Shown here one piece after another: positions 1 through 60,376 of a stretch of DNA of 60,376 nucleotides (position 1 is its first letter; the number at the start of each line of letters is the position of its first letter). The stretch is from a virus. The DNA is taken from the IMG/VR virus record IMGVR_UViG_3300047548_000760, positions 1 through 60,376 of that record, one strand, 5' to 3'. The translations under genes and the position numbers were made by a program. The notes beneath the pieces were generated by a model. It ran no database searches. It was not told where the DNA came from and saw nothing but the letters and a program-made list of their open reading frames with translations.

Positions 1-2
1 CA

Positions 3-506
3 ATAGGGGGGGTATCGCCACCCTACTCACCCCCTAATGCCAACCAGAACCAAGAACCAAGAACCAATACTTCTTCTTCACTACGTTCAGAAGAAGACAC
101 GCGCAAGCGCGCAAAGCCGGTGCCTTGCCCTGAAGGGGTGAGCGATCAGGTCTGGGGCAGCTTCCTGACACTGCGTCGGGCCAAGAAGGCGCCAGTGACC
201 GAGGCAGCCATGGCCGGGATCGTGCGCGAGGCCGACAAGGCCGGCATTGGCCTGGAGCAGGCCTTGGAGCACTGCTGCGCCCGGGGTTGGACCGGATTCA
301 AGGCCGATTGGGTGCAGCAGCCCAAGGCGCCGCAGCCAGCCCCCCAGGCCCGCGCGCCGGCCGAGTCCTTCCGGGAGCGTGACGAGCGCAACGCTCGGCA
401 GCGATGGGAGGAGATGACGGGGCGAGTGCACCCGGAAAACCTGCAGGCCACGGGCCGCGTGATCGACATCACGCCTGCAGTCATGCCGATCGGAGCTTTG
501 AAATGA
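3..506 (+). CDS. DUF1376 replication-associated protein, C-terminal part (continues from window end)
   Basis: The frame is open from base 3 and no plausible start with a ribosome-binding site lies before the GTG at 120, so this is best read as the C-terminal half of the gene that begins at 60017. It has a low-complexity N/Q/P/S/E linker, partly encoded by a short tandem repeat of CAAGAAC (about 45-67), then a compact domain beginning PCPEGVSDQVWGSFLTLRR and an acidic tail. This linker-plus-helical-domain layout is usual for DUF1376 proteins. The stop overlaps the ATG of the next gene (ATGA at 503-506). Joining the two parts needs one extra base in the G7 run near the window end. Confidence 0.75.
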   Translation: MGGVSPPYSPPNANQNQEPRTNTSSSLRSEEDTRKRAKPVPCPEGVSDQVWGSFLTLRRAKKAPVTEAAMAGIVREADKAGIGLEQALEHCCARGWTGFKADWVQQPKAPQPAPQARAPAESFRERDERNARQRWEEMTGRVHPENLQATGRVIDITPAVMPIGALK

Positions 507-1075
507 CCCTTCCTGTGCGCGTGATTGACCGCCTCTTCGAGCGGCTGCTGGCCACCTACGGGCAGCAGTGGCAGGGCTTGTGGTCAGGTGTGCCCATCGT
601 TGACGTGAAGAGCCTTTGGGCTGCGGAGCTCGCGCTGTTCGCGGACCGCCTGGACGCAATCGGCTGGGCCCTGGAGAACCTGCCGGAGCGCCCGCCTAAC
701 CTCGTGCAGTTCAAGGCCCTGTGCAGGCAGGCGCCCAGGCCGGAGGTTCCCGCGCTGCCGCTGCCGGAGCGCAACCCAGAGCGCATGCGCGAGGCGCTGC
801 AGGGCCTGCGCGCCCTGACCGTTGGAGACCGCGAGGCCAGCGCGCAACTGGCTCGCGTGGGCGGACGGCTGTCCGACGGCCGCACGCCAGCCCAGGCGGT
901 GGTCGATGGCCTCATCAAGCGCGGGGAGGTCGACAGGCTGAACCCCGCCCAGGTTTCGGTATTGCGTGCAGCGGTGTCGGTGCTTCGAGACGACGACGAG
1001 CGGCGCGCAAACCATGTGGTCGCGCGTCACGTCCCGGTGCGCGTGTCGGAAGTCGAGCAGGAGAATCGCTCATGA
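503..1075 (+). CDS. Lambda P-like replication protein (putative helicase loader)
   Basis: A 190-residue protein. The N-terminal part (VIDRLFERLLATYGQQW, ALENLPERPPNLVQFKALC) resembles proteins that follow the initiator in phage replication operons and are annotated as replication protein P or helicase loader. The C-terminal half is helical and charged. The start at 503 was chosen because its ATG overlaps the stop of the DUF1376 gene (ATGA), and the upstream extension has no coding character. It overlaps the next gene the same way. The role in recruiting host DnaB is inferred from position and family resemblance; no Walker motif is visible. Confidence 0.6.
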   Translation: MTLPVRVIDRLFERLLATYGQQWQGLWSGVPIVDVKSLWAAELALFADRLDAIGWALENLPERPPNLVQFKALCRQAPRPEVPALPLPERNPERMREALQGLRALTVGDREASAQLARVGGRLSDGRTPAQAVVDGLIKRGEVDRLNPAQVSVLRAAVSVLRDDDERRANHVVARHVPVRVSEVEQENRS

Positions 1076-1371
1076 CGCAACTTGCCGTTGAACTGGCGCC
1101 ACCTCAAGCAAGGCGCGGTGACCCCTTTACGAGCCATGACGCTGCCGCAAGTGCGCGCGAACTGCAGGCGCGGCACCACCGGATGATCGTGGACGCCCTG
1201 CGCAGCCATGGCCCGCTGGGCAAGGATCGGATCGCTCAGGTGCTGGGCCTCACGGGTGTGGCGGTGGCGCGGCGCATGAGTGAGCTGCGCACGGCTGGAC
1301 TGGTCGAGGCCACGGGCCGGCGCGTGCGGTCTAACTCAGGCCGGTCCGAAACTGAGTGGAGCGCGGTCTGA
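1072..1371 (+). CDS. Winged-helix DNA-binding protein
   Basis: A 99-residue protein. Residues about 30-85 (MIVDALRSHGPLGKDRIAQV ... VARRMSELRTAGLVEATG) form a MarR-like or replication-type winged helix. FTSHDAAAS before it is common in small phage proteins of this kind. The start overlaps the previous stop (ATGA). It could be a transcription regulator of the replication operon or an origin-binding accessory protein. A related fold is predicted for the gene at 59784, so the operon holds two winged-helix proteins flanking the initiator. Confidence 0.6.
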   Translation: MTQLAVELAPPQARRGDPFTSHDAAASARELQARHHRMIVDALRSHGPLGKDRIAQVLGLTGVAVARRMSELRTAGLVEATGRRVRSNSGRSETEWSAV

Positions 1372-1610
1372 CATGCCCGTATTGCACCGAGGCCCAGCAA
1401 GCGAGGCGCTGCCCGCTGTACATGCTGACCTGTCTGGGTTGCTGCACGCGGCTTGTGCTGAGCACGCATCCGATGAAGCGTCAAGCGGCAGCGATGCTGG
1501 CGGCGATCGAGAGGATGCCGGGCAATCCTGGCCGGGCCGCTGTCTTGGAGTCCGTGGCCCGATGCCTGGAGAAACCGCGCTCTCCTGGGCTGAGGTCCAC
1601 GTCGGAGTGA
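1356..1610 (+). CDS. Small cysteine-rich (zinc ribbon-like) protein
   Basis: An 84-residue product from a GTG start that overlaps the upstream gene by 16 bases. The N-terminus has CPYC, then a further Cys and CLGCC, enough for one treble-clef or ribbon zinc site, followed by a helical segment (PMKRQAAAMLAAIERMPGNP). The sequence is more protein-like than the competing frames. No family is recognised; a nucleic-acid-binding accessory role is a guess. Confidence 0.5.
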   Translation: MERGLTCPYCTEAQQARRCPLYMLTCLGCCTRLVLSTHPMKRQAAAMLAAIERMPGNPGRAAVLESVARCLEKPRSPGLRSTSE

Positions 1611-1626
1611 AGACGGGGGTTCTCTG

Positions 1627-1998
1627 ATGCGCCTGGGCACGTTCTCCCCGCGGGCCAAGTACGGCAACCGCCGCATCGTCATCGACGGCGAGAAGTTCGA
1701 CTCGCTGGCCGAGGCGCGGCGGTGGAACGAGTTGCTGCTGCTGCAGCGGGCCGGAAAGATCAGCGGCCTGCTGCGTCAGGTTCCGTACGAGTTGGTGCCT
1801 GCTATCCCTCGCGTGCGCAACAAGCCCGGGCAGCGGGCCGTTACCTACGTGGCGGACTTCGTCTACATCGACGGACCGGACTGTGTAGGCCCGCTGGTCG
1901 TTGAGGACGTGAAAGGCGTGCGCACGGAGGTCTACCGGCTCAAGGCCAAGCTGATGCGCTCCGTCCACGGCATCGAGATCACGGAGGTCTCGGCGTGA
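1627..1998 (+). CDS. DUF1064 family phage nuclease
   Basis: A 123-residue protein with the DUF1064 pattern: an N-terminal YGNRRIVIDGEKFDSLAEARR segment and a core containing YVADFVY, VVEDVKG and YRLKAKLM. These acidic and lysine residues (D in ADF, E and K in VVEDVKG) match a PD-(D/E)xK nuclease core; the family is usually annotated as endodeoxyribonuclease or Holliday-junction resolvase-like. It lies in the rightward early operon, 16 bases after the zinc ribbon gene, and overlaps the next start. A role in resolving replication or recombination intermediates before packaging is inferred. Confidence 0.75.
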   Translation: MRLGTFSPRAKYGNRRIVIDGEKFDSLAEARRWNELLLLQRAGKISGLLRQVPYELVPAIPRVRNKPGQRAVTYVADFVYIDGPDCVGPLVVEDVKGVRTEVYRLKAKLMRSVHGIEITEVSA

Positions 1999-2195
1999 GC
2001 GTCAAGGTGACGAACGACAAGGCCGCAGCCGTGGACCAGACCTACTACTGGCGCAGCCTGGAAACCTGCCCGTTGTCTGTGAAGGTCCAGTTGCTGACCC
2101 AAGGTGGTGTCGCCGTGTACGGCCAGTATCACCGAGGTGCCAGCGGGTATGTGGGGTGGGCGCCGTTGCCAAAGAAGCCGGAGTGGATGAAATGA
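1995..2195 (+). CDS. Small conserved phage protein of unknown function
   Basis: A 66-residue product whose start overlaps the DUF1064 stop (GTGA) and whose stop overlaps the next ATG. It is rich in aromatic residues (YYWRSLE, YVGWAPLPKKPEWM), suggesting a small beta-fold. No family is recognised. Tight overlaps on both sides support it as real. Confidence 0.6.
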   Translation: MSVKVTNDKAAAVDQTYYWRSLETCPLSVKVQLLTQGGVAVYGQYHRGASGYVGWAPLPKKPEWMK

Positions 2196-2695
2196 TCGAC
2201 TTGATTACCTTGCCACGCGCCACGGTGCAGCAGGCGCTGGAGGCGCTGGAACTTGACGCCTACGGCGAGCCACCGAGACATGAGCGTAATGAGGCCATCA
2301 TTGCCCTCAAAGCCGCGCTGGAGCAGCCGGAGCAGGAGCCGGTGGCGTGGATGCACAAAGAGACGGGTCTCTTACGGCGAGAAATTAGTAGGCCCAAGGG
2401 CGCTGATTGGGACGCCAACTATTGGCAACCGCTTTACGCAACAGCGCAGCCAACTGCGGAGGACATTGCTCAAGAGTGGGACTTGTTAAAAGAAACCCAA
2501 GCTGCTTTGCGCGATGCGTGGGCGATCCTCAAGAAGCTCAAGGCAGTGCAAAACGCGGCGCGAGAGTTGGTTGAGTCTGACCCTGACTCAGCGGCAGACA
2601 CTGAGGGCGAAGCGTTTGCAGCATGGTGCGCGTTGGTTGCTGCGATTGACGATGCCGACACCCTGCTGTGCGAATTTGGAGAAAGTCATGAGTAA
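2192..2695 (+). CDS. Hypothetical phage protein
   Basis: A 167-residue protein starting at an ATG that overlaps the previous stop. The first third (RATVQQALEALELDAYGEPP ... ALKAALEQPEQEPVAWMHKE) resembles phage hypothetical proteins carrying an EPVAW motif, seen in Burkholderiales phages. The rest is acidic and helical. A similar PVAYR motif begins the next gene, suggesting the two share a small-domain ancestry. The function is unknown. Confidence 0.6.
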   Translation: MIDLITLPRATVQQALEALELDAYGEPPRHERNEAIIALKAALEQPEQEPVAWMHKETGLLRREISRPKGADWDANYWQPLYATAQPTAEDIAQEWDLLKETQAALRDAWAILKKLKAVQNAARELVESDPDSAADTEGEAFAAWCALVAAIDDADTLLCEFGESHE

Positions 2696-2942
2696 ACCCG
2701 TCGCATACAGATTTAAGAGTCCGCTGTCAGAAGAAGGGCAATGGGAATACGGCAAAGAGCCGCCTGTTGGTAGCCGATGGGAAATTGGCCCCCTCTACAC
2801 CAACCCACCCCGCCGCGAGTGGCAGGGGCTGACGGATACAGAGATTGGAATGGAGTACGTTAAATGGGACGCAACACCGGGGGCTAGCATGGCGGACTTT
2901 GCCCGCGCCATCGAGGCCGCGCTGAAGGAGCGCAACGCATGA
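2688..2942 (+). CDS. Hypothetical phage protein
   Basis: An 84-residue product beginning MSKPVAYRFKSP, overlapping the previous gene by 8 bases and the next by 4. It ends in a helix (SMADFARAIEAALKER) typical of small phage proteins of unknown function. The ATG at 2688 has a GGAGAAAG ribosome-binding site just upstream. Confidence 0.6.
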   Translation: MSKPVAYRFKSPLSEEGQWEYGKEPPVGSRWEIGPLYTNPPRREWQGLTDTEIGMEYVKWDATPGASMADFARAIEAALKERNA

Positions 2943-3289
2943 CCCGCGACGACATCATCCGCATGGCGCAGGAGGCTGATCCCGGCTTTGAGGCCGACCC
3001 GCATCTCGGCGAGTCTCTGGTGGGCATGGAAGCCATTGAACGCTTCGCCGCCCTTGTCGCCGATTACGAGTGGAACCGAGCAATAGGAATTGCCAAGGGC
3101 ATGCAGGGGGAACTTCAGGCCAAGTTTGAGCAGACCTACATGCAAGGCGTAATCGCAGGCGCCGCTGCCGAGCGCGAGGCGTGTGCGAAGGAATGCGAAG
3201 CCATAGCGACCGAGACTTACGGCATGGTCAACCTGCACGAATACGGCGAGTGTGCCAACGCTATCCGCGCAAGGGGCAGCCAGGGCTAA
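2939..3289 (+). CDS. Hypothetical phage protein
   Basis: A 116-residue protein, ATGA-coupled to the preceding gene. It begins MTRDDIIRMAQEAD, a start found in many phage hypothetical proteins of unknown function. The middle is helical (AALVADYEWNRAIGIAKGMQ), and the C-terminal part has two closely spaced Cys (EREACAKECEAIA). It is the last rightward gene before a block of leftward genes; its stop overlaps by 4 bases the end of the convergent gene. Confidence 0.65.
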   Translation: MTRDDIIRMAQEADPGFEADPHLGESLVGMEAIERFAALVADYEWNRAIGIAKGMQGELQAKFEQTYMQGVIAGAAAEREACAKECEAIATETYGMVNLHEYGECANAIRARGSQG

Positions 3290-3471
3290 CTGCCCCCAGG
3301 CTCCCGAGCCTCGTCAATCATCCGGTGCAGCCATGCCGTGCCGCCCAGGCGCACCAGCTTCTCGCGCTGGGCCTGGGTGAGGCGGAACTCGAAGCGGGCC
3401 GACTGCCGAAGGTCGGGAGGGAGCGCAGGGCGCCCGCCCGGGTGCTTGGGCTTCGGTGGTGTCGTGGCCAT
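3286..3471 (-). CDS. Small basic protein, possible DNA-binding
   Basis: A 61-residue product beginning MATTPPKPKHPGGRP. The segment after the basic tail (ARFEFRLTQAQREKLVRLGG) could be a beta-strand followed by a helix, as in short ribbon-helix-helix-like proteins. Its ATG overlaps by one base the stop of the upstream gene. It is the last gene of a leftward block inside the rightward early region and overlaps tail-to-tail with the gene ending at 3289. Confidence 0.55.
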   Translation of the reverse strand: MATTPPKPKHPGGRPALPPDLRQSARFEFRLTQAQREKLVRLGGTAWLHRMIDEAREPGGS

Positions 3472-3653
3472 CAGAACGGTGCTTCGGGGAGGTCGTCAAG
3501 TGTGACAGGGCGAGCGGGCGCCCTGGCAGGCCGCTGAGGCCATGCTTGGGGCACGGCAAGGGGTGGGTCAGGGGTCAGCGTGCCGAACGGCCAGCAGGCC
3601 GGCGCATTCGGCAGGCGGACGCCCTGCGGTGTGGTGAACGGTGGATTGCTCAC
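3471..3653 (-). CDS. Small proline-rich hypothetical protein
   Basis: A 60-residue product from a GTG at 3653 that overlaps the TGA of the preceding 29-residue ORF (GTGA). Sequence PPFTTPQGVRLPNAPACWPF is followed by a Pro/Ala-rich region ending TLDDLPEAPF. A longer in-frame start at 3683 exists but would overlap the small membrane protein. The tight chain of overlaps supports coding. No family is recognised. Confidence 0.45.
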   Translation of the reverse strand: MSNPPFTTPQGVRLPNAPACWPFGTLTPDPPLAVPQAWPQRPARAPARPVTLDDLPEAPF

Positions 3654-3739
3654 AAGTCTAGCCCGATCAATACGCCCAGGCACAACCCGAACACGATGGC
3701 GAAGACCACGTCCACGAGGCGCAGAGGTTGATCGTGCAT
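3650..3739 (-). CDS. Tiny single-pass membrane protein (29 residues)
   Basis: A 29-codon ORF from ATG 3739, preceded by a strong GAGGAGC ribosome-binding site. The product MHDQPLRLVDVVFAIVFGLC continues with a hydrophobic stretch ending LIGLDL, giving one transmembrane helix of about 20 residues. Its stop overlaps the next GTG. It is 10 bases after the upstream gene. It may be a small membrane-targeted host modulator; there is no direct evidence. Confidence 0.5.
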   Translation of the reverse strand: MHDQPLRLVDVVFAIVFGLCLGVLIGLDL

Positions 3740-3749
3740 GTTGTGCTCC

Positions 3750-3932
3750 TCAGTCTTCGTCGATGGGCTCATCGACATCGGCCTGCGAGTAACCGGTCAG
3801 GATCTCTGGCCGGAACTTCGACAGGCGGAAGTCCACGCAGCGGTCGCACACGCGGCACAGGGGGATGCCCTGCGCGTCTTGCTCCCACCACGAGTAACCG
3901 TCGTGGCCTTCGAGGCAAGGGTCCTTTGTCAT
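3750..3932 (-). CDS. Small CxxC protein, conserved phage hypothetical
   Basis: A 60-residue product, MTKDPCLEGHDGYSWWEQDA onward, with CRVCDRC and an upstream Cys/His (CLEGH) that could bind one zinc. It ends in an acidic tail (DVDEPIDED). The ATG has a GGGAACCGATG context, so the ribosome-binding site is modest. It lies 17 bases downstream of the 118-residue gene. The sequence has strong protein character, unlike the opposing frames. Confidence 0.65.
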   Translation of the reverse strand: MTKDPCLEGHDGYSWWEQDAQGIPLCRVCDRCVDFRLSKFRPEILTGYSQADVDEPIDED

Positions 3933-3949
3933 CGGTTCCCTCGCTTTCG

Positions 3950-4306
3950 TTAGGCGCGCGGCCCGTTGGATCGGCTGTCGTCGTCAACTTCGTCGAGGAA
4001 GTCTGGGCCCACCACGTAGTCGTTCTCGCGCAGCAGCTCCACCGCCTCGCGCGGCAGGCTGAACACGCCGTCGTAGTCGGTCAGTTCCCCGTCCTCGAAC
4101 CACAGCCCGATGTGCTCGACCTCGTCCAGGCTGGGTATGTCCCACTCAATGCAGCCGTACTTGTCGTCCTCCTGCATGTACAGGGTCATGGTGGATTCGT
4201 GCTTGCCCAGGCCACGGCCACCCCACGAACCCTGCAGGCACAAGGCTGCGGTAAAGGTCTTCTCGGCCACTTCGATCATTCGCATGTTGCTGACTCCGTA
4301 CTGCAT
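3950..4306 (-). CDS. Hypothetical protein, acidic
   Basis: A 118-residue product, or 111 from the second Met (MRMIEVAEKT). It has beta-rich N-terminal segments, then EWDIPSLDEVEHIGLWFEDG and an acidic C-terminus. It is the first gene of the leftward block and diverges from the terminase small subunit gene across a 106-base gap. No family is recognised. The very acidic composition would fit a DNA mimic or an inhibitor of a host protein, but this is speculation. Confidence 0.55.
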   Translation of the reverse strand: MQYGVSNMRMIEVAEKTFTAALCLQGSWGGRGLGKHESTMTLYMQEDDKYGCIEWDIPSLDEVEHIGLWFEDGELTDYDGVFSLPREAVELLRENDYVVGPDFLDEVDDDSRSNGPRA

Positions 4307-4386
4307 CGGCGACCTTGCCGACGGTAGTTATTGTACGGGCAGAAACTCAGCGTGGATTATCCGAGCGAAGTGCAGGGCTTTGGGTC

Positions 4387-4401
4387 GATGCAAGCGTGGC
4401 A
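4387..4401 (+). promoter_or_regulatory. Copy 1 of the dispersed 15-bp element (GATGCAAGCGTGGCA)
   Basis: It matches GTGGCAAGCGTGGCA at 13 of 15 positions, sense to the following gene, and ends 11 bases before the terminase small subunit ATG. Five other copies lie upstream of other virion or lysis genes. Confidence 0.5.
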
Positions 4402-4412
4402 AGGTTCGGGGC

Positions 4413-4946
4413 ATGGCGTACCCACCCAAAATCGCACCTTCGCAGTGGGCAGAGATCGAGCGGCGCGCAACCGCAGGCGAGAGCGTCACGTCGCTTGCGA
4501 GGGAATTTGGGGTTTCGGAGGCCGCGCTGCGCAAGCGTGGCGTGTCGCAAGGCAAGGTTCGCAAGGTTCGTGAGGTGGCCCAGAAACTGGCTGCAGCCCA
4601 GGCTGAGGTCGATGCTTTGCCGCCTTCGCAGCAGCATCTGGCGCTGTCGCTGGCCGAAGAGATGCGGGCGGTCAGTGCCAATCTGGCCAGTGCTGCGCGC
4701 TACGGATCGGCCACGGCGCAGCGGCTCGCCCAGGCTGCGCATGACGAGATCCAGCGTGCCGAAGTGCTTGACGAGGTGACGCTGCGATCGGTGGCGATGA
4801 TCACGCGCACGGCCAACGAGGCCGGGCAACTGGGCGTGCAGCTTCTGAAGTCCAACGAGGCGGTGCTCAAGGAGGAGGCCGAGCGCGAGGCCAAGCGTGC
4901 GGTCGAGGTCACACGCATCGCCCTGGTGCCCATGTCGGCTGGCTAG
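4413..4946 (+). CDS. Terminase small subunit (probable)
   Basis: A 177-residue protein. The N-terminal part (SQWAEIERRATAGESVTSLA ... SEAALRKRG) is a helix-turn-helix of the type that binds pac or cos DNA in small terminases. The middle and C-terminal parts are long helices that would oligomerise (SLAEEMRAVSANLASAARYG, LDEVTLRSVAMITRTANEAG). TerS recognises phage DNA and activates the TerL motor. The start at 4413 follows the dispersed 15-bp element, and the longer upstream frame has no protein character. It is unusual that TerS lies on the opposite strand and far from TerL (49.4-50.7 kb); if the genome is circular they are still about 14.4 kb apart. A transcription regulator is the alternative, but the C-terminal helices favour TerS. 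Confidence 0.7.
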   Translation: MAYPPKIAPSQWAEIERRATAGESVTSLAREFGVSEAALRKRGVSQGKVRKVREVAQKLAAAQAEVDALPPSQQHLALSLAEEMRAVSANLASAARYGSATAQRLAQAAHDEIQRAEVLDEVTLRSVAMITRTANEAGQLGVQLLKSNEAVLKEEAEREAKRAVEVTRIALVPMSAG

Positions 4947-4947
4947 C

Positions 4948-4962
4948 GTGGCAAGCGTGGCA
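4948..4962 (+). promoter_or_regulatory. Copy 2 of the dispersed 15-bp element (exact)
   Basis: Exact GTGGCAAGCGTGGCA, here as two tandem AGCGTGGCA nonamers, in the 32-base gap between the terminase small subunit gene and the giant polyvalent gene, sense to both. Confidence 0.6.
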
Positions 4963-4978
4963 GGCTCCCCGAGCCTCA

Positions 4979-7900
4979 TTGCCGAGCCTGCCCATGCCAC
5001 TCGTCTTTCCCGATCAAGCCGCCCAGGCGGCCACGCGCCCGGCCTCTGACGCTGCCCAGGCGGCAGCGCAAGGGGTGACGCCCCAGGCCCAGCAACCGGC
5101 GCAGCCTGCCGGCCGGCTCGTGTTTCCGCGCGAGTTGTCTCTGCGGGATGCCGGGTCGATCGCGGCCGATATGGGCACCGCGCTCTGGGAGGGCGCCAAG
5201 AACACCGGCCGCATGCTGGGCGCCACCGGTAACACGGTGGGCGGGAATCTGTCGGGCGTGGACGAGCTTGCGCGATCGCAGGCCGCAGCCGAGGCGCAGT
5301 CACCGGACGCGAAGGCCCTGCTGATGCAGGAGATCCAGCGCCGCAAGGCCGCGAACCCTGATGCTGGGTGGCTGGACGTGATCAAGAACGTCGGCGCCTC
5401 GTTCATCGGTCAGCCCGAGGGCGCGGCGCAGTTTGTGGCCGAGCAGACCCCGAACACGGCGGTCAGCCTGGGCGCTGGCATTGCAGGCGCAAAAGGCGGC
5501 GCCGCACTTGGCAGCCTCATCATGCCCGGCGTGGGCACTGCAGTGGGCGGTGTCGCCGGCTTCCTGGGCGGCATGTTCCTGGGCAACGCCAGCCTGGAGA
5601 TCGGCGGCAAGGCCATGGAGAAGTCGCAGGATCAGGCCCGCACGGGCGGATCCCTGACGGCCGACGATGCAAGCGCTGCCATCCGCGAGGGTTCCGTCAA
5701 GGGCGGCGTCATCACGGCCGTCGATGCTGCGACCCTTGGCGCCGGCCGAGGCGTGGCGCGCCTGTTCAACAAGACCGCTATCGAGGCTGGCGCCCGCGCC
5801 GAGGCCCGAGTGCTTGCCGATGCTGGCGTGGATGTCACCAGCCGCGCTGCCATCGAGCGATCGCTTGCGGCGGACCCGGTGCTGCGCGCAACGGCGCAGG
5901 AGGCCGGCAAGGTAGCCGCTCAGTCTGCGTCCAAGATTGGCAGCCGAGCCGCCACGGGCGGAACGCTGTTGGGTATGGAGACGGTCGGCGAAGGCGCTGG
6001 TGAGTACCTGGGCGAGCTGGCCGCAACGGGCAAGGCCGACAAGTACGACGCGGTGATGGAGGCGATGGCAGGGCTTTCGCAGTCCGTGCCAGAGACCGCC
6101 TGGAGCATGCGTCAGTCGCAGGGCAACGACCTGAGTGCTCGCGGCATCGAGCGCGTTGGCGGGGATCTTCCGCCCGCAGCGCCCGCACCGGCGCCCTCTG
6201 AGCCGCCCGCACCGCCTGCGCCTCCAACCCCACCGGCCGCCCCGAACAACACGATCATCCCGCCTGCCGATGTGCCGCCGCTGGACCCCACAGCGCTGCC
6301 GCCCGACCTGGACGCACAGAACCGCGACCGCACGCGCTCGGCCAGCGTGCTGCAGATGCAGAAGATCGCGCAGAACCCGGACTACCTGCGCGCGGGCCCA
6401 TCCCGCTCGCCCGACACCGGCGCGCCGATGGTGTTCGCGCAGGGCGACGACACGAGCTTGTTCCCGAGCTTCACTCGCGGCCGTGAGGACGTGGCCGTGA
6501 TGTCCGACGGCCAGCGCGTGCCGTTCCAGTACGCGGTGGTCGATGCCAGCCTGCTGCAGCCGTCCAACTTTGCCGACGGCACGCCCAATCCGCTCTTCAA
6601 CAACGAGACGCCCGGCCTTGTGAAGGCCCTGAGCAACGCCCGCAGCGCAGGCCTGCGTGCTGCCTGGGCGCAGGGCACGGCATCGGGCTATGCGGCAGAC
6701 CTTGAGGCCGACACTAAGCAGCACGGAATCTCTGTCGAGGCGATCCGCTCGACGAGCAACCCAGTCCTGGTACGCCTGTACTCGCAGTCCTCGAATACCC
6801 CGGGCATGGCCGCCCGATCGCAGGGGCAAGGCCTGGGCATGTCGCCTGGGGAACTGGCCCGCCAGGATGCGCCGCTGATCGACGGTGGCCTGCTTGCCGT
6901 GTGGCAAGGCGGGGACGTGGCGGATGCCCGAAACCTGGACTTCGTGCGCGGGTTCGTCGGCCGGCTGCAGGGCACCGGCCAGGACCTTGCGGGGATGATG
7001 ACCCAGGCTGGCACGCTCTCGCCGGACGGGCGCAAGCGCATCCAGGCGGCTCTGGCCCAGTCGGCCTACGGCGACTCGGACCTGATCGCCGAGATGTTCG
7101 ACTCCACCGACACCGACATCAAGGCGATCGGCGAAGCGCTCAAGCTCGCCGCGCCCGAGTGGGCCGACATGCGCGACTCTGCGCGCAGCGGGGCGATTGA
7201 CCCTGCAGCCGACATCACGCCGGCCCTGCTGGATGCGGTGGCCATGGTGCGCCGTGCGCGCCAGCAGCGGCAGAGCCTGTCCGACCTTGCACGTCAGACC
7301 GACATCACGACGGGCCAGACGCCTGACCCGATGGTGCTGGGCGCCCTGCGCTTGCTGTACGGCGGGGAGTACCTCACGCGCCCGATGGGCCGCGACCGCA
7401 TGGCCGACTTCCTGCGGGAATACACGCGGCTGGCCAAGGGCATCACGGCCGACGCCGGCCTGTTCGGGGACGCCCCGGCGCCGCTGGACGTGCTCACCGC
7501 ATTGACGAAGGAGACCGCAACCGATGGACAGCAGCAACAACCCGGCGCAGCAGCCGGCACAACCCAGCAGCCCGGCGCGGGCCTCCAGCAACCCAATGGC
7601 GGCAGCAATCCTGGGGGCGATGCTGGTCCGGGAGGGGCAGCGGCAGTACGACCCGGCGACAACGCAGGCGGGGCACAACCTGCTGCGGGTGGCGCAGGAC
7701 CACTGGCCAACACCGATACCGCAGGACAAGCGGCTGCCCAAGGGGTAACTGCGCCCGGCAACCAGCCGATGGTCGGTGATGCGTTTGATCCGACTGGTTG
7801 GTCAGAGCAAGAGAACAAGATCAACAAGAAGACCGGGCAGCCCATGCTTGGCTCCGGGAGGGTTCGCTTCAAGCGCGCAGACGAACGCGGATTTGAGCAA

Positions 7901-10900
7901 AGCGTCGTTGTGCAGAACGGGGTGATCGTCACATCGAACTCGGTTTCTCCACTTGTTGAGCTGACGAACTCAAGCCTCGACTTTGATGCTCCTGTGCGTG
8001 GTCGCGTTCACGTTCTCAACTCGGATGTTCAGGGACTGGTCCTTACGTTTGTTCCGGAAGATTCGTCTGGCGCGACAGCCACAAAGATGAGTCCGCGAGC
8101 CGTCCAGCAATACAAGGACGGCGTTCCCATTGAAAAGATCACGGAGACGGAGTTCTCTGACGCTGGCGGCATCAAGCCGGACGGCTCGCGCACCCCGCAC
8201 ACGACCGTTGGAGCCCTGGTCAAGGGCCCGGCACCGGGCGCCCCGGTAAGCGCGCCCGCAACGACGCAAGGAGCTTCCGATGTACGACAAGAAGGGCAAG
8301 GGCGGCGGCAAGAAGAAGCGCTGACGCCAGAAGCCGGCGCGCCTGGGCAGCAGCCTGGGGCGCCGGCCGCAGCACAGACGCCCGCTCCAGCTCCTGCTCC
8401 GCGCACCCCTGAAGCTATGGGCGACGCACTCAGGCGGCGCATTCAAGGCGACGTCCAGGCCAAGAGAGACGGCGAAGCAGCCTACCAAAGCGGTGCCGAT
8501 CGCATCCCGCCCGAGTCGATGACTGCGCCATCGCAGCGAAGGATGTGGCTGGAGGGATACGACACGGCCGCGCCGGCCTCGTCGCCCGCACCAGCACCAG
8601 CGCCGACCCCGGCCGGTGGCGCCAACACCGTCTTCACCGAGGACGCTGCAGCGGCTGCCCGTGCGCGCCTGAAGGCCAAGCTGGGCCGGCTGAACTCCGG
8701 CATCGACCCCGAGACGATGCTGGACGGCATCACGCTCGCGGGCTACCACATCGAGCGCGGCGCGCGGACCTTTGCGGCCTACGCTCGCGCGATGGTCGAT
8801 GACCTGGGCGACGCCGTGAAGCCCTACCTCGTGTCCTGGTACTTGGCCGTGCGCAACGATCCGCGCGCATCTGACTTCAAGGCCGACATGGACAAGGCCG
8901 GCGCCGTTGAGGATGCGGACCTGGACGCGCTGTTGGCGAACAAGGGCAAGGCGCCCGAGGCCGCGTCAGCCGTTCAACCGTCCCTCAACACACCGGCCGG
9001 CCGCATGGCCCTGGCCCAGGTCATTGCCGACCGGTTCATCGGTGGCGACGGCTTCAAGACCATCATCGAGGCCCGCAAGTTCATCGCAGAGGCCACGGGC
9101 GAGAAGATCGAGGCCGGCACCCAGGCCGCGAAGCTGGCCGACGAGGCGATCGAGATGGCCGTGGTCATGGCCGGGCGCGAGATTGTCCAGGCCGCACGTG
9201 CCCAGGGCCGCAGCGACAGCGTCATCTACGACCGGCTGGTGAACCTGTACGACCTGCAGCCGACGCTGGGCGTGCGCACGTCCACCAGCGTGCGAGAGCA
9301 GGCCTACAGCACGCCCGTGCCCCTGGCCTTCCTGGCGTCTCGCCGGGCCCAGGTCGGGCCCGACAGCACGGTGGGCGAGCCCACGGCCGGCAACACCATG
9401 CTGCTGATCGAGGTCGACCCCGAGCGCGCTGCGGTCAACGAGCTCAACGCCGACCGGGCGGCCAACGCTCGCGCACTGGGTTTCACGGTGACCAGCCACG
9501 ACGCTGCGCGCCACCAGCTCGCGCCCGAGAAGTCGCTGGACCGGGTGGTGGCCAACCCGCCGTTCGGGGCAGTCAAGGGCGACGACGGGCAGACGGTGGT
9601 GTTCCCGGTGGCCTCGAACTACGGCACGCGCGAGATCGACCATGCCATCTCGTTCAAGGCCCTGGACGCCATGAAGGACGACGGATCGGCGGTGCTGATC
9701 CTGGGCGGCGTGGACGCCTCCAACGAGGAAGCGATCCGCGAGGGCTATCGGAGCAAGAGCAAACGGGAGTTCTACTTCCGGCTGTACGGTCTCTACAACG
9801 TGGTCGACCACTTCACGGTCGACGGCGGTCTGTATTCCAAGCAGGGAGCGGGCTACCCTGTGGATGTGGTTGTGATCCGGGGGCGCGGCAAGGCGACCCG
9901 TGCGATGCCGGCCGCTGAACTGCCCAAGCGGTACGACAACTGGGAAGCACTGAAGAAGGAGAAGCTCGATGGATCAACCGAAGCAACCGCAACTGGCGTG
10001 GTGCCCACCGGGCCTGCCACCGGAACTGGCCGCAGTGATGGTGCCCAAGGACAGCAGCCTGGAGCCGGGGGACTGGTGGATGGCGCTGGCCGACAGGGTG
10101 CAGGAACTGGTGGACAAGGAGCCGGACCCGGACGAGGCGGCGACGTGGGCGGCACGGTCGCTGGGACGCCCGGGGCTGAGGGACAGCCAGGACGCCGGGG
10201 AGGTGCTGGTGCAGCGCAACCTGGAACTGCGGACGGCCCTGACGCTGGACGTGACGGCGCAGCCCAAGCACCCGTTTCCGGCCAAGGCCCTCGTGGAGTC
10301 CGCGGCAACGCGCCGGGCGATGGAGGAAACCGACCTGGAGACGTGGGTGGAACTGGCGGCAGCCAGGGTGAGCGCGTCGAGTCTGGACTAAGCGATCGCC
10401 GGGGCCTGGAGCAGGAGACCGAGACCCAGGTCGAATACGCGCCCCAGTCGGGCGCCGCGTCGGTGGGCACGCTGGTGCCCCGCGCCATGCGCGAGTCCAT
10501 CGCAGCCTCGCTCAAGCGGGTGGCTGACTCGGTGGGCAACATCGACGAGTTCGTCGCGGAGAAGCTGAACTTCGATCCCGAGACGCTGCGGGCCAACTTC
10601 TCGGCCGAGCAGGTCGACGCCCTGGCGCTGGCGATCATGAGCGCCGAGGCCGGCAAGGGCTTCATCATCGGGGACCAGACCGGCATCGGTAAGGGCCGGG
10701 TCGTCGCGGCGATGCTGCGCTACGCGATGATCAACGAGAGGATTCCGGTGTTCGTCACCGAGAAGCCGAACCTGTACGCGGACATGATCCGCGACCTGGA
10801 CGACATCGGCATGGGCGACGAACTGCGGCTGCAGTCCAACAAGCCGCTGATCCTGGCCACCAACTCCAGCGAGCCCATCCCCTACGTCCTGCAGCGCAAG

Positions 10901-13900
10901 TCCGGCGACACGATTGTCGAGACCGAGCACACGCTGCGTGCACCCGGGGCCGGCGCTGACCTGGAAAAGTTCTTTGACCAGATCGCGGGCAGCCGCGACA
11001 TCGGCCCGTACAAGGTTGTCTTCACCACGTACAGCCAGCTGCAGACCGTCAAGGGCAAGGTCACGGCGCGCATGCGCATGGTGCAGTCCCTGGCCCAGGG
11101 CGGCTACATGGTCTTCGATGAGAGCCACAACGCGGGCGGCACGCAGATCACGCAACCCCGCACCAAGAAGGACCGCGACGCGGCCAAGGCCGGCGAGACC
11201 ACGACGGGCCGCTCCGGGTTCGTGCGCAGCCTCGTGCGCGTCTCGTCGGGCAGCTTCTTCTCGTCGGCCACCTACGCCAAGCGCCCCGACGTGATGGACC
11301 TCTACAGCAGCACCAACATGCTGCTGGCGGTGGACCGGCCCGCTGACCTTGCGCCGGCCATCATGCAGGGCGGCGTGCCCATGCAGCAGATCGTGGCGAC
11401 GATGCTGGCCGAAGACGGGCAGTACATCCGCCGCGAGCGCACGTTCGCGGGCGTGACCTACGAGACCCGGCCGATGACGGTGGACCGGCAGACGGCCGAG
11501 AACATGGCGCAGTCCATGCGCATGATCCTGGCCTTCTCGCGCGGCAAGGAAGCCGCCGTCAAGGCAATGCAAAAGGAGTTCGACCGCGAGGGCGCCATGG
11601 TGGGCGTGTCTGGCGGCGAGAAGACCTCGGTGCAGGGCGCCAACTTCGGCGCGATCATGCACAACCTCATCGACCAGATGCTGCTGTCGCTCAAGGCCAA
11701 GGAGTCTGTGGACTTCGCCATCGAGCGCCTGAAAGCCGGCGAGAAGGTCGTGCTGACGGTGGCCAACACGATGGGCTCGTTCCTGTCGGACTATGCCGAG
11801 GAGTTTGGCATCCGCCCTGGCGAGCCTGTCACGCTCAGCTTTGCGGACCTGTACCAGCGCTACCTTGAGAAGCAGCGCGTGGTGAAGATCAAGCGCCCAG
11901 GCGGACCCAAGAGCGGCGTGCCGTACCGGCTGACCGACTCCGACCTGGGCAGTGGTCTGGTGGCGCAGTACAACGATGTGGCGCGGTTCATCCAGGAAGC
12001 CGGCTTCGGCTCCGCGCCCATCTCCCCGATCGACTACATGCACCAGCGGCTGCGCGAGGCCGGCTACAAGACCGACGAGATCACGGGCCGCAGTGTCACG
12101 GTGAGCTACGCGGGCAAGGCTCCGGTCCTGGCATCGCGCAACGCCAACATCAAGCAGCGCCTGACAGCGATCCGCGGCTTCAACAGTGGCGCAATCGACG
12201 TGATCATCCTCAACCAGTCGGGCGCCACGGGTCTGTCCCTGCACGCTTCGGCCAAGGTCAAGGACCAGCGCAAGCGGCGCATGATCATCGTCCAGGCCGA
12301 GAAGAACATCGACACCCACATGCAGATGCTGGGTCGCGTGCACCGCACGGGTCAGGTGATCACGCCGGACTACACGCAGGCCATGGCCGACATCCCGGCC
12401 GAGGCCCGGCCGGCGTCGGTGCTGCTGAAGAAGATGGCCAGCCTGAACGCCAACACCACCGCCAGCCGCAAGAGCGCGGTGACGGCCGAGGGCGTCGTGG
12501 ACTTCATGAACGACTACGGCGGTCAGGTGGCTGCCGAGTTCCTGCTGGACAACCCCGAGATCCACATGGACCTGGGCGGCCAGAAGGTGCTGGAGATCCC
12601 GGCCGAGGCCACGGAGGCCGACGAGGACCTGATCCGCAAGCTCACCGGCTACATCCCCATCCTGCCCATTGAGCAGCAGGAGGCGGTCTACCGCGACTTG
12701 GTGGACCGCTACAACGACTTGCTGGCCCGTGAGAACGCCATGGGCACCAACAAGCTCGAAGCCGCAGCGCTCGACCTGGGTGCGAAGACGGAAAAGCGCG
12801 AGCAGATCACGACCAAGCGCGACAGCCCCGTGCCGTCGCGGTTCGCCGAGCCGGCTTTCATGGAGCAGGTCGACGTGGCGCGCACGGTCAAGCCGCTGAC
12901 CAAGGCCGAGGTCCAAGAGGCCGTCAGCCAGTCGCTGGGCGGCAAGACCCCGCAGATGGTGGCCAACGAGCTCAACAGTTCCCTGGCGCAGCGCATGGAG
13001 CCGTTCCTCGTTGACCTGCAAAAGCGCCGCATGCAGCAGGGCGCCGACACGGACGGCGAGAAGCGCGCCCAGTTGGCCCAGGAGGTCGAGCGGCACCGGA
13101 TGCAGCAGTCGATCATCTCGGACCTGCTGTTTCGCTTCCAGATCGGGCAGGAGGTTTCGCTGCTGGACCAGCACCAGTCGGTGACCTACGGCGTCATCAC
13201 ATCGGTGTCGGCAGCCGGCAAGACCAAGAGCCCAGCCGCCGCTTCGGGCTGGAAGTTCACGATCGCCCTGGCCAACGGCGAGGCCCGCTCCATCACGCTG
13301 AGCGCCTCGCAGATCGGCAAGCAGTTCACCCTGCGCGCCGAGCGCGGGCCGGTGATCACGCTCAACCCCAGCACGAACGAGCCGGCCTCGATGAGGATCC
13401 CCGACCTGTTCGACGCCTACGGCGGCTCGGGCAACGTGCGGCGCGAGAAGCGCTGGATGGTCACGGGCAACCTGCTAGCGGGCTTTGCCTCGTACCCCGG
13501 TCAGATCCTCACGTACACCAAGGACGACGGATCAACCGGGCAAGGCGTGCTGATGCGTCGGGGCTTCGACTTTGAAAAGCGCAGGGGCGAGGCCAAGGCC
13601 TCGTTCCCTTCCGCAACCGTCATTCGCCTGTTCTTCACCGAGGCCGGCCGCAACGCCACGATCGGCACGCCCGATGGCGTGCTGCGCGTGAAGTGGTACG
13701 GCGGGAACTACCCGGCTGAGTTCGAGGTCGCCTCTTCCAAGCGCGAGGGCGGCAGGTTCTACCTGGATCGCGGCCTGACGGACGCCCTTGGGCGCGACTT
13801 CACCAAGGTCGGGCAGGTCATGCGCGCTGCGGTGACCGAAGACGACATGATGCGCGCCCTGGTCTACCTGATGACCGAGCGCGACGACGTAAAGCTCGAA

Positions 13901-16900
13901 GCGCAGACGAACAAGGACGTGGCCCGGCGCCTGCTGGGCCTGCCCGATGTGACGGAGTCGCAGGGCAAGCGCACGGGCGACAGACCGGCGTTCTCCCGCA
14001 CGGACGCGGCTACCAAGGGCATGACGGTTGCCGGCGTGCAGCGCGTCTCGGGCGGCGCGATGGCGGCCTGGGCAAACAAGCCCCGGCTGGTCGTGGCGCG
14101 CAACATCCAGGAGCCCAGCGTGCCGCAGGCGCTGCGCGACGAAGACGCACGCCAGCGCAAGGGTGGCGCAACGGGCGATGTGCGCGGCACCTTCTATGAG
14201 GGCGTCATCTACCTGTTCAGCGACCACCTGGGCAGCGACAAGGATGTGATCGAGACCCTGTTCCACGAGGGCCTGGGTCACTACGGCCTGCGGGGCGTGT
14301 TCGGAGATGCACTCAACGCGGTGCTGGACATGATCAACCTCGCGCGGCCGGACCTGATGCGCCCGAAGGCTGCCGAGTACGGAGCGGACCTGCGCAAGCC
14401 TGCGCAGCGCCGCAAGGTGGCCGAGGAGGTGCTGGCCAGCATGGCGCAGTCCGAGCCCTCGCTTGGGTTCGTGCGCCGGGCGGTGGCCGCGGTTCGCACG
14501 TGGCTGCGCACCAACGTGCCCGGCTTCGAGAAGTTGCGCCTGACCGACGACGAGATCATCCGCAGCTTCATCTTGCCGGCGCGCCAGTTTGTGATGCAAG
14601 GGCAGGCCCAGGCTGTTGCCAGCGCAGCAGGCGCCCAGGCGGCGTTTGCTCGCGCTTCCCAAGGCGGGCCCCGTCAGACTCCCGAGCAGCGCGCCGAGAC
14701 CATCCTGGCCACGCCCGTGACCCAGGCGCGGCCGCTTGATCGGGTGTTTCGCACTGTCTCGCGCATGACCGGCTTGGAGGCCGTGACCAACCGCATCTAC
14801 GGCCGGGCTGCCTACCTGCTGGATCGATTCACTCCTGAGACCGTCAAGGCCGGCATCGTCTCCGACTACGGCGTGCCCGAGGCGGTGATCGACATGCGCG
14901 TCATGCTGCAGGGCCGGCAGCGCCAGCAGTTGCGCCGCTCCGGCGAACTGGTGGACAAGCTGGCCAGCCTGACCCGCGAGGAGTCCCGGATTGCCTACGA
15001 GTGGATGAACATGGACGGCTCGGACCCCCGCGCCTACCTGTCCATGATGCAGGGCCTACCCGAGGAGTCCGTGCGGGTGCTGCAGGACGTGCAGCGCATG
15101 ATCGACGACCTGTCCAAGGAGGCGGTGCGCCTGGGCCAGCTGGACCCCAGGTCCTACGAGCGCTTCAAGTTCGCCTACCTGCGCCGGACATACGAGCGCT
15201 ACCTCGAAGAGTTGACCCCGCAGCAGCGGGCCAGCCAGCAGCGCGCCACCCGCATCCTGGGTGACCAGTACCGCATGCGCGGCTTGGTCGAGCCCGTGGA
15301 GATGGCCAAGATTAAGTCCGGGGACCCGGAGTGGTGGGGCCGCAAGGAGCGCGAGGGCAAGGGCGACACCGGTCTGGTGAACCAGAAGTTCATCAAGCTG
15401 GAGCGCCTGAAGCCCACGGGCGCCGGCACGATCCCGCTGCCGGGCATGACCGGCCGGCCCGATGGCAAGGTGCTTGAGGTGGTCTACTGGCCCGCCGATC
15501 GCGCCGTGCCTGCGAAGTACAGCGAGTGGCGCCAGAACGAGGTCTTTGAGGTCCGCGATGTGAAGGGCGGCAAGGTCATCCTGTGGCGCGACTTCACAAA
15601 GGACGAGCGCGAGGCCATGGGCGAGGTTGATGAGGCCCGCTTTGCGATCGCCCGCACGCTGCAGCGCATGGTCCACGATGTCGAGGTCGGGCGCTACCTG
15701 GAGGGCCTGTCCCAGAAGTACGCCAAGGCCGACGGCGACGAGATCGACGGCACCCTGGTGGAAGCCAGCGAGCACTGGCACCGGGCGTTCAAGCCGGGCG
15801 ACTGGGTGAAGGTGCCAGAGACCAAGATCACGGGCACGAGCGTGGCCAAGTACGGCAAGCTCGCCGGCAAGTACCTGCCGGGCCCGATCTGGAACGACGT
15901 GCGCTTTGCTGTGAACGGACCGTTCCAGCCGTTCGGCGAGGTCTACGGCAAGGTACTGTCGGCCTGGAAGGTGGCCAAGACGGCGCTGACACCGGCCGTG
16001 CACATGAACAACGTCATGGCCAACCTCGTGATGGCCGACTGGCACGAGGTGGGCGCGGCGCACGTGGGCAAGGCCCTGCGGATCATCCTGGCGGCCAACC
16101 AGCGCGACGGCAAGGGCGCACTTGGCAGCCTGGGCAACGTCGCTGCAAGCGGCGGCATCGCCGACCGCGAGGCGGCGCTGCAGATCATGAACCGCTACCG
16201 GGATGCGGGCGGCGACATCGGGTCATGGGCGACCCAGGAGATCGCCCGCGAGCAGATGGCCCCGCTGCTGGACGCTGTGCTGGAGGAGTTGGGGCGCAAC
16301 GGGGACGCCTCGGTGCAGGGGCAGATCGGCGTCATGGCGGCGCTGCAGCACTTGCTGCACCTGAAGCTGCCCGAGGCCTGGAGCGCGTTCAAGGCCAGCA
16401 AGCCGGCCACCGTCGCCGGCCGCGAGGCTCAGTCCATGATTGACCTGTATCAGGCCGAGGATGACGTGTTCCGGCTGGCGGCGTGGCTGGCAGCCAAGGA
16501 GCGCGGCCTGGATGACCTGCGCGCCGGCCGGGAGGCCCGCAAGTCCTTCCTGGACTACGACATCAACGCGCCCTGGATCGACGCGATGCGGCGCAGCGCG
16601 TGGCCGTTCATCTCGTTCACCTACCGCGCCGTGCCCATGCTCTTCGAGATCGCCGGCAAGCGACCGCACAAGCTGATGAAGCTGGCGGTGCTGGTTGGCG
16701 CCCTGAACATGCTGGGCGTGGCCATGTCCGGTGACGACGAGGACGAGGACGAGCGCCGTCGCCGCATGCTGCCCGAGGAAAAGGCCGGCAAGGTCTGGGG
16801 CATCGTGCCCAAGTTGATCCGCATGCCCTGGGACGACAAGAACGGCTCTCCGGTGTACCTGGACATCCGGCGCTTCGTCCCGGTGGGTGACATCGTGGAC

Positions 16901-17422
16901 ACCGGCTCCACTCAGGCGGCGCTGCCCGTGCCGCCCGGACTGATGCCCGGGGGCCCGCTGGTCATTCTGGGCGAGGTGCTGATGAACAAGAGCGCGTTCA
17001 CCGGCAAGCCGATCGTGCTGGGAACCGACACACCGACCGAAGTGGCCGGCAAGGTGTTCAGCCACCTCTACAAGGGATTCGTGCCGAACCTGCCGGGCTT
17101 GCCCGGCACTTACGCGACCGACGCCCTGGTCAACGCCGGCAGCGGCAAGACGGACGCCTTTGGGCGCCAGCAGTCGGTGGCCCAGGCGGTGGCCTCGTCA
17201 GTCGGGGTCAAGTTGGGCAGCTACCCCGAGGATGTGCTGCGGCGCAACACCATGGCGCGCGCGAGCGCCCAGGAGCGGGAGATCGAGACGGTGATGCGGG
17301 GGCTGCAGCGGCAGCGGCAGATGAATGCGATCAGCCAGGAAGAGTTCGACCGGAAGATCGAAGTGCAGCGGGAAAAGCTGCGCAAGCTGTCGCAGGAAAC
17401 GCGAGAAAAAGTGGCGCAGTAA
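4979..17422 (+). CDS. Giant polyvalent protein: ddrB-ParB, N6-adenine methylase, Strawberry-notch-like helicase, HExxH, LPD38-like
   Basis: A 4147-codon ORF from TTG (4132 from ATG 4994; no good ribosome-binding site for either). Domains in order: hydrophobic Gly-rich N-terminus (about 150-230); ddrB-type ParB-like domain (480-650); a conserved segment starting VFTEDAAAAARARL (1217-1295); methyltransferase with GEPTAGNT (about 1464) and NPPF (1525); superfamily 2 helicase with GDQTGIGKGR (1898), DESH (2047) and QMLGRVHRTGQ (2449); HEGLGH zincin motif (3096); then a long region resembling LPD38 with a hydrophobic segment near 3900. Such polyvalent proteins, like P1 DarB, are packaged and ejected with phage DNA and protect it or remodel it in the cell. 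Domains are joined by Gly/Pro/Gln linkers, three of which overlap small genes in another frame. It follows the terminase small subunit gene, after a copy of the 15-bp element. Confidence 0.9.
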   Translation: MPSLPMPLVFPDQAAQAATRPASDAAQAAAQGVTPQAQQPAQPAGRLVFPRELSLRDAGSIAADMGTALWEGAKNTGRMLGATGNTVGGNLSGVDELARSQAAAEAQSPDAKALLMQEIQRRKAANPDAGWLDVIKNVGASFIGQPEGAAQFVAEQTPNTAVSLGAGIAGAKGGAALGSLIMPGVGTAVGGVAGFLGGMFLGNASLEIGGKAMEKSQDQARTGGSLTADDASAAIREGSVKGGVITAVDAATLGAGRGVARLFNKTAIEAGARAEARVLADAGVDVTSRAAIERSLAADPVLRATAQEAGKVAAQSASKIGSRAATGGTLLGMETVGEGAGEYLGELAATGKADKYDAVMEAMAGLSQSVPETAWSMRQSQGNDLSARGIERVGGDLPPAAPAPAPSEPPAPPAPPTPPAAPNNTIIPPADVPPLDPTALPPDLDAQNRDRTRSASVLQMQKIAQNPDYLRAGPSRSPDTGAPMVFAQGDDTSLFPSFTRGREDVAVMSDGQRVPFQYAVVDASLLQPSNFADGTPNPLFNNETPGLVKALSNARSAGLRAAWAQGTASGYAADLEADTKQHGISVEAIRSTSNPVLVRLYSQSSNTPGMAARSQGQGLGMSPGELARQDAPLIDGGLLAVWQGGDVADARNLDFVRGFVGRLQGTGQDLAGMMTQAGTLSPDGRKRIQAALAQSAYGDSDLIAEMFDSTDTDIKAIGEALKLAAPEWADMRDSARSGAIDPAADITPALLDAVAMVRRARQQRQSLSDLARQTDITTGQTPDPMVLGALRLLYGGEYLTRPMGRDRMADFLREYTRLAKGITADAGLFGDAPAPLDVLTALTKETATDGQQQQPGAAAGTTQQPGAGLQQPNGGSNPGGDAGPGGAAAVRPGDNAGGAQPAAGGAGPLANTDTAGQAAAQGVTAPGNQPMVGDAFDPTGWSEQENKINKKTGQPMLGSGRVRFKRADERGFEQSVVVQNGVIVTSNSVSPLVELTNSSLDFDAPVRGRVHVLNSDVQGLVLTFVPEDSSGATATKMSPRAVQQYKDGVPIEKITETEFSDAGGIKPDGSRTPHTTVGALVKGPAPGAPVSAPATTQGASDVRQEGQGRRQEEALTPEAGAPGQQPGAPAAAQTPAPAPAPRTPEAMGDALRRRIQGDVQAKRDGEAAYQSGADRIPPESMTAPSQRRMWLEGYDTAAPASSPAPAPAPTPAGGANTVFTEDAAAAARARLKAKLGRLNSGIDPETMLDGITLAGYHIERGARTFAAYARAMVDDLGDAVKPYLVSWYLAVRNDPRASDFKADMDKAGAVEDADLDALLANKGKAPEAASAVQPSLNTPAGRMALAQVIADRFIGGDGFKTIIEARKFIAEATGEKIEAGTQAAKLADEAIEMAVVMAGREIVQAARAQGRSDSVIYDRLVNLYDLQPTLGVRTSTSVREQAYSTPVPLAFLASRRAQVGPDSTVGEPTAGNTMLLIEVDPERAAVNELNADRAANARALGFTVTSHDAARHQLAPEKSLDRVVANPPFGAVKGDDGQTVVFPVASNYGTREIDHAISFKALDAMKDDGSAVLILGGVDASNEEAIREGYRSKSKREFYFRLYGLYNVVDHFTVDGGLYSKQGAGYPVDVVVIRGRGKATRAMPAAELPKRYDNWEALKKEKLDGSTEATATGVVPTGPATGTGRSDGAQGQQPGAGGLVDGAGRQGAGTGGQGAGPGRGGDVGGTVAGTPGAEGQPGRRGGAGAAQPGTADGPDAGRDGAAQAPVSGQGPRGVRGNAPGDGGNRPGDVGGTGGSQGERVESGLSDRRGLEQETETQVEYAPQSGAASVGTLVPRAMRESIAASLKRVADSVGNIDEFVAEKLNFDPETLRANFSAEQVDALALAIMSAEAGKGFIIGDQTGIGKGRVVAAMLRYAMINERIPVFVTEKPNLYADMIRDLDDIGMGDELRLQSNKPLILATNSSEPIPYVLQRKSGDTIVETEHTLRAPGAGADLEKFFDQIAGSRDIGPYKVVFTTYSQLQTVKGKVTARMRMVQSLAQGGYMVFDESHNAGGTQITQPRTKKDRDAAKAGETTTGRSGFVRSLVRVSSGSFFSSATYAKRPDVMDLYSSTNMLLAVDRPADLAPAIMQGGVPMQQIVATMLAEDGQYIRRERTFAGVTYETRPMTVDRQTAENMAQSMRMILAFSRGKEAAVKAMQKEFDREGAMVGVSGGEKTSVQGANFGAIMHNLIDQMLLSLKAKESVDFAIERLKAGEKVVLTVANTMGSFLSDYAEEFGIRPGEPVTLSFADLYQRYLEKQRVVKIKRPGGPKSGVPYRLTDSDLGSGLVAQYNDVARFIQEAGFGSAPISPIDYMHQRLREAGYKTDEITGRSVTVSYAGKAPVLASRNANIKQRLTAIRGFNSGAIDVIILNQSGATGLSLHASAKVKDQRKRRMIIVQAEKNIDTHMQMLGRVHRTGQVITPDYTQAMADIPAEARPASVLLKKMASLNANTTASRKSAVTAEGVVDFMNDYGGQVAAEFLLDNPEIHMDLGGQKVLEIPAEATEADEDLIRKLTGYIPILPIEQQEAVYRDLVDRYNDLLARENAMGTNKLEAAALDLGAKTEKREQITTKRDSPVPSRFAEPAFMEQVDVARTVKPLTKAEVQEAVSQSLGGKTPQMVANELNSSLAQRMEPFLVDLQKRRMQQGADTDGEKRAQLAQEVERHRMQQSIISDLLFRFQIGQEVSLLDQHQSVTYGVITSVSAAGKTKSPAAASGWKFTIALANGEARSITLSASQIGKQFTLRAERGPVITLNPSTNEPASMRIPDLFDAYGGSGNVRREKRWMVTGNLLAGFASYPGQILTYTKDDGSTGQGVLMRRGFDFEKRRGEAKASFPSATVIRLFFTEAGRNATIGTPDGVLRVKWYGGNYPAEFEVASSKREGGRFYLDRGLTDALGRDFTKVGQVMRAAVTEDDMMRALVYLMTERDDVKLEAQTNKDVARRLLGLPDVTESQGKRTGDRPAFSRTDAATKGMTVAGVQRVSGGAMAAWANKPRLVVARNIQEPSVPQALRDEDARQRKGGATGDVRGTFYEGVIYLFSDHLGSDKDVIETLFHEGLGHYGLRGVFGDALNAVLDMINLARPDLMRPKAAEYGADLRKPAQRRKVAEEVLASMAQSEPSLGFVRRAVAAVRTWLRTNVPGFEKLRLTDDEIIRSFILPARQFVMQGQAQAVASAAGAQAAFARASQGGPRQTPEQRAETILATPVTQARPLDRVFRTVSRMTGLEAVTNRIYGRAAYLLDRFTPETVKAGIVSDYGVPEAVIDMRVMLQGRQRQQLRRSGELVDKLASLTREESRIAYEWMNMDGSDPRAYLSMMQGLPEESVRVLQDVQRMIDDLSKEAVRLGQLDPRSYERFKFAYLRRTYERYLEELTPQQRASQQRATRILGDQYRMRGLVEPVEMAKIKSGDPEWWGRKEREGKGDTGLVNQKFIKLERLKPTGAGTIPLPGMTGRPDGKVLEVVYWPADRAVPAKYSEWRQNEVFEVRDVKGGKVILWRDFTKDEREAMGEVDEARFAIARTLQRMVHDVEVGRYLEGLSQKYAKADGDEIDGTLVEASEHWHRAFKPGDWVKVPETKITGTSVAKYGKLAGKYLPGPIWNDVRFAVNGPFQPFGEVYGKVLSAWKVAKTALTPAVHMNNVMANLVMADWHEVGAAHVGKALRIILAANQRDGKGALGSLGNVAASGGIADREAALQIMNRYRDAGGDIGSWATQEIAREQMAPLLDAVLEELGRNGDASVQGQIGVMAALQHLLHLKLPEAWSAFKASKPATVAGREAQSMIDLYQAEDDVFRLAAWLAAKERGLDDLRAGREARKSFLDYDINAPWIDAMRRSAWPFISFTYRAVPMLFEIAGKRPHKLMKLAVLVGALNMLGVAMSGDDEDEDERRRRMLPEEKAGKVWGIVPKLIRMPWDDKNGSPVYLDIRRFVPVGDIVDTGSTQAALPVPPGLMPGGPLVILGEVLMNKSAFTGKPIVLGTDTPTEVAGKVFSHLYKGFVPNLPGLPGTYATDALVNAGSGKTDAFGRQQSVAQAVASSVGVKLGSYPEDVLRRNTMARASAQEREIETVMRGLQRQRQMNAISQEEFDRKIEVQREKLRKLSQETREKVAQ
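7524..7748 (+). CDS. Nested small gene A inside the polyvalent gene
   Basis: A 74-residue ORF in the +1 frame relative to the giant gene. AAGGAG at 7508-7513 lies 10 bases before the ATG. The product has credible composition (PMAAAILGAMLVREGQRQYD, HNLLRVAQDHWPTPIPQD). In the same bases the giant frame is a low-complexity Q/P/G/A linker (residues 849-923), as expected when a GC-rich gene is read out of frame. It is either a real overlapping gene or the relic of a once separate intergenic gene. The function is unknown. Confidence 0.6.
   Translation: MDSSNNPAQQPAQPSSPARASSNPMAAAILGAMLVREGQRQYDPATTQAGHNLLRVAQDHWPTPIPQDKRLPKG
8280..8324 (+). CDS. Nested mini-ORF B inside the polyvalent gene (14 residues)
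   Basis: ATG at 8280 with AAGGAG at 8268-8273, spacing 6 bases, encodes MYDKKGKGGGKKKR, a very basic glycine-lysine peptide, in the same +1 frame as nested genes A and C. The overlapped giant-frame residues (about 1101-1115) lie in a linker. A DNA- or RNA-binding micro-peptide is possible. Short length limits confidence; the ribosome-binding site and shared frame support it. Confidence 0.45.
   Translation: MYDKKGKGGGKKKR
9969..10391 (+). CDS. Nested gene C inside the polyvalent gene (140 residues)
   Basis: A 140-residue ORF in the +1 frame, with AAGGAG at 9956-9961, 7 bases before the ATG. The product (MDQPKQPQLAWCPPGLPPEL ... LEPGDWWMALADRVQELVDK) looks like a globular helical protein with normal Trp, Asp and Glu content. 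The giant frame over the same bases (residues 1664-1804) is almost only Gly, Ala, Pro, Gln, Arg and Asp, a typical out-of-frame reading. It lies exactly between the methylase and helicase domains. No family is recognised. Confidence 0.7.
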   Translation: MDQPKQPQLAWCPPGLPPELAAVMVPKDSSLEPGDWWMALADRVQELVDKEPDPDEAATWAARSLGRPGLRDSQDAGEVLVQRNLELRTALTLDVTAQPKHPFPAKALVESAATRRAMEETDLETWVELAAARVSASSLD

Positions 17423-17498
17423 GTGGGGGTTTGCGGACCGGACCCGCTTTTGCGGACCGGTCCACCCCTCACGACTCCTTGCGGAGCCGCATGTTTAC

Positions 17499-17546
17499 TG
17501 GCTCCCCGACCTGGGCTCGAACCAGGGACCTACGGATTAACAGTCC
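17499..17546 (-). other. attP core: 3' half of tRNA-Asn (GUU)
   Basis: Read on the minus strand this is the anticodon arm to 3' CCA of a bacterial tRNA-Asn: GGACTGTTAATCC (anticodon GTT), then the T arm with GGTTCGAGCC and an acceptor end GGGGAGCCA. The 5' half is absent, so it is not a functional tRNA gene. Temperate phages carry such 3' ends so that integration restores the host tRNA gene. It lies 98 bases from the integrase stop and is bracketed by four 11-bp repeats. Confidence 0.85.
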
Positions 17547-17599
17547 TCGGTGGTTAGCCATATAAATCAAGCACTTAGCTCAAAATCCGGTCCGCAACC

Positions 17600-17613
17600 A
17601 TCCGTAAACGGAT
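17600..17613. promoter_or_regulatory. Operator O1 (ATCCGTAAACGGAT)
   Basis: A perfect 14-bp palindrome identical to the operator in the main leftward promoter at 56514. It lies between the att core and the integrase stop, adjacent to an inverted arm-type repeat. No clear promoter overlaps it. Confidence 0.6.
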
Positions 17614-17644
17614 ACTCTAAGCCTTTGATTTCAAAAGATCTCGG

Positions 17645-18733
17645 TCACTGTTGCGGACCGGCTTTCCGGGCCGTTGGAGTGACCCTGTCGCCCAGGCGCA
17701 CGTAGTGCTCGGTCATGCGTATGTTCTTGTGGCCAAGCTGGCGCTGTGCGGCCTGTAGCCCGTCGGCGTCGGCCTTGTCGGTGCCGGCCTTGGCGCGCAG
17801 GTCGCGGAACTGGAAGGCTTCGATGGCGGTGGCCATCTCCTCATCGCCGGCCTTCCTGGCGATCTTGGCCGCCTTCTCTCTGGCGTCATCGAAGGCGTTG
17901 TCCAGGCCGTAGGCGGTCAGCCTAGAACCCTGCCGATTCACCACCAGGGCGAGGTCGAGCACGCGGTTTTGGCGCTTGCGCTCGGCGATCTCGGCCAGCT
18001 TCATGCCGAGGTCGTTGGGCCCGGTTGAACCTTCGAGCTCGATGCGCAGTTTCTTGGCGGTTTTGCCCTGACCGACTCGCAGGACGCCGTCGCGCACGTG
18101 GGTGGCGGACATCTTCAGCACGTCAGCCGGTCGCTGGCCGGTCAGGTAGGCGAGGTCGATCGCGTCCTTCAGCGGCTGACTGGCAGCGGCGTAGACGGCC
18201 TGCAGCACCTCGTCCTCGACGTAGATGTCCCGGCCCGTCTCCTTGAAGCCCTTGATGCCCGCGCAGGGGTTGGGCAAGGCGGTGACGCCCCAATCACGGG
18301 CCATGTTCCAGACGTGCGACAGCAAGGCCTTCTCGCGGTTGGCGCGGACCTTGGCCGTCTCGCCCCGCCACGTCAGGTACTGGCGCACGTGCTGCGGCTC
18401 GATGGCCTCGAAGGCGATGGGCGGGTCGTTGAAGAACTCCAGGAGCTTGGCCATCTCCTTGATGTTGTCGGACTGCGTGCGCGGGGCCTTGGTGGGAACC
18501 ACCCGCTGCAGGTACAGATCAGCCACGTCCTTGAAGGTGGTGACCGGCGCTGCCGAATCGTCCTTGGTCAGTTCGGCCCACTTCTTGATGGCAATCACGT
18601 AGTCGGGCCCGAGTGGGATCTCGCGGCGCGGCTTGCCCCCGGTGTCGAGGTAGTAGTACGTCTTCCCGCTCGGCTTGGTGCGCGCCCGCATGCCATCAGG
18701 CAAGTTTAAGTTCTTCGTGCGGCGGCGTCCCAT
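17645..18733 (-). CDS. int: Tyrosine integrase
   Basis: A 362-residue tyrosine recombinase from the ATG at 18733 (MGRRRTKNLN); a start 10 codons earlier is possible. It has an N-terminal arm-binding region (KTYYYLDTGG), a core-binding domain, and a catalytic domain with Arg in LTGQRPADVL, Lys in GQGKTAKKL, the box II segment FQFRDLRAKAGT (Arg kept; the usual first His is replaced by Arg), His in LGHKNIRM and the nucleophile Tyr in TEHYVR. It joins attP and the host tRNA-Asn gene. It lies at the distal end of the leftward late region but is separated from the cargo genes by about 100 bases, so it probably has its own promoter. No recombination directionality factor is certain; the DUF4224 gene at 50776 is a candidate. 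Confidence 0.92.
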   Translation of the reverse strand: MGRRRTKNLNLPDGMRARTKPSGKTYYYLDTGGKPRREIPLGPDYVIAIKKWAELTKDDSAAPVTTFKDVADLYLQRVVPTKAPRTQSDNIKEMAKLLEFFNDPPIAFEAIEPQHVRQYLTWRGETAKVRANREKALLSHVWNMARDWGVTALPNPCAGIKGFKETGRDIYVEDEVLQAVYAAASQPLKDAIDLAYLTGQRPADVLKMSATHVRDGVLRVGQGKTAKKLRIELEGSTGPNDLGMKLAEIAERKRQNRVLDLALVVNRQGSRLTAYGLDNAFDDAREKAAKIARKAGDEEMATAIEAFQFRDLRAKAGTDKADADGLQAAQRQLGHKNIRMTEHYVRLGDRVTPTARKAGPQQ

Positions 18734-18836
18734 GGCGTGCTTTGTAGCAAAAGTAGGCGCCAACCATACCCGGCGCGCGCAAGGCGCGTCGATGGGACGA
18801 TGATGGGATTAGGCTGGCTGCTGCCGGCCTGGGGGG

Positions 18837-19247
18837 TCAAGCAGCTGGCGCTTCAGTTGGCACGGGCGGGATGTACCCTGGCACAGTCTCAGGGCCGCCG
18901 CCCATCACAGGCGCTGGAGGGAGTTGCGGCGGCTCCCAGGCCTTGACCGTGAACTGAGGCACCTCGCCCGGGTCGTCGTCAGCCACGCCTTGGTACAGGG
19001 GCCCACTGTCGTAGTCGGCCAGCAGCTTGTAGAAGGTCGCCCGCGGGTCCTCCACCATGCGCCAGAACGGCACCACCATGCGCTCGATGGACAGAGGCTG
19101 GCCGGCGTTTTGTCGCGCCTCAGCGTTGGGGTAGGTCGCCACGCACAGCACCACTTCTTGCATGTTGGAGTGGATCTCGATGCGGTCGATGCGGTGGTAC
19201 TCGGCGTTGATGCCGAACTGAGTCGGGCGGTCTTTGATGATGGCCAT
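18837..19247 (-). CDS. Hypothetical protein downstream of desaturase
   Basis: A 136-residue product starting at ATG 19247 (MAIIKDRPTQFGINAEYHRI), with AAAGGACC just upstream and only 10 bases after the desaturase stop, so co-transcribed. The N-terminal beta-rich domain (DRIEIHSNMQEVVLCVATYP) is followed by a Pro-rich tail (PPQLPPAPVMGGGPETVPGY). Similar small proteins follow tail fibres in some phages; the function is unknown. Confidence 0.6.
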   Translation of the reverse strand: MAIIKDRPTQFGINAEYHRIDRIEIHSNMQEVVLCVATYPNAEARQNAGQPLSIERMVVPFWRMVEDPRATFYKLLADYDSGPLYQGVADDDPGEVPQFTVKAWEPPQLPPAPVMGGGPETVPGYIPPVPTEAPAA

Positions 19248-19257
19248 GATGGTCCTT

Positions 19258-19986
19258 TCAGTTGGTGCGGATGAGGCGAATAAAGGCAGCACCTGGGTCC
19301 AGGTGCCACCAGCGGGTACGGAAGTCGGCTCGCCCAGGGTGGTCGTGGTGCGTCTTGTGCAGCCATTCCCCGCAGGCAGGAAAGATGAACTCAAGCCAAG
19401 GCAGGTCTCTCGGTCCGCCGCCCCGGTGGCTTGTGATCTGGTGAATGGCGCCGATCAGGTGGGTACTGCCCAGCGGCATCAGGTAGGCAAAAAGGAACAA
19501 GGTCGGCGACACAAGCAACAGCGCCGCGCACGAAGCGCCCCAGAGCGGCAGTCCGTAGCGGTGAACAAACGCCAAGGTTGGGTCCTTGGCCAGCGCACGC
19601 AGACGCCAACGCACCATCGGCACGTCTCGATACCGCTTGTTGTACAGGTAACGCCAGTTGGCGAAGTGCGGATCGCGCTCGGTGTCTGAATGAGCGTGAT
19701 GAGTGTTGTGCGCGGCCGCCCACCCCTGCGGACTGCCGTTGAGCAGCAGCACGCTGTAGTACGCCATGAAGCGGTGCCAGAAGGCCGAGGTCTCGAAGGC
19801 GCCGTGGGAGAAGTATCTGTGCAGCCCGACTGAAAGCATCAGCGAGCCCAGGACGTGAAACACCCCCCAAGCGGCAAGCCACCACGCCGAGACCGCGCCG
19901 GTTGTCACCAGCCACAGTCCAATGACGACGCCGGCCATCCCGAGGTAGTAGCCCATCGGGATCATCCACAGGGGTTGTCTAAGCAC
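19258..19986 (-). CDS. Membrane-bound fatty acid (acyl-CoA/acyl-lipid) desaturase
   Basis: A 242-residue integral membrane protein with the three histidine boxes of the delta-9-type desaturase family: HRYFSH (about residue 58), HNTHHAHSD (near 95) and HKTHHDHP (near 214), plus hydrophobic segments near the N-terminus, around 72-84 and around 145-170. It inserts a double bond into acyl chains using a di-iron centre and needs host electron carriers. The GTG at 19986 was chosen because GGAGGT precedes it by 4 bases; a TTG 12 bases upstream is weaker. It overlaps the previous gene by 8 bases and sits in the distal late operon, so it would be made late in infection, or in lysogens if a local promoter exists. 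It is shorter than many cellular desaturases but keeps all eight box histidines. Confidence 0.88.
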   Translation of the reverse strand: MLRQPLWMIPMGYYLGMAGVVIGLWLVTTGAVSAWWLAAWGVFHVLGSLMLSVGLHRYFSHGAFETSAFWHRFMAYYSVLLLNGSPQGWAAAHNTHHAHSDTERDPHFANWRYLYNKRYRDVPMVRWRLRALAKDPTLAFVHRYGLPLWGASCAALLLVSPTLFLFAYLMPLGSTHLIGAIHQITSHRGGGPRDLPWLEFIFPACGEWLHKTHHDHPGRADFRTRWWHLDPGAAFIRLIRTN

Positions 19987-20506
19987 GGTCACCTCCAATC
20001 ACAAGCGCGTATGTCCCAGGCGCGGCTACCAACTCGTCGCCACCCACTCGAAACGTGTCACCCGGCTCATGACGCCCCAAACTGCCCGAGCACACCAGGA
20101 TGCGGTCGCCCTCTTGCCCAAGGAACACACCACCCACCGGGTATCTCAGCGGCGTGAGGTCAGGCAGTGCGCCGCGGTTGGCATGCCAGTTGAAGCACCA
20201 GAACTCCAGCTCCTCGACGGCTGTGATTTTGGTTGTGCCTTCGGGGTGATCGGGGCGCTCGGCGGTGAACAGGCCGGGCACACGGTCGTCGTATTGGCCC
20301 CCGAAATTGTTGGTCACAGCGCCGCGTCCGCGCACGTACAGAGCCCGATTGGGCGCCTCGCTGCGCTCGATGGAGCGCGAAGACACAACGACCAAGGCAC
20401 CACCTGCGGGCAGGATGTGGCGGTGGACTTTCCAGCCAAAGACTTCGTGCGCCGTCACGCTTGCCGCCGTTTCCTGGCCTCTCCAATCTCGTCTTGAGGC
20501 GCTCAC
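19979..20506 (-). CDS. Hypothetical protein, possibly cupin-like
   Basis: A 175-residue product from a GTG with GGAG about 10 bases upstream. It is beta-rich throughout with regular Gly turns and two His-containing strands (HRHILPAGGALVVVSS, FWCFNWHANRG), which suggests a cupin-like or jelly-roll fold, but no clear metal motif is seen. It lies between the fibre-assembly-like gene and the desaturase, with short or overlapping junctions. It could be a receptor-binding accessory or an enzyme acting with the desaturase; neither is supported directly. Confidence 0.55.
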   Translation of the reverse strand: MSASRRDWRGQETAASVTAHEVFGWKVHRHILPAGGALVVVSSRSIERSEAPNRALYVRGRGAVTNNFGGQYDDRVPGLFTAERPDHPEGTTKITAVEELEFWCFNWHANRGALPDLTPLRYPVGGVFLGQEGDRILVCSGSLGRHEPGDTFRVGGDELVAAPGTYALVIGGDRA

Positions 20507-20509
20507 CTG

Positions 20510-20899
20510 TCACTCCGCAGGGTAGATGATCACGGAGCCCGGCGCCACCGAGTTGTCCTTCGGGTAGGCGTCTTTGACCGCTTTCAGGCGGCTGTAGAAG
20601 GGCTCGACACGGGGCATATGGAAACCATCCATGGCGTGCCAGAGCATGTCCATTTGCTCTCGGACGCTTGGGTATACGTCGGCGCGCGCCTTGCGGTAGT
20701 CCATGTCGACGGGCGGCGGCGGCCTGCCGCCAGCTATGACCTGACCTGTTGCAGGGTCCACGGCGTCAGCCTCGACGTCGGCCTGAGCCTCGACTACGAA
20801 CTCGCTCGGTCCTGCGGCCTGAAATTCAAGGACGTCATCCGTGCAGACGCCAGCCCGCAGGATCTCACCGGCAGCGTTGTAGACAACAAAATGCTTCAT
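20510..20899 (-). CDS. Putative tail fibre assembly-like protein
   Basis: A 129-residue product whose ATG overlaps the stop of the giant fibre gene (ATGA). The segment DYRKARADVYPSVREQMDML, with the following WHAMDG, is characteristic of small proteins next to phage fibre genes, some annotated as fibre assembly or XkdW-like. Translational coupling to the fibre supports a chaperone or accessory role in fibre folding; this is inferred. Confidence 0.6.
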   Translation of the reverse strand: MKHFVVYNAAGEILRAGVCTDDVLEFQAAGPSEFVVEAQADVEADAVDPATGQVIAGGRPPPPVDMDYRKARADVYPSVREQMDMLWHAMDGFHMPRVEPFYSRLKAVKDAYPKDNSVAPGSVIIYPAE

Positions 20900-23800
20900 C
20901 GCTTCATGACCAGTACGCTTAAGCGCATGGTTCCCGTGTAGTAGCTTCTCGTCACGGTGATCGTGTGGTTTCCGGCGCTTGGCGCCACAACAATCACGCC
21001 GGTCGGGGTTCCGTTATCGGTAAGTCCTGTAACGATGGGGCCATATACATCAGCAGTACCCCCGCCGAACTTGCCGCCAGAGCTTCCGGCAGTAAAAGTT
21101 GGTGGGCCCAGGTAATACTGAATGAACAGCGCGGACGCTGATGCGGGAACACTAACTGTCACACTTACCGTGTCGGTGGTGGAGGTTGCAACGGAACTAG
21201 ACGACGCCGCATTACCGACGATCTGGTCAGTGTTGACGATGGCAGCGGAAAGCGATCCACTAAAGGACGCCGAGCCGTTGACGATACTGAAGCCCGGCGC
21301 GTAGACGTTTCCGGTGTTGTCGACCTGGAAGTAGCGGTTGTTGTTGGCGTTGCCCAGCAGTAGGCCGTTCGGTCCCAGGTGGAAGCCGTAGTTGTTGACC
21401 GCCGGCCACGCATACCCCGTGAACGCGCCTCCGTTGATCGAGCCCCTGATGTTGAGGGCGCCCCCAGCGGAGTCGAACTCCATGGACTGGCTGCCGCCGC
21501 TGTTGACGCGGAAGAACGAAACCCCGTCGTTGCGCTTGAGGAAGATGTCGTTGAAGTTGCTACCAGACAAGGACAGGCCGTAGTGGCCCGAGCTTGGGCC
21601 GACGTCGTGGCCGAGCTGCACGCCACCAGCGGTGATCTTGAGATTGGCCCCGTCAATCTTTGTGGCCGTGATCGAGCCCGCGCCGATGCGGTCCGCACTG
21701 ATCGTGCCGGCCGTGATCTTGCTGGCGTTGAGGTCGTTGATCTTGGCGTTGGTGATCTGGGCATCACCGATCTTGGCTGTCGTGATCGCGGCGTCAGCGA
21801 TCTTGGCGCTGTCGATGGCCGCGTTGCCGATCATCGCGTTGACGATGGCCCCGTTCTGGATGGCCGCAGTACCCACCGCGATGGCGTTGGCCGCGATCTT
21901 GTTGGCCGTGATGGCGCCGTCGACGATCAGGTCGGCAGAGGCCACCTCTTGGCAGCGAATGGCTTGGGCGGCTTGTCGCGCAGTTCCTGAGCCACTGGAG
22001 TACCGGAACCAGACCATGATCGCCGCTTCTTTGGCGCTTGCGGGAATCGGCCTCGCAGTGCCAGCGCCGAACTGCCCGCCGTAGCGCGCCCAGTCGCCGG
22101 GGGTAGGCAGGCCACCATATGTGTACCCGGCGTATGTGCCGCCCCATCCTGTGCTGGCCCCCGTCAACTCCGTTCCATTCCCATCCCACATGCGAACGGT
22201 CACGTACATATTGCGGTTGTTGCCCGCATCCACAAAGAGCTGCGCAGTGGCGCTGTATGTGCGAGAAGAGTTGATTGGGAACCGCCGGCTGTTGACCTGC
22301 ACATCAGTGCTGGAGCCGGCTGGTAAGTCAAAGAAGTACCGACCTTCAGCGGAGCCCGCAGCGCTGGACCCCTGCACTACGGTTCCGCCCGTGATGGTCC
22401 ACGCGCTCAGGTCCATGCAGGCGGGGTCGTCGTTGAGCGCGGTTCCCTGGCCCGTTACCAGCAACTTGTCAGTGGTGATAGCGCCCGCAGAAATCTGGGC
22501 CGCGCTCACGGCCCCCGCCGCGATCTTGCCCGCGGTGACGGCGTTGGCCGACAGCTCGTTGGCGGTTACCGCGCCCGCAGCGAGCTTGGCAGTCGTGACA
22601 GCGCCAGCGTCAATCTTTGCCGCTGTGACCGCATTGGCTGCGATTTTGGAAGCCAGGATGGAGCCATCAACGATGAGGTTGGCGTCTGCCTTCAGCATCA
22701 GGCGAATGCCTGTTGCCAACTGCGTGCCTGTCCCCGAGAAGTTCGACAGCAGGCCGACCCTGATATACCTTGCGCCGGCCGGGATGGTGGCGCTCTCGTT
22801 AGGCCCGAAACTGATACGGTATTCAGTCCAAGCGGCCGGCAGGGTGCCGTTGACAAGGCCGAAATAGTGGTACGTCCCTTGGCTGGGCCATCCGCTGGCG
22901 CCGCCGCTGATGATGCCGTCGTTCGCGTCGTAAAACGCGACCGTCAGGTAAGTAGTGCTGGAGCCAGTCTCCTGGCGGGTCCAAATGCGGTACTCGTAGT
23001 TTCTGGACGCATCAAGGGGCACACGCTCCGACACGAACGTCATGCCTGCGGTTGCGCAGCGTAGAACGGTGGCGCCAACTGGGCTTGTCGCGTCAGCAAT
23101 GATTGAAAGCCCGGTGCCGATCCAGGCAGTCACATCTTGCGTGTTGGGGTCAGCGTTGAGAGCCATGCCCCGGCCCGTGACCAGGAGCTTCTCAGTCGTG
23201 ATCGCGCCCGCCGCGATCTCGCTCGCGCTGATGGCTCCCGCCGCGATCTGGGCCGCAGTGATGGTGTCGGCAGCGATGTTGCTGGCCGAGATGGTGTTTG
23301 CCGCGATCTTCTCGCCCGTGATGGTGGCGGCGGCGATCTCCGTGGCGGTGATGGTCCCTGCCGCGATCTTGGCAGCCGTAACCGCATTGGCAGCCAGCTT
23401 GTTGGTTGCTATGGCGCCGTCAACGATGAGATCGGCGGTGGCGGCCTGATCCAAGATGACGGCGGAAGCGCTCACGCTCCCACTAAAGGTGTTGTTCGCC
23501 TCGTTGTAGATGAGGAAGCGCACCGAGACGGCATTGGCGGGAACTTGTCCCTGCGCAGTCAGATCCTGCGTACCGGAGCCCGCGGTAGACGTGAGCGTAA
23601 TGTCGGCAAGATCTGCGTTGAGCCGGTTGTAGAAACGGGCGGCAACATAGAACGACTGGTTGCTGTTGTTGCGCATCCGGGCGCGCAGCCGCACCCAGGT
23701 GCCAATGGAGGGGACTGCAACTGACCCGCTCCAGATGTGCTTGCGCAACGCGCCCGGGTTGTTTGTGGGGTGTCCACTCCAGAGCGAGGCGTGCTTGCCA

Positions 23801-26800
23801 ACGCTCATGGTTGTATCGCTCTCGAAATACCAGCCGTTCGTGTCAAACTGGGTTGCCGTCCACCACGCCTCGTCCGAGAAGTACGGGTCCGGGCAGATCG
23901 ACGCCGGCACCACGAGGAGCTTGGAGGTGGTGATGGCGCCCGCTGACACCTTGGCGGCCGTCACGGCTCCAGCGTCGAGCTTGTTGGTTGAGATGGCGCC
24001 GTCGACAATGAGAGCGCCAGCGTTTCGGCGGCGAACCTGGATGTTCCTGAAGTGCCAACTTCCAGTGGCCCCAGCAGTCCCAGCGATCTGGACCGCGACC
24101 ATCGCGTACCGCTTGTTAGCCGGGACCAGCGCGGTGCCGGTTACCGTCTGCCATGAGTTAGTTGTCCGTGCGGCGTAGGCGGTCGTGATCCAGACGGAGT
24201 TGGTTCCACTCACATCGTCCGCAAACCGCAGCATTACTGCCGCATCGGCAGTTGGAGGGTTGTCTCCGGCCTGGGCTGGGTAGAAGGCGCCAGAAAGGTA
24301 GAACTCATCGCCCGGAGTGACATCGAACCATGGGCCAATGTAGGCATCGCGGTTGATTGTGCGCAGGCTCTTGATCGCCGCAGACAGGCCGCCGATGCCG
24401 GTGTTTGGGCCCGTGACCACGCCAGCAGTCCAGCCGTCGACCCCAGAGTCTCCGCTTGGGTTGGGGCAGAGGTTCTCGAAGTCGCCTACCGCAATCTTGG
24501 AGGACGTGATTGATCCGGCCGCGATTTTGTCGGCCGTCACCGCCCCGGCAAAGATGTTCCCCGCCTTGACCTCACCCGCTCCGATCTTGTCGGTCGTAAT
24601 GGCGCCGTTGGCGATGAGGGTGGTGTTCGAGGTGCGGAACAAGCGCACCTCGTCGGCGTAGGCGGACCCGGCCGTGAGGATGGATTCCACCTCTACGTCG
24701 ACGAAGGCGACTCCGGCGCCTACCGTGAATGAGACAGATGACTTGGTGTAGGCCGTGGTGGCAGCAGGGACGTAGGCCCCGACGGCGAACTGCACTTCGG
24801 TGGCAAGCGTGGCGTTGTAGCCGATGCATCGCACACGTGTACCGGTTCCGGTTGAGCTTGCGGCGTGCTTGATGTACGCCTCAGCGTAGAAGGTCTCGCC
24901 GGGCTCCACGGCGACCTTCTGCAAGTTCCTGAGCGCAGTGCCAGCGGCAATGTTGGTGTTCCTTGCCACCCAGGTGCCGCTCTTGGCATTGGTGGCGTCG
25001 GAAACGATTGCCCAACCAGACTCCTTGGACCAGCCAGCATCCCCTTCCTCGAAGTTCCAGTTGCGGGCCTGGACCGTGAAGTCGCCAACGGCGATCTTCG
25101 AGGCGGTAACCGCTCCAGCCTGAATCTTGGCCGCTGTGACTGCATCGGCGCCGATTTTTAGAGCGGTGATAGCTCCATCGACGATTAGCTCACCGCTGGC
25201 AGCGCGGCGCATTACCGGACCGCCGAAGCGCACTTCGGTGGCACTATCGTTGCTCTTGTAAAACCGGATGCGACCGAACCGCTTGTTGGCTGGTGCGAGT
25301 ACAGTTCTTGTGCTGGCCGTGACCGTCGACGCAGAAACCGAGGTGAAGTCGGTCTCGGTTAGGTTTGTCCCGGCTTCATCATCGGCCCAATGCATGTTCC
25401 AGGTGGCGTTTCCAGTGCCGGCCGCCACGCGGGCCTGAATGCTCACGTAGTAGCTGAATCCGGGCTCGACAGGCACCCACTTTGAGGTCACGAAGCCGGC
25501 GTAGGCGCCAGCCGCTCCCGTGATGATCAGGTAGCGGGTGGAGCGGAACCCACTGTCAGTCGCAGCCGATACTCCCCAGGTCGACGTTCCAAGGCTGCCC
25601 CATGCGCCAGCATCGGTCATGCTGGCGTCAGAGATCAGGTTGGAGAAGTCCCCCACACTGATCTTGGAGGCTAGAACGGCTCCGGCTTGGATCTTGTCCG
25701 CGGTGACCGCGTCAGTGCTGATCTTCAGTGCCGTGATGGCCCCGTCAACGATCATCTCCGCGTTAGCTGCCCGACGGGCAATGATCCTGGTGATGTACCA
25801 AGCCCCTACAGGGGAGGCGTTGACGTTGCTGCGGATGTAAAGGCGGATGTACGCCACCGGCAGACCAGAGACGGTCGCCGGCACAGTGACCGTGCCGCTG
25901 AAGCGTGTCCAAGTTGTGTAGCTGGTCGCCGTAAGGGTGCCGATCTGGATGCCAAGGTTGGTGCCCAGCGTGGAGTCGGCGTACCGCATCTGCGCCGCCA
26001 AAGTGCCGTTTGTGTTGGCTTCAGCGGCGGCCGTGAACTCGAAGTAGAAGGTCTCGCCCGGGGCGGCTGCAATCCAGGTGGTTGGCAGGAGGTCTGTGAC
26101 CGTTGTGGGGACGGGCCTCGTGAAGACGTATTCCGTGGGCGCGTCAGCGGGAACGCCAGCCGTTGAGCGCAAGACCACAGACCCCGAGGCCCCAAGCTGC
26201 AAGCCATCGGTCGAACCCCCAGCGAAGTCCGGGTTGCGCCAGATGTTGGTCATGTCCGCCACTGCGATCTTGGACGCAATGACGGCGTTGGCGGCGATCT
26301 TGTCAGCGGTGACAGCGCTGGCGCGAATCTTTGCGGCGGTCAGCGTGTTGTCCACGATGACGTTGCCGCCGAAGACCACGGTGAGCGCAGTCCATGTTCC
26401 GGCGCTGGAGCGGATGCGGGTCTCGGAGTAGGGGGTGGCCGAGTTGTGGAGCGTGACCGTGTCACCCGCGATCGGAGATACCCCTCCGGCGTCCGCAATG
26501 GCCGTTGCAGCCTCCGAATCGGACCAAGTGGACCCAGAGATCGCCCGGGCCGTTGTGATGGCTCCACGGGCCCCGTAGAGCCTCCAGTAGGTGTTTGAGG
26601 TCGTCGGATAGGCTGGCGGAGTGACCGAAACGCTGGAGATGTGCGCCAGGATGCAGACCCATCGGAACCCGGAGTTGGTCACGATGTCCCCAACCCCGTA
26701 GGCCACAGACGCAGAAGACCAGTCGCCGACCAACACGTTGCGGGTTGCGCCGGCCTCGGCCGTCGTGTCGCCCAGGCGGATCAGGTTGGCGTAAGCCGCA

Positions 26801-27159
26801 AGGCTGCCCGCCGTGGCGCCGATGGCGACCTGCTTGGCGGCGCCGAACTGCGCCAGGGTCATGTAGGCCGTGTCGCCGTCCCCGGTGCCCGGCAGCCCGA
26901 AGATGTACTCCGTGATGTCGAGCTTGTTCAGGTTGGTGTCGAGCGTGACCCCGTTGGAGGCCGCCCAGTTGGCCTGCTCTGCATCCAACCCCTGCCTCAG
27001 AAGGGTGAGGGCTACCGTCTGCTCAGCCGGGGTGGCCACGCCGTCCACATACGTGAACCCGGCTGCACTGGAGATGACCTGGAGCGCAGGACCATCCAGC
27101 CCGTCGACGCCGTCGTAGACGTCGACGATTGTGATTTCACCCGTGGAGACTATGGGCAT
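20896..27159 (-). CDS. Giant modular tail fibre / host-attachment protein
   Basis: A 2087-residue virion protein. The N-terminus MPIVSTGEITIVD is shared with the 491-residue protein at 28483, suggesting a common docking peptide. After about 300 residues come seven tandem modules, each a jelly-roll-like domain of roughly 130-180 residues (starts such as NIWRNPDF, NWNFEEGD, CPNPSGDSG, CPDPYFSDE), separated by IVDGAITA-x-KI-x-AGAVTA-x-KI helical repeats like those in gpJ-type proteins. The C-terminal 350 residues (near HYGLSLSG, GYAWPAVNNYGFHLGPNG) form a different beta-rich tip, ending LSVLVMKR. The modules probably bind surface glycans. No reverse transcriptase or diversity element is nearby. 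It is followed by an ATGA-coupled assembly-like gene. Confidence 0.8.
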   Translation of the reverse strand: MPIVSTGEITIVDVYDGVDGLDGPALQVISSAAGFTYVDGVATPAEQTVALTLLRQGLDAEQANWAASNGVTLDTNLNKLDITEYIFGLPGTGDGDTAYMTLAQFGAAKQVAIGATAGSLAAYANLIRLGDTTAEAGATRNVLVGDWSSASVAYGVGDIVTNSGFRWVCILAHISSVSVTPPAYPTTSNTYWRLYGARGAITTARAISGSTWSDSEAATAIADAGGVSPIAGDTVTLHNSATPYSETRIRSSAGTWTALTVVFGGNVIVDNTLTAAKIRASAVTADKIAANAVIASKIAVADMTNIWRNPDFAGGSTDGLQLGASGSVVLRSTAGVPADAPTEYVFTRPVPTTVTDLLPTTWIAAAPGETFYFEFTAAAEANTNGTLAAQMRYADSTLGTNLGIQIGTLTATSYTTWTRFSGTVTVPATVSGLPVAYIRLYIRSNVNASPVGAWYITRIIARRAANAEMIVDGAITALKISTDAVTADKIQAGAVLASKISVGDFSNLISDASMTDAGAWGSLGTSTWGVSAATDSGFRSTRYLIITGAAGAYAGFVTSKWVPVEPGFSYYVSIQARVAAGTGNATWNMHWADDEAGTNLTETDFTSVSASTVTASTRTVLAPANKRFGRIRFYKSNDSATEVRFGGPVMRRAASGELIVDGAITALKIGADAVTAAKIQAGAVTASKIAVGDFTVQARNWNFEEGDAGWSKESGWAIVSDATNAKSGTWVARNTNIAAGTALRNLQKVAVEPGETFYAEAYIKHAASSTGTGTRVRCIGYNATLATEVQFAVGAYVPAATTAYTKSSVSFTVGAGVAFVDVEVESILTAGSAYADEVRLFRTSNTTLIANGAITTDKIGAGEVKAGNIFAGAVTADKIAAGSITSSKIAVGDFENLCPNPSGDSGVDGWTAGVVTGPNTGIGGLSAAIKSLRTINRDAYIGPWFDVTPGDEFYLSGAFYPAQAGDNPPTADAAVMLRFADDVSGTNSVWITTAYAARTTNSWQTVTGTALVPANKRYAMVAVQIAGTAGATGSWHFRNIQVRRRNAGALIVDGAISTNKLDAGAVTAAKVSAGAITTSKLLVVPASICPDPYFSDEAWWTATQFDTNGWYFESDTTMSVGKHASLWSGHPTNNPGALRKHIWSGSVAVPSIGTWVRLRARMRNNSNQSFYVAARFYNRLNADLADITLTSTAGSGTQDLTAQGQVPANAVSVRFLIYNEANNTFSGSVSASAVILDQAATADLIVDGAIATNKLAANAVTAAKIAAGTITATEIAAATITGEKIAANTISASNIAADTITAAQIAAGAISASEIAAGAITTEKLLVTGRGMALNADPNTQDVTAWIGTGLSIIADATSPVGATVLRCATAGMTFVSERVPLDASRNYEYRIWTRQETGSSTTYLTVAFYDANDGIISGGASGWPSQGTYHYFGLVNGTLPAAWTEYRISFGPNESATIPAGARYIRVGLLSNFSGTGTQLATGIRLMLKADANLIVDGSILASKIAANAVTAAKIDAGAVTTAKLAAGAVTANELSANAVTAGKIAAGAVSAAQISAGAITTDKLLVTGQGTALNDDPACMDLSAWTITGGTVVQGSSAAGSAEGRYFFDLPAGSSTDVQVNSRRFPINSSRTYSATAQLFVDAGNNRNMYVTVRMWDGNGTELTGASTGWGGTYAGYTYGGLPTPGDWARYGGQFGAGTARPIPASAKEAAIMVWFRYSSGSGTARQAAQAIRCQEVASADLIVDGAITANKIAANAIAVGTAAIQNGAIVNAMIGNAAIDSAKIADAAITTAKIGDAQITNAKINDLNASKITAGTISADRIGAGSITATKIDGANLKITAGGVQLGHDVGPSSGHYGLSLSGSNFNDIFLKRNDGVSFFRVNSGGSQSMEFDSAGGALNIRGSINGGAFTGYAWPAVNNYGFHLGPNGLLLGNANNNRYFQVDNTGNVYAPGFSIVNGSASFSGSLSAAIVNTDQIVGNAASSSSVATSTTDTVSVTVSVPASASALFIQYYLGPPTFTAGSSGGKFGGGTADVYGPIVTGLTDNGTPTGVIVVAPSAGNHTITVTRSYYTGTMRLSVLVMKR

Positions 27160-27164
27160 GTGGC

Positions 27165-27242
27165 CTACCTCTTGCCGCGCCTAAATGCGTTCGGGGCCAG
27201 CAAAGTGACTGGCTGCGTATTGCGGGTGGTACTGCGCTGCAT
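27165..27242 (-). CDS. Possible 25-residue basic peptide ORF
   Basis: An ATG at 27242, just after the stop of the 404-residue gene, encodes MQRSTTRNTQPVTLLAPNAF then RRGKR and fills most of the 85-base gap before the giant fibre gene. It lacks a ribosome-binding site. It may be a spurious ORF; the basic, low-complexity product and exact fit to the gap are the only support. Confidence 0.25.
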   Translation of the reverse strand: MQRSTTRNTQPVTLLAPNAFRRGKR

Positions 27243-27244
27243 TC

Positions 27245-28459
27245 TTAGGAGGCAGTGAACGAGGTGTTCAGCATGAATGCGGTTTGCAGCGTGGCGCCGT
27301 TGACGTAGACCGCCCGGTAGTACCGGGTCATCACCGGGACGGACAGGTAGACCACCGCGTTGGCCGCAACAGCCGTATCCGCCGTGGCCCGCCGCCATGT
27401 GGTGTTGTCGTTGGAGCACTCGATGCGCAGCGTCCCGGCTTGGTCGGCAAAGGCTGAGGCATTGAAGGCGGAGTAGCGATGCACGGCAGCGGCCGCTACA
27501 CCGACATCGCGGGAGGTGCCCGTTACCGTCGCAGAAGCTGCCTGGGCTGTCGTGCTCTCGTTGTAGAACACGTTGTCCTGTGCCGCGACCACCGGAGTGC
27601 CAGAGACCGTAACGGTCGTCGTGGGCATCGTGGTGACCGCCACCGCCAGGGCCTGACCCGCGACGGACTGGCCGCGCCCTGCTGTGATTTCCGCCGTCAG
27701 CTCTGCGTAGTCCTGGCAGGCCACGTACTGGAGAGTTGCGTTGGTGCTGGAAGCCGGGGCGGTGCCGCCGTTGAGCCAACGGACCCGGATCTTGTAGACC
27801 GCGTTGGGGTCAGGGATCTGCTGGTGGCGGCGGTAGCTGTTGGCCCGGCCCGCAGTGGAGTCAAGCGTGGCGCTGTGGAACCAGCACTCGTCGGCAAACG
27901 GCTCGATCTCATAGACCCCCGTGCCAGCCGTGGTGACCACGGTGGACGCCGCGCTGTCGAGCGGAGTCACACCGGAGTTTTGCACCCGGTACTTGGCCTG
28001 GGTGACGGTCGTGCCGTCGAAAAGCCAAGCGGCCGAGTGCAGGCCGTCAGGCACTCCAGTAGTTGCGTTGACCGAGATGGCCTCGACCAGGAAGGTCTGG
28101 TTGGCGATCCGCTGGGACAGGGTCAGTTGAAAGCCCACGCGGAACGGGACAGTGAATGTCTCTTTTGAGAGCACCGACGTTTCCGAGCTTGCCGTGGCCC
28201 CACTGGCCATTACCAGCGTGCCGGCCGCAACGGAGATGGACCCACCCGAGCCGATAGAACTGTCCCAGTTGGCGGCGTTCAGCGAAGACCCCGGGAAGCT
28301 GTCCCGGAACTTCTTCTGCACGCTCTTGACCTTGAGCATGTCGTCTTGGGCGTCGTAGCCCATGACGCGCTGGTAAGGGGTGTGGACCCCGCCACTGTCT
28401 TGGGTCCGCATCGTGAGCAGCGTGCCCGATGCGTCCCGTACCTGAATGTTGTCTGCCAT
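27245..28459 (-). CDS. Virion structural protein (tail/fibre network)
   Basis: A 404-residue beta-rich protein. The N-terminal peptide MADNIQVRDASGTLLTMRTQ resembles docking segments of phage appendage proteins. The middle (RDSFPGSSLNAANWD ... GVYEIEPFADECWFH) looks like a lectin- or laminin-G-type sandwich. The C-terminal part (RIECSNDNTTWRRATADTAV, MTRYYRAVYVNG) resembles F5/8-like or receptor-binding domains found in phage structural proteins. It lies between two proteins that share an N-terminal motif, so it is probably part of the same adsorption apparatus. Function is inferred from composition and position. Confidence 0.65.
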   Translation of the reverse strand: MADNIQVRDASGTLLTMRTQDSGGVHTPYQRVMGYDAQDDMLKVKSVQKKFRDSFPGSSLNAANWDSSIGSGGSISVAAGTLVMASGATASSETSVLSKETFTVPFRVGFQLTLSQRIANQTFLVEAISVNATTGVPDGLHSAAWLFDGTTVTQAKYRVQNSGVTPLDSAASTVVTTAGTGVYEIEPFADECWFHSATLDSTAGRANSYRRHQQIPDPNAVYKIRVRWLNGGTAPASSTNATLQYVACQDYAELTAEITAGRGQSVAGQALAVAVTTMPTTTVTVSGTPVVAAQDNVFYNESTTAQAASATVTGTSRDVGVAAAAVHRYSAFNASAFADQAGTLRIECSNDNTTWRRATADTAVAANAVVYLSVPVMTRYYRAVYVNGATLQTAFMLNTSFTAS

Positions 28460-28482
28460 GCGGTTCTCCTGATGTCAGCGGC

Positions 28483-29958
28483 TTACGGACGGTTGGACTC
28501 GACCAAGATCCGCCCTTTCACGTCGATCTCATCGCCCGTTACCGTGATCTGCCATGGCGTCGTGGTGACCGTGCGCAGACCATTGGTGGCCAGCGTCCCG
28601 GTGCCGGTGCAGCCGAAGAGTTTTCCGCCAACAAAGTCCGTGATGGCGGACGGCGCAGGGAAGTCCGTGAAGTTCAGCCACGTCGTCGTGGACGGGGCGC
28701 GGATCGTGACGGTGTTGGTGCCCGCGCTGGCCACCTCATAGAAGAAGGCGTCACCGTTCGGCTTCACGCACTTGATCAGCATGCCGGCCGTGAAGGCATA
28801 GCTGGTGCCGCTGTACGTGAACTGTGCGCTTGCGCCCGTGGTGTGCGCGGTGATGTTCGCTCCGCCAGCCGTGCTGATCTTCGCGGTATCCACGAAGCCG
28901 GCGCGCTTGCCGTTCTTGTCGTACAGGGTGTAAGTGAAGCTCCACCCGGTCAGATCAGTGACCCTTGACGCGCCGTAATAGACCTCCGGCGTGAGGGTTG
29001 TACTGCCCTGCCCGTTTTGCAGCTTGTCGCCAGTTGAGGAGATGACCTTGGTGTCGTACGGGTCGCTGATGTCGTAGATCGTGAAGTAGGCCGTGTACGT
29101 CTTGGCGTCGTTGTCAGTGATCTCGACCTTGTAGACGCCGATGTCGGACACCGCGGTCTCATTGATCGTCAATGTGTTGAACGCATTCCCGGCCGCGGTG
29201 GGGATGTTCGAGTTCAGTGTGGTTGTGGCAGGCGAAGTGCCCGCCGTGGTCGTGCTCAGTCCGTACTTGGTCGCCACGTTGGGCAGGGAGGTCGTGATCT
29301 GCGTGCTGCCGCCCGCCTCGTACCACTTGTACGTCAGGTTCGTGGTGTCGACGCCGCCGGAGCGGACCAAGTCCGCCGCCACCGCGATGTTGTTCTTGGT
29401 CTGCCCGGTGGCCTCCTCGATGTTGGTCTGACCCCGGATGGCGATGAAGACCGCATTGGTGCCAGTCTTCACGGTGTTGAGCGTGATCTGGCACGTGATG
29501 TGGGTCACAAGCGCGGTCGCCGGGTCCGTAAAGTCCGCATCGAAGAAGAGCGTGAAGCTCCCGACTGAGTCCTTCAGGTTGCCGGTGATCGTGAACGTCG
29601 AGGCCGTGCTGGCGCCGTTGGCCGCATGGCTGACTGTGAACGGAGTGCTCAGTTGCACGTCAGAGTTGTTCACGAAAGACGTGGACGTTGTACCGCTGAC
29701 TAGCGCAGCGCCGCCAGCCGTGAGGGCGAACTGCTTGTTGGTGAGCGCGCCCCAGGCCTGCGCGGAGGTGAAGCCTCCAATCGAAATCTGGGGGGTCAGC
29801 GTTAGCGGCGAACTGAACCAGCTCGGGGTGTAGCCGACCGTCGACTCGTCTTTCGTGTAGACCTGCTGCGTACCCCCGCTGGCGGTCAGCGCTGCAGTGA
29901 TGGTTCTCGCGTCGTTGGTGTCGACGATGGTTATTTGGCCGGTGCTTACGATAGGCAT
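28483..29958 (-). CDS. Virion protein with Ig-like repeats, MPIVSTG N-terminus
   Basis: A 491-residue protein starting MPIVSTGQITIVDTNDARTI, matching 11 of the first 13 residues or more with the giant fibre. It contains several beta-sandwich, Ig-like segments (NLTYKWYEAGGSTQITTSLP, NETAVSDIGVYKVEITDNDA, SFTYTLYDKNGKRAGFVDTA), as in phage tail-tip and fibre proteins. It probably attaches to the same partner as the giant fibre. It lies 23 bases after the 404-residue gene on the leftward strand, upstream in transcription. Confidence 0.7.
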   Translation of the reverse strand: MPIVSTGQITIVDTNDARTITAALTASGGTQQVYTKDESTVGYTPSWFSSPLTLTPQISIGGFTSAQAWGALTNKQFALTAGGAALVSGTTSTSFVNNSDVQLSTPFTVSHAANGASTASTFTITGNLKDSVGSFTLFFDADFTDPATALVTHITCQITLNTVKTGTNAVFIAIRGQTNIEEATGQTKNNIAVAADLVRSGGVDTTNLTYKWYEAGGSTQITTSLPNVATKYGLSTTTAGTSPATTTLNSNIPTAAGNAFNTLTINETAVSDIGVYKVEITDNDAKTYTAYFTIYDISDPYDTKVISSTGDKLQNGQGSTTLTPEVYYGASRVTDLTGWSFTYTLYDKNGKRAGFVDTAKISTAGGANITAHTTGASAQFTYSGTSYAFTAGMLIKCVKPNGDAFFYEVASAGTNTVTIRAPSTTTWLNFTDFPAPSAITDFVGGKLFGCTGTGTLATNGLRTVTTTPWQITVTGDEIDVKGRILVESNRP

Positions 29959-29970
29959 GATGCGGGTCCT

Positions 29971-31797
29971 TTACGGGCTGACGATGTCGCAAAAGAACGT
30001 GGCTCTTGCGAACACGGAGTCGACGTTGATGTCGACCTGCTTGTAGCCTGTCTGGTACAGGCTGTTCCAGGTCGCGTCATCGTTGGGTGGCGCTTGCGGG
30101 ACGGCGGAAACCCGCCGCCAACGGAACCAGCCGTCGGGTGTGACGTCTGTAACTTCGGCACCGTTTTTGAAAAGCCGGGCTTTCAGCAGCGTGTTGGTAC
30201 TCTGCCCAACGCGGAAAATCGTTCCGTTGGTCGACTCCACAGTCAACAGGAATAGCTGCCCGTCGACGAGATACTCGACCCAGGCCAGCGGAGTGCCGGT
30301 GAGCACGTAGCTCTTGCCGTCGGTCGTGTTTTTGTAGACCGAGTTCTGCTTCCACGCGGCGCCGAGTTGCACCTGGGTGGGTGCGGACGCAAAGGCGCCA
30401 ACGTAGTTCAAGGACGGGACGAGCGCATTGGCCGCCACATCCGAGATCAGCACGTTGTTGCTGTTGACGTTGACGTAGGCCGTCGGCGCGATCTCGCCCG
30501 TGTAGTCGAAGATCGTGTTGCCCAGCAGGTCCTTGATGTCCAGACCGCGAGAGTCGATGTCCAGCGCCTCGACCACGGAGGTGAAGTCCACGCCGTCGTA
30601 GCGGTATATCTTTGAGTCCGAGGTCTGGAAGACTGTGTTGGGCCCGGTGTAGCCCAGCGCAGGCGGCAGGTTCTCGACGACACCCAGCGGCTGATACCCG
30701 GGCGCGAAGACGCCGGACGTGATGGCGTCGCTGGCCAGCTTGCTGGTATCGACTGCACCCGCCGCGATCTGCGCGGCCTCGATGGTCCCGCTGAGGTCAA
30801 CGGTCGGCACGGACGCGACGTAGGCCGTCCCGTCCCAGCGGTAGAGCTTGCCGTCGGTGGTGTTGAAGACCGCGTTCGTGGACTTGGTGGTCGGCAACGA
30901 GGTCACGATGGTGACCGGCTCGATGTCCGAAGCAAACTTGGCCGTCGTCAACGCCGCGTCTGCGATCTGCTCTGCTGAGATTTGGCCGACTAAGTCAGCA
31001 GTCGGGACCGAGGCTACATACGCCTCACCATCCCATCTGTAGAGCTTGCCGTCGGTGGAATTGAAGATCGTGTTCGTCGACTTCGTCGTCGGCACCGCCG
31101 AGACCACGGACACCGGCTCAATGCCGGATGCGAACTTGGTGGCCTCAACCGCCTCCGCCGCGAGCTTTGTCGCAGTGACGGCGCCGCTGGCGAGGTTGCC
31201 GGCCTCGACAATCAGCGGGCCCAGGTCCGTATTGCCGATCTTTCCGGTCGTGGCCTCCAGCCCGTTTGTGCCGCCTGCGGGGCTGACGCTGAGGACGCCG
31301 TCAGAGGACTCCCACTTGATCCACAGCCTCCACGTCGTAGAGAGGTTGCTGGGGTGGGAATGGACGCTTCCGGTGAACTGCGCGATCTCCACGGCGTCGG
31401 CGAACGCCGGCAGCGGGTCGCCTGCCGAGATGGTCTTGCCGTACAGGCGCGTGCGAAAGTGCCCGTGGCCTTGTGAGTACGCCGGGTCGTCGTGCTCGAT
31501 GAAGATGTTGTTCAGGCCAGCGGCGACGGAGAACCCCGTCGGCGTCGGCGGCGGGGTGAGATCCGGCTCGGTCTCGGTCGCCTGTGGCTGGATTGGCAGC
31601 GTGGAGCCGCCTACCGACAGGGATGTGGGCGTGCGCCCGGGCTTGAGCTTTGCCAGCCCGCTGTCGAGCAGGTCGCGCAACGTCACGCCACGATCGAGCG
31701 GGTCTCCCGTTCGTCCGAGGTACGTCATCAAGGTCTCGCGCACGCGAGCCTCGAAGTTCGTCGAACTCGGTGTTGGGAGGTCTTTGCGGTCGGACAT
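29971..31797 (-). CDS. Tail/host-attachment protein with repeated modules
   Basis: A 608-residue protein. The N-terminal 65 residues (FEARVRETLMTYLGRTGDPL ... LRDLLDSG) look like an anchor seen in podovirus tail proteins. Next is a fibronectin-like domain (PPPTPTGFSVAAGLNNIFIE). Then come three imperfect repeats of about 70 residues built on TTDGKLYRWDG and YVASVPTADL, interspersed with helical AVTATKLAAEAVEATKFAS segments similar to those in the giant fibre. The C-terminus carries gpJ-like strands. It is part of the adsorption apparatus. Confidence 0.7.
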   Translation of the reverse strand: MSDRKDLPTPSSTNFEARVRETLMTYLGRTGDPLDRGVTLRDLLDSGLAKLKPGRTPTSLSVGGSTLPIQPQATETEPDLTPPPTPTGFSVAAGLNNIFIEHDDPAYSQGHGHFRTRLYGKTISAGDPLPAFADAVEIAQFTGSVHSHPSNLSTTWRLWIKWESSDGVLSVSPAGGTNGLEATTGKIGNTDLGPLIVEAGNLASGAVTATKLAAEAVEATKFASGIEPVSVVSAVPTTKSTNTIFNSTDGKLYRWDGEAYVASVPTADLVGQISAEQIADAALTTAKFASDIEPVTIVTSLPTTKSTNAVFNTTDGKLYRWDGTAYVASVPTVDLSGTIEAAQIAAGAVDTSKLASDAITSGVFAPGYQPLGVVENLPPALGYTGPNTVFQTSDSKIYRYDGVDFTSVVEALDIDSRGLDIKDLLGNTIFDYTGEIAPTAYVNVNSNNVLISDVAANALVPSLNYVGAFASAPTQVQLGAAWKQNSVYKNTTDGKSYVLTGTPLAWVEYLVDGQLFLLTVESTNGTIFRVGQSTNTLLKARLFKNGAEVTDVTPDGWFRWRRVSAVPQAPPNDDATWNSLYQTGYKQVDINVDSVFARATFFCDIVSP

Positions 31798-31811
31798 GGT
31801 GGCCGCGGTCT

Positions 31812-33506
31812 TCAGGACTGGCGTAGCTCTTCGACGCTGCTGGCGATCGCAGCGGCCTGCACTGCTCCGGAGGACTCAAGCTCGATGCGCCAGTCAGACG
31901 CCATGAATCCACCGGGCAGGCGCACCGCGCTCTCGTCGGGCACGGAGATCGTGCAGCGGAAGGTGGTGGCATCTGGCGCCGAGAAATACGTCGGGTTCCT
32001 GGCAACCAGAGCCGACACGGTGGACGCCGGCAGGTTCATGGCGTCCACGCGCATCGTCACCGGGTAGGTTTCGGACTGGACCTCGGCTGCCGCAAACGTC
32101 ACCGGCTGCGGGGCCTTGAACTGCTTGGACCGAAAGCGCGCAGTCAGTGCGGAAGCGCCCGCGTCCCAGCGGCGCACGGACGTGCCATCGAGCACGTACA
32201 GCTGGTCCTGCAGCTCGTCGAAGTGCATCGCCGAGTAGCCGGCGTCGAGGAAGTAGATGCCGGCGTTCTGATCGGCGGGGTTGATCATGAACCCCTTGCG
32301 GCCGCTGCCGTCGTCGTAGCTGCCGAAGTACAGGCCTTCGTACATCCGGCCCACGATCGAGGAAGGCACCAGGGCCTGCCAGTCCTCGCGCGTCATCAGG
32401 CCCGCCGTGAGAATGCGTGGGCCGCCTGCGCCGTACCAGCACAGACCGTCGGAGCTTGCCCAGGCCACGCCCGTGCCCATGCTGACGGCTGAGCGTGCAG
32501 CCACGCACCCCTGGGGAATCTCGAGCGGCACCTGATCCATGGCCTCGGGTGTCGATCCCTGAACCAGCATCGGCCGGCCCGTTGTCAGCACCAGCAGGCT
32601 TTGCCCGAAGACGCCAAGTGCAACGGGCGTGGAGTCCGGGGGAACGAGGTCATACCGGGTCGGCCACGCATAGGGCGTGTAGGGCTCGCAGAACTTGACG
32701 GCGCGCCCGGAGATGCCAGCCAGCATGCCGTTCCACAGCGCGGTCAGGTTGGTCATGCTGGCAGGCGGCATCGCCCAGGTGGTTGTCGGGAGCACCTCGC
32801 CAAGCGTTCGGTTGTCGTCGGTCGTGCTCGCGGTGCCGGCAGCGATCTCGCGCAGGAACAGGAACTCGGTGGCGCCGCTGGAGCCCGTCTCTGTGCGGTA
32901 GATGCGAATCTTGTCGATGCCGTAGCTGCCCGACGGCGGCGCCGAGAAGGAGCCGATGGTGGCGGTGTCGTCGATCTTGCGCGTGTTGGTAGCGCTGACC
33001 GGACTGGGTGCTGACTCCCAGCCCCACGAGCTCACGTAGGTGTAGACGTAGAAGACGGTCTGAAGCTCGCTGGCCGAGCCGCTGGCCACCGTGCTGACGG
33101 AGGGCGCAGCCGATGGTGCAGGCACGCCCAGGAACCGCCAGTTGGCCCCGGGGTTGTCCTGCGGGTCCACGCCATCGAGCGAGAGGTTGTCAGTGACCTT
33201 CGGGGCGCCATCGCCCGTGTAGTAGGTGCGCTCGGTCGTGTCCGAGGTGTCGTAGCCGCGCACGGCATGAACTACGCCGGTCCAACTCAGCCAGTATTGG
33301 GCATCGCTGGCCACATCCCGGCCCATGCGGTAGATGGTCTGCCGGCCCGAGGGGACGGTGGCCACCGTTTGCGGCTGCTTCCATGGGCGCAGGTCTCCGC
33401 GCCCGGGCTTTTGGTTGCGGCTGATGGTGCCAATCTGCTCGGGTAGCAAGGTGGGGTGGCTTGCACGCGCCTCACCGGCAAAGCCGCGCAAGCGGATCAG
33501 CGCCAT
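31812..33506 (-). CDS. Podovirus tail-stem structural protein (P22 gp10-like, putative)
   Basis: A 564-residue beta-rich protein with repeated strand-turn motifs (VFGQSLLVLTTGRPMLVQGS, GVAWASSDGLCWYGAGGPRI, GYSAMHFDELQDQLYVLDGT) that suggest a propeller. In podoviruses with this gene order a protein of similar size follows the head-tail adaptors and forms the stem or stabilises the tail hub. Sequence identity to P22 gp10 is not visible by eye, so the role rests on size, fold type and position between the adaptors and the fibre genes. Confidence 0.6.
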   Translation of the reverse strand: MALIRLRGFAGEARASHPTLLPEQIGTISRNQKPGRGDLRPWKQPQTVATVPSGRQTIYRMGRDVASDAQYWLSWTGVVHAVRGYDTSDTTERTYYTGDGAPKVTDNLSLDGVDPQDNPGANWRFLGVPAPSAAPSVSTVASGSASELQTVFYVYTYVSSWGWESAPSPVSATNTRKIDDTATIGSFSAPPSGSYGIDKIRIYRTETGSSGATEFLFLREIAAGTASTTDDNRTLGEVLPTTTWAMPPASMTNLTALWNGMLAGISGRAVKFCEPYTPYAWPTRYDLVPPDSTPVALGVFGQSLLVLTTGRPMLVQGSTPEAMDQVPLEIPQGCVAARSAVSMGTGVAWASSDGLCWYGAGGPRILTAGLMTREDWQALVPSSIVGRMYEGLYFGSYDDGSGRKGFMINPADQNAGIYFLDAGYSAMHFDELQDQLYVLDGTSVRRWDAGASALTARFRSKQFKAPQPVTFAAAEVQSETYPVTMRVDAMNLPASTVSALVARNPTYFSAPDATTFRCTISVPDESAVRLPGGFMASDWRIELESSGAVQAAAIASSVEELRQS

Positions 33507-33524
33507 AGGGTTCTCACCATCGCG

Positions 33525-33803
33525 TCAGGGGCACGCGGTGGGCGCCTTCTCGCGCTCAGCCTCGTGGTAGCTGCGCATGCGCGCTTCGTGCTCTTCGCGC
33601 TCGCGCTCGTCCTGGCGGTGCCTGTAGAACCAGTTGACCAGGAAGCCCGCGACACCGATCACGATGCCCACCAGCACGGCGAACTCGCTGCTGAGCAGCC
33701 AGCCGCCCACCGTCATCCCGGCGCCCGTGTAGGTCGCCTTTGAACTTGCAGCCGCGATGGTTCCGTCCATCGTCTGATTGGCGAGGTCTGCCTTGTGCAA
33801 CAT
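33525..33803 (-). CDS. Holin (HP1 / Phage_holin_2_3-like)
   Basis: A 92-residue membrane protein with a central hydrophobic helix (SSEFAVLVGIVIGVAGFLVN) followed by WFYRHRQDEREREEHEARM, a highly charged cytoplasmic tail. Spacing and the basic-acidic tail match single-helix phage holins. It would form membrane lesions at lysis; with a SAR endolysin it may act as a pinholin. It is placed between the tail-stem and adaptor genes, about 8 kb from the endolysin and spanins, which is unusual. Confidence 0.75.
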   Translation of the reverse strand: MLHKADLANQTMDGTIAAASSKATYTGAGMTVGGWLLSSEFAVLVGIVIGVAGFLVNWFYRHRQDEREREEHEARMRSYHEAEREKAPTACP

Positions 33804-33849
33804 CGTGAATCCCTCTTGGAAGCTGTACTACAGACCGGTCCTTGGTCGG

Positions 33850-34566
33850 TCAGTTGCCGGCGCCGCCCGCTGCGGCCATCGAGGCGGCAGGGTGGTTGGG
33901 GTTGCCAGGGCTTGTCGGCGCGACGCCGACGGTGGCCTTGATCTCAAGGCCCAGAGCGTTGGCGAAGGCCGCGTAGTGGGCCGTCGCGCGGTTGGCGTTG
34001 CCGGCGTACTGGCTGTCCTTCATGTAGGACCGGTACATGATGTAGTCCTGCAGCACGTTGCCGTAGATGTCGGGCACGCTGATGTTGCCCGTCACGGCCG
34101 TGTAGTCGGTGCCCGCGGCCGGTTCAGTGACGTCGTTGGGCAGAGCCGAGTAGACGATGTCCACGGACGCGCCCGAGGCTGCTGCGGGCGGGTAGACGTA
34201 GAACGTCTTGGGATCGCGCGGATCGAACATGAAGTGCACGATCTCGGTGACGCCGGCAAGGTTGTGCCAACCCTGCACCTGGGCGTCCAGGATCTCGCGC
34301 ACGGACAGTCGCACGGCGCGCTTGTTGCCGCCTGAGTTGCGAACGACCTCGATCAGCTTCGTGCCGTTGGCCGGCAGCGTCTGTCGACTGCCTGCGATCA
34401 GCGTGTGCGCTGCGTTGGTCACCATCGCATCGGGGCGGTGGACGATGATCTCGCGCTGCCCGTCGTTGAGGTAGCGCACCAGCTCGGCCACGGGCCAGCG
34501 GATTGAGGTGGTGTCCTGCAGCGTCTCGACGCAGCGACGAACGATGGACTGGGCTGTGATGGGCAT
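33850..34566 (-). CDS. Head-tail adaptor protein (phage adaptor family, P22 gp4-like position)
   Basis: A 238-residue protein. The N-terminal part (QSIVRRCVETLQDTTSIRWP, LVRYLNDGQREIIVHRPDA) is typical of phage adaptor proteins that bind under the portal: short helices, then beta-strands with FDPRDPKTFYVYPPAAASG. The C-terminal helix (YIMYRSYMKDSQYAGNANRA) fits insertion between portal subunits. The tail end is Gly/Ala-rich. It is adjacent to a second, smaller adaptor-like gene. Confidence 0.75.
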   Translation of the reverse strand: MPITAQSIVRRCVETLQDTTSIRWPVAELVRYLNDGQREIIVHRPDAMVTNAAHTLIAGSRQTLPANGTKLIEVVRNSGGNKRAVRLSVREILDAQVQGWHNLAGVTEIVHFMFDPRDPKTFYVYPPAAASGASVDIVYSALPNDVTEPAAGTDYTAVTGNISVPDIYGNVLQDYIMYRSYMKDSQYAGNANRATAHYAAFANALGLEIKATVGVAPTSPGNPNHPAASMAAAGGAGN

Positions 34567-34589
34567 GGTTGGGTGCTCCTAGTTGATGC

Positions 34590-35204
34590 TCAACACCACT
34601 TCGGCCGGGCGCGCGGCACGGACGGGGCGTTTCCTCGGTAGGCCTGGAAAGTGAACTTGCTCAGGTGCTGCTGGTATTCCTGGAGCGCGAGTTGTGCGCC
34701 CTGGGGGTTGTTCAGCGGCCCAGGGGTGCGCATCAGTCGGTAGCGGGCGCCGGCGACGATCGCGTCGGCGTACTGCTCCATCAGCGCATCTGGCAGCGTG
34801 TTGGCCGTTCGGCTCGGAGTGAGCGCGGCCTGAATCTCGATCTGAGCGCCAGCGGTGAACGCGCGCGTCAGAGTGATCGACACCCGGTCGGCCGTGACGA
34901 TGCCGGGGCGCTCGTTCTCATAGGTGGCCGGGTTCTTTTCCTGCGCCTTGAAGGACAGGATCTCGACCGGCGCGCCGCTCGATGTGGCGCGCTCGATGCC
35001 CACGACGGTGCTGTCGGTCGGCAGGACCAGGGCGTACTCGCGCAGCGTGCCGTCTGACACGATGGGGTCCAGCCACTCCACCCAGGCCCGGCTGTCCTGG
35101 AAGAACTCGGTTGCGGCGCGACGAAGTTCTTGCGTCAGGAACGGGTCAGGGCAGCCCGGCACATAGACCAGGATGTCCGGGTGGAGGTCAGCCCAGGTGG
35201 CCAC
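34590..35204 (-). CDS. Second connector/adaptor-like virion protein
   Basis: A 204-residue protein with a helical N-terminal part (DPFLTQELRRAATEFFQDSR), a beta-rich middle (REYALVLPTDSTVVGIERAT) and a C-terminal helix (ALMEQYADAIVAGARYRLMR) including QGAQLALQEYQQHLSKFTFQ. This pattern is similar to head-completion or adaptor proteins that contact the portal. Two such genes in a row are usual for podoviruses related to this one. Confidence 0.65.
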   Translation of the reverse strand: MATWADLHPDILVYVPGCPDPFLTQELRRAATEFFQDSRAWVEWLDPIVSDGTLREYALVLPTDSTVVGIERATSSGAPVEILSFKAQEKNPATYENERPGIVTADRVSITLTRAFTAGAQIEIQAALTPSRTANTLPDALMEQYADAIVAGARYRLMRTPGPLNNPQGAQLALQEYQQHLSKFTFQAYRGNAPSVPRARPKWC

Positions 35205-35219
35205 GGATGACTCGCTTGA

Positions 35220-35522
35220 TCAGGAGGCGCGAGCCTTGCTGCGGCGGGGCGCGGGCGCGCTCAAACTGGCGGGTACAGCCTCGGGCTCGGCCTGGGGCTC
35301 TTCCTCGGGCAGCTTGATGACCGAGAGCGCCTCGTCAAAGTCCGCCTCGTCTGCGGGGTAGAAGTTGCCGGTCTGCAGCAGGGCGGCGATGGCCTCTTCT
35401 CCGATCACATCGCACTCCAGGTCACCGGATGCGTTTGGCTTGAAGACGAAGGGTTCGCTGTCCTTGAGTGTCACGCTCACCGTGCCGTCCTTGCGGGGCT
35501 GGATCGAGGTGGTCAGCTTCAT
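35220..35522 (-). CDS. Small virion-region protein
   Basis: A 100-residue product from the ATG at 35522 (MKLTTSIQPRKDGTVSVTLK) with GGAGAACC just upstream; a start four codons earlier lacks a good ribosome-binding site. It is acidic in the middle (DEADFDEALSVIKLPEEEPQ) with a basic C-terminal tail. It lies between adaptor and decoration-like genes. The function is unknown; a head-assembly accessory is plausible. Confidence 0.55.
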   Translation of the reverse strand: MKLTTSIQPRKDGTVSVTLKDSEPFVFKPNASGDLECDVIGEEAIAALLQTGNFYPADEADFDEALSVIKLPEEEPQAEPEAVPASLSAPAPRRSKARAS

Positions 35523-35615
35523 GTGGTTCTCCAAAAAGAAAGGGGGAAGTCGCCTCCCCCCTTCAAGAGCAGCCCGCCCCCGGCTGGCCGCTCACCCTGC
35601 GGGAGTTGGCCGCGA

Positions 35616-36065
35616 TCAGACCGCGCGGTACAGCAGCGTCAGGCCAACCTCGCCAGCAGCCTTGGTGGCAGCGGCGGCGGTGAACTTGATGCCGATGAGC
35701 GTGTCGGTGTCCGACGCCTCGAGGCGCATCGCCGCGGTCGACAGGGCGACGTTGGCCGCCGTGCCGCCTTGGCTTGCGGTGATGCCGCTGGCCCAGGTCG
35801 AGGACAGGTCCGTGGCGCCGGCGTTGACCGGGCCCACGCTGGCCGCGATGGTCGCGCTGGCGTTGGTGTCCAGGTCATCGGAGTCGTAGACCAGACCCAC
35901 CGGCACGCAGCCGGCCGGCAGGACGGCCACGGCGCCGCAGTCGTTGGCGTCCAGGTCGGCTGCCACCAGCGCGATCGGGTAGCGCACGGCGACCACTTCG
36001 CCGCCAGCCGGGAAGACGGCAGGCTTGCGGCCGTCGAGGTAGTCGTTGGAATTGGTGAAGGGCAT
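35616..36065 (-). CDS. Putative capsid decoration protein
   Basis: A 149-residue beta-rich, Ala/Thr-rich protein beginning MPFTNSNDYLDGRKPAVFPA. It is directly downstream (29 bases) of the major capsid gene on the same strand, where related podoviruses encode a head decoration or stabilisation protein. The sequence has no Cys except one and many small residues, as in decoration proteins. The role is inferred from position. Confidence 0.6.
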   Translation of the reverse strand: MPFTNSNDYLDGRKPAVFPAGGEVVAVRYPIALVAADLDANDCGAVAVLPAGCVPVGLVYDSDDLDTNASATIAASVGPVNAGATDLSSTWASGITASQGGTAANVALSTAAMRLEASDTDTLIGIKFTAAAATKAAGEVGLTLLYRAV

Positions 36066-36094
36066 GTTGCTCTCCTAGTGCGTGTTGACCTGGA

Positions 36095-37213
36095 TCAGCG
36101 CGCGGCTGCGGCGGTATCGAGGCTGAACACCCCGAAGTCCTGCGCGCCGGAGCCGTCGTGCGTGAACGTGACCTTCTTCATGCCGAAGATCGAGGAGGTC
36201 GTGATGACCACCTTGTCCCCGTTGTCACGGGTCTCTTCGTGCCAGTCGAAGCGCATGTTGGTGCCCGGCGAACCGAAGGCGACCACGGCGGCCTGCGAGC
36301 CCAGGAACAGGGCGCGCGCGGCTTCGACGTTGGCGCCGGCGCCAGCGTTGTTGAAGCGGATCACGTTGCGGTGCGAGTGCAGGATCACGCCGCGGTACAT
36401 ACCCAGGCTGCCCTTGAACAGCGGGTTGTTGCGACCCTCGGCTGCGGCTGCGGCCTTCTGGATGTCCAGCCACTGGCCCGTGCTCGTGTCGGAGCGCAGG
36501 TCGTCCTCTTGGAACGAGTGCATGCAGACCACGAAGGTCTCATTGCCGTCGATCTTGCAAGGCTGCAGCACCGGGATGTTCGTCGCGCCGCCACCCTGGC
36601 TGTCCGCCTTGGTCTTGGCGCGGTCGATCAGGCGCAGGCTGAACTTGTCGTTGGCGTCCAGGTTGTTGAAGGCCGTGGCGTCGCCACCGAACAAGCGGTG
36701 GTTGCTGTCCGGGGTGACCAGACCGTTGTTCGCGCGACCGGTGTAGTTCAGCGGCAGCAGGAAGTTCGGGTTCACGCCACGGGCGCCCGACAGGTAGATG
36801 AACAGCAGTTCATCCATCAAACGAGCCCACCAGCCGGACTGCTGGCGCTTGGCCTTCTCGCGCAGGTCGTGCAGGGTGCGCTTGCGCGTCATCTTGCCGC
36901 CCGTGTTCACACCGCACCGTGCTTGGTCGATGTAAATCTGGTCGGTGTAGAACTTCTGCGCCTCTTCCTTGCCTTCGAGGATGTCCTCGCCCTCAACGGG
37001 GGCCATCTTCAACTCGGCCAGCAGGTCGTAGCTGATCTGCTCGCCGGCGTCGCTCTCCAAGTCCGTCAGGATCTGGATAGGCACCTCGGCCTCGGCGCCA
37101 CGCGCCATGAAGCGCTGGCTGAAATAGGACTTCTGGGACTGGTCATAGGCCAGGAGGCCAGACCACTTCTTGATCGCCTTGGGATCGTTGACCCCTACGA
37201 TGGTGCGAGCCAT
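36095..37213 (-). CDS. Major capsid protein (N4-gp56 family)
   Basis: A 372-residue protein with the N4-gp56 family signature: KKWSGLLAYDQSQKSYFSQR near the N-terminus, then YDLLAELKMAPVEGEDILEG, RCGVNTGGKMTRKRTLHDLR and WWARLMDELLFIYLSGARG. It forms the HK97-fold shell. The ATG has a perfect AAGGAG ribosome-binding site 8 bases upstream, consistent with high expression. A copy of the dispersed 15-bp element lies 77 bases upstream of the start. Scaffold upstream and decoration downstream complete the head module. Confidence 0.9.
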   Translation of the reverse strand: MARTIVGVNDPKAIKKWSGLLAYDQSQKSYFSQRFMARGAEAEVPIQILTDLESDAGEQISYDLLAELKMAPVEGEDILEGKEEAQKFYTDQIYIDQARCGVNTGGKMTRKRTLHDLREKAKRQQSGWWARLMDELLFIYLSGARGVNPNFLLPLNYTGRANNGLVTPDSNHRLFGGDATAFNNLDANDKFSLRLIDRAKTKADSQGGGATNIPVLQPCKIDGNETFVVCMHSFQEDDLRSDTSTGQWLDIQKAAAAAEGRNNPLFKGSLGMYRGVILHSHRNVIRFNNAGAGANVEAARALFLGSQAAVVAFGSPGTNMRFDWHEETRDNGDKVVITTSSIFGMKKVTFTHDGSGAQDFGVFSLDTAAAAR

Positions 37214-37284
37214 GGAAATACTCCTTTGGGTGGAACCTCAAAGAGCACGTCCTGCGCTCGCTTGCTGCTATCAGCGTGTAGGCG

Positions 37285-37497
37285 CTACGTTGCCACGCTT
37301 GGCACGGCTTCGAGAGCCTCGTCGATGTGTGATTTGTCGATCTGAACGGAGGGCAGCGCAGTGACGCGCAGCCGAACCAGTTGGCCGGACTTTTGCTTTT
37401 CGGCAAGTTCGACTACGGCTACTGCTTCGGGGACTCCGTAGCCCAGGGAGAACACCACGCGCTCCCCGGGTCGAACGTCCATGATCAGTGACGGCAT
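37285..37497 (-). CDS. CsrA-like small protein (putative)
   Basis: A 70-residue product. The pattern SLIMDVRPGERVVFSLG, then a strand AVAVVELAEKQKSGQLVRLR, then TALPSVQIDKSHI resembles CsrA (LILTRRVGE, then VRIGI and VAVHREEI). CsrA binds GGA motifs in mRNA leaders. One of the two N-terminal arginines is kept, but the key Arg of the VHREE box is replaced by Lys. It lies between the scaffold and capsid genes. It could regulate phage or host mRNA, or only share the small beta fold. Moderate confidence. Confidence 0.45.
   Translation of the reverse strand: MPSLIMDVRPGERVVFSLGYGVPEAVAVVELAEKQKSGQLVRLRVTALPSVQIDKSHIDEALEAVPSVAT
37291..37305 (-). promoter_or_regulatory. Copy 3 of the dispersed 15-bp element (14/15)
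   Basis: Minus-strand GTGCCAAGCGTGGCA, one mismatch, covering the last codons of the CsrA-like gene and lying 77 bases before the capsid ATG, sense to it. Confidence 0.5.
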
Positions 37498-37518
37498 GCG
37501 CGCACTCCGCTCCTTGAG

Positions 37519-38469
37519 TTATGCCGCGCGCAGGAAGCGCTCACGCTGTGCGGCCGACATGCGTGCGATCGCGGTCTCGTACTCCATGCCATCGAGCGAC
37601 AGCACGTCCGAGAACTCGCCATCGACATCGCCCGGGCCGTCTCCCCCGGGCACGTTGGCCAGGGTCGGCGGCACGGCGTCCACCGGAGGGGTGCGGCGGG
37701 TGGCCGCGGGCTTGGCGTTGGCTGCAGCAGCCGGTGCCGGTGCGGCAGTCGGGGCTGGCGCGGTCATGCCGTGCAGCGCCTGCACGCGACGGTGCGCCTC
37801 CTGCAGGAACCACTCCATCGGCTTGTCAGCGTTGGTGGCCTTGGCGGCCAGCGTCTTGACGAACTGGTCCAGGTCCTCGAGCTTTTCGCTGTCCTTGCGG
37901 TAGTCGATCGTGCCGTCTTTGGCGGCCTTGTCCATGAAGGACTCGACCGTGTTCTGCCACGCCTGCTGGGCGCTCTGCGCGGTCATCTCCTGGCTGATCT
38001 CGGCCTTGGTGCGGGCGATGGTCAGGGACTCGCGCTCGGTGAGCAGTTCTGCGCGCTGGGTCTCGAAGTCGTCGAACTCCATCTCGCCAGAGCGGAACTT
38101 GCGCTTGAGCTCCGCCTCGCGCTCGGCCAACTCCTGCACCTTGGTGTCGTAGTCCGCAGGCAGGGGCGCCTCGTAGCGCGTCGTGGACTGACGGGCAGGC
38201 GCAGGGGCGGTGGCGTCGGCAGCATCGGCCTGGGCGGACGGTGCATCGGCGGCTTGGGGGGCTTCAGCGGCTTCAGCGGCGGCGCCTTTTCCCTCGACGG
38301 GGGCGGCGTTGCTCGACGAGTCTTCATCCTCGTCGTCATCGTCGTCTTCGTCCTCGCCAGCGATGCGCTGCATCGCGGCCAGTTCCTCGGGGGTCATGTC
38401 GTTGGACTCGATGGCCTCGCGCTCCTCGGGAGTCAGCGTAGCCAGTGCGTCAGCGTCGAGCGTGCTCAT
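37519..38469 (-). CDS. Capsid scaffolding protein (probable)
   Basis: A 316-residue protein, highly acidic in the first 60 residues (AGEDEDDDDDEDEDSSS), then Ala/Pro-rich, then a long coiled coil (QELAEREAELKRKFRSGEME ... TQRAELLTERESLTIARTKA), then a helical C-terminal region ending MSAAQRERFLRAA. This layout and position directly upstream of the capsid gene match scaffolds of podoviruses. It guides procapsid assembly and then leaves the shell. Confidence 0.75.
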   Translation of the reverse strand: MSTLDADALATLTPEEREAIESNDMTPEELAAMQRIAGEDEDDDDDEDEDSSSNAAPVEGKGAAAEAAEAPQAADAPSAQADAADATAPAPARQSTTRYEAPLPADYDTKVQELAEREAELKRKFRSGEMEFDDFETQRAELLTERESLTIARTKAEISQEMTAQSAQQAWQNTVESFMDKAAKDGTIDYRKDSEKLEDLDQFVKTLAAKATNADKPMEWFLQEAHRRVQALHGMTAPAPTAAPAPAAAANAKPAATRRTPPVDAVPPTLANVPGGDGPGDVDGEFSDVLSLDGMEYETAIARMSAAQRERFLRAA

Positions 38470-38519
38470 GCGCGCGTCCTTTCAGGTTGGTTGTGGATGG
38501 AGAGCCCAAGGTCGTCGCG

Positions 38520-38708
38520 TCAGTCCGCGTCTTCGGCCGCGACCTTGGCTGCGGCCATCATCTTTTCCTTGGCCATGGCTTGCGCTGCGGCGAGGCGCTT
38601 GGGGTCGGCCTTGATCTTCTCGGCCTCCATGAGCGTGCTGAGGTCACTCTCGACCCGCCAGCGGTTGTCCTCGCTGATTGCAACGGTTGCCTTCTTGATC
38701 TTGGCCAT
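38520..38708 (-). CDS. Small conserved virion-region protein
   Basis: A 62-residue lysine- and alanine-rich helical product (MAKIKKATVAISEDNRWRVE onward), with AAGGAGTACCCC just before the ATG. It lies between the ejection proteins and the scaffold, where related phages carry a similar small gene of unknown function. It may assist portal or scaffold assembly. Confidence 0.6.
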   Translation of the reverse strand: MAKIKKATVAISEDNRWRVESDLSTLMEAEKIKADPKRLAAAQAMAKEKMMAAAKVAAEDAD

Positions 38709-38741
38709 GGGGTACTCCTTGTGTCGGTTGATTGAGCGTGC

Positions 38742-40484
38742 TCAGCGAGGCACCGCGCCGATGTTTGCGAACTCGTCGGCGATCTCCTGCGGGCTGCGGG
38801 GTTGCGCGGCTGGCGCTGGCACCACGGGGGCCGCTGGGCGCGGCGCCACGGACACGGCAGCGGCAGGGCGAGGTGCTGGCACGGGCGAGGGCGCGGGCGC
38901 CGGCAGCCACTGAACTCCCTCGACCGGGCGCCCACCGGGCCCGTTCTTGATGTTGAACTTGGACCCAGGCGGGATCTTTCCCGCTGCGCCCGCGGCTTCG
39001 GCTTCGGCGGCGGTGTTGAACGTCAGCGGGGCGCCGGGCTGTGCGGGGGCTGCCGGTGCAGGGGCGCCGGGTGCGGGCGCCTGGGCGGCACCCACGACCG
39101 CGTCGTAGTCCTTGAGCGCCTGATCAGCGACCTTCTTGGCCTGCTCTGCGCTTCCCATCGAGGCGGTCAGCGCCTTGCCGTAAATGTCCTGGTAGAAGTC
39201 GTTGCGCGACTTCTGCACGCCCTGCATGGCCATGCGCAGGCCGGTGGCCATGTCTGGCGCCACCTTGGCGTTGATGAGGGCCTGGGCCAGCTTCACCTGG
39301 GCCGGCGAGTTGGCGTCGATTGTGGGCACCGCACTGATGACCCCGCGCCGGACCGCTTCGACATCTGCCGGGGTGGCGTTCGGGTTGTTCTGCTTGTAGA
39401 GGGCGGCGGCCGCGTTGGCCTTGGCCTCGGCATCCTTGCGCGTCTGCGCGTCTGCGCCAGCCAGCCGGCGCGCGGCGTCATCGGCGCGCTTGTTGTCGGC
39501 CCTGATGTTGTCAATGTTGGCGCCCGTTTGTGCGACCGTGTTCGTGTTGGTCGCCACCTGAGAGGTCGTCAGGTTCTCGTCCCTGATGGCCTGGGCGAGG
39601 TCCTTGTTGACCTCCTCCATCATCTTTAAGGCGCGCGTCGGGTTCACGTCCAGCAGGCCGACGGCGGCGTACAGCTTGGCCTGCTCGCCACGGCTGAGCG
39701 TCTCGAAGCGGGCGTTCCCATCGGGAGTCACCACGGACAGCCCCACCAGACCGTTCTTGTCGGGCGTGGACATCGTGATTCGTCGAGAGGTCTGGTTGAC
39801 GAAGACCGTCGTTGCGCCGATCTGGTCTTCGGTGGCCTTGTACTCCTTGGTGCGCTGGGCAATCAGCGCGTCCTCGGCCGTCGTGCGTCGCTCGGTCTCC
39901 AGCGATCGAAGCCGCTCGATGTCACCCGTGGCTGCAGCGATGGCGGCCATCTGACCGCTGACGCGCTGGCGGTACTCCGGCGACAGCGGGTCAACGGCGC
40001 CGCGCACCGTCAGGGCCTGCTCGTTGGCGGCGTTGGAGCCGTCTCGCACGGTCGGGACGGCAGGCACAGCGGGCATGACGCCGGCAGCGGGCCCAGCAGG
40101 CGCAGCGGCGGCAGCAGCCGCGTCGGCAGGCACGCCAGACAGCGCCGGTGCGGCGGCCGGGCGCACGCCCTGGCGCGCCGCGTTCTTGGCCATCACGGCG
40201 TTGTCAGGCGCCTGCAGCGCTGCATTGAAGTCGGCATCGAGCGCCGCGTTGGTGGCCGGCCTGTCAATGCCCTGGATCGTGTCGCTCAGGCCGCGCGTGA
40301 GCTGCGCGACCTCAGCCTTGCGGCGGGCCTCTTCGGTGGCCGATCCGATCTGCAGACGGGTCAGGTCCTTGCGCAGCTCGCGCTCCTCGTCTTCCTTCTT
40401 CTGGCGCTCGGCGCGCTCCTTGCGGTCAAGGGCATCGGTTGCGATGCGGCTACCCAGCTGGAACCCGGTTTGAAACGCTGCCAT
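38742..40484 (-). CDS. Internal virion (ejection) protein, putative
   Basis: A 580-residue protein, mostly alpha-helical with long charged coiled-coil stretches (DRKERAERQKKEDEERELRK) and Ala/Pro-rich linkers (about 115-150 and the last 110 residues). Podovirus ejection proteins are of this size and composition, sit between the portal and capsid genes, and enter the cell before DNA. It is 3 bases downstream of another probable internal protein. No enzymatic motif is visible. Confidence 0.55.
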   Translation of the reverse strand: MAAFQTGFQLGSRIATDALDRKERAERQKKEDEERELRKDLTRLQIGSATEEARRKAEVAQLTRGLSDTIQGIDRPATNAALDADFNAALQAPDNAVMAKNAARQGVRPAAAPALSGVPADAAAAAAAPAGPAAGVMPAVPAVPTVRDGSNAANEQALTVRGAVDPLSPEYRQRVSGQMAAIAAATGDIERLRSLETERRTTAEDALIAQRTKEYKATEDQIGATTVFVNQTSRRITMSTPDKNGLVGLSVVTPDGNARFETLSRGEQAKLYAAVGLLDVNPTRALKMMEEVNKDLAQAIRDENLTTSQVATNTNTVAQTGANIDNIRADNKRADDAARRLAGADAQTRKDAEAKANAAAALYKQNNPNATPADVEAVRRGVISAVPTIDANSPAQVKLAQALINAKVAPDMATGLRMAMQGVQKSRNDFYQDIYGKALTASMGSAEQAKKVADQALKDYDAVVGAAQAPAPGAPAPAAPAQPGAPLTFNTAAEAEAAGAAGKIPPGSKFNIKNGPGGRPVEGVQWLPAPAPSPVPAPRPAAAVSVAPRPAAPVVPAPAAQPRSPQEIADEFANIGAVPR

Positions 40485-40487
40485 TGC

Positions 40488-41501
40488 TCAGACCTCCACC
40501 ATTTCGAGACCCAGGCGCCCGTAGTCCACGGACGCGAAGCCAAGGTCGTCATAGGCCACAGCCTTCGGATCAAAGCGCTCGACCTCGTCGGCCATCACGC
40601 CGCGATAGCGCTTGCCGTCCGTTGCGCCGATGTAGGCGAACTCGTAGAGGTTCAGGCCGGTGCGTTCATCTTGGCCTACGCGCACAACCGCCGTTTTCAG
40701 GCGGGGGTCGGACATGAACTTGGTCGTCGCTGCGCCAGCGGCTGCGCCCAAGATGGTGTTGAAGGGATCGCTCGAAGCCGCGATCTGGTCCTGGCTGTTC
40801 TTGAAGCTCGCCTGGGCGTTGAACATCCCGGTGGCATTGGCGCCCATCTGACCGGCGACGGTGGCCGCCGAGCCGAATCCGCTGTTCATCCCGGAGGCGC
40901 CGGCGTTGACCACATTCACCCCGCCCGCAGCCATGCTGGCACCCTGTCCGGTGGCCTGCATGCTCATCGCCGGGTAGCCTGCCAGGGCGTTCGTGGCGCG
41001 GTCCGTCAGGGCGTAGCCCTCTTGCCGGGCAGCGCGGCGCGCCGTGTTCATGCTGCCGGCCTTGAGTGCCGCCTCGCCAAGCACCAGAGCCGTGTCATCG
41101 GAGCGGCCGGTGCCGGGCATGACGCCGCGGCGCGCGAGGTCACGGGCCGAGGATGCGCGAGCGTTGGCAATCGCAATGGACGCATCGGCGCCAGCCTGAC
41201 GCGCAAGGGTGTCGGCGCGTTGGTCTACGTCGAACTTGTTGGCGTCCTCGACCATCCGGTCCTGCACGCCAGACAGCATCGCCCTGCGGGTGAGCATCCA
41301 GTTGCGGTCCTCGCGCGAGTCCTGCACGCCTTGGCGCGCGTTGTCGAGTGCGAACTGGGTGGTCTCGCGCTGCAGCGGCAGCATGGATTCGGAGTTGGCC
41401 AGGATGCGAGAAATCGCGTTGTCCTGGATTCCCATCGAACGGATCTGCGCCTCGACCAGTCTCGGATCGGGTGCTGGCGCGCTTGAACTTTTGCTGCCCA
41501 T
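40488..41501 (-). CDS. Internal virion protein with C-terminal peptidase S74-like chaperone domain
   Basis: A 337-residue protein. Residues 1-260 are helical, Ala/Met/Gln-rich, as in ejection proteins. The last 75 residues start with SDPRLKTAV and contain LYEFAYIG, YRGVMADEVERFDPKAV and VDYGRLGLEM, which follow the pattern of S74 intramolecular chaperone domains (usual start SD-x-RLK). In tail spikes this domain trimerises the protein and then cleaves itself with a Ser-Lys pair; Ser and Lys are present here in SDPRLK. Finding it on an internal protein rather than a fibre is known for some podoviruses. Role inferred. Confidence 0.65.
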   Translation of the reverse strand: MGSKSSSAPAPDPRLVEAQIRSMGIQDNAISRILANSESMLPLQRETTQFALDNARQGVQDSREDRNWMLTRRAMLSGVQDRMVEDANKFDVDQRADTLARQAGADASIAIANARASSARDLARRGVMPGTGRSDDTALVLGEAALKAGSMNTARRAARQEGYALTDRATNALAGYPAMSMQATGQGASMAAGGVNVVNAGASGMNSGFGSAATVAGQMGANATGMFNAQASFKNSQDQIAASSDPFNTILGAAAGAATTKFMSDPRLKTAVVRVGQDERTGLNLYEFAYIGATDGKRYRGVMADEVERFDPKAVAYDDLGFASVDYGRLGLEMVEV

Positions 41502-41502
41502 A

Positions 41503-41934
41503 TCAGGCCTCCAGGAAACGGCACTCGTCGCGCCACATGACGTACAAGATCACATCGCCACCGTCGGCTGCCGCGCCTCGCAGGCGGGCCTCTTCACGAA
41601 ACCCCAGGTGCTCATCGAAGCGGCGAGCAGCCGTGTTGCAGGCGTCCACGTAGCCGCTGATGCGCTTCAATCCGCAGATCACAAACGGGTACGCGAAGCA
41701 GGCTTTCAAGTAGGCGCGCGTCAACCAGCGTGCGCCGGGCTCTGCAGCGACGTGCATCCAGGCGTTGTGCGGGTTGATGCCCTCGTAGAGGACGCCGGCG
41801 ATCAGGCGGCTCTCGCTCGGACTGCGGCGCTCCAGGCCGATGGCCACCATGTCCTCGGACGTGCGCATGCCCGGCAGCAGCGCGCGCATGAACGCCGCGA
41901 CCCTGGGCACGTCGTAGACGAAGGCATGGGACAT
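41503..41934 (-). CDS. GNAT-like acetyltransferase
   Basis: A 143-residue protein from the ATG at 41934; a GTG nine codons earlier would overlap the dispersed 15-bp element. The fold order fits GNAT: strand LIAGVLYEGINPHNAWMHVA, helix TRAYLKACFAYPFV, then RISGYVDACNTAARRFDEHL with GFREEARLRG, the usual acetyl-CoA-binding and C-terminal parts. The canonical Q/R-x-x-G-x-G/A loop is not obvious. It lies between the spanins and the ejection proteins, a place where several podoviruses carry a GNAT protein, possibly modifying host or virion proteins. Confidence 0.65.
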   Translation of the reverse strand: MSHAFVYDVPRVAAFMRALLPGMRTSEDMVAIGLERRSPSESRLIAGVLYEGINPHNAWMHVAAEPGARWLTRAYLKACFAYPFVICGLKRISGYVDACNTAARRFDEHLGFREEARLRGAAADGGDVILYVMWRDECRFLEA

Positions 41935-41946
41935 GGCCGGCAAGCC

Positions 41947-41961
41947 TGCCACGCTTGCCAC
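41947..41961 (-). promoter_or_regulatory. Copy 4 of the dispersed 15-bp element (exact)
   Basis: Minus-strand GTGGCAAGCGTGGCA in the 30-base gap between the Rz stop and the GNAT ATG, 12 bases before that ATG. Confidence 0.6.
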
Positions 41962-41964
41962 GGG

Positions 41965-42525
41965 TCACGGCCGGCGCAGCGCCTCGTAGGCTCGTTCGCA
42001 GGCACCACCTGCAGCAGCGCGGGCGTCGGCTACCGCAGCAAGCTCTCGACCAGCCGCCTCCAGCCGTCCGAGCACGTCGGCGAGCACAACGGCGGGGTTG
42101 CCGGCTGGCGGGCTGACGGTGGCAGGGGCGGGATCTGCGGGGGCTGCACAGCGGGTGGCGGTGGCGGCAAGGGCTGCGGCCCGTTCGCGCAGGCCGTTGC
42201 CAGCAACGGCACCAGCAGCCACAGCAGCCGCATGGCGACGGGCGAGTTCTTCTGCATCACGGGCGATCTCCTGGTGCTTGTTGACCCATGCGGCCTCGAT
42301 GTTGCGGGCGCGCTCGGACTCCTTGAGCGCCTGGGCGGTCAGGCTCTCGCGCTCGCGGGCGCGGTCGGCGCGCTCTTCGGCCAAGCTCGCGCGCAACCGC
42401 TGGGCGTCTTGCTCGACCTCGATCTTGCCCAGGTAGGCATAGGCCCCGGCCATGGCCAGCAGGGCGCACGCCACGCCCCACAGCAGGTTCACGCCGGGCA
42501 GAGCGCTCAGGAGTCGCCCAAGCAC
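41965..42525 (-). CDS. Rz: Rz-like inner-membrane spanin (i-spanin)
   Basis: A 186-residue protein with an N-terminal transmembrane helix (LLWGVACALLAMAGAYAYLG) and a long periplasmic coiled coil (RLRASLAEERADRARERESL onward), as in Rz and DUF2514 proteins. The GTG at 42525 was chosen: AGGAG lies 8 bases upstream and it overlaps the lysozyme stop, while the longer frame from 42609 would add a hydrophilic Pro-rich extension before the membrane helix. With Rz1 it fuses the inner and outer membranes at lysis. Confidence 0.82.
   Translation of the reverse strand: MLGRLLSALPGVNLLWGVACALLAMAGAYAYLGKIEVEQDAQRLRASLAEERADRARERESLTAQALKESERARNIEAAWVNKHQEIARDAEELARRHAAAVAAGAVAGNGLRERAAALAATATRCAAPADPAPATVSPPAGNPAVVLADVLGRLEAAGRELAAVADARAAAGGACERAYEALRRP
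42030..42260 (-). CDS. Rz1: Rz1-like outer-membrane spanin lipoprotein, nested in Rz
   Basis: A 76-residue ORF wholly inside the Rz gene in another frame. It has a lipoprotein signal (MRLLWLLVPLLATACANG) with lipobox LATAC, then a Pro-rich mature part (QPLPPPPPAVQPPQIPPLPP), the hallmark of Rz1. ATG at 42260, or the Met nine codons later. Nested Rz1 is known for lambda-type spanins. It partners Rz across the periplasm. Confidence 0.82.
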   Translation of the reverse strand: MMQKNSPVAMRLLWLLVPLLATACANGPQPLPPPPPAVQPPQIPPLPPSARQPATPPLCSPTCSDGWRRLVESLLR

Positions 42526-42971
42526 TTGCGGTGCTCCTGTTGGCGCCGGATGGTCAGGCCTCGCAGAGGCTCGCCCTGGAACTTGTCCCAGCGAAGGATC
42601 TGGCTGCACGCTTCGGGGTAGCGGCCTTCATTGAGCAGGCGAACCAGCGTTGAGCTGCAGAAGGCATTCGGGCCGATGTTGTAGGCCAGGGACAGGTATG
42701 CGTCGTACTCGTGCTGATGCAGCGGCACCTTGACGCACGTCTTGAGCGCACCCTCGAAGCGCTGGACATCGTTCAGCGCGCGGGCCAGCGCCTGGGTGGG
42801 CGTGGTCTTGTCGCCCAGCTTGACGCCACCAGTCGTCCCAAAGCCAATCGTGGGAACGTCACCCGGGACCGGGATGATGGCGCTGTCGCTGTAGCCCTCG
42901 TGCAGGGCTAGTCCAACAAAGGCGGCACCCGAGATGGAGAGTGCAGCTACTGCGACTCTAAGGCGGCTCAT
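42507..42971 (-). CDS. SAR endolysin, GH24 lysozyme family
   Basis: A 154-residue muramidase. The N-terminal weakly hydrophobic helix (LRVAVAALSISGAAFVGLAL) is rich in Ala, Gly and Ser, as in signal-anchor-release endolysins that sit tethered in the membrane until it depolarises. Glu25 in HEGYSDS is the likely catalytic acid, with Asp38 and Thr in GDVPTIGFGTT completing the triad at slightly different spacing from R21. The body AYLSLAYNIGPNAFCSSTLV and LLRWDK-like segment fit RrrD lysozymes. It is followed by overlapping Rz and preceded by a 15-bp element. Confidence 0.85.
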   Translation of the reverse strand: MSRLRVAVAALSISGAAFVGLALHEGYSDSAIIPVPGDVPTIGFGTTGGVKLGDKTTPTQALARALNDVQRFEGALKTCVKVPLHQHEYDAYLSLAYNIGPNAFCSSTLVRLLNEGRYPEACSQILRWDKFQGEPLRGLTIRRQQEHRKCLGDS

Positions 42972-43005
42972 GTGATGGGATCGTGGCTGTAGACCCGCTG
43001 AAGGC

Positions 43006-43020
43006 TGCCACGCTTGCCAC
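43006..43020 (-). promoter_or_regulatory. Copy 5 of the dispersed 15-bp element (exact)
   Basis: Minus-strand exact copy, 34 bases before the endolysin ATG, in the 54-base gap after the repeat-rich virion gene. Confidence 0.6.
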
Positions 43021-43025
43021 GCCAG

Positions 43026-45305
43026 TCACGAAACCATCAGGATCACATTCAGGGCCTGCAGGTCGTCGGCCCTGCGCGCATCGGCTGTACGCGCTTCGGT
43101 CGCGGCTTCGGCCGCCGCTGCAGCCGGGGCAGGCTGATCGGGGGTGACAACGACTGCCGGCTGCTCAATCGCTTGCAGCGCAGCCGCCCGGGGCGGGGCG
43201 ATGGCCGGAACTGGCGCGGGCGCCGGTTTGGCTGCCGGCCTTGCGGGCCTTGGCGGTTCGGCCGCTTGGCGCTTGTTGTCCTCCTGCTGGGCGGCCTCGA
43301 TGGACTCCCACTTTGCGTCGACAAGTGCGCGCAGGTCCTCGTCGTCGTATTTCCTCGATGCGCTGCGACTCTTCGCCCGTGCGCGCGCCACGTAACCCGT
43401 GCTGCCGCCGCCGCCAGCCGCAGACGGCGTTGTGATGGTGAGATCGCCCTGTGTGATGGCGCCGGACGTGCTCAGGTTCGGCTGGACGGCGCGCGCGTAG
43501 AGCACGTAGCCGCTGGCCACGTAGCCGGGCTCGACGTAGTCGCCCGTCAGGCGATGGGTTTGGGTGACCTGACCCGCGGAGACGGCTGCGACGGTGGCAG
43601 CGCTCGCGCCGAAGAGCGTGACCGTGTTGACCTGAGTGACGGCCCCGACCGTGGAGGTGGTGGGCTGGGCGACGTTTTGGCCGCTCAGATTGGCGATCTC
43701 GATCTGGGTGATCGAGCCGCTGGTCGACGTTGTCTTGTGGGCTACGCTGTTGCCAGCCAGGACATGGGTCTGGTCTGCCGCCCCGGTGGTGGCCGTGGTT
43801 GCTTGCGCCGCCTCGGCGCCGGACAGCAGATGGGTCTGCAGCGCAGCGTCAGCGGTGGAGGTCGTCGCCTGCTGTGCGGGCGCGCCGGCCAGGATGTGTG
43901 TGGCTAAGACTGCGCCGGTCGTCGAGCTCGTCGCAGAGGCGGCGCTGTTGCCGGCGACCGTGTGCGCAGAGGTGACCGCCCCGGCTGTGCTGGCGGCGTC
44001 GGACCGCGCGCTGCTGCCCACCAGTAGATGCGTCTGCGTGACCGCGCCCGTGGTGGCCGTGGTGTCCTGGCGGGCTGAGTTGCCGGCGATGGAGGCCGAG
44101 GCGGAGACGCTGCCAGTCGTTGCCGTCGTGTCCTGGCGGGCGTTGTTGCCTGCCAGCGTGTGGGTCGACGAGACCGCGCCGGTCGTCGCAGTGGTGTCCT
44201 GGCGGACAGCGTTGCCGGCCAGGGTGTGCGCTGACGTCGCAGCGCCGGCTGTGGCTGTCGTGTCTTGCCTGACGGAGTTGCCCGCCAGGGTGTGAGTCGA
44301 GAAGACCCCGCCAGTCGTGCTCGTCGTGTCCTGGCGGACGCTGTTGCCCGTCAGGGTCGTGGTGACGACCTGCTCGACGGCCCCAGTGGTCGAGGTCGTG
44401 TCCTGGCGGACGGAGTTGCCCGCGAGGACGTGCGTCTGCGTGACGGCGGCAGCAGTGCTGGTCGTGTCCTGGCGGGCGTTGTTCCCGGTGGCCGTGTGCT
44501 GACTGGTGACGGCGCCCGTCGTGCTGGTGTGATCGGTGCGGCTGCTGTTGCCGGTCAGGGTGGTGGCTGGCGTCTCGCGCACGCGCAGCAGCACGACGGG
44601 GCCGCGCACGTTGGTCAGCGTGCCGGACAGCGTGGCAGTGACGGTGGGCGCCGTGGTGCTTGTGCCAGCCGTGACGGCGGCCCAGGCGCTGTAGCCGCCG
44701 ATGTCGTTGCCGGTCTGCGAGTCTGGTTCGTTCAGTTCGGTGGCTGTGCCGAACGTGGCGCCCGTTGCCGTGATGGACTGGGCGCTGAACTGTGCGGGCG
44801 TCGTGATGTCCGTGGGGATACACATCGCCCAGATGGCGCGGTCCCCGGACTGGAAGTTGGTCGCTGTCGCGCCGTTGGTGAGCGCGATGGACATCGGGCT
44901 GGTCGGCGTTGTCGTACGCTGGCCGTCTGCGCTGCCGTACTGTGCCGCGCCTGTCCCCTTGGGGACGCGAACCATGAACGCCCAGGTGACGTTGTTGCCG
45001 CCAAGGGTGACGGCTAAGTTACCCGTCTGCCCTGCTACGGGCGTGTTCCATGTGTAGACGTAAAGGTTGGTATTGCCGGTGTCAGCGCCCTGCGCGGTGT
45101 AGCCACCCGCGTTGGTTAGGCTGTCCTGCAGCGTCCAGCCCGAGGGCGTCGTGACCGTGCCACCGCCCACCGCTGCCGGCTTCATGCCGACGAACAGCAG
45201 CACGGCATCCGTGGCCAGGATGCCGGTTGGGTAGGCCGGTGCAACGGTGGTGCCGGACGCCGCCGAATAGGCTGCTGCGGCCGCGACTGGGGTGCCCAGC
45301 GCCAT
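43026..45305 (-). CDS. Repeat-rich virion protein
   Basis: A 759-residue protein. The N-terminal about 245 residues (MALGTPVAAAAAYSAASGTT ... VRGPVVLLRVRE) form a beta-rich domain similar to structural proteins with Gly/Thr-rich strands. Next are fifteen units of 22 residues with consensus AGNSVRQDTTSTTGAVTQTH (two units are 24 long), a likely beta-solenoid or extended fibre. The C-terminal 130 residues change to charged helices and Pro/Ala-rich tails (KYDDEDLRALVDAKWESIEA ... ALNVILMVS). It is adjacent to the portal block, so it is probably a head-associated or tail-associated appendage. Confidence 0.7.
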   Translation of the reverse strand: MALGTPVAAAAAYSAASGTTVAPAYPTGILATDAVLLFVGMKPAAVGGGTVTTPSGWTLQDSLTNAGGYTAQGADTGNTNLYVYTWNTPVAGQTGNLAVTLGGNNVTWAFMVRVPKGTGAAQYGSADGQRTTTPTSPMSIALTNGATATNFQSGDRAIWAMCIPTDITTPAQFSAQSITATGATFGTATELNEPDSQTGNDIGGYSAWAAVTAGTSTTAPTVTATLSGTLTNVRGPVVLLRVRETPATTLTGNSSRTDHTSTTGAVTSQHTATGNNARQDTTSTAAAVTQTHVLAGNSVRQDTTSTTGAVEQVVTTTLTGNSVRQDTTSTTGGVFSTHTLAGNSVRQDTTATAGAATSAHTLAGNAVRQDTTATTGAVSSTHTLAGNNARQDTTATTGSVSASASIAGNSARQDTTATTGAVTQTHLLVGSSARSDAASTAGAVTSAHTVAGNSAASATSSTTGAVLATHILAGAPAQQATTSTADAALQTHLLSGAEAAQATTATTGAADQTHVLAGNSVAHKTTSTSGSITQIEIANLSGQNVAQPTTSTVGAVTQVNTVTLFGASAATVAAVSAGQVTQTHRLTGDYVEPGYVASGYVLYARAVQPNLSTSGAITQGDLTITTPSAAGGGGSTGYVARARAKSRSASRKYDDEDLRALVDAKWESIEAAQQEDNKRQAAEPPRPARPAAKPAPAPVPAIAPPRAAALQAIEQPAVVVTPDQPAPAAAAAEAATEARTADARRADDLQALNVILMVS
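43545..44575 (-). repeat. Tandem 66-bp coding repeats (15 units)
   Basis: Within the 759-residue gene, units of 66 bases encode AGNSVRQDTTSTTGAV-type segments. The block centred on 44040-44480 is the most conserved, while units toward the C-terminus of the protein are diverged. The phase is always a multiple of three, so copy number can change without frameshift. Confidence 0.8.
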
Positions 45306-45308
45306 GGC

Positions 45309-45944
45309 TTACGACCCCGTCAGGAAGTTGGGTGCCTTGAAGGGGGTGGTGGCTCGGTCGGCTTGGTAGTGCAGGTCGATGAAGCTCACGAAGGCTTCAT
45401 CGGGGAAGGTGTCGTTGACGTGCCCGCCGTCGCGGAACATGCGCACCAGAATCACCGTGTCGGGCTCGATGCCGAGCGCCGCACCGTCGATGGCGTTCGC
45501 CTCACTCACCTCGGTGACGTAGTGCAAATGGTCGACACCGAGCGACGTCTGCTCGACGTAGACCGTCGTGGTCGCGGGAAACGCCTGCTGCTGGTGCCCC
45601 TTGGCGACGCTGTACTCAAAGCCCCAGCGTACCGTGCCCAGGCTGGCCGTCTTCGGGCTCCAGTGCACGTGCAGGTACAGCTTGGTGCCGAGCGCGTAGT
45701 CGTGGTCGATGTGCCACGCTGAGTGCGCCTCAGTCATCTCCCCGGCGGGGAAGGACCATGCCAGGATGCCGCCCCGGAATGGGTTGAGCGTTGGGGCGTT
45801 GGGCGAGCTGCTGTCGACCTTCAGTTCGACAATGTTGTCGCGCCAGCCCAATGCAGTACGGCGGTCGAACTCGCCCGCGTTGCCGTCTGCTTCGGCCGGG
45901 GACAGTGGGCCGCCGCCCTTGTCGGACAGACGAACAATCGTCAT
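45309..45944 (-). CDS. Virion structural protein of unknown role
   Basis: A 211-residue protein, beta-rich with aromatic strands (ILAWSFPAGEMTEAHSAWHI, LYLHVHWSPKTASLGTVRWG, VNDTFPDEAFVSFIDLHYQA). Proteins of this type accompany the portal and capsid genes in related podoviruses and are annotated as hypothetical or structural. It ends 3 bases before the start of the repeat-rich gene, so the two are co-translated. It may be the head anchor for that appendage (inference). Confidence 0.6.
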   Translation of the reverse strand: MTIVRLSDKGGGPLSPAEADGNAGEFDRRTALGWRDNIVELKVDSSSPNAPTLNPFRGGILAWSFPAGEMTEAHSAWHIDHDYALGTKLYLHVHWSPKTASLGTVRWGFEYSVAKGHQQQAFPATTTVYVEQTSLGVDHLHYVTEVSEANAIDGAALGIEPDTVILVRMFRDGGHVNDTFPDEAFVSFIDLHYQADRATTPFKAPNFLTGS

Positions 45945-45954
45945 GGACTACCTA

Positions 45955-46341
45955 TCAGGGGGCAACGGGCTGCTTGGCGGTGTAGACCAGCGAGGGGAAG
46001 TTGACCGGGTTGCCAGCGGTGATCGTTTGGCCCGATGTCTCTTCCGTCACCCACAGCACCTTGCTGTTGACCGTGTCGACGAAGGCGATGTGGCTGGCCG
46101 CACCCGTGGCATTCGCGGACGTGTCGCTCTTGCCAGCCGCCGTAGTCAGCGTGCGGTCGTTGCCGGAGGTGGCCAGGGTGAAGTCGGTCGAGGTCATCGC
46201 GGCCTCGGCCAGGATGTTGCCGTTCACCGTGGCGTAGCTGTCGCCGAAGGTGTAGGCGTCGATGACTGCCATCTTGTTGCAGTTGACCTTGATGAAGTTC
46301 GGACCCTGGTCCAGAACATCGGGATGGGCGTACTTGGCCAT
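45955..46341 (-). CDS. Small virion-region protein
   Basis: A 128-residue protein beginning MAKYAHPDVLDQGPNFIKVN, with AAGGAGATTTC just before the ATG. It has Thr/Ala/Ser-rich beta-strands (SYATVNGNILAEAAMTSTDF, LWVTEETSGQTITAGN), consistent with a small head or connector protein. It lies immediately downstream of the portal gene. No family is recognised. Confidence 0.6.
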   Translation of the reverse strand: MAKYAHPDVLDQGPNFIKVNCNKMAVIDAYTFGDSYATVNGNILAEAAMTSTDFTLATSGNDRTLTTAAGKSDTSANATGAASHIAFVDTVNSKVLWVTEETSGQTITAGNPVNFPSLVYTAKQPVAP

Positions 46342-46359
46342 GAAATCTCCTTGTGATGC

Positions 46360-48930
46360 TTACTGCGACTCGGTTCCCTGAACCTCGGCGCCGACGATGT
46401 TCCCGTCGGCGTCTCGCTTGACGACGACGGACTTTTTGACTTCGCCAGCCTTGGCGTCAACCTGCACGTTGATGGTGACGGGGGCTGCTGGCGGCGGTGC
46501 AGGAGTCGCCGCGGATGCAGATGGCGCAGGCGCCGCGGCGGCTTGCTGCTTGGCCGCGATCTCGCGCTCGCGTTGGGCAAGGTCCTGCTGGCGCAGCTTC
46601 TCGTCCATGGCCTGCTGCAGCTGCTGCAGGCGCTGCTCGATGACCAGGAGCTTTCGGTCGCTGGCGGCCTGGATGTCGGCCACGCGCGCCTTGGCGTCAG
46701 CGTCGATCCTGGCGGTCTCCAGCTTGGTGTCCGCTTCCCGGTTGATCTGCAGCGTGCGGTTGGCGAGTTCGGCCTGCGCCTTGCGCAAGGCTTCGCTGAG
46801 GCGGTCGATCTCTGCGGAGGCCTCGGAGCGGACTTGCATCAGGGCGTCTTGCATGCCGGCCTGGGAATCGCCACCGGCGCCCGCAATGTTGGCCTCGGCC
46901 TCCATCTTGGCCGCCTTCGCGTTGAGTTCGCGCACCTTGGCGCGCTGCTCTTCCAGGGCCGCCATGGCCATCTCGCGCTGGACTTGCATCGCCTCGGCCT
47001 GGGCCATGGCCTGCTGCTCGGCCTGGGCCTGCTCTTCGGGCGACATCTCCTTGGTCGGGTCGCGCTCGCCCGTCAGCTTGCGGATCTGGTCGGCGATCTC
47101 TGACTTGTTGGGCAGGTCGGAGAACTCCATGGCGATCGTCAACACGCGCAGGCTGACCTCGGGAGGCAGGCGCGAGGCGAGGTTGTTCAAGCTCTCAAAC
47201 ATCACCTGCCGCAAGGTGCCGGCGTAGTCCTGCTCCGAGACGATGAAGTCGCCCATCGAGGACGTGATGTCGTTCAAGTAGCGCACCGTGCCATCCGCCT
47301 GAAGCTCGGGCACGTTGACCTTGACCCACTCGATCGCACCCTTGGCGCCGGTCAGGCGGATCACCTTCTCCTCGGTGTACCACTGCTCAACCAGGGACAG
47401 TTGCTTCTCGCCCTGAACCTGGACGGCCAGCCGCAGGTTGTCGAAGGGCTCGGTGGTCACCACGCTGCCCTGCAGTTGCCGGGCCTTGATGGCCTCGCCG
47501 GAGACAGCGTTGGTCTGCCGGCCCATGTTCTCGTCGGCCACGCCGGCCGAGCGCTGGATGGTGGACTGGGCCAGCTCCATCATGCTGATCTGGCCGGTTG
47601 CCGCGTCCGTGTCGCGCTTGATCTCGACCTTGCGCCCAGGCTTGTAGACGATCATGCCGTCGGGCCGGTCGGCCTCGTCGCGCAGCAGATCCCAGTCGTC
47701 GGTGGCGCCCTCTTCGGCAAACACCTGATTGGTGTTCAGCATGAACAGGGCCTTGGAGGCGCGCTTGTTCAGATCCTGCTGGATGTCGCGCACGCGGCGG
47801 ATCGTGCCGTAGGGCAGGCGGTCCCTGGAGCGGCGGTAGCACCAGATGGGGGTCAGCGTGAATCGGTTGTGGCGGTAGGGGCTGGGCCCGTAGCCCAGCA
47901 TGTGCGACTCGGTGAAGACGGCGATGTGCACACGCATCATCATGCGATCGACCAGCATGCTGCCGCTTTGGCCCACAGCGTCACGCAGCACCGAATCCCG
48001 GGCCGACAGGATGGCCCCCTTCATCGGGCCATCGGCCACCACCGTCACGCGCGCGGGCGTGCGGTACTGACCTTCGATCAGCTTGACGCGGCGGCGCTTG
48101 GCATCAGCCAGGGCGCCCACACCGGTGGCAGTCAGCGTGCCCGTCTTCAGTTGGGTGAGGTCGTGGGCGGTGTACCAAGTGTCCTCTTCCCAGCCGTCGG
48201 TCGTGTAGTTGGTCCCTTCCTCGACGGCGGCACGGATCTGCGTGGCGCGGTTGGGGAACATCATGACGGCCACGTCCTCGTCGACCCACCGCCAACGGAA
48301 GAGGTAGCGGGCGTCCGACAGGTCCGGCTCGTAGCTGGCCGAGTCCCACAGCACGTTTCTCCAGTCCTCGTAGCGCGAGTACAGGATGTCTTGCGTCGGG
48401 TCGTCGCGGGTGCCGTCGTCCATCCAGCCCACGCCGGCCTTGAGCGCATCGGCGAAGGCCCGGGAGCGGGTGAAGGGCACGCGGTTGATGTCGCTGACGT
48501 ACTTCAACACCTTGGTCTTCACGTCGGCCGACTGCACGTCGTCCTCGGTGCGCGGCAGCACCTTCCAGTCCACGCGCGCGCGGCGCTCGGTGCCGATCAG
48601 CCAGTCGACCATCGGCGCAACCTCGTTGTAGACCAGGGGCACTTGACCGCGCTCTCGCAGCGTCGTGGCGTCCTCGGGGTCCCACTGCAGGTTGTCGTAG
48701 AAGTCGCAGTCCATCGCCATGTCCAGGCGGTTCAGGGACTGCTTTTCCTTCTCGTAGTAGTACCACTCGAGCAAGCGGCGCAACTCGGCGCGGGCCTCCT
48801 CGCCATCGAGCTTGTTGCCCCGGGGTTCCGGCACGCGGCCGGCACTGTCCATCGTCTGGGCCTGTCGGCGGAAGTAGTCGTCTCCTGGCGCGCGGCCCCG
48901 GGCGGGGCGAACGTCGAATGGCTCAGCCAT
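46360..48930 (-). CDS. Portal protein (P22-type, podoviral)
   Basis: An 856-residue protein, close to the large portals of P22-like podoviruses. The N-terminal half contains SLNRLDMAMDCDFYDNLQWD, VPLVYNEVAPMVDWLIGTER, DWKVLPRTEDD and RYEDWRNVLWDSASYEPDLS, the typical portal wing and clip. The C-terminal 250 residues form a long coiled coil (barrel) followed by an Ala/Pro-rich segment and a short beta tail. The ATG at 48930 overlaps by 8 bases the stop of the preceding gene (ATGGCTGA). It forms the dodecameric DNA channel and docks TerL. Confidence 0.88.
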   Translation of the reverse strand: MAEPFDVRPARGRAPGDDYFRRQAQTMDSAGRVPEPRGNKLDGEEARAELRRLLEWYYYEKEKQSLNRLDMAMDCDFYDNLQWDPEDATTLRERGQVPLVYNEVAPMVDWLIGTERRARVDWKVLPRTEDDVQSADVKTKVLKYVSDINRVPFTRSRAFADALKAGVGWMDDGTRDDPTQDILYSRYEDWRNVLWDSASYEPDLSDARYLFRWRWVDEDVAVMMFPNRATQIRAAVEEGTNYTTDGWEEDTWYTAHDLTQLKTGTLTATGVGALADAKRRRVKLIEGQYRTPARVTVVADGPMKGAILSARDSVLRDAVGQSGSMLVDRMMMRVHIAVFTESHMLGYGPSPYRHNRFTLTPIWCYRRSRDRLPYGTIRRVRDIQQDLNKRASKALFMLNTNQVFAEEGATDDWDLLRDEADRPDGMIVYKPGRKVEIKRDTDAATGQISMMELAQSTIQRSAGVADENMGRQTNAVSGEAIKARQLQGSVVTTEPFDNLRLAVQVQGEKQLSLVEQWYTEEKVIRLTGAKGAIEWVKVNVPELQADGTVRYLNDITSSMGDFIVSEQDYAGTLRQVMFESLNNLASRLPPEVSLRVLTIAMEFSDLPNKSEIADQIRKLTGERDPTKEMSPEEQAQAEQQAMAQAEAMQVQREMAMAALEEQRAKVRELNAKAAKMEAEANIAGAGGDSQAGMQDALMQVRSEASAEIDRLSEALRKAQAELANRTLQINREADTKLETARIDADAKARVADIQAASDRKLLVIEQRLQQLQQAMDEKLRQQDLAQREREIAAKQQAAAAPAPSASAATPAPPPAAPVTINVQVDAKAGEVKKSVVVKRDADGNIVGAEVQGTESQ

Positions 48931-49339
48931 AGGTGGCGCCCTCCTTCTCGATGCGGATGTCCTCGCCAGCCACGGCCTGACCATCCACACGAAGCTCCAT
49001 GTGGCCCATCGAGCTGCGCATGTACTCGGTCGGCGGCGCCGACGGCATGCGGATCAGGTCTGGCAGGCCCTCGTTGATGATGCTGGCCACCCGCACCCAG
49101 TTCGGGCGGCTGGGCTCCAGGCCGAGCACGTTGCAGGCGGTGACGCACTGGCGGGCGAGGTAGGTCGCGTCGTCATACTTGAAAGCGGCCGACTCCATGA
49201 CGACGTACCAGGGCGCGCCGTTGCGGAAAGTCGGGACGAGGACAAGCGCCCGTTCGTCATTGACCCAGGTATAGATCGCAGTGATGTCGCCGTGTTGGCG
49301 CGACATGAACGCTTTGCGCAGGTCTAGAGAGACACCCAT
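48923..49339 (-). CDS. Conserved protein between TerL and portal
   Basis: A 138-residue product starting MGVSLDLRKAFMSRQHGDIT, which overlaps the portal start. It contains beta-strands (TAIYTWVNDERALVLVPTFR) and a helical middle (ATYLARQCVTACNVLGL). Genes of this kind occur between terminase and portal in similar podoviruses; no function is established. A 15-bp element lies 35 bases upstream of its ATG, and this gene with the portal would form one translational unit. Confidence 0.6.
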   Translation of the reverse strand: MGVSLDLRKAFMSRQHGDITAIYTWVNDERALVLVPTFRNGAPWYVVMESAAFKYDDATYLARQCVTACNVLGLEPSRPNWVRVASIINEGLPDLIRMPSAPPTEYMRSSMGHMELRVDGQAVAGEDIRIEKEGATYG

Positions 49340-49374
49340 GCGGTAGCCCCGGCACCGTTGAAACGGCGCAAGGT

Positions 49375-49389
49375 TGCCACGCTTGCCAC
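49375..49389 (-). promoter_or_regulatory. Copy 6 of the dispersed 15-bp element (exact)
   Basis: Minus-strand exact copy in the 76-base gap between TerL and the 138-residue gene, 35 bases before that ATG. Confidence 0.6.
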
Positions 49390-49415
49390 GGCTCCCAGCG
49401 GGGTGCCGGCCGGCG

Positions 49416-50738
49416 TCAGACCGCCATTCCTGTGCGTCGGCGGCGGGCCAGGGCGCCCTGCGGGCTGGTGGAGCGCAGCGTGTCCTCGGCGACGATGCAC
49501 ATCATTCCGAAGGCGTCGGCCGAGTGGCTGGACCAGTCGTGCTCCGGGCCCAGGCCCACGTCCCGGGCCTCGTCGCGCTTCTCGTGGTACATGCCCAGAG
49601 CGTCGCGGCCCGCCTCGGTGGTCTCCGCGTTGAACCACACGGAGGGAAACACCCGGCGCCCGGCCTCGATGCGGGCGATTGCCGCCCCGGGGCCTTGGTT
49701 GGGCACCACTTCCACGGTGTAGCCGGCCCGGTTCAGCGCAGACTCATAGCTCACGTCGAACACCTTGTCGTGCGTCACCCCGTCGTGGGGCAGCCAGATG
49801 TCCATGCGGTCCGGGCCGTAGCCCTTTTTCTGGGCCCACAGTAGATGCGCCTCCAGCGGCTGCCCCTGCGTCTCGTAGTGGTCGAGCACGCGGACCTCGC
49901 GGCCGATGAACTGCGCCACCCACCACACGAAGGAGTCGGCTTTCTTGCCGGTGCCTCCGATGTCGGTGAAGGCCCGCAGGCGCATCAGCGGGTCCGGGGC
50001 GACGCGGCTGATTCGTCCTGCGGCCTTGGCCGCGGTCAGGCTCTTGGCGTAGTAGGCCCCGGCAACGACGGTGGCGTAGGCGCCTTCCCAGATCCAGTCG
50101 TAGGTGTCGGGCCGCTCGGCAAGGTCGCGCTGGCGCTGGCGCTCCAGGACGGCGGGGAACTTGGGGTTGTCGCGCCAGTTGATCTCCGCGACCTTGATGC
50201 GCGGGTCTTTGGTCTGGCGGAATCGCTTGTCGGTCGCGGAGCCCTTGCGCTTGGGGTTCCATGTCACCCAGAGCTCGGCGTGCCAGTCGTCGCCTTCCTC
50301 GCGCAGCGTCGGGATCAGCACCGAGTAAGCGTTGTCGGACACGCCCTCGGCCTCGTCCACCCAGCACAGCAGGATGCGGCCCTTGGACTTGATCGAGTCG
50401 ATGTTTCGCTCAAGGCCGGCGAAGGTGTATTCGATGCGGCCGTCGCGTGATCGGACGTAGGTTTCGCCGATCTCGTAGTAGTCCATCAGCCAGGGCTCGT
50501 CCTGGATGGCCCGCTTGATTTCCTCTAGGCTGGAGTCGGCCAGGGAGTTCTGGAACTGCCGGCCGCACAGAATCTGTCCGCTGATGCCAGCCTTGCCGAA
50601 GATCATGCCGCGCACGGCTGTCAGCTTGGCGAATGTGCGGGTCTTGCCCGACCCGCGGCCCCCGAAGGCGCCGCGAACGTCCGCGTCCCCCTCGAATACC
50701 GGGCCTATCTTGGGCGGAATCTCGACATTGACTTGCAT
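49416..50738 (-). CDS. Terminase large subunit
   Basis: A 440-residue packaging motor. Walker A is GGRGSGKTRT (about residue 26), Walker B with catalytic Glu is LLCWVDEAEG (about 126), and the coupling motif WVTWNPKRKG follows. The C-terminal RNase H-like nuclease has Asp in FTDIGGTGK, a further acidic residue and HSADAFGMM near the end. It cleaves concatemers and pumps DNA through the portal. The small subunit is not adjacent but on the other strand at 4413. The gene starts 37 bases downstream of the DUF4224 stop, so early and late leftward genes may be one transcript. Confidence 0.93.
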   Translation of the reverse strand: MQVNVEIPPKIGPVFEGDADVRGAFGGRGSGKTRTFAKLTAVRGMIFGKAGISGQILCGRQFQNSLADSSLEEIKRAIQDEPWLMDYYEIGETYVRSRDGRIEYTFAGLERNIDSIKSKGRILLCWVDEAEGVSDNAYSVLIPTLREEGDDWHAELWVTWNPKRKGSATDKRFRQTKDPRIKVAEINWRDNPKFPAVLERQRQRDLAERPDTYDWIWEGAYATVVAGAYYAKSLTAAKAAGRISRVAPDPLMRLRAFTDIGGTGKKADSFVWWVAQFIGREVRVLDHYETQGQPLEAHLLWAQKKGYGPDRMDIWLPHDGVTHDKVFDVSYESALNRAGYTVEVVPNQGPGAAIARIEAGRRVFPSVWFNAETTEAGRDALGMYHEKRDEARDVGLGPEHDWSSHSADAFGMMCIVAEDTLRSTSPQGALARRRRTGMAV

Positions 50739-50775
50739 ACCGTGAAGAAGGTGTCGCGCCTGCGGCGGCGTCGGG

Positions 50776-50988
50776 TTATCTGCGGATGGCCAGCACGCGG
50801 GGAGACCAAGCGGGCTTTGCCAGCGCTGCTGTCGTGGCGCCGGTCAGCACGTCCCGCACAACGACGGGACGGCCAACCGCGCTCACGTAGAAGGGGATGC
50901 CCTGCTGGCGCAGGGCCTCGATCTGGTGGGTCTTGCGCTTGCGGCCGGTCAGGGCCACAAGCTCATCGGCCGAAAGGAACGTGCTCAT
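50776..50988 (-). CDS. DUF4224 protein (possible excisionase/regulator)
   Basis: A 70-residue protein: MSTFLSADELVALTGRKRKT, then QIEALRQQGIPFYVSAVGRP and VVVRDVLTG. This is the DUF4224 pattern, a small winged-helix-like fold common in phages and often suggested to act as a regulator or excisionase. The start overlaps the SSB stop. It could be the recombination directionality factor for the integrase at 17.6 kb; this is inferred. Confidence 0.75.
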   Translation of the reverse strand: MSTFLSADELVALTGRKRKTHQIEALRQQGIPFYVSAVGRPVVVRDVLTGATTAALAKPAWSPRVLAIRR

Positions 50989-51344
50989 GCGCGCCTCGGT
51001 CGATTGAGGCCGGTCATCATCGGGTCGGCGATGACATCGACGCGGCCCAGGCGGCCCACCAGCTTGTGGCCGGTGGCGCCCGAGGCGTTGGTGTAGGCCT
51101 CGACGTGGACTTCCTCGATCACTGCAAAGATCAGGGAGTGCGCGACCAGCCTGGGGGCCAGCTTTGTCGCGCGCGATCCCCACAAACCGGCCTCGACCCA
51201 CTGCGTCTGACGGTGCCCCTCCGGCTGCCGGCCCCCGTAGGCGTAGGTCAGCTGCAGGGTTACCACGGGGTCGCCAGTGGCAAGCTCGCGGATCTCCGCG
51301 TCCTGCTGGACCTTGAACACGCCAGTCAGGGTGGCTGCGGTCAT
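50985..51344 (-). CDS. ssb: Single-stranded DNA-binding protein
   Basis: A 119-residue OB-fold protein: MTAATLTGVFKVQQDAEIRE, strand VVTLQLTYAY and the segment QTQWVEAGLWGSRATKLAPR, which correspond to the SSB pattern N-L-x-x-A-T-x-W and F-x-G-x-x-A in diverged form. It coats ssDNA made by the exonuclease and supports RecT. It is shorter than cellular SSB and lacks the acidic C-terminal tip. It overlaps genes on both sides. Confidence 0.75.
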   Translation of the reverse strand: MTAATLTGVFKVQQDAEIRELATGDPVVTLQLTYAYGGRQPEGHRQTQWVEAGLWGSRATKLAPRLVAHSLIFAVIEEVHVEAYTNASGATGHKLVGRLGRVDVIADPMMTGLNRPRRA

Positions 51345-51604
51345 GCTGCCTCGGACTGAACCGAGAAGAGGTGAGGCGCCTCCGGCTCGTCGTCGCGCTG
51401 CGAGGCGTCCTCGATGCGCGCCGGCTCGGCTGCGGTCAGTAGGGCCACCAGTTGGTCCTGGCTGGCCACGTCAACCGCGATGGTGTCGCGGGCCGCGTGG
51501 TTGCGCGCCTGGGCGGCAGTCGAGGCGCGGATCAGGCGCTCAGTGCCCGTGTCGGTGTGCCGCACGAGGTAGATGCGGCGGGGGGTCTTGGGTGTGGTTG
51601 TCAT
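51341..51604 (-). CDS. Hypothetical protein
   Basis: An 87-residue protein starting MTTTPKTPRRIYLVRHTDTG. The next part RLIRASTAAQARNHAARDTI is a helix seen in small phage proteins that begin with a short strand pair. The C-terminal part is acidic. It is ATGA-coupled to SSB. The function is unknown. Confidence 0.6.
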   Translation of the reverse strand: MTTTPKTPRRIYLVRHTDTGTERLIRASTAAQARNHAARDTIAVDVASQDQLVALLTAAEPARIEDASQRDDEPEAPHLFSVQSEAA

Positions 51605-51626
51605 GGTTGTGCTTTCAGTTGATGCG

Positions 51627-52061
51627 TCAGAACGATTTGCCGCCCTCGGCCTTGCGGCTGTCCGGCTTGTGGTCTGCCCTGGATTGGTTGAACAGCAGCT
51701 TCTCGGCGATGGCCGTGGGCAGGTCCAGGCCCAGGCCACCGGCCATGTCGAAGATGCGGATCACGGCGTCGGCAAGCTCGACCTCCAGCATCGGCCGGTG
51801 GGGCAGCTTGTCGTCCATGAGGCTCTTGCGAGCCCCCTCCATGGCCTCGGACACTTCGGAGTGCACGAGGCACAGAAGCTCGCCGATGTTGCGTCCTGGC
51901 TGCATGCCGGCCTGCAGGCAATCGACGCGATAGTCGAAGGTCTGGTCTTCGCCGGTCCGAAGGTTGTGCCACCAGCCGGTGCTAAGGGCGAGCCCGTGAC
52001 ACTGCTCCTGGATGATCTCGGCGGACCGCTCGATGGCGTAGGTGTCGAGGCGGAAGGTCAT
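51627..52061 (-). CDS. MazG-like nucleotide pyrophosphohydrolase
   Basis: A 144-residue all-alpha NTP pyrophosphohydrolase-like protein. It has ELLCLVHSEVSEAMEGARKS followed by EVELADAVIRIFDMAGGLGL, where the Glu and Asp residues match the metal-binding E-x-x-E and E-x-x-D motifs of the MazG family. It would hydrolyse NTPs, or (p)ppGpp-like signals, to alter the host starvation state or clear modified nucleotides. It is coupled to the upstream coiled-coil gene. Confidence 0.8.
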   Translation of the reverse strand: MTFRLDTYAIERSAEIIQEQCHGLALSTGWWHNLRTGEDQTFDYRVDCLQAGMQPGRNIGELLCLVHSEVSEAMEGARKSLMDDKLPHRPMLEVELADAVIRIFDMAGGLGLDLPTAIAEKLLFNQSRADHKPDSRKAEGGKSF

Positions 52062-52507
52062 GCATCCTCCCGCGTGACGGATTCATTCTCCGGGGCCGAC
52101 TGGGTGTAGCCGCCTCCACCCATGACAACCGTGCGATTGCGCTGCACGGTCTCGCGCACGGCGTTTGGCTTGAACACCATCGCCATCGCGGACTGCCATG
52201 TGTCGGCCACGGCTTTGTGCTTCTCGGCGTCGTAGACCGCCTTCTTGCCGTCATCGACCGCCTTCTGCAGGTCGGCGATGTGCTTTTTCAGGCTGGCGAT
52301 CTCCGCGCTTTGCAACATCAGCAGGGCGGAGTGTTCGCTGTTGGTTCTGTTTAGGGCCTCGGCGTTAGCCTTGTGCTTGTCGCGCTCGGCCGTCACCTCG
52401 GCCAGCGTGTCCTTCAGCTTCTTGATGCCCTCCAGCGCGTCGAGGCCGAAGGTGTGCTTGGCGACAAGCTCGTCGATCTGCGACAGCAGTTGCTCTTTGG
52501 TAGTCAT
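52058..52507 (-). CDS. Coiled-coil hypothetical protein
   Basis: A 149-residue protein. Residues 20-105 form a long coiled coil (LKDTLAEVTAERDKHKANAE ... AEIASLKKHIADLQKAVDDG). The C-terminal 40 residues (VRETVQRNRTVVMGGGGYTQ) are Gly-rich. Coupled by ATGA to the genes on both sides. Ea8.5-like or structural accessory roles are possible; the function is unknown. Confidence 0.6.
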   Translation of the reverse strand: MTTKEQLLSQIDELVAKHTFGLDALEGIKKLKDTLAEVTAERDKHKANAEALNRTNSEHSALLMLQSAEIASLKKHIADLQKAVDDGKKAVYDAEKHKAVADTWQSAMAMVFKPNAVRETVQRNRTVVMGGGGYTQSAPENESVTREDA

Positions 52508-52857
52508 GCGGCCTCCGACAGCTTGGAGCGCAGGGCGTAGCCCATCAGGGGCCAGACCTTGCTGACCGCGTTCTGCCGCGCGACCCTGCGCCCGACTGCG
52601 GCGTCGAAGTTCTCCGGGCTCGCGCACGCGCTCTCACCCGTAACGGTGAAACCGTTGCGCAGCACCAGGACGCAGAAGGTCAGCAGACTCAGCGGTCCCT
52701 CGTGGTGCTGAACGTCCGTTGGATTGCGCCCGTAGCATCCATCCGCGGCGGTGAAGTAGTGCTCGCTGGCGATGTTCGCCTCGATGTCGGCGGGCGTGAT
52801 GCGCGGCGCCGTCAGGCCCTTGGCCTGGATCTCTTGTTCGATGGATTGGTCGTTCAT
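52504..52857 (-). CDS. Phage Gp49-like protein
   Basis: A 117-residue protein of the Gp49 family: ITPADIEANIASEHYFTAAD, PLSLLTFCVLVLRNGFTVTG, then ACASPENFDAAVGRRVARQN and WPLMGYALRSKL. The family is common near DUF2303 and recombination genes in phages of proteobacteria; its function is not known. It overlaps neighbours on both sides by 4 bases. Confidence 0.8.
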   Translation of the reverse strand: MNDQSIEQEIQAKGLTAPRITPADIEANIASEHYFTAADGCYGRNPTDVQHHEGPLSLLTFCVLVLRNGFTVTGESACASPENFDAAVGRRVARQNAVSKVWPLMGYALRSKLSEAA

Positions 52858-53681
52858 GACACGATCCCCCCGTTCAGGATTTCGCAGCCCAGGTCCGCCT
52901 CGATGGACTTCCAGACGAACTGCAGGGCGTCCTCCAGCACCTTGTGGGGGCGCAGCAGGTCGTACCACATGGTCATCTTCCCGCCGTCGGCGATGCGATA
53001 GCGCAGGCGGGCCTCAACCCGGTAGCGGTCACCGCCCTCGAAGACCGAGATGCCCAGCGCGAAAGTCTCAGGCACCATCAGCCGGCCCTTGGCCGCCGTG
53101 CCTTCGACGGTTTCCTCGTAGGTGATCTGGTGCTGGCCGTTGGACAGGCGCAAGCCCGAGGCGAAGTTGACTTTCTTCTTGGCCTCCAGGCTGCGGCTGA
53201 TCTCCAGCATGTCGGCTGCGGGCGGCTCGGCCACGTCGGGGAGGTTGTCCTCGATGAAGCGGGCGAACTCCTCCTGCGTCATCTGCTTGCCGCTGGCAGC
53301 CATCCAGGTCTGCCACTCGCGGCTGAGGGGGCAGTCGAACGTGGCGCGGTCGTCGCGCCAGCCGGGGGATATGTCGTCGTGGTCGTTGAACACGGCCGTG
53401 AACCCAGGTTTCGGACTCTGTGCGCCATAGATGCGCGCCGAGCGCGGACCGCATCGCCTTTGGCGGACGTACGACACGAAGGACCGTTGATCGCGCAGCG
53501 CCACGGTGCCGCGCGGTCTGGTTGGGGTGTATAGCATGTGCTCCAGGCTGTGCACCTGGGCGCCTGCGGGTAGGGTCACGAACACGACTTCTTCGTGTTG
53601 GTGCACGCCGCCGAGGGCCATGCCGGCGTCGATGGCTGCCTGAACGTCGGTCTGAACGTCGGTCTTGAGGGATGCGCTCAT
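52854..53681 (-). CDS. DUF2303 family protein
   Basis: A 275-residue protein with DUF2303 hallmarks: LEHMLYTPTRPRGTVALRDQ, TAVFNDHDDISPGWRDDRAT, then FARFIEDNLPDVAEPPAADM and a beta-rich C-terminal half (RYRVEARLRYRIADGGKMTM). The family accompanies RecT/YqaJ recombination modules. Its biochemical role is unknown. It is 3 bases from the next upstream gene. Confidence 0.85.
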   Translation of the reverse strand: MSASLKTDVQTDVQAAIDAGMALGGVHQHEEVVFVTLPAGAQVHSLEHMLYTPTRPRGTVALRDQRSFVSYVRQRRCGPRSARIYGAQSPKPGFTAVFNDHDDISPGWRDDRATFDCPLSREWQTWMAASGKQMTQEEFARFIEDNLPDVAEPPAADMLEISRSLEAKKKVNFASGLRLSNGQHQITYEETVEGTAAKGRLMVPETFALGISVFEGGDRYRVEARLRYRIADGGKMTMWYDLLRPHKVLEDALQFVWKSIEADLGCEILNGGIVS

Positions 53682-53684
53682 GGC

Positions 53685-54020
53685 TCAGGCCCCTCCCACA
53701 CGCTTGAGTTCACCGGTCTTGGAGTCCACCGTGCGCAGCCCTTCCAGTTGCATCTGGCGCGGGTCCTCGCGGGTAAGGTTGCCCTCGACGGTGGCAAACA
53801 TGATCGTGCTGCCCTTTTCGTCCTTGGGCATCTTGACCTTGATGTCGTCGACGATCTCGATCTGGCCGGCCTTGCCGGGCTTGAGCACCAGCTTCAGCGT
53901 CAACTCTCCGCTGCGGCCGGTGTCTCCGCACTTGATCGTCAGTTCGTTGAGGGCCTTGGTCAGATCGTCTGTGAGTGTCCCGAACCGCAGTTGGTCCAGG
54001 GTCTGAGTGAAGGGACGCAT
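53685..54020 (-). CDS. Hypothetical protein of the recombination module
   Basis: A 111-residue protein: MRPFTQTLDQLRFGTLTDDL, then beta-strands GELTLKLVLKPGKAGQIEIV. Such proteins regularly lie between RecT and DUF2303 genes. The ATG is preceded by AAGGAGTT. An annealing-accessory role is possible but not shown. Confidence 0.7.
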   Translation of the reverse strand: MRPFTQTLDQLRFGTLTDDLTKALNELTIKCGDTGRSGELTLKLVLKPGKAGQIEIVDDIKVKMPKDEKGSTIMFATVEGNLTREDPRQMQLEGLRTVDSKTGELKRVGGA

Positions 54021-54078
54021 GGAAAACTCCTTGATGATGCTGGAGTGAATGCGGGGCTACGCGCCCCGCGGGCGGGCA

Positions 54079-54918
54079 TTACTTGCCGGTGGGGACTGGT
54101 GTGTCGATTTGCGGCGGCAGGTCGGGCGGCGCCTCGGGGTTGATCTCGCCCGTCTCCGCGTCGATGGTCAGCGGGTTGTCCTGCGGCAGGTCGATGTCCA
54201 CGCGCTCGTCCTGCTCGACGGCGCCCGCAAGCTCGATGCTCACGGGCAGGTACTTGAACAAGCGCCGGATGACGGTCTTCTTGGCCATCTCCTCAAAGTG
54301 GTCCACCCAGGGCCCGGACTGCCCGGCGCGGCTCTTGGAGCGCACGCGCTCGATCTCGGCGCGGCTCATGACCTCGAACTGGGTGCCGCCGTCCTTCAGC
54401 TTGGCCACGGCATAGACGAAGCGCAGCGGGCCGCGATCGTCGGCGTCCCAGGCCGGCTCGTGCGTGAGGTCCGGGTTCAGGCCCAGGGCCACGTGGAACT
54501 TGTCGGCCGCATACACGGCCCGGGCCTCCAGGCTCAGGATCTGGCCCGAGCGGCGCGCGAGGTCGATCATGCCCCGGTAGCCGACGATGAACTGGACCTC
54601 GGTGATCTGCTTCTTGCGGTTCTCGAAGGGCAGCAGGTAGGCGTGGCCCAGCGCGCCTCCGGGCTCCAGGCCCAGTTGCGCGCACTGCATGATGGCGCCC
54701 AGGAACGAGGCCTGATCGCAGCGGCCCAGCGCCGGGGTCTTGCGGACCTCGGTCAGGGCGATGCGGGCCAGCCGGTCGGCGGTCATGTGCTTGGGCAGGG
54801 CCAGGGCCATCTGCGCCTTGATGGTGGGATCGGTCAGCAGGCCGGCGATGGTGGTCGGCCGCTTTGCGGCCTCGGTCACCTTGCCGGTGACTGCGGCCTT
54901 GAGGGCGGTAGTGCTCAT
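54079..54918 (-). CDS. recT: RecT single-strand annealing protein
   Basis: A 279-residue protein. Core motifs ADRLARIALTEVRKTPALGR, SFLGAIMQCAQLGLEPGG, LGHAYLLPFENRKK, QFIVGYRGMIDLARRSG and EEMAKKTVIRRLFKYLP are diagnostic of RecT. The C-terminal 50 residues are acidic and Pro-rich and probably disordered. It anneals complementary ssDNA generated by the adjacent YqaJ-type exonuclease and supports replication by recombination. Confidence 0.95.
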   Translation of the reverse strand: MSTTALKAAVTGKVTEAAKRPTTIAGLLTDPTIKAQMALALPKHMTADRLARIALTEVRKTPALGRCDQASFLGAIMQCAQLGLEPGGALGHAYLLPFENRKKQITEVQFIVGYRGMIDLARRSGQILSLEARAVYAADKFHVALGLNPDLTHEPAWDADDRGPLRFVYAVAKLKDGGTQFEVMSRAEIERVRSKSRAGQSGPWVDHFEEMAKKTVIRRLFKYLPVSIELAGAVEQDERVDIDLPQDNPLTIDAETGEINPEAPPDLPPQIDTPVPTGK

Positions 54919-54921
54919 GGA

Positions 54922-55887
54922 TCAGAGTCCTTCTGTGGAAAACGACTTCAGGGCGAAAACCCGCTTGTCCCACTTGCGTTGGAACTCACGGGCCAGCTTG
55001 GGGTGCGCCTCTTTCAGCGCCGTCTCGTCAAGCCACGATCCGCTGCGCTGCTTCCATGTCACCGCCTCTTTACCGTTGGGCATGACGATGCTGGTGCAGT
55101 CGCGCATGGCGCGCTTGACGGCGAACTCCAAAACCTCGGCCTCGGCCTCGCGGGCCTTGATCTCGGCGTTGATCGCTCGCATGCGCATCACTTGCTCGGC
55201 CAGCGTCTCGTCGGCCAGCAAGGGATGGGCATCGGGGTTGTCCTTGTCGAAGAGCTTGGAGAGGTCTTCGAGCGTGGTCGGATCGGGGGCGATGCCGGCC
55301 AGGACGTGATCAGCCCAGAAAGACACGGCCCGCGCGCGCAGGCCGGCGATGGTTTCGTCGTCGGCGTCTACGGGGTACACGCGCAGCTCGTCGGCGCCGA
55401 AGAGCGCTGCCAGCATCGCGTGGCGCCTGCGGGTGACGCCCAGGCCGTGCATGACCTGGGCGGTGTAGTGCACGGGCAGGGTGTCGCTGCCGGACTCGCC
55501 CCACTCGCGCAGCCGAAAGGGGTGGACCGTCTTCAGTTCGACGTTGGTGATCTCCTCGGCGCCGTCCAGGCGGATCTCGAAGTCGATCTCCGCGGCCAGG
55601 AAGGGGTGCTCGTCGTCGCGGTAGCGGCGGTTGCTGGCCACGATGTCCACCTTGCGGCCCTGGGCCTCCAGGCTTTCGACGAGCATCTCGGCCACGGCGC
55701 CCTCCCAGCGGATGCCGCGGGTGAATACCTGCTTGCGCGCGCCCTCCACGCGGGGCGTGGTCTTGTCGCGCCACAAGTCCAGCGGCGTCTTCCAGGGGGA
55801 CAGGCCCAGCACGGCGGCGATGTCGCTGCCGCCCAGCAGCTTGCTGCGGTCGTGGGTTTCGGGGGTGATGACGGACAGGTCGGTCAC
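54922..55887 (-). CDS. YqaJ-type (lambda exonuclease-like) recombinase exonuclease
   Basis: A 321-residue protein with GGSDIAAVLGLSPWKTPLDL, RGIRWEGAVAEML (Glu), AEIDFEI (Asp) and NVELKT (Glu, Lys), forming the PD-(D/E)xK active site of YqaJ. It degrades the 5' strand of dsDNA ends to load RecT, which starts 4 bases after it. The C-terminal 120 residues include a coiled region (RAINAEIKAREAEAEVLEFA) seen in this subfamily. The ATG overlaps the stop of the Cys-rich gene. Confidence 0.92.
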   Translation of the reverse strand: MTDLSVITPETHDRSKLLGGSDIAAVLGLSPWKTPLDLWRDKTTPRVEGARKQVFTRGIRWEGAVAEMLVESLEAQGRKVDIVASNRRYRDDEHPFLAAEIDFEIRLDGAEEITNVELKTVHPFRLREWGESGSDTLPVHYTAQVMHGLGVTRRRHAMLAALFGADELRVYPVDADDETIAGLRARAVSFWADHVLAGIAPDPTTLEDLSKLFDKDNPDAHPLLADETLAEQVMRMRAINAEIKAREAEAEVLEFAVKRAMRDCTSIVMPNGKEAVTWKQRSGSWLDETALKEAHPKLAREFQRKWDKRVFALKSFSTEGL

Positions 55888-56168
55888 TTGCGGACTCCGG
55901 TGGTGGTGGGGAAAAGGGCGCTACTGCGCGAGGCGCTGTTGTCGATCAGGCTGTCCTCGCAGCAGGCCGAGACGGTGCGGATGTCGCGGTGGACACCCTT
56001 GCAGCCCCAGTATTCGTAGGCGCCGATGCCGAAGTCAGCGGTGATCGAATCAGCCGGCATCCCGCAGCCTGCGCAAAGGTCTTGGGGCGTACAGGAATCG
56101 GCCGGGCACTTCCCGCCGCTGGCCCGGTGCGGGAACCGGTAGGCGGCGCAGTGGCACAGCGCCCTCAC
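55884..56168 (-). CDS. Cysteine-rich (zinc-binding) protein
   Basis: A 94-residue protein from GTG 56168, coupled by GTGA to the previous gene. Cysteines occur as CHC, CPADSC, CAGC, C and CC, enough for at least one and perhaps two zinc sites. The C-terminus is Ser/Thr-rich. The function is unknown; small zinc proteins next to YqaJ genes are common. Confidence 0.55.
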   Translation of the reverse strand: MRALCHCAAYRFPHRASGGKCPADSCTPQDLCAGCGMPADSITADFGIGAYEYWGCKGVHRDIRTVSACCEDSLIDNSASRSSALFPTTTGVRK

Positions 56169-56479
56169 TTGTCGGCCCCGCCGTCGAGTCCGCCCATCTC
56201 CTGCCAGCGGCTGACCTTCTCCGGCGAGCCCCAGCAGTGCGCGGGCGCCTCGTTGTAGAACCAGCCCACGATGGCCGGCAGGGCCTGCAGGGCCTCGTCG
56301 TCGGCGCGGCCGATCGCATCGCGCAGGTTGTTGCGCAGGACCGCGTTGAGGAACGATCCGGTGGGCTGGCCGGACTGGATGTGGGCGTCGATGCCGTAGA
56401 CCAGATGCCCGGGGATGATGCGGCCTCTGACCGCATAGCCGGCACACGAAGGTGCGCGGGCCGTTGTCTGCATGTCCAT
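56165..56479 (-). CDS. Conserved phage hypothetical protein
   Basis: A 104-residue protein, MDMQTTARAPSCAGYAVRGR onward, with the conserved-looking block IIPGHLVYGIDAHIQSGQPT and helix NNLRDAIGRADDEALQALPA, then a GWFYNEAP segment. It is the first gene after the main leftward promoter and its two operators, so it would be an immediate-early product. The function is unknown. Confidence 0.7.
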   Translation of the reverse strand: MDMQTTARAPSCAGYAVRGRIIPGHLVYGIDAHIQSGQPTGSFLNAVLRNNLRDAIGRADDEALQALPAIVGWFYNEAPAHCWGSPEKVSRWQEMGGLDGGADK

Positions 56480-56508
56480 TGCTGACTCCGTGATTTAGTG
56501 GAGCCTCC

Positions 56509-56549
56509 ACTATATCCGTAAACGGATGGCCGTCAATCCGTTTGCGGAT
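56509..56549 (-). promoter_or_regulatory. Leftward early promoter with operators O2 and O3
   Basis: On the minus strand a near-consensus sigma-70 promoter, TTGACG (56531-56536) and TATAGT (56509-56514), is spaced by 16 bases. Operator O2 (56514-56527, ATCCGTAAACGGAT) fills the spacer and O3 (56536-56549, ATCCGTTTGCGGAT) overlaps the first base of the -35. Repressor binding would block RNA polymerase. It drives the recombination genes. Confidence 0.8.
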
Positions 56550-56550
56550 A

Positions 56551-57054
56551 TTACGGGGCGTGAAAAACGGACGCGCGATTGACGAAGGTCACAGATGGGT
56601 CGCGGTTGCCGGCCGCTGCGGCGGCGATGCGCGTGCGGGCCGACTCCTCGGCCTTGAACAACTCGGCATGCGTGACCTGACAGATCAGGTCGGCGTACTC
56701 GGCGGCAAAGCCGTCCAGGCGGGCGATCTCGTCGGGGTACAGCGCACGGGTGCCGCGCGTGGCTTCGCGCTCGATGATGTCCAGCACGGTGCGCTGGGTT
56801 GCAGCGATCGCGCCTTCGGGGTCCTGGGCCACACGCTGTCGCACCAGCTGCTCGGAGATGGCCAGGGACACGAAGAGGGCGGTCCACTGGGCCTCAGTGG
56901 CGCGCCCTTTGCAGACGGCGGTGACGGCTTCGCGCGCGGGAAGCGCAAAGAGAAGGGAGTCGTCCTTGGCCAGCTTCATGCAGCCCTGCAGGGCAACGAG
57001 GTGGGCCATCGGGTTGACGCCCTTGGGCCGGTAGCGCGAACGCTTGCGGCTCAT
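56551..57054 (-). CDS. Hypothetical helical protein
   Basis: A 167-residue protein, MSRKRSRYRPKGVNPMAHLV, mainly helical (EAQWTALFVSLAISEQLVRQ, IARLDGFAAEYADLICQVTH). It resembles conserved phage hypothetical proteins found with HNH genes in proteobacterial phages. ATGA-coupled to the HNH gene. It ends just before operators O2/O3. Confidence 0.65.
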   Translation of the reverse strand: MSRKRSRYRPKGVNPMAHLVALQGCMKLAKDDSLLFALPAREAVTAVCKGRATEAQWTALFVSLAISEQLVRQRVAQDPEGAIAATQRTVLDIIEREATRGTRALYPDEIARLDGFAAEYADLICQVTHAELFKAEESARTRIAAAAAGNRDPSVTFVNRASVFHAP

Positions 57055-57605
57055 CGCGCACCAGCCCAAGAGAACACGCTGGCGCCTTGCACTGTTCTCG
57101 TCCAGGTCTTGCCGGTGCGAACACGCGAGACGCAATGGGTGCTGACCTCCAGCGCATACGCGATGTCCACGCCGGTCTGGTCGCTTTCCCGAATCCAGTC
57201 GGCCAGTTCCTGCGTGATGCGGGTCATGCCGGAGGCGATCTTGTTGCGCCGATTGATCAGGGACCGGGCAGGGTCGCCTCTGAGTCGGCCTGTGCCCTCA
57301 AGCCACCGTCCCAGGGCCTGCCTGGGGCCTGCACGCAGGTGCTGCGGGTTGCCGCACATAGAGTTGTGGCACGTCCTCCAGACTGTCCAGTCGCGCGCTT
57401 TGCCCAGCGGCCTGCCGGCCAGGATCCAGCCGGCGCGCTGCAGCGTCTCGGTGCGCTGCAGGTCTGGCAGCCAGACGTTGGCGCCCCAGTCTCCAAGGCG
57501 GTTCGGCTTTCGGGTGACCTGGAACACCCAGCAACCCGTGATGTCGTCCTCGACGCACCGCTCGCGCAGGTGCTCAAGTGTCCGTATTCCTGGTGGGGTC
57601 GGCAT
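57051..57605 (-). CDS. HNH endonuclease with C-terminal helix-turn-helix
   Basis: A 184-residue protein. The N-terminal half has CWVF, then WRTCHNSMCGNPQHLRAG, matching the H-N-x-x-C-x-N-P-x-H HNH pattern of homing-type nucleases. The C-terminal part (TRITQELADWIRESDQTGVD ... ALEVSTHCVSRVRTGKTW) is a helix-turn-helix like the NUMOD or resolvase type seen in such enzymes. The ATG shares one base with the stop of the upstream Cys-rich gene. It could be a free-standing homing endonuclease or a host-directed nuclease. Its distance from TerL argues against a packaging role. Confidence 0.75.
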   Translation of the reverse strand: MPTPPGIRTLEHLRERCVEDDITGCWVFQVTRKPNRLGDWGANVWLPDLQRTETLQRAGWILAGRPLGKARDWTVWRTCHNSMCGNPQHLRAGPRQALGRWLEGTGRLRGDPARSLINRRNKIASGMTRITQELADWIRESDQTGVDIAYALEVSTHCVSRVRTGKTWTRTVQGASVFSWAGAR

Positions 57606-57838
57606 CAGACCCCCGAGACCAATGCGTAGAGCCAGCGCGCGACCTGGACGATGCCCAGCACGCCCACCCAGGCGCCGATGACGCACATGACTAGCAGGAA
57701 CGCTCCGGCGCGATCCAGAGGCGGGCCGTCTTGCTCTTCGGCCGGGATCTCGCAGGCATCGGGGTGCGGACACTCTCTGCGGCCCTGCTGGCAAGCCCCA
57801 GAGCAGCCTCGAAGTTGCATGGGTTCGTGCGGTGCCAT
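57605..57838 (-). CDS. Small Cys-rich membrane protein
   Basis: A 77-residue protein with five Cys/His in the first 35 residues (CSGACQQGRRECPHPDACEI) and one C-terminal membrane helix (AFLLVMCVIGAWVGVLGIVQ). A zinc-binding cytoplasmic or periplasmic head on a membrane anchor is likely. It starts 1 base after the previous stop. The function is unknown; it may be an early superinfection-related protein. Confidence 0.55.
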   Translation of the reverse strand: MAPHEPMQLRGCSGACQQGRRECPHPDACEIPAEEQDGPPLDRAGAFLLVMCVIGAWVGVLGIVQVARWLYALVSGV

Positions 57839-57839
57839 G

Positions 57840-58052
57840 TCAGCGCCCTCCGATTGCGAAGGCCAGGATCGCCAGGGCGACGCCCACGGCAAACCACGCG
57901 CAGGCGCGGGCGAGCACTCGGGCCTCGCGGCGGTAGCACGTTATGGCACAGGCTCTCTCCGTGCCGCCGAAAGCCTCCTGCAACGTGCGCGGGTAGCGGC
58001 GCACGCTTGGCCATCCTTCGGTGGATAGATCCGGGTTGGTTTGGGACAGCAT
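57840..58052 (-). CDS. Small membrane protein, first gene after a repressed promoter
   Basis: A 70-residue protein starting MLSQTNPDLSTEGWPSVRRY, with the conserved-looking segment RTLQEAFGGTERACAITCYR and a C-terminal transmembrane helix (RACAWFAVGVALAILAFAIG). The start at 58052 rather than 58073 is preferred by alignment with operator and promoter spacing. Proteins with this TLQEAFG segment occur in many phages of beta-proteobacteria. Function unknown. Confidence 0.65.
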   Translation of the reverse strand: MLSQTNPDLSTEGWPSVRRYPRTLQEAFGGTERACAITCYRREARVLARACAWFAVGVALAILAFAIGGR

Positions 58053-58085
58053 GATCGGACTCCGGTAATGCAAAGAGAGTCCGAC

Positions 58086-58114
58086 TTTATCCGAAAACGG
58101 ATATTTAGCCGCAA
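58086..58114 (-). promoter_or_regulatory. Second leftward promoter with operator O4
   Basis: Minus-strand TTGCGG (58109-58114) and GATAAA (58086-58091) are 17 bases apart. The palindrome ATCCGAAAACGGAT (58089-58102) overlaps the -10 and most of the spacer. It would drive the 70-residue membrane protein gene and downstream genes under repressor control. Confidence 0.6.
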
Positions 58115-58127
58115 GCCAAAGCGGTTT

Positions 58128-58436
58128 TCAGGAGCGCAACTGCAACACCTCGCACAGCGGTAGCTGGGGTTGGTTCACGGCGTCTGCCCAGGCCCGCAGG
58201 GAGTTGGAGATTTCCTCTAGGCGCTCCAGCACGAGGTCTGCGTGCTCGGGTTCGATGCCGCGCACGGCAGCGTCGATCTGCCCGGAGGCGGTGATAGTCA
58301 GGGCAAGGCCTGCTACTGGCGCATCAGCCGCGTTGGCCTTGGTGACCATCCATCGACGGATGTCGGCTACGCGAGACGTATCGGGTTTGGGCAGGGTGTG
58401 TAGTGGGTCAGCGAGGGGTGGCGCGCTTCTTGGCAT
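58128..58436 (-). CDS. Hypothetical protein overlapping the repressor gene end
   Basis: A 102-residue protein from the ATG at 58436, with AGGAGAG about 10 bases upstream and a 29-base overlap with the repressor gene. It contains DIRRWMVTKANAADAPVAGL and a helical C-terminus (LVLERLEEISNSLRAWADAV). It would be expressed with the repressor in lysogens. The function is unknown; an exclusion or anti-repressor-related role is only a guess. Confidence 0.6.
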   Translation of the reverse strand: MPRSAPPLADPLHTLPKPDTSRVADIRRWMVTKANAADAPVAGLALTITASGQIDAAVRGIEPEHADLVLERLEEISNSLRAWADAVNQPQLPLCEVLQLRS

Positions 58437-58887
58437 AACTAGGTCCGCTCTCCTGTACTTTGTCCTTAATAGGTCGCGCGACCGCTTTGGCATGGGCTGC
58501 GCGCCGTGATGGTGGCACAGGAACGGAAGAGTCAACGGAATACTGTGAAGCTGAAAGGGCGGGTTGTTGGTCCTGCGTAACTCCGGCGGCGTAACCCAGA
58601 AGGCGGTGGCGCGCCTCGGGCTTTAGTGCCTGGATGGCCTGCAGAAGGGCGATCTCTGCTGGATCATCCAGCAGCAAAGAAGCGGGCGATGTGCTGAAGG
58701 CGCGGGCAATCTGCGCAAGCGAGTCGGAGGTGGCCGACGAGTCCGCCGACAGGATGCGGGCAACAGTGCTTTGAGACAGGCCGGCGCGTTTGGCCAGCTT
58801 GACCTGCGTGTCGAGGTCAGGGCGCGCACCCATGAGTGTGCGTAGGCGGTCGGCGATGACCTGCCGAAGTTGGGCAGCGGGGTTCAT
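58408..58887 (-). CDS. Prophage repressor (CI-like, XRE family), without LexA-type protease domain
   Basis: A 159-residue protein from ATG 58887. Residues 20-75 (TQVKLAKRAGLSQSTVARIL ... LAQIARAFSTSPASLLL) form an XRE helix-turn-helix. The remaining 80 residues are helical and basic, and do not contain the S24 peptidase Ser-Lys pair. It diverges from the Cro-like gene with two 14-bp palindromes between. It most likely binds ATCCG-N4-CGGAT sites here and at three other positions. Without a self-cleaving domain, induction may depend on an antirepressor. A downstream basic tail (KDKVQESGPSYAKKRATPR) could contact DNA. Confidence 0.8.
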   Translation of the reverse strand: MNPAAQLRQVIADRLRTLMGARPDLDTQVKLAKRAGLSQSTVARILSADSSATSDSLAQIARAFSTSPASLLLDDPAEIALLQAIQALKPEARHRLLGYAAGVTQDQQPALSASQYSVDSSVPVPPSRRAAHAKAVARPIKDKVQESGPSYAKKRATPR

Positions 58888-58911
58888 AAGGGTATGGTGC
58901 CTGAGAGTGCC

Positions 58912-58925
58912 ATCCGTATGCGGAT
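58912..58925. promoter_or_regulatory. Operator O5 (ATCCGTATGCGGAT)
   Basis: A perfect-arm palindrome 24 bases upstream of the repressor ATG, likely governing repressor autoregulation. One of six copies of the ATCCG-N4-CGGAT motif. Confidence 0.75.
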
Positions 58926-58956
58926 ACATGAGAGGAGTGCGAAGCGCTTTATGCAT

Positions 58957-58970
58957 ATCCGTTTTCGGAT
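58957..58970. promoter_or_regulatory. Operator O6 (ATCCGTTTTCGGAT)
   Basis: A palindrome 11 bases upstream of the Cro-like ATG, 31 bases from O5. It probably overlaps the rightward early promoter or its start site. Confidence 0.75.
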
Positions 58971-58981
58971 AGACTGCCCGC

Positions 58982-59257
58982 ATGAAGGTCCAAGAAACGA
59001 TCCACGAGTACCTGCTTCGCAGGCTCCAGGAGCTTCGTGGCCAGCACGCGCGCATCGCGGCTGAGACCGGGGTTCCGCAGTCGACGCTGAGTCGCATCCA
59101 AAGCGGCCAGGGCAGCCCGCGGCTTGAGTCGGTGCAGCCGCTGCTTGACTGGATCTCGGCATATGACGCACAGCGCGCCGCGCGAAAGCGGGCTTCACGC
59201 GGCGCTCGGCGCGACGGGAGCGGCGCGCGCGTCGTCGAACCCGCTGCTACCCATTGA
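58982..59257 (+). CDS. Cro-like helix-turn-helix protein
   Basis: A 91-residue protein. Residues 20-60 (GQHARIAAETGVPQSTLSRI with following QSGQGSPRLESVQPLLDW) form an XRE-like helix-turn-helix. The C-terminal 25 residues are Arg/Ala-rich. It is divergent from the repressor and first in the rightward operon. It should compete for the same operators and commit the phage to lytic growth. Confidence 0.75.
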   Translation: MKVQETIHEYLLRRLQELRGQHARIAAETGVPQSTLSRIQSGQGSPRLESVQPLLDWISAYDAQRAARKRASRGARRDGSGARVVEPAATH

Positions 59258-59419
59258 ACACCCGCGACCACCGGAGGCGATGGCCACGATGAACACCACG
59301 ATGAGCGAGGCCTCGATGACTTCGCGCACTGTCCGCCAAGAGGCGGGCACGCCGTTGCAGGCGGCGCCGACCGTGAAGAAGGCGGCGGCGGCCAGAAACG
59401 TGACGACGGCCCAGGTCAC
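59195..59419 (-). CDS. Possible small membrane protein on the opposite strand
   Basis: A 74-residue ORF from a GTG, with two hydrophobic stretches (MTWAVVTFLAAAAFFTVGAA and EASLIVVFIVAIASGG). It overlaps the end of the Cro-like gene by 63 bases on the other strand and lacks a good ribosome-binding site. The gap between 59257 and 59423 otherwise has no gene. Hydrophobic character supports it, the missing ribosome-binding site argues against it. Confidence 0.3.
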   Translation of the reverse strand: MTWAVVTFLAAAAFFTVGAACNGVPASWRTVREVIEASLIVVFIVAIASGGRGCSMGSSGFDDARAAPVAPSAA

Positions 59420-59422
59420 CGC

Positions 59423-59680
59423 ATGAGTCCGGTTTCAGGCCCTGGCGGCAAGCTCACCCACCGGCTGGACATTCCGATGTCTGAGGCCGACATGGAGGCC
59501 CTCATCGCCCTGGCGGCAGTGGCCGGCGTCACCAAGGCGGAATACGCCCGGTGGGTGCTGCGACGCGCGATCTGGGGGGAAATGAGCATGCTTCGCACCG
59601 TAGCGCGTTCGGCGCGGGTTATGCCATCCGAGGATGATGGGACGACCACTTTGTATCCTCCTGGACGGGGGAGCGTTTGA
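59423..59680 (+). CDS. Ribbon-helix-helix-like regulator
   Basis: An 85-residue protein. LTHRLDIPMSEADMEALIAL is a strand followed by a helix, then VTKAEYARWVLRRAIWGE, the second helix of a CopG/Arc-type dimer. It probably regulates transcription of the rightward operon. It has no close ribosome-binding site, but coding character is good. Confidence 0.6.
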   Translation: MSPVSGPGGKLTHRLDIPMSEADMEALIALAAVAGVTKAEYARWVLRRAIWGEMSMLRTVARSARVMPSEDDGTTTLYPPGRGSV

Positions 59681-59682
59681 GC

Positions 59683-59787
59683 GTGAGCAACTCCTGGTGG
59701 ATCACGCACCAGCTGCTGGCTTTGGGCGAAACCGCGACCGGATCGAGGTTGACGCGCCCACGTTCAACCCCAGGCCGGCAGGCGTGA
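59683..59787 (+). CDS. 34-residue ORF with strong ribosome-binding site
   Basis: A GTG at 59683 follows GGGGGAG and encodes VSNSWWITHQLLALGETATG then SRLTRPRSTPGRQA. The TGA overlaps the GTG start of the winged-helix protein (GTGA). The alternative is that the next protein begins at 59634 in its own frame. The overlap pattern matches the rest of the operon. Confidence 0.4.
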   Translation: MSNSWWITHQLLALGETATGSRLTRPRSTPGRQA

Positions 59788-60020
59788 TCCGCGACGGCAG
59801 CGCCACTGCTGCCGTTCTCGACTGGATGCGATCACGCAAGTCGGGGGTCTGGTGGACCCGGGGGCAGATTATGGCCGGCACCCGTCGCAGCGAGAAGGCG
59901 GTGAACTGGGCGCTGCTGTACCTGCGATCGCAGGGTCACATCGAGTGTGTGCCTGACGGCGCACGCAATCCGCAGTACCGGCGCTACCGGGCGGTCCAGC
60001 AGCCAGGGGCCAAGTCATGA
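59784..60020 (+). CDS. Winged-helix protein upstream of the DUF1376 gene
   Basis: A 78-residue protein from a GTG (or 128 residues from ATG 59634). RDGSATAAVLDWMRSRKSGV, TRGQIMAGTRRSEKAVNWAL and LYLRSQGHIECVPDG form a winged helix. Its stop overlaps the DUF1376 start (ATGA). It may bind the replication origin or regulate the operon. The shorter start gives the domain without the low-complexity N-terminus. Confidence 0.6.
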   Translation: MIRDGSATAAVLDWMRSRKSGVWWTRGQIMAGTRRSEKAVNWALLYLRSQGHIECVPDGARNPQYRRYRAVQQPGAKS

Positions 60021-60376
60021 ACTACTACCCCTTCCACCTGGGCGACTACGCAGCCCACACGGCGCACCTTGATCCGCTGGAGGACATCGCCTACCGGCGC
60101 TTGCTGGACGCCTACTACCTGTCCGAGGCGCCGCTGCAGGGCAGGCCCGAGCAGCTTGCCCGGCTTATCCGCATGCGCGAGCACGCCGATGTGGTCGCCC
60201 AAGTGCTGGTCGAGTTCTTCGAGCAAGAAGACGCTGGCCCGGCCGACAGCCCGATCCCGGTCTGGCGGCACGACCGCTGCGACGTGGAGATCGAGAAGTA
60301 CCGCAGCATGCTTGAAGGCGGGCGCAAGGGGGCGGCGATACGGTGGGCAAAGGCCCCCGATAGGGGGGGCATAGGG
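60017..60376 (+). CDS. DUF1376 replication-associated protein, N-terminal part (runs off the window end)
   Basis: The N-terminus (MNYYPFHLGDYAAHTAHLDP) with the following LEDIAYRRLLDAYYL is typical of DUF1376 proteins, which sit at the start of phage replication operons and are thought to act like initiators. The ATG overlaps the stop of the upstream winged-helix gene (ATGA), so translation is coupled. The frame is open to the last base. If the window is circular it meets a TAG after two more codons, while the natural C-terminal half continues in the -1 frame from base 3 to 506. A run of seven G at 60363-60369 (G GGG GGC in the reading frame) is a -1 slippery pattern and also a likely place for a homopolymer error. 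One extra G would give a single protein of about 288 residues. The family match is confident; the initiator role is inferred. Confidence 0.85.
   Translation, partial: MNYYPFHLGDYAAHTAHLDPLEDIAYRRLLDAYYLSEAPLQGRPEQLARLIRMREHADVVAQVLVEFFEQEDAGPADSPIPVWRHDRCDVEIEKYRSMLEGGRKGAAIRWAKAPDRGGIG

Follow-up and report, generated by a model that had tools for sequence, protein, structure and literature searches.

A giant phage gene joining an adenine methylase, a Strawberry-notch-type helicase and a zincin-like module, and its probable role as an ejected anti-restriction protein

The stretch of DNA analyzed in this study (hereafter the window) is the 60,376-base virus record IMGVR_UViG_3300047548_000760, 20.6% of which is taken up by one gene. 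This giant polyvalent protein gene (4979..17422, plus strand, as are all parts of it given below) is a single intact open frame of 4147 codons from a TTG start, in agreement with an earlier note on this DNA, which had described one gene of that size filling a fifth of the genome. A chance frame was ruled out because relatives are 82-88% identical to it across long stretches. The ATG at 4994 is probably the start codon in preference to the listed TTG, giving a protein of 4142 aa, because the close relative L005 opens with MSLVYPDQ, aligned with MPLVFPDQ here; no clear Shine-Dalgarno sequence was found before TTG 4979 or ATG 4994. Six motifs quoted in the earlier note, GEPTAGNT (9374), NPPF (9554), GDQTGIGKGR (10670), DESH (11117), HRTGQ (12341) and HEGLGH (14264), were all recovered in the order given there. 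Several unrelated catalytic and binding domains are thus carried by one phage polypeptide, and by its sequence the product is a phage polyvalent protein, a kind already known from Iyer et al. 2017 (PMC5512222). Immediately 5' of the giant gene, in the window and also in the relatives L004 and L005, lies an ORF (4110..4946, plus strand) identified by PHROG 1206 (E 4e-6) and synteny as an HTH gene like that of the terminase small subunit (terS).

The N-terminal half contains a DdrB-like ParB domain at residues 445-600 (6311..6778), which PF18763 matched at E 6e-15 and with 55.9 bits against a cut-off of 27.6, so that the ParB-like domain proposed earlier passes the Pfam threshold; residues 495-732 align with P1 DdrB (27% identity, E 1e-12). 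Pfam searches of the N-termini of 39 relatives detected InPase in 8, DdrB-ParB in 6 and SLT in 5. A linker module follows at residues 1216-1340 (8624..8998), assigned to the DarB-like PHROG 10089, and the 80 residues 1216-1295 are 65% identical to JC1 gp69. Residues 160-210 of the window protein (about 5456-5608) form a glycine-rich hydrophobic stretch, GAGIAGAKGGAALGSLIMPGVGTAVGGVAGFLGGMFLG, which is possibly membrane-active.

The core of the protein consists of an N6-adenine DNA methylase domain (residues 1345-1690, 9011..10048), recognized by profile matches and the motifs GEPTAGN and NPPF, and a Strawberry-notch (Sno)-type SF2 helicase/translocase (10631..12538), recognized by Pfam and invariant motifs. 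The methylase domain fell below Pfam cut-offs, and an alignment of 25 sequences compared with the PDB gave EcoR124II HsdM (1.5e-4) and PH1948 (1wy7; 1.4e-4), with METTL5 weaker; the methylase Glu, Gly-Asn and NPPFG were invariant in 43 sequences. On the helicase side, AAA_34 (PF13872, residues 1885-2172) scored 69.2 bits against a cut-off of 27 and Helicase_C_4 (PF13871, residues 2366-2520) 78.2 bits against 30.5, and most residues of GDQTGIGKGR, DESH and HRTGQ were invariant in the same number of sequences (43), the first His of HRTGQ not being among them. Profile searches therefore recover both of the folds that the earlier note had claimed; of its "SNF2/Strawberry-notch" label the helicase is borne out and the type is Sno, unlike the SNF2-type helicase of DarB.

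A predicted adenine methylase fused to a predicted SF2 translocase is the DarB-like arrangement, and each of the 56 complete viral relatives has this fusion, even though they were retrieved with a query limited to the helicase side; viral contigs alone yielded 99 confirmed relatives of that query region. Bacterial contigs contained compact methylase-helicase homologues, many of about 1,500-2,200 aa, which lack the zincin and C-terminal modules described below, and at six loci in bacterial contigs, mostly Bacteroidetes (L135, L137, L142, L147, L148 and L155), the methylase and the Sno helicase are adjacent separate genes. A few instances of Sno-type helicases in polyvalent proteins are given by Iyer et al. 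2017 (PMC5512222). The pair might serve to start replication or transcription of the incoming genome instead of countering restriction, and the jump-starting of both processes is among the polyvalent-protein themes of Iyer et al. (PMC5512222), while our literature search found no assayed phage function for Sno-type helicases. We regard this as improbable, as the obligatory adenine methylase partner, similar to the type I HsdM subunit, points to modification and restriction.

C-terminal to the helicase lies a zincin-like module (residues 3001-3226, 13979..14656) with the motif HEGLGH (14264-14281) and a putative third ligand, Glu3150. The module is common to 11 relatives, in which the His, the Glu and the downstream Glu are conserved, the pattern of a putative zincin-like MPTase motif (HExxH or HExxxH plus a downstream conserved Glu); one clade member (L067) has HELFH in place of HExxxH. 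The protease-like motif noted earlier is accordingly present after the helicase and its His and Glu are kept across the clade, but its form is HExxxH and not HExxH. An HEXXXH set exists among the polyvalent-protein MPTases of Iyer et al. 2017 (PMC5512222). A profile of the HExxxH clade aligned with a separate HExxH clade with HE in register (E 1.1e-5), and nothing significant was found when zincin profiles were compared with PDB and Pfam. The zincin assignment, like that of the methylase fold, is a prediction from profiles and motifs.

An HExxH or HExxxH motif was found C-terminal to the helicase in 52 of the 56 complete relatives and no more than 450 aa past it in 49/56; 200 shuffles gave 1.06 on average and never more than 4. 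The observed count reflects conservation as well as recurrence, since the 56 relatives are not independent. The protease slot is fixed among the relatives and its occupant is variable. That the order of protease after helicase is peculiar to the window protein was thereby ruled out: what the earlier note had singled out as distinctive is the rule in this family. Its idea of self-processing is not distinctive either, since zincin self-processing of polyvalent proteins had already been put forward in Iyer et al. 2017 (PMC5512222).

The limits of the module were given by L005, whose shared parts are 81-88% identical to the window protein from residue 1213 on. L005 aligns up to residue 2999, then over 3001-3226 and then from 3230, and carries as extras a RadC/JAB-like segment (HNHPSG) directly before the zincin and an ADP-ribosyltransferase domain directly after it. 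These alignment breaks, two insertion junctions, show that the zincin unit is closely delimited and that domains have been inserted or lost at both of its edges. Across the relatives the methylase-helicase core is fixed and the cargo domains to either side of the motif slot vary; Pfam searches of the C-termini of 37 relatives returned LPD38 in 24, RadC in 4 and ART-PolyVal in 3, with PBECR1, SLT and others once each. In the window protein the C-terminal module (residues 3230-4147, 14666..17419) is defined by the alignment with L005 from 3230. Its 920 C-terminal residues had no Pfam match, and PF18857 (LPD38) had none in the window. A profile-profile comparison with the LPD38-bearing C-termini of relatives related residues 3826-4041 (16454-17101) to them at 94% probability and E 1.4e-7. 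The earlier label "LPD38-like" is thus a fair but remote description of this predicted domain, upheld by the profile-profile relation and not by Pfam.

These observations bear on whether the zincin would cut the protein that carries it. The same protein could be packaged with a zincin that cleaves no polyprotein and serves as an effector on host proteins or as an inactive structural element for encapsidation, a reading that we consider doubtful but to be taken seriously. Effector roles are listed by Iyer et al. (PMC5512222), and according to the same source the N4 virion RNA polymerase is packaged unprocessed, although it cannot be encapsidated without its MPTase region; moreover, one relative (L077) retains the same C-terminal module without any HExxH or HExxxH motif. 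A near-universal slot between separable units, with insertions on either side, however, better fits a release device.

Comparison with known systems places the window protein beside giant proteins of virions. JC1 gp69 is a virion component, identified by 51 unique peptides that cover 15.6% of it (PMC9144972). We found that it carries SLT, an Eco57I-like methylase (just below cut-off), an SNF2-type helicase, LPD3, HExxH (residue 3465) and LPD38. JC1 gp69 and Bcep22 gp75 ("DarB-like"; PMC9144972) resemble the window protein in size and in the order of methylase, helicase, HExxH and C-terminal module, and the similarity extends to the linker segment and to a neighbouring acetyltransferase and virion genes; they differ in having an SNF2-type instead of a Sno-type helicase and an N-terminal SLT instead of ParB. 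P1 DarB, which is virion-borne and protects against type I restriction, likewise combines an adenine methylase with an SF2 translocase, and P1 DdrB unites a ParB domain with an HExxH-type motif, but in P1 the activities reside on separate proteins and DarB has an SNF2-type helicase and neither HExxH nor HExxxH. Gp3 of Bacteroides phage BS-TP4 (5391 aa, annotated as hypothetical) has a homologous methylase, Sno helicase and HExxxH zincin in the same order (29-35% identity), and differs in its LPD38-positive C-terminus and longer N-terminus. With the polyvalent proteins of Iyer et al. (PMC5512222) the window protein shares a methylase-SWI2/SNF2 pair, DdrB-ParB, a zincin MPTase and LPD38; unlike them, its lineage is Sno-type throughout and shows no direct LPD38 match. 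The window methylase and helicase profiles (43 sequences) matched neither P1 DarB nor JC1 gp69, and these two are therefore architectural analogues and not close core homologues. The kinship with P1 DarB and the Bcep22 giant that the earlier note had put forward accordingly holds for architecture and for the virion location of JC1 gp69, but not for the core profiles.

The window also encodes podophage proteins (terminase, portal, major head protein and internal virion protein) together with an integrase, RecE/RecT and a Holliday junction resolvase, and the phage resembles the Bcep22/Lessievirus group in predicted gene content. An acetyltransferase (41503-41961, minus strand) lies inside the virion gene cluster and is kept with JC1 gp63; it is 45% identical to gp63, and a virion-associated protein is 26% identical to JC1 gp64. 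A megablast search of window positions 30-54 kb against reference phages gave no close record. In a separate observation, discrete stretches of a 2087-aa tail-fibre-like protein (20896-27159, minus strand) matched several tail families.

The giant gene of the window lies on the strand opposite to the virion operon, beside the terS-like gene and the integrase, and late co-expression with the virion genes is therefore not assured. This position, together with the existence of compact chromosomal methylase-helicase pairs free of virion-type modules, would suit a protein made after entry or from the prophage, that is, an intracellular modification or exclusion enzyme and not virion cargo. We judge this unlikely, since modules typical of virion-type proteins (ParB, zincin and LPD38-like) are retained in the window protein, the zincin and the C-terminal module are missing from the compact homologues, and the adjoining gene is a packaging gene. 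Two relatives are close to the window by their capsid proteins, L006 at 93% and L074 at 91% identity, and in both of them the giant gene lies 3' of genes homologous to those at window positions 38742-41961 and shares their strand. The giant gene has evidently changed both its place and its orientation with respect to the virion operon within a close lineage, and its placement after virion-gene homologues in these two relatives counts in favour of packaging.

The N-termini of the giants provide a further lead. Many of them open with a short peptide, a second copy of which follows within some 50 residues; its sequence is phage-specific (such as NPFAKY, EIPWD, FGDLL, KFWExDP, NPxTGEVLFxVNGxW and NFFAQFDE); the carriers include L006, L007, L009, L025, L030, L038, L041, L058, L062, L063, L073, L082, L110, L111, L112, L115, L126 and others. 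Self-comparison scores were compared with composition shuffles, with starts set by a simple rule, and among the giants p of 0.02 or less was reached by 18 of the 39 viral ones (a non-redundant set) and by 10 of the 22 encoded in bacterial contigs; the statistic was devised after the pattern had been seen in the viral set, and the bacterial-contig set and two control sets were tested afterwards. Duplication was thus found in 28/61 giants against 0/34 compact homologues (Fisher p 2e-7), and in 3/77 other phage ORFs. In the window protein the extreme N-terminus (4994..5134) bears a weak duplication, the pair LVFPDQ / LVFPRE (LVFP at residues 8 and 47), which is not individually significant (p 0.04-0.08), the best-scoring pair there being of low complexity. 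The duplication is absent from P1 DarB and JC1 gp69. No shared tag was found when the N-terminal peptides were sought in other ORFs of the same loci, and in reference phages the matches were at chance level only; two of these, in a virion RNA polymerase gene (wrong strand) and in a jumbo-phage protein (near the C-terminus), were rejected.

The phage-specific N-terminal tags may be likened to encapsulin cargo peptides, by which cargo enters HK97-fold shells. The repeats are naturally read as loading tags because the N-terminus of P1 DarB targets the capsid, its signal lying within the first 30 residues (PMC9024508). The duplicated peptide is therefore a candidate capsid-loading tag, although its absence from P1 DarB and JC1 gp69 and its weakness in the window protein make this a lead. 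For the ejected giants as a group we tentatively suggest, at rather less than even confidence, that a phage-specific duplicated peptide acts as a bivalent loading tag and that the zincin slot releases inserted cargo. Neither the fixed zincin slot with its flanking insertions nor the duplicated N-terminal peptides were found in the passages of Iyer et al. 2017 (PMC5512222) that were consulted.

On balance, we consider it probable, with reservations, that the product of the window gene is a polyvalent anti-restriction protein which a temperate podophage, similar to the Bcep22/Lessievirus group, packages in its virion and ejects. The analogy with JC1 gp69 (PMC9144972) and P1 DarB (PMC9024508) favours a packaged protein that protects DNA over the other readings, packaging being suggested by homology, architecture and gene context. 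Against it count the lack of detectable homology of the core to P1 DarB and JC1 gp69, the lack of a Pfam or PDB profile match for the zincin, and the weakness of the N-terminal duplication. What we observed are the domains and their order, the conservation of catalytic residues and, in relatives, the exchange of modules; from these we infer the following working. The protein would be loaded into the procapsid, probably via its N-terminus and the conserved C-terminal module, and would enter the host together with the phage DNA. The methylase-Sno helicase pair would then translocate on the incoming DNA and N6-methylate adenines or block host restriction translocases, the ParB-like domain may bind or process DNA, and the HExxxH zincin would cleave the chain close to itself on either side and so release the units.

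Because the 65% identical linker is shared with JC1 gp69 and the core profiles match neither that protein nor P1 DarB, the window protein would appear to do the work of a DarB-type protein by means of a helicase from another family, which would extend DarB-type antirestriction to Sno-type helicases. How proteins of several hundred kilodaltons are loaded into and released through a phage virion is poorly understood. The relatives offer two natural experiments, namely proteins whose shared parts are more than 80% identical but whose inserted cargo domains beside the protease module differ, and giant and compact versions of the same enzyme pair with repeated N-terminal peptides in the giants only, and they make loading tags and self-processing directly testable.

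Follow-up and report, generated by a model that had tools for sequence, protein, structure and literature searches.

The nested frame and its host gene

The window, i.e., the whole 60,376-base stretch of virus record IMGVR_UViG_3300047548_000760 analysed here (66% GC), contains a giant gene composed of a ddrB-ParB domain, an N6-methyltransferase (MTase) part with a VANPPFG motif, and a Strawberry-notch SNF2-type helicase. The features discussed below are as follows.

4979..17422, + strand: gene of the giant polyvalent protein; the listed ORF begins at TTG and has 4147 aa
7524..7748, + strand: second nested gene, frame +1, 74 aa, preceded by AAGGAG and located at a different domain border of the giant protein
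9200..9967, + strand: MTase part of the giant frame, with C-terminal KKEK(L), whose Lys-Glu codons are the AAGGAG site
9956..9961, + strand: AAGGAG ribosome-binding site, 7 nt before the nested ATG
9969..10391, + strand: nested gene, frame +1 relative to the giant ORF, 140 aa, ATG start
10430..12929, + strand: helicase part of the giant frame, starting after the linker

The ATG at 4994, rather than the listed TTG, is likely the true start of the giant gene. The gene matches Pfam AAA_34 and Helicase_C_4 above cut-off; its MTase part has the VANPPFG motif and matches mad2 weakly. It is a DarB-type host gene, that is, an MTase fused to an SNF2/Strawberry-notch helicase. As a separate observation, positions 12932-13170 of the giant gene change far faster than their flanks in comparisons with the related loci L005, L008 and L012.

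The frame at 9969-10391 is a complete ORF lying within another gene in a different frame, and the earlier note on this DNA had described it exactly, both in its coordinates and in its 140 residues and AAGGAG 7 bases before the ATG. The same note had called the giant frame over these bases a Gly/Ala/Pro/Gln linker, and its measured composition is 34% Gly, 14% Ala, 9% Pro and 7% Gln.

The nested gene also carries its own translation start signals. At the ribosome-binding site, the Lys-Glu pair of the giant protein is spelled AAG GAG in 46 of 49 loci, compared with 111 of 1080 Lys-Glu pairs (10%) elsewhere in the same giant genes, and in 47 of 68 loci AGGAG ends 7 nt ahead of the nested start. 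The nested ATG is immediately preceded by a +1-frame stop codon in most viral loci, which excludes entry by an upstream frameshift and indicates internal initiation. From these sequence features we infer that the nested protein is made by ribosomes initiating internally.

Conservation and selection in the two frames

In the window alone, the probability that the nested +1 frame is open, given the amino acids of the giant protein, is 0.65; at 66% GC this single sequence is therefore weak evidence for a nested gene. Because a lone +1 frame is so unremarkable, relatives were gathered via the helicase and MTase parts and not via the nested ORF, the helicase query giving 80 viral loci and the MTase query 80. 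Across GC contents of 37-70%, the contigs bearing the junction have a +1 ORF that starts at the end of the MTase domain and in most cases encodes about 90-155 aa, and among the nearer relatives the homology of the nested proteins is plain. A first HMM, seeded with 48 phage sequences, was used to search every +1 and +2 ORF close to the junction; it found matches in 137 loci, all in frame +1 and 0 in +2. A second HMM, built from shorter and more divergent nested versions, iterates into the first family, so that both represent one superfamily. With the two HMMs together, a homologous +1 ORF is present in 79 of 80 viral loci and in 71 of 80 bacterial loci, the latter mostly from cyanobacteria. The sole viral locus without a match, L027, is cut by the contig end, and of the nine bacterial loci without one, two are truncated and two have their frames broken; four have a similarly sized +1 ORF, and in one the genes are separate. 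A viral contig retrieved with an outgroup helicase query, L334, has a candidate 132-aa +1 ORF at the junction (L334:2570-2966).

The substitution pattern distinguishes the overlap from its surroundings. Among 19 disjoint viral pairs, substitutions at giant codon positions 1/2/3 number 559/339/258 in the overlap and 728/480/1931 in the adjacent helicase, and a bacterial replicate, mainly cyanobacterial, gives 657/322/251 versus 318/170/1293. The third position of the giant frame is the slowest in the overlap because it is the second position of the nested codons. Moreover, amino-acid identity is higher for the nested protein than for the linker in 192 of 192 viral pairs and 219 of 219 bacterial pairs (411/411 together). 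Both the codon positions and these identities support the suggestion in the earlier note that the linker owes its sequence to the nested gene, as a by-product.

Both frames are kept by selection. Synonymous codon resampling was applied to 65 non-redundant viral loci and 65 bacterial loci. The nested frame is open in 65 of 65 viral loci where 15.8 were expected, and the giant frame in 65 of 65 where 1.26 were expected. In the bacterial set, both frames are open in 64 of 65 loci (expected, 10.6 for the nested frame and 1.8 for the giant frame), the exception being L218, a broken gene. The giant frame is hence selected at least for openness, which argues for a real fusion protein and not for passive read-through. 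A check of conservation in both frames among relatives, as the earlier note had proposed, thus finds selection on each.

When 19 pairs of whole giant genes were scanned without preselection for the inverted codon-position pattern, this junction was flagged in most of them. The only other recurrent site was 7524-7748, in the window's own clade. The second nested gene at this site shows the inverted pattern against L005 and has homologues in L004, L005 and L008 (65-86%). Its product is basic (pI 10), with no evident relation to the first nested gene. In L012 and L079 this position is occupied by different +1 ORFs, which have a similar Shine-Dalgarno (SD) sequence. When candidates with AAGGAG, an ATG start and at least 40 aa were screened, 16512-16676 was the only other one to pass, and it was rejected as a third nested gene since its codon-position pattern is that of ordinary giant-frame conservation. 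Of the three nested genes that had been claimed, 9969-10391 and 7524-7748 are therefore upheld by codon positions and homologues, and the third is unsupported.

It is quite likely, on these data, that 9969-10391 is a dual-coding gene and that the linker sequence is its by-product. A chance open frame, or a composition artefact of a GC-rich linker, would be compatible with the value of 0.65 obtained from this window alone, but conservation at 37-50% GC, the inverted codon-position pattern, the sequence homology and a confident predicted fold (below) make such an origin hardly credible. It is also very unlikely that a programmed frameshift yields an MTase-nested fusion in place of a separate protein; the use of the same +1 frame everywhere would be expected from such an event, but the stop codons adjoining the ATG and the SD spacing fixed at 7 nt run counter to it.

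Predicted product, distribution and genomic context

The structure of the nested protein was predicted with AlphaFold2 from the viral alignment (pLDDT 89.8, pTM 0.84) and from an independent cyanobacterial alignment (pLDDT 93.5, pTM 0.89). Compared by the order of their elements, with coordinates not superposed, both models run through a strand, a short helix, an extended segment, a long helix and then more helices, the last two of which follow another strand. The nested protein is thus predicted to adopt an alpha/beta fold without a PDB match: Foldseek searches of both models against the PDB and viral models returned nothing credible, with no PDB hit at E below 0.8. No known chaperone fold was found in the Foldseek comparison with the PDB, and the protein is not classed here as a secretion chaperone; likeness to the solved DNA mimics Ocr and ArdA was also not found. 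Searches of the family against Pfam, PHROGs, PADLOC, NCBIfam and PDB sequences gave nothing convincing, and weak matches to interleukin-6 and similar proteins were set aside as noise.

The nested protein of the window has a pI of 4.2, and acidity is common to the whole family, with pI values of 3.7-5.1 among 48 viral members and 3.9-4.9 among 27 cyanobacterial ones; the net charge is only about -7 per 100 residues. Small size and acidity are properties of the VirE1/T3SS chaperone class. The acidity is partly forced by the frame, because Gly codons (GGN) in the giant frame make the nested codons start with G; being tied to the Gly-rich linker, it is not counted as independent evidence of function.

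The nested gene is found in viral contigs, in cyanobacterial plasmids and chromosomes, and in loci labelled as Desulfovibrio, alphaproteobacteria and betaproteobacteria. One instance lies unannotated on plasmid pAQ6 of the laboratory strain Picosynechococcus sp. PCC 7002, within SYNPCC7002_RS15125 (HMM E = 1e-29).

L336:3584-4090 = NC_010480.1 100507-101013, complement strand: unannotated 168-aa nested gene of pAQ6, HMM match

In Gloeobacter (L167:6752-7201, NZ_CP063846.1), RefSeq annotates the nested gene as WP_230844304.1 and lets the helicase gene begin at the nested gene's end, yet the MTase-helicase frame is open throughout. Judged from this open frame, the giant gene of L167 is probably mis-annotated, with the helicase start placed too late. 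Phages related to Bacteroides phage BS-TP4 have a conserved +1 ORF in 9 contigs, whose homology to the nested family is not significant (hhalign probability 10%); in the cultured phage BS-TP4 the site is PQ571277.1, about 10032-10391. A contig from a Candidatus Moraniibacteriota MAG, L273, carries a phage-type giant gene with the nested gene and was binned to a CPR genome; it is possibly a mis-binned phage contig or reflects an unusual host.

The surroundings of the giant gene are those of DNA transfer. A cyanobacterial module (L229:641-11408) consists of a VirD4/TraD coupling protein gene, two unknown genes, the giant gene and a small gene, and the giant gene downstream of VirD4/TraD encodes MTase-helicase-MutS_I and carries the nested gene. 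A coupling protein is likewise encoded upstream of the giant gene at plasmid locus L169. Phage structural genes are also part of this context, and the giant gene of BS-TP4 adjoins the portal gene. Several such modules occur in Nodosilinea LEGE 07298 (contigs L221, L224, L228, L231 and L233). Polyvalent proteins are delivered together with DNA (PMC5512222), and by analogy this context fits the delivery of the giant protein along with the DNA.

Origin, possible role and known systems

According to a suggestion in the earlier note, the nested gene once stood by itself between genes, and the giant protein is the product of gene fusion. Three adjacent genes, encoding an MTase, the small protein and a helicase, would then have been joined when stop loss fused the outer two through the small one. 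In favour of this origin, the linker does behave as a by-product, and there are Bacteroidota loci in which the MTase and the helicase are encoded separately. However, no free nested homologue was found in viral contigs, where 44 of 44 profile matches fell in contigs known for the giant gene, in phage or plasmid records, or in a six-frame search of 292 cyanobacterial and 385 + 199 other genomes (876). Where checked, the six-frame matches are enclosed by a giant frame that is open and has helicase motifs; one further match, interrupted by stops, was spurious. The two Bacteroidota loci with separate genes have 0 genes between MTase and helicase, the place where the earlier note had proposed to look for a free homologue, and the Proteobacterial outgroup plasmid genes are fused yet have a different linker, often acidic or Pro-rich, without a nested ORF. 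Because a free homologue is lacking, the fused outgroups are gene-less and the separate-gene loci do not have the nested gene, an origin by fusion is unsupported, and we consider it improbable. In the helicase tree, which is unrooted and has long outgroup branches, the gene-less loci group together and 2 or 3 changes are needed; L305, misframed in the first tree, was left out of the second. Overprinting of a pre-existing linker is the more economical and more likely origin, and the nested gene probably arose once, in an MTase-linker-helicase gene whose fusion had already taken place.

On the most likely reading, two proteins are encoded by the stretch that separates the MTase domain from the helicase domain. 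In the long frame it is a flexible linker by which the giant polyvalent protein continues, and in the +1 frame it is a complete small gene on which ribosomes would start afresh at the internal Shine-Dalgarno/ATG. Selection acts mainly on the residues of the small protein and, for the giant protein, mainly on the open frame. The small protein would be made alongside the giant protein, where the MTase domain has just been synthesised, and may bind it and hold it inactive or ready for translocation. It would do so until the giant protein leaves along with phage DNA at ejection or passes a conjugation channel, after which the MTase-helicase would shield the DNA from restriction.

The nested protein is therefore tentatively proposed to be a dedicated acidic partner of a translocated MTase-helicase protein, a role suggested by strict co-occurrence, the position after the MTase, acidity and the DNA-transfer context. 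A little more tentative is the broader proposal that the family exists only overprinted inside its client, as an acidic partner or chaperone of new fold shared by phages and conjugative elements of several phyla. The small protein might instead have a job of its own, for example as a DNA mimic blocking host restriction or another defence, which would suit a small, always acidic product located in an antirestriction-type gene. A free inhibitor should move independently, but in the viral contigs and genomes searched the nested gene was never found without the MTase-helicase gene; furthermore, the modest net charge and the lack of structural similarity to any PDB entry tell against a job of its own, which we regard as unlikely, although it is the main rival of the partner role.

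The family may be compared with three known systems. DarB-type MTase-helicase polyvalent proteins have been described previously (Iyer et al. 2017, PMC5512222). Like the giant gene, they fuse an adenine MTase to an SNF2/Strawberry-notch helicase, have ddrB-ParB, MutS-I or similar domains, and occur in phages and conjugative elements (PMC5512222). They differ in that a nested +1 gene is not described there (the word 'overlapping' is absent from PMC5512222), and the outgroup plasmid genes analysed here are without it. A literature search for this nested gene likewise found no description. VirE1 is named an acidic secretion chaperone (PMC5389803). Small acidic secretion chaperones of this kind resemble the nested protein in their size, their acidity and their being encoded with a large translocated DNA-handling protein, whereas the nested gene lies inside the gene of its putative client rather than beside it and its product has a predicted fold without a PDB match.

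The nested gene hardly ever appears in annotations: gene finders either miss it or, in the single case of Gloeobacter, annotate it and shorten the real helicase gene, and the linkers of giant proteins appear worth searching for hidden partners. The large data set makes the origin of an overprinted gene testable. To our knowledge, few same-strand overlapping genes are both long and conserved, and most of those known come from single phages. The B, K and E genes of phiX174 and Rz1 of lambda are fully nested same-strand overlapping phage genes, and like the nested gene each is complete, has a start of its own and is read in a shifted frame. In contrast to them, the gene described here occupies the interdomain linker of a giant gene, with no other position found, and its product has a confident predicted fold. 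Members of its family occur in phages and in mobile elements across several phyla, so that one nested gene, with a fold that has no solved match, has been kept over very large distances.

Follow-up and report, generated by a model that had tools for sequence, protein, structure and literature searches.

Why should a phage carry a gene for a desaturase-like membrane enzyme behind its tail-fibre genes, and what might the product do there? The gene lies at positions 19,258–19,986 (minus strand) of the window, by which we mean the whole stretch of 60,376 nucleotides analysed here, an IMG/VR virus record with genes for a terminase, a portal, an internal virion protein, tail proteins and an endolysin. 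Two related contigs, G008 and G001, match both window ends close together (about 0.5–0.8 kb apart), so the window probably represents the circularly permuted, nearly complete genome of a temperate phage. The original prediction that the gene is phage-encoded is borne out by these two relatives and by the recurrence of the gene in dozens of viral contigs. Among isolates, the best terminase matches are to Microcystis, Rhizobium, Paracoccus and Sulfitobacter phages (56–61%); Pseudomonas phages are the commonest integrase matches (35 of 85 records), the best match being 45%. The opposite strand holds a single 4147-aa open frame at 4,979–17,422, the last 1147 residues of which are ~86% identical in two relatives, and which looks like a giant polyvalent protein. 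A recoded TGA considered for the terminase of G033 was rejected on the finding that the stops precede the start codon.

Next but one to the desaturase is a tyrosine integrase (17,645–18,763, minus strand), assigned by sequence-family matches. Beside the integrase, ~1.7 kb from the desaturase, lies a possible attP core (17,499–17,545, minus strand; 17,499–17,552 in a wider delimitation), corresponding to the 3′ portion of a tRNA gene that we take to be tRNA-Asn; ARAGORN lists no full tRNA there. The core differs by one base in G008, and the exact 18-base core was not found in G001, whose DNA aligns there at 85%. The gene between integrase and desaturase encodes a 136-aa protein (18,837–19,247, minus strand) with a weak match to phrog_5084. 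It is an optional neighbour, found behind the desaturase at 74–76% in three other contigs (L022, L023 and L026) and unmatched in both closest relatives.

Sequence, predicted fold and selection

The desaturase-like membrane di-iron protein comprises 242 amino acids from a GTG start at 19,986, with an in-frame TTG at 19,998. The three histidine boxes that had been called intact from the sequence are so: HRYFSH (residues 56–61; 19,804–19,821), HNTHH (residues 93–97; 19,696–19,710) and HKTHH (residues 210–214; 19,345–19,359), all on the minus strand. A further motif, HQITSH (residues 182–187; 19,426–19,443, minus strand), contains a ninth ligand-type histidine, His187, along with Gln183 and an extra His182. 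His182 had been considered as the ninth ligand and was dropped for His187 on the cellular alignment. All nine ligand-type histidines (56, 61, 93, 96, 97, 187, 210, 213 and 214), which by analogy to SCD1 we take to be the iron ligands, occur in every member of an alignment of 91 viral and cellular proteins.

The Pfam family FA_desaturase (PF00487) matches the window protein with an E-value of 1.4e-5, at 25.4 and 26.2 bits, under the gathering score of 29.7. Among 28 viral sequences (24 encoded together with the partner gene described below, hereafter ‘paired’, and four others), 20 match this family at E ≤ 0.01, the best at 5.3e-16. With the NCBIfam model of the DesA family desaturase (NF049918), the window protein reaches 39.2 bits against a curated cut-off of 400. 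Human SCD1 matches the window protein with an E-value of 1.4e-7 and a profile of the 28 viral desaturases, window included, with 1.6e-21 over nearly the full length.

The AlphaFold2 model of the protein (pLDDT 93.9, pTM 0.90) features four helices long enough to span a membrane. Among solved structures, it comes closest to those of SCD1 (Z 20.2–20.5, rmsd 2.8, 230 residues aligned); the next entry other than SCD1 reaches Z 10.9, AlkB 7.8 and Scs7p 4.9. By its predicted SCD-type fold and its nine histidines, the protein belongs to the membrane di-iron desaturase superfamily. What it shares with SCD1 (PDB 4zyo, 4ymk and 6wf2) is the fold over 230 residues, the ligand-type histidines and the box pattern. 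In contrast to SCD1, it comes from a bacterial virus, is only ~20% identical, is shorter (242 aa against 298–321 residues in the solved chains), carries glutamine for the asparagine that precedes the fourth-motif histidine, and is changed at positions that we take to contact CoA.

The dN/dS ratio of the desaturase is 0.09 between the window and an 88%-identical relative (L002). Of four further desaturase pairs, three gave 0.19, 0.02 and 0.04, and one was saturated. Ratios of 0.12 and 0.08 were obtained for the partner and 0.10 for the integrase. The desaturase gene is real, intact and under purifying selection.

A viral clade with altered residues near the iron site

The 24 paired desaturases group as one clade (100/100) in a 91-sequence tree, separate from 58 cellular and nine other viral desaturases. 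The 24 are representatives of the contigs known at that time (L148–L160 and L178–L182 are left out of both tree and residue counts, as is the second, truncated gene of L048). The cellular set is not random: it was fetched by a box-1 pattern, which spares positions 94 and 182–187, and consists of 55 sequences chosen from the best 80 loci, less two dropped for length and with five plasmid genes added. Long-branch warnings of the tree program concern L047, L046 and the second gene of L044, all outside the paired clade.

The cellular homologues are distant. Among the matches listed, identity is ~23–33% over most of the length and 35–45% over short stretches, and in the best 80 cellular loci it is 23–31% for matches that cover most of the query. 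No close cellular source was found in a pattern-limited scan of genome contigs or among the best 80 loci listed. A viral-profile search of 398 genomes of one phylum gave 59.5 bits at best, with listed open frames of 297–751 aa. The desaturase may have come from an unsampled cellular source. The paired-clade proteins are also short, at 237–256 aa against 279–418 aa for the comparison sequences.

Several residues around the ligands differ between the two groups. Position 183, the equivalent of an SCD1 asparagine that presumably holds a metal-bound water, is Asn in all 58 cellular sequences; in the paired clade it is Gln in 21 of 24, Thr in two and Asn in one. At the adjacent position 184, every cellular sequence (58/58) has Ser, as does a single paired-clade member (1/24), the window having Ile184. 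Position 94 in box 2 (HRxHH) is Arg throughout the cellular set (58/58) and in none of the paired clade (0/24; Asn94 in the window), and the extra histidine at position 182 is found in 24 of 24 paired-clade and 0 of 58 cellular sequences. The window desaturase is without the cellular signature NSxxH plus HRxHH.

The positions aligned to Arg155, Asp156 and Asn148 of SCD1, which we take to be CoA contacts, are likewise changed in the viral desaturases. Since the Arg155 position is Ala or Ser in 53 of the 58 cellular relatives as well, the lost contacts leave an acyl-CoA substrate undecided. Because second-sphere residues are altered, the textbook desaturase reaction cannot be assumed: the original assignment as a membrane fatty acid desaturase holds for the membrane-type desaturase fold and the full ligand set. 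To judge from the sequences, the replacement of Asn by Gln or Thr beside the metal site, together with the lost box-2 Arg, could support another reaction.

Desaturases had also been called rare phage cargo. This agrees with database counts, the window protein having one match at E ≤ 1e-5 in 50,697 phage records and another family member three at E ≤ 1e-3, but phage desaturases are already known and a recognised kind in print. The sole match of the window protein, at 27% over 70%, is the FA_desaturase protein QOI69044.1 of Pelagibacter phage Mosig EXVC030M. Unlike the window protein, it falls outside the paired clade on its own very long branch, keeps the Asn, has no partner annotated alongside and sits among metabolic genes, not behind fibres. 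The Mosig gene (L047) adjoins annotated genes for an Asp/Arg hydroxylase (Asp_Arg_Hydrox), a nitroreductase, an aminotransferase and a dioxygenase, as if forming a small biosynthetic cluster.

Roitman, in 2018, reportedly described lipid desaturases of cyanophages. Excerpts of other reports describe Arctic brine vFADs with histidine motifs, SCD-like models and purifying selection (PMC7300359) and an acyl-CoA desaturase in a Lake Baikal Nitrospirota virus (PMC7678222); viral desaturases are read there and elsewhere as membrane-fluidity genes (PMC7300359, PMC7678222, PMC11480375, PMC8224337, PMC8228385). The cyanophage, Arctic brine and Lake Baikal desaturases are phage-borne like ours, but, compared by description only, the excerpts speak neither of a cupin partner nor of a fibre-linked site or a second-sphere change. 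The paired clade may overlap with some of the published desaturases, for example those in the host-less clades A and C of the Arctic brine set (PMC7300359). What is new with respect to the excerpts of the viral desaturase literature searched is the pairing with a cupin-fold protein, the fibre-linked place and the altered residues.

Three contigs of large phages raise the question of phage-encoded acyl-ACP substrates. In L043 (9,126–10,922), an acyl carrier protein gene comes immediately after tandem desaturases, and in L041 such a gene (12,276–12,515) lies 1.6 kb behind the pair. L046 (5,332–11,770) carries several desaturases in the vicinity of a Rieske protein and of a weak, below-cut-off holo-ACP-synthase-like gene.

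The cupin-fold partner and the fibre-linked slot

Directly upstream of the desaturase, and overlapping its start by 8 bases, is the gene of a 175-aa partner protein (19,979–20,506, minus strand). The window's partner has no sequence-family match in Pfam, PHROGs or NCBIfam, and 23 relatives yield one weak PHROG match. Its predicted model (pLDDT 94.1) is all-beta, a cupin-type tandem barrel whose similarity to members of the cupin superfamily is middling: Z 8.7 over 90 residues for ectoine synthase (5bxx), 8.4 for PA5104 and 8.3 for pirin over 146. The top 20 Foldseek rows are cyclic-nucleotide-binding tandem barrels at rmsd >13, which we take as reflecting the same general barrel in the model; the top five matches among viral models are uncharacterised phage proteins. 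The predicted fold is a cupin-type beta-barrel. A metal-binding His/Glu set like that of cupins is not conserved over the family: across 23 sequences, no His or Glu column is invariant or reaches 90%. All 13 partners of the window's subgroup have His30 and Glu101, and nearly all have His28 (HxH at 28–30). The invariant residues of the family are F23, G60, G78, G90, C104, N110 and P115. A known-enzyme role for the partner was considered and set aside, there being no family match and the cupin likeness existing at fold level only.

Searches of viral contigs seeded with the partner (three subsets, 20 + 13 + 8) returned 41 different contigs, and the desaturase stands directly behind the partner in all 41, with a domain start between −13 and +15 bases relative to the partner stop. 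Because the seeds came from desaturase loci, and 31 of the 41 had already been met through desaturase searches, the independent evidence for pairing is the remaining ten contigs, where the desaturase follows the partner in 10 of 10. Distances of the two proteins co-vary (Mantel r 0.82, 0 of 1000 permutations, 25 non-redundant pairs), as expected for genes inherited together. The pair is carried by 44 virus records, a count that includes near-copies and is made up of 41 records with the window among them (25 of the 41 distinct at 95%) plus L178, L179 and L182. Two contigs with a looser order are outside the 44: L193 has the partner with two desaturases, and in L201 another gene separates the partner from an Asn-type desaturase. 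A divergent partner in L195 is without a desaturase, and that contig ends 1.4 kb on.

Searched as queries against 50,697 phage records, two partner proteins had no match, and the pair was in none of the isolated phages searched. A partner profile had no match in 398 genomes of one phylum, in a search run without a positive control. For isolates with a type-I small protein, five of nine records were examined, none with the pair behind the small protein.

In the window, the pair follows a small gene (20,510–20,899, minus strand; 129 aa), which itself comes after the gene of a 2087-aa fibre-like protein (20,896–27,159, minus strand), so assigned by its repeats, its place and its similarity to the fibre genes of relatives. 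Other pair-bearing phages have small genes of other types in the position of the 129-aa gene. A search for the type-II upstream small gene found 32 contigs, 12 with partner and desaturase, L193 and L201 included, and 20 without a desaturase, L195 included (two of these 20 end within ~50 bases); the fibres therefore do not need the pair. In six of the 20 (three of them near-copies), the slot holds a short cupin-like gene, recognised by motif. The short cupin-like proteins in the slot behind fibre and small gene in L198, L199 and L203–L206 mostly show a GHxHxFDHxT-like motif, and Pfam Cupin_2 stays under its cut-off in the two tested. Pfam lent no support to a 2OG-oxygenase that had been proposed by eye for the L211 slot, nor to hydroxylase-like genes of L195. 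The content of the slot thus varies among phages, the pair being one occupant among others.

From the 2087-aa gene through the desaturase, neighbouring genes overlap or lie 3 bases apart. A scan of 17.4–21.2 kb, which covers a small part of the operon and one promoter type, found no sigma-70-like promoter, with 0.5 expected by chance. Terminator-like sites number seven against 3.0 expected, with minus-strand ones inside the desaturase and one before the integrase. The genes from fibre to desaturase are likely read as one transcript, and by gene order the desaturase would be expressed late. The original prediction had put the gene at the end of the late operon, after the fibres; it is indeed behind the fibre genes, but not at an end, since the 136-aa gene and the integrase follow on the same strand.

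Compared with G008, the terminase, portal and integrase of the window are 92–95% identical, and the C-terminal stretch of the giant 4147-aa protein lies with them in the 86–95% range. Of the fibre protein, 13% of the length aligns, at 53%; the partner is 48% and the desaturase 59% identical, and the small gene has no match. Against G001, the values are 88% for the desaturase, 81% for the partner and 72% for the small gene, with the fibre aligned over 25% of its length; several other window genes have no match in G001 while the desaturase reaches 88%. Between close relatives, the pair thus diverges along with the fibre; the boundary of this low-identity block falls between desaturase and integrase, and the flanks of the relatives are 85–95% identical. 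A 759-aa gene at 43–45.3 kb also hardly matches and diverges as much as the fibre block. An exchange of a fibre–partner–desaturase block between phages would fit these comparisons; the low identity of the block may instead come from fast evolution. The pair also stands behind fibre-type genes in unrelated phages: among 43 records searched (39 with the pair), a window-type portal is strong in 4, weak in 11 and without a match in 28, many of the latter being fragments, and one 331-kb record carries a gene for a contractile sheath.

Possible roles of the pair

We give a probability of about one half to the reading that the pair is a unit of the tail-fibre region, in which a cupin-fold partner and a membrane di-iron oxidase would change the envelope late in infection. 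The desaturase-like protein itself is, on the sequence data, most likely a late-made membrane di-iron oxidase that acts on envelope acyl chains and is tied to the receptor-binding module. It would be read from the late tail transcript, inserted in the inner membrane and, assisted by the partner, would oxidise (most likely desaturate) the acyl chains of envelope lipids, using O2 and host electron carriers; no electron donor gene was recognised beside it in the window. As infection ends, the envelope would thereby undergo a change related to the receptor recognised by the fibres, and possible benefits would be release, less re-adsorption to debris or the exclusion of competitors. More tentatively, partner and modified oxidase may constitute a hitherto undescribed two-gene phage system that moves with tail-fibre modules among unrelated phages and, as infection ends, edits the lipid part of the receptor or envelope to match the fibre specificity, an extension that we regard as doubtful.

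A captured host desaturase, serving as an ordinary auxiliary metabolic or lysogenic-conversion gene that raises membrane fluidity for infection or lysogen fitness, appears unlikely to us, even though this is close to the original prediction, excerpts of the literature read viral desaturases in this way (PMC7300359, PMC7678222) and a place near a possible attP and an integrase is usual for conversion genes. The overlap with the partner leaves no room for a promoter of its own (an intragenic one is possible), the closest cellular homologues found are no nearer than ~23–33% over most of the length, and the paired viral sequences form one clade. Also at odds with a captured gene of this kind are its occurrence in the 331-kb contig with a contractile sheath gene and its coupling to a protein for which Pfam, PHROGs and NCBIfam offer no enzyme family.

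We expect even less that the protein, rather than being a desaturase, acts as a hydroxylase (or some other di-iron oxidase) on another hydrophobic substrate, such as a lipid-linked receptor or a virion component, which the partner would bind or present. The exchange of Asn for Gln or Thr in 23 of 24 paired-clade members, the extra His182 and box-2 Arg loss in 24 of 24, the constant partner, and the short cupin-like proteins in the same slot of 6 of 32 related contigs would all be in line with such an activity, but the predicted fold is far nearer SCD1 (Z 20.5) than AlkB (7.8) or the hydroxylase Scs7p (4.9). That the locus is host DNA wrongly joined, the alternative named in the original prediction, or a decaying gene is extremely improbable: the pair is in no isolated phage searched, but purifying selection, flanks 85–95% identical in relatives and the 44 pair-bearing records, in keeping with a gene found in dozens of viral contigs, speak against both.

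If the favoured reading of the pair as an envelope-changing unit of the tail-fibre region is true, lipid-editing enzymes of phages would be part of the host-recognition module, beyond incidental metabolic cargo. The paired clade represents a natural alteration of the residues beside the di-iron site in a desaturase fold.
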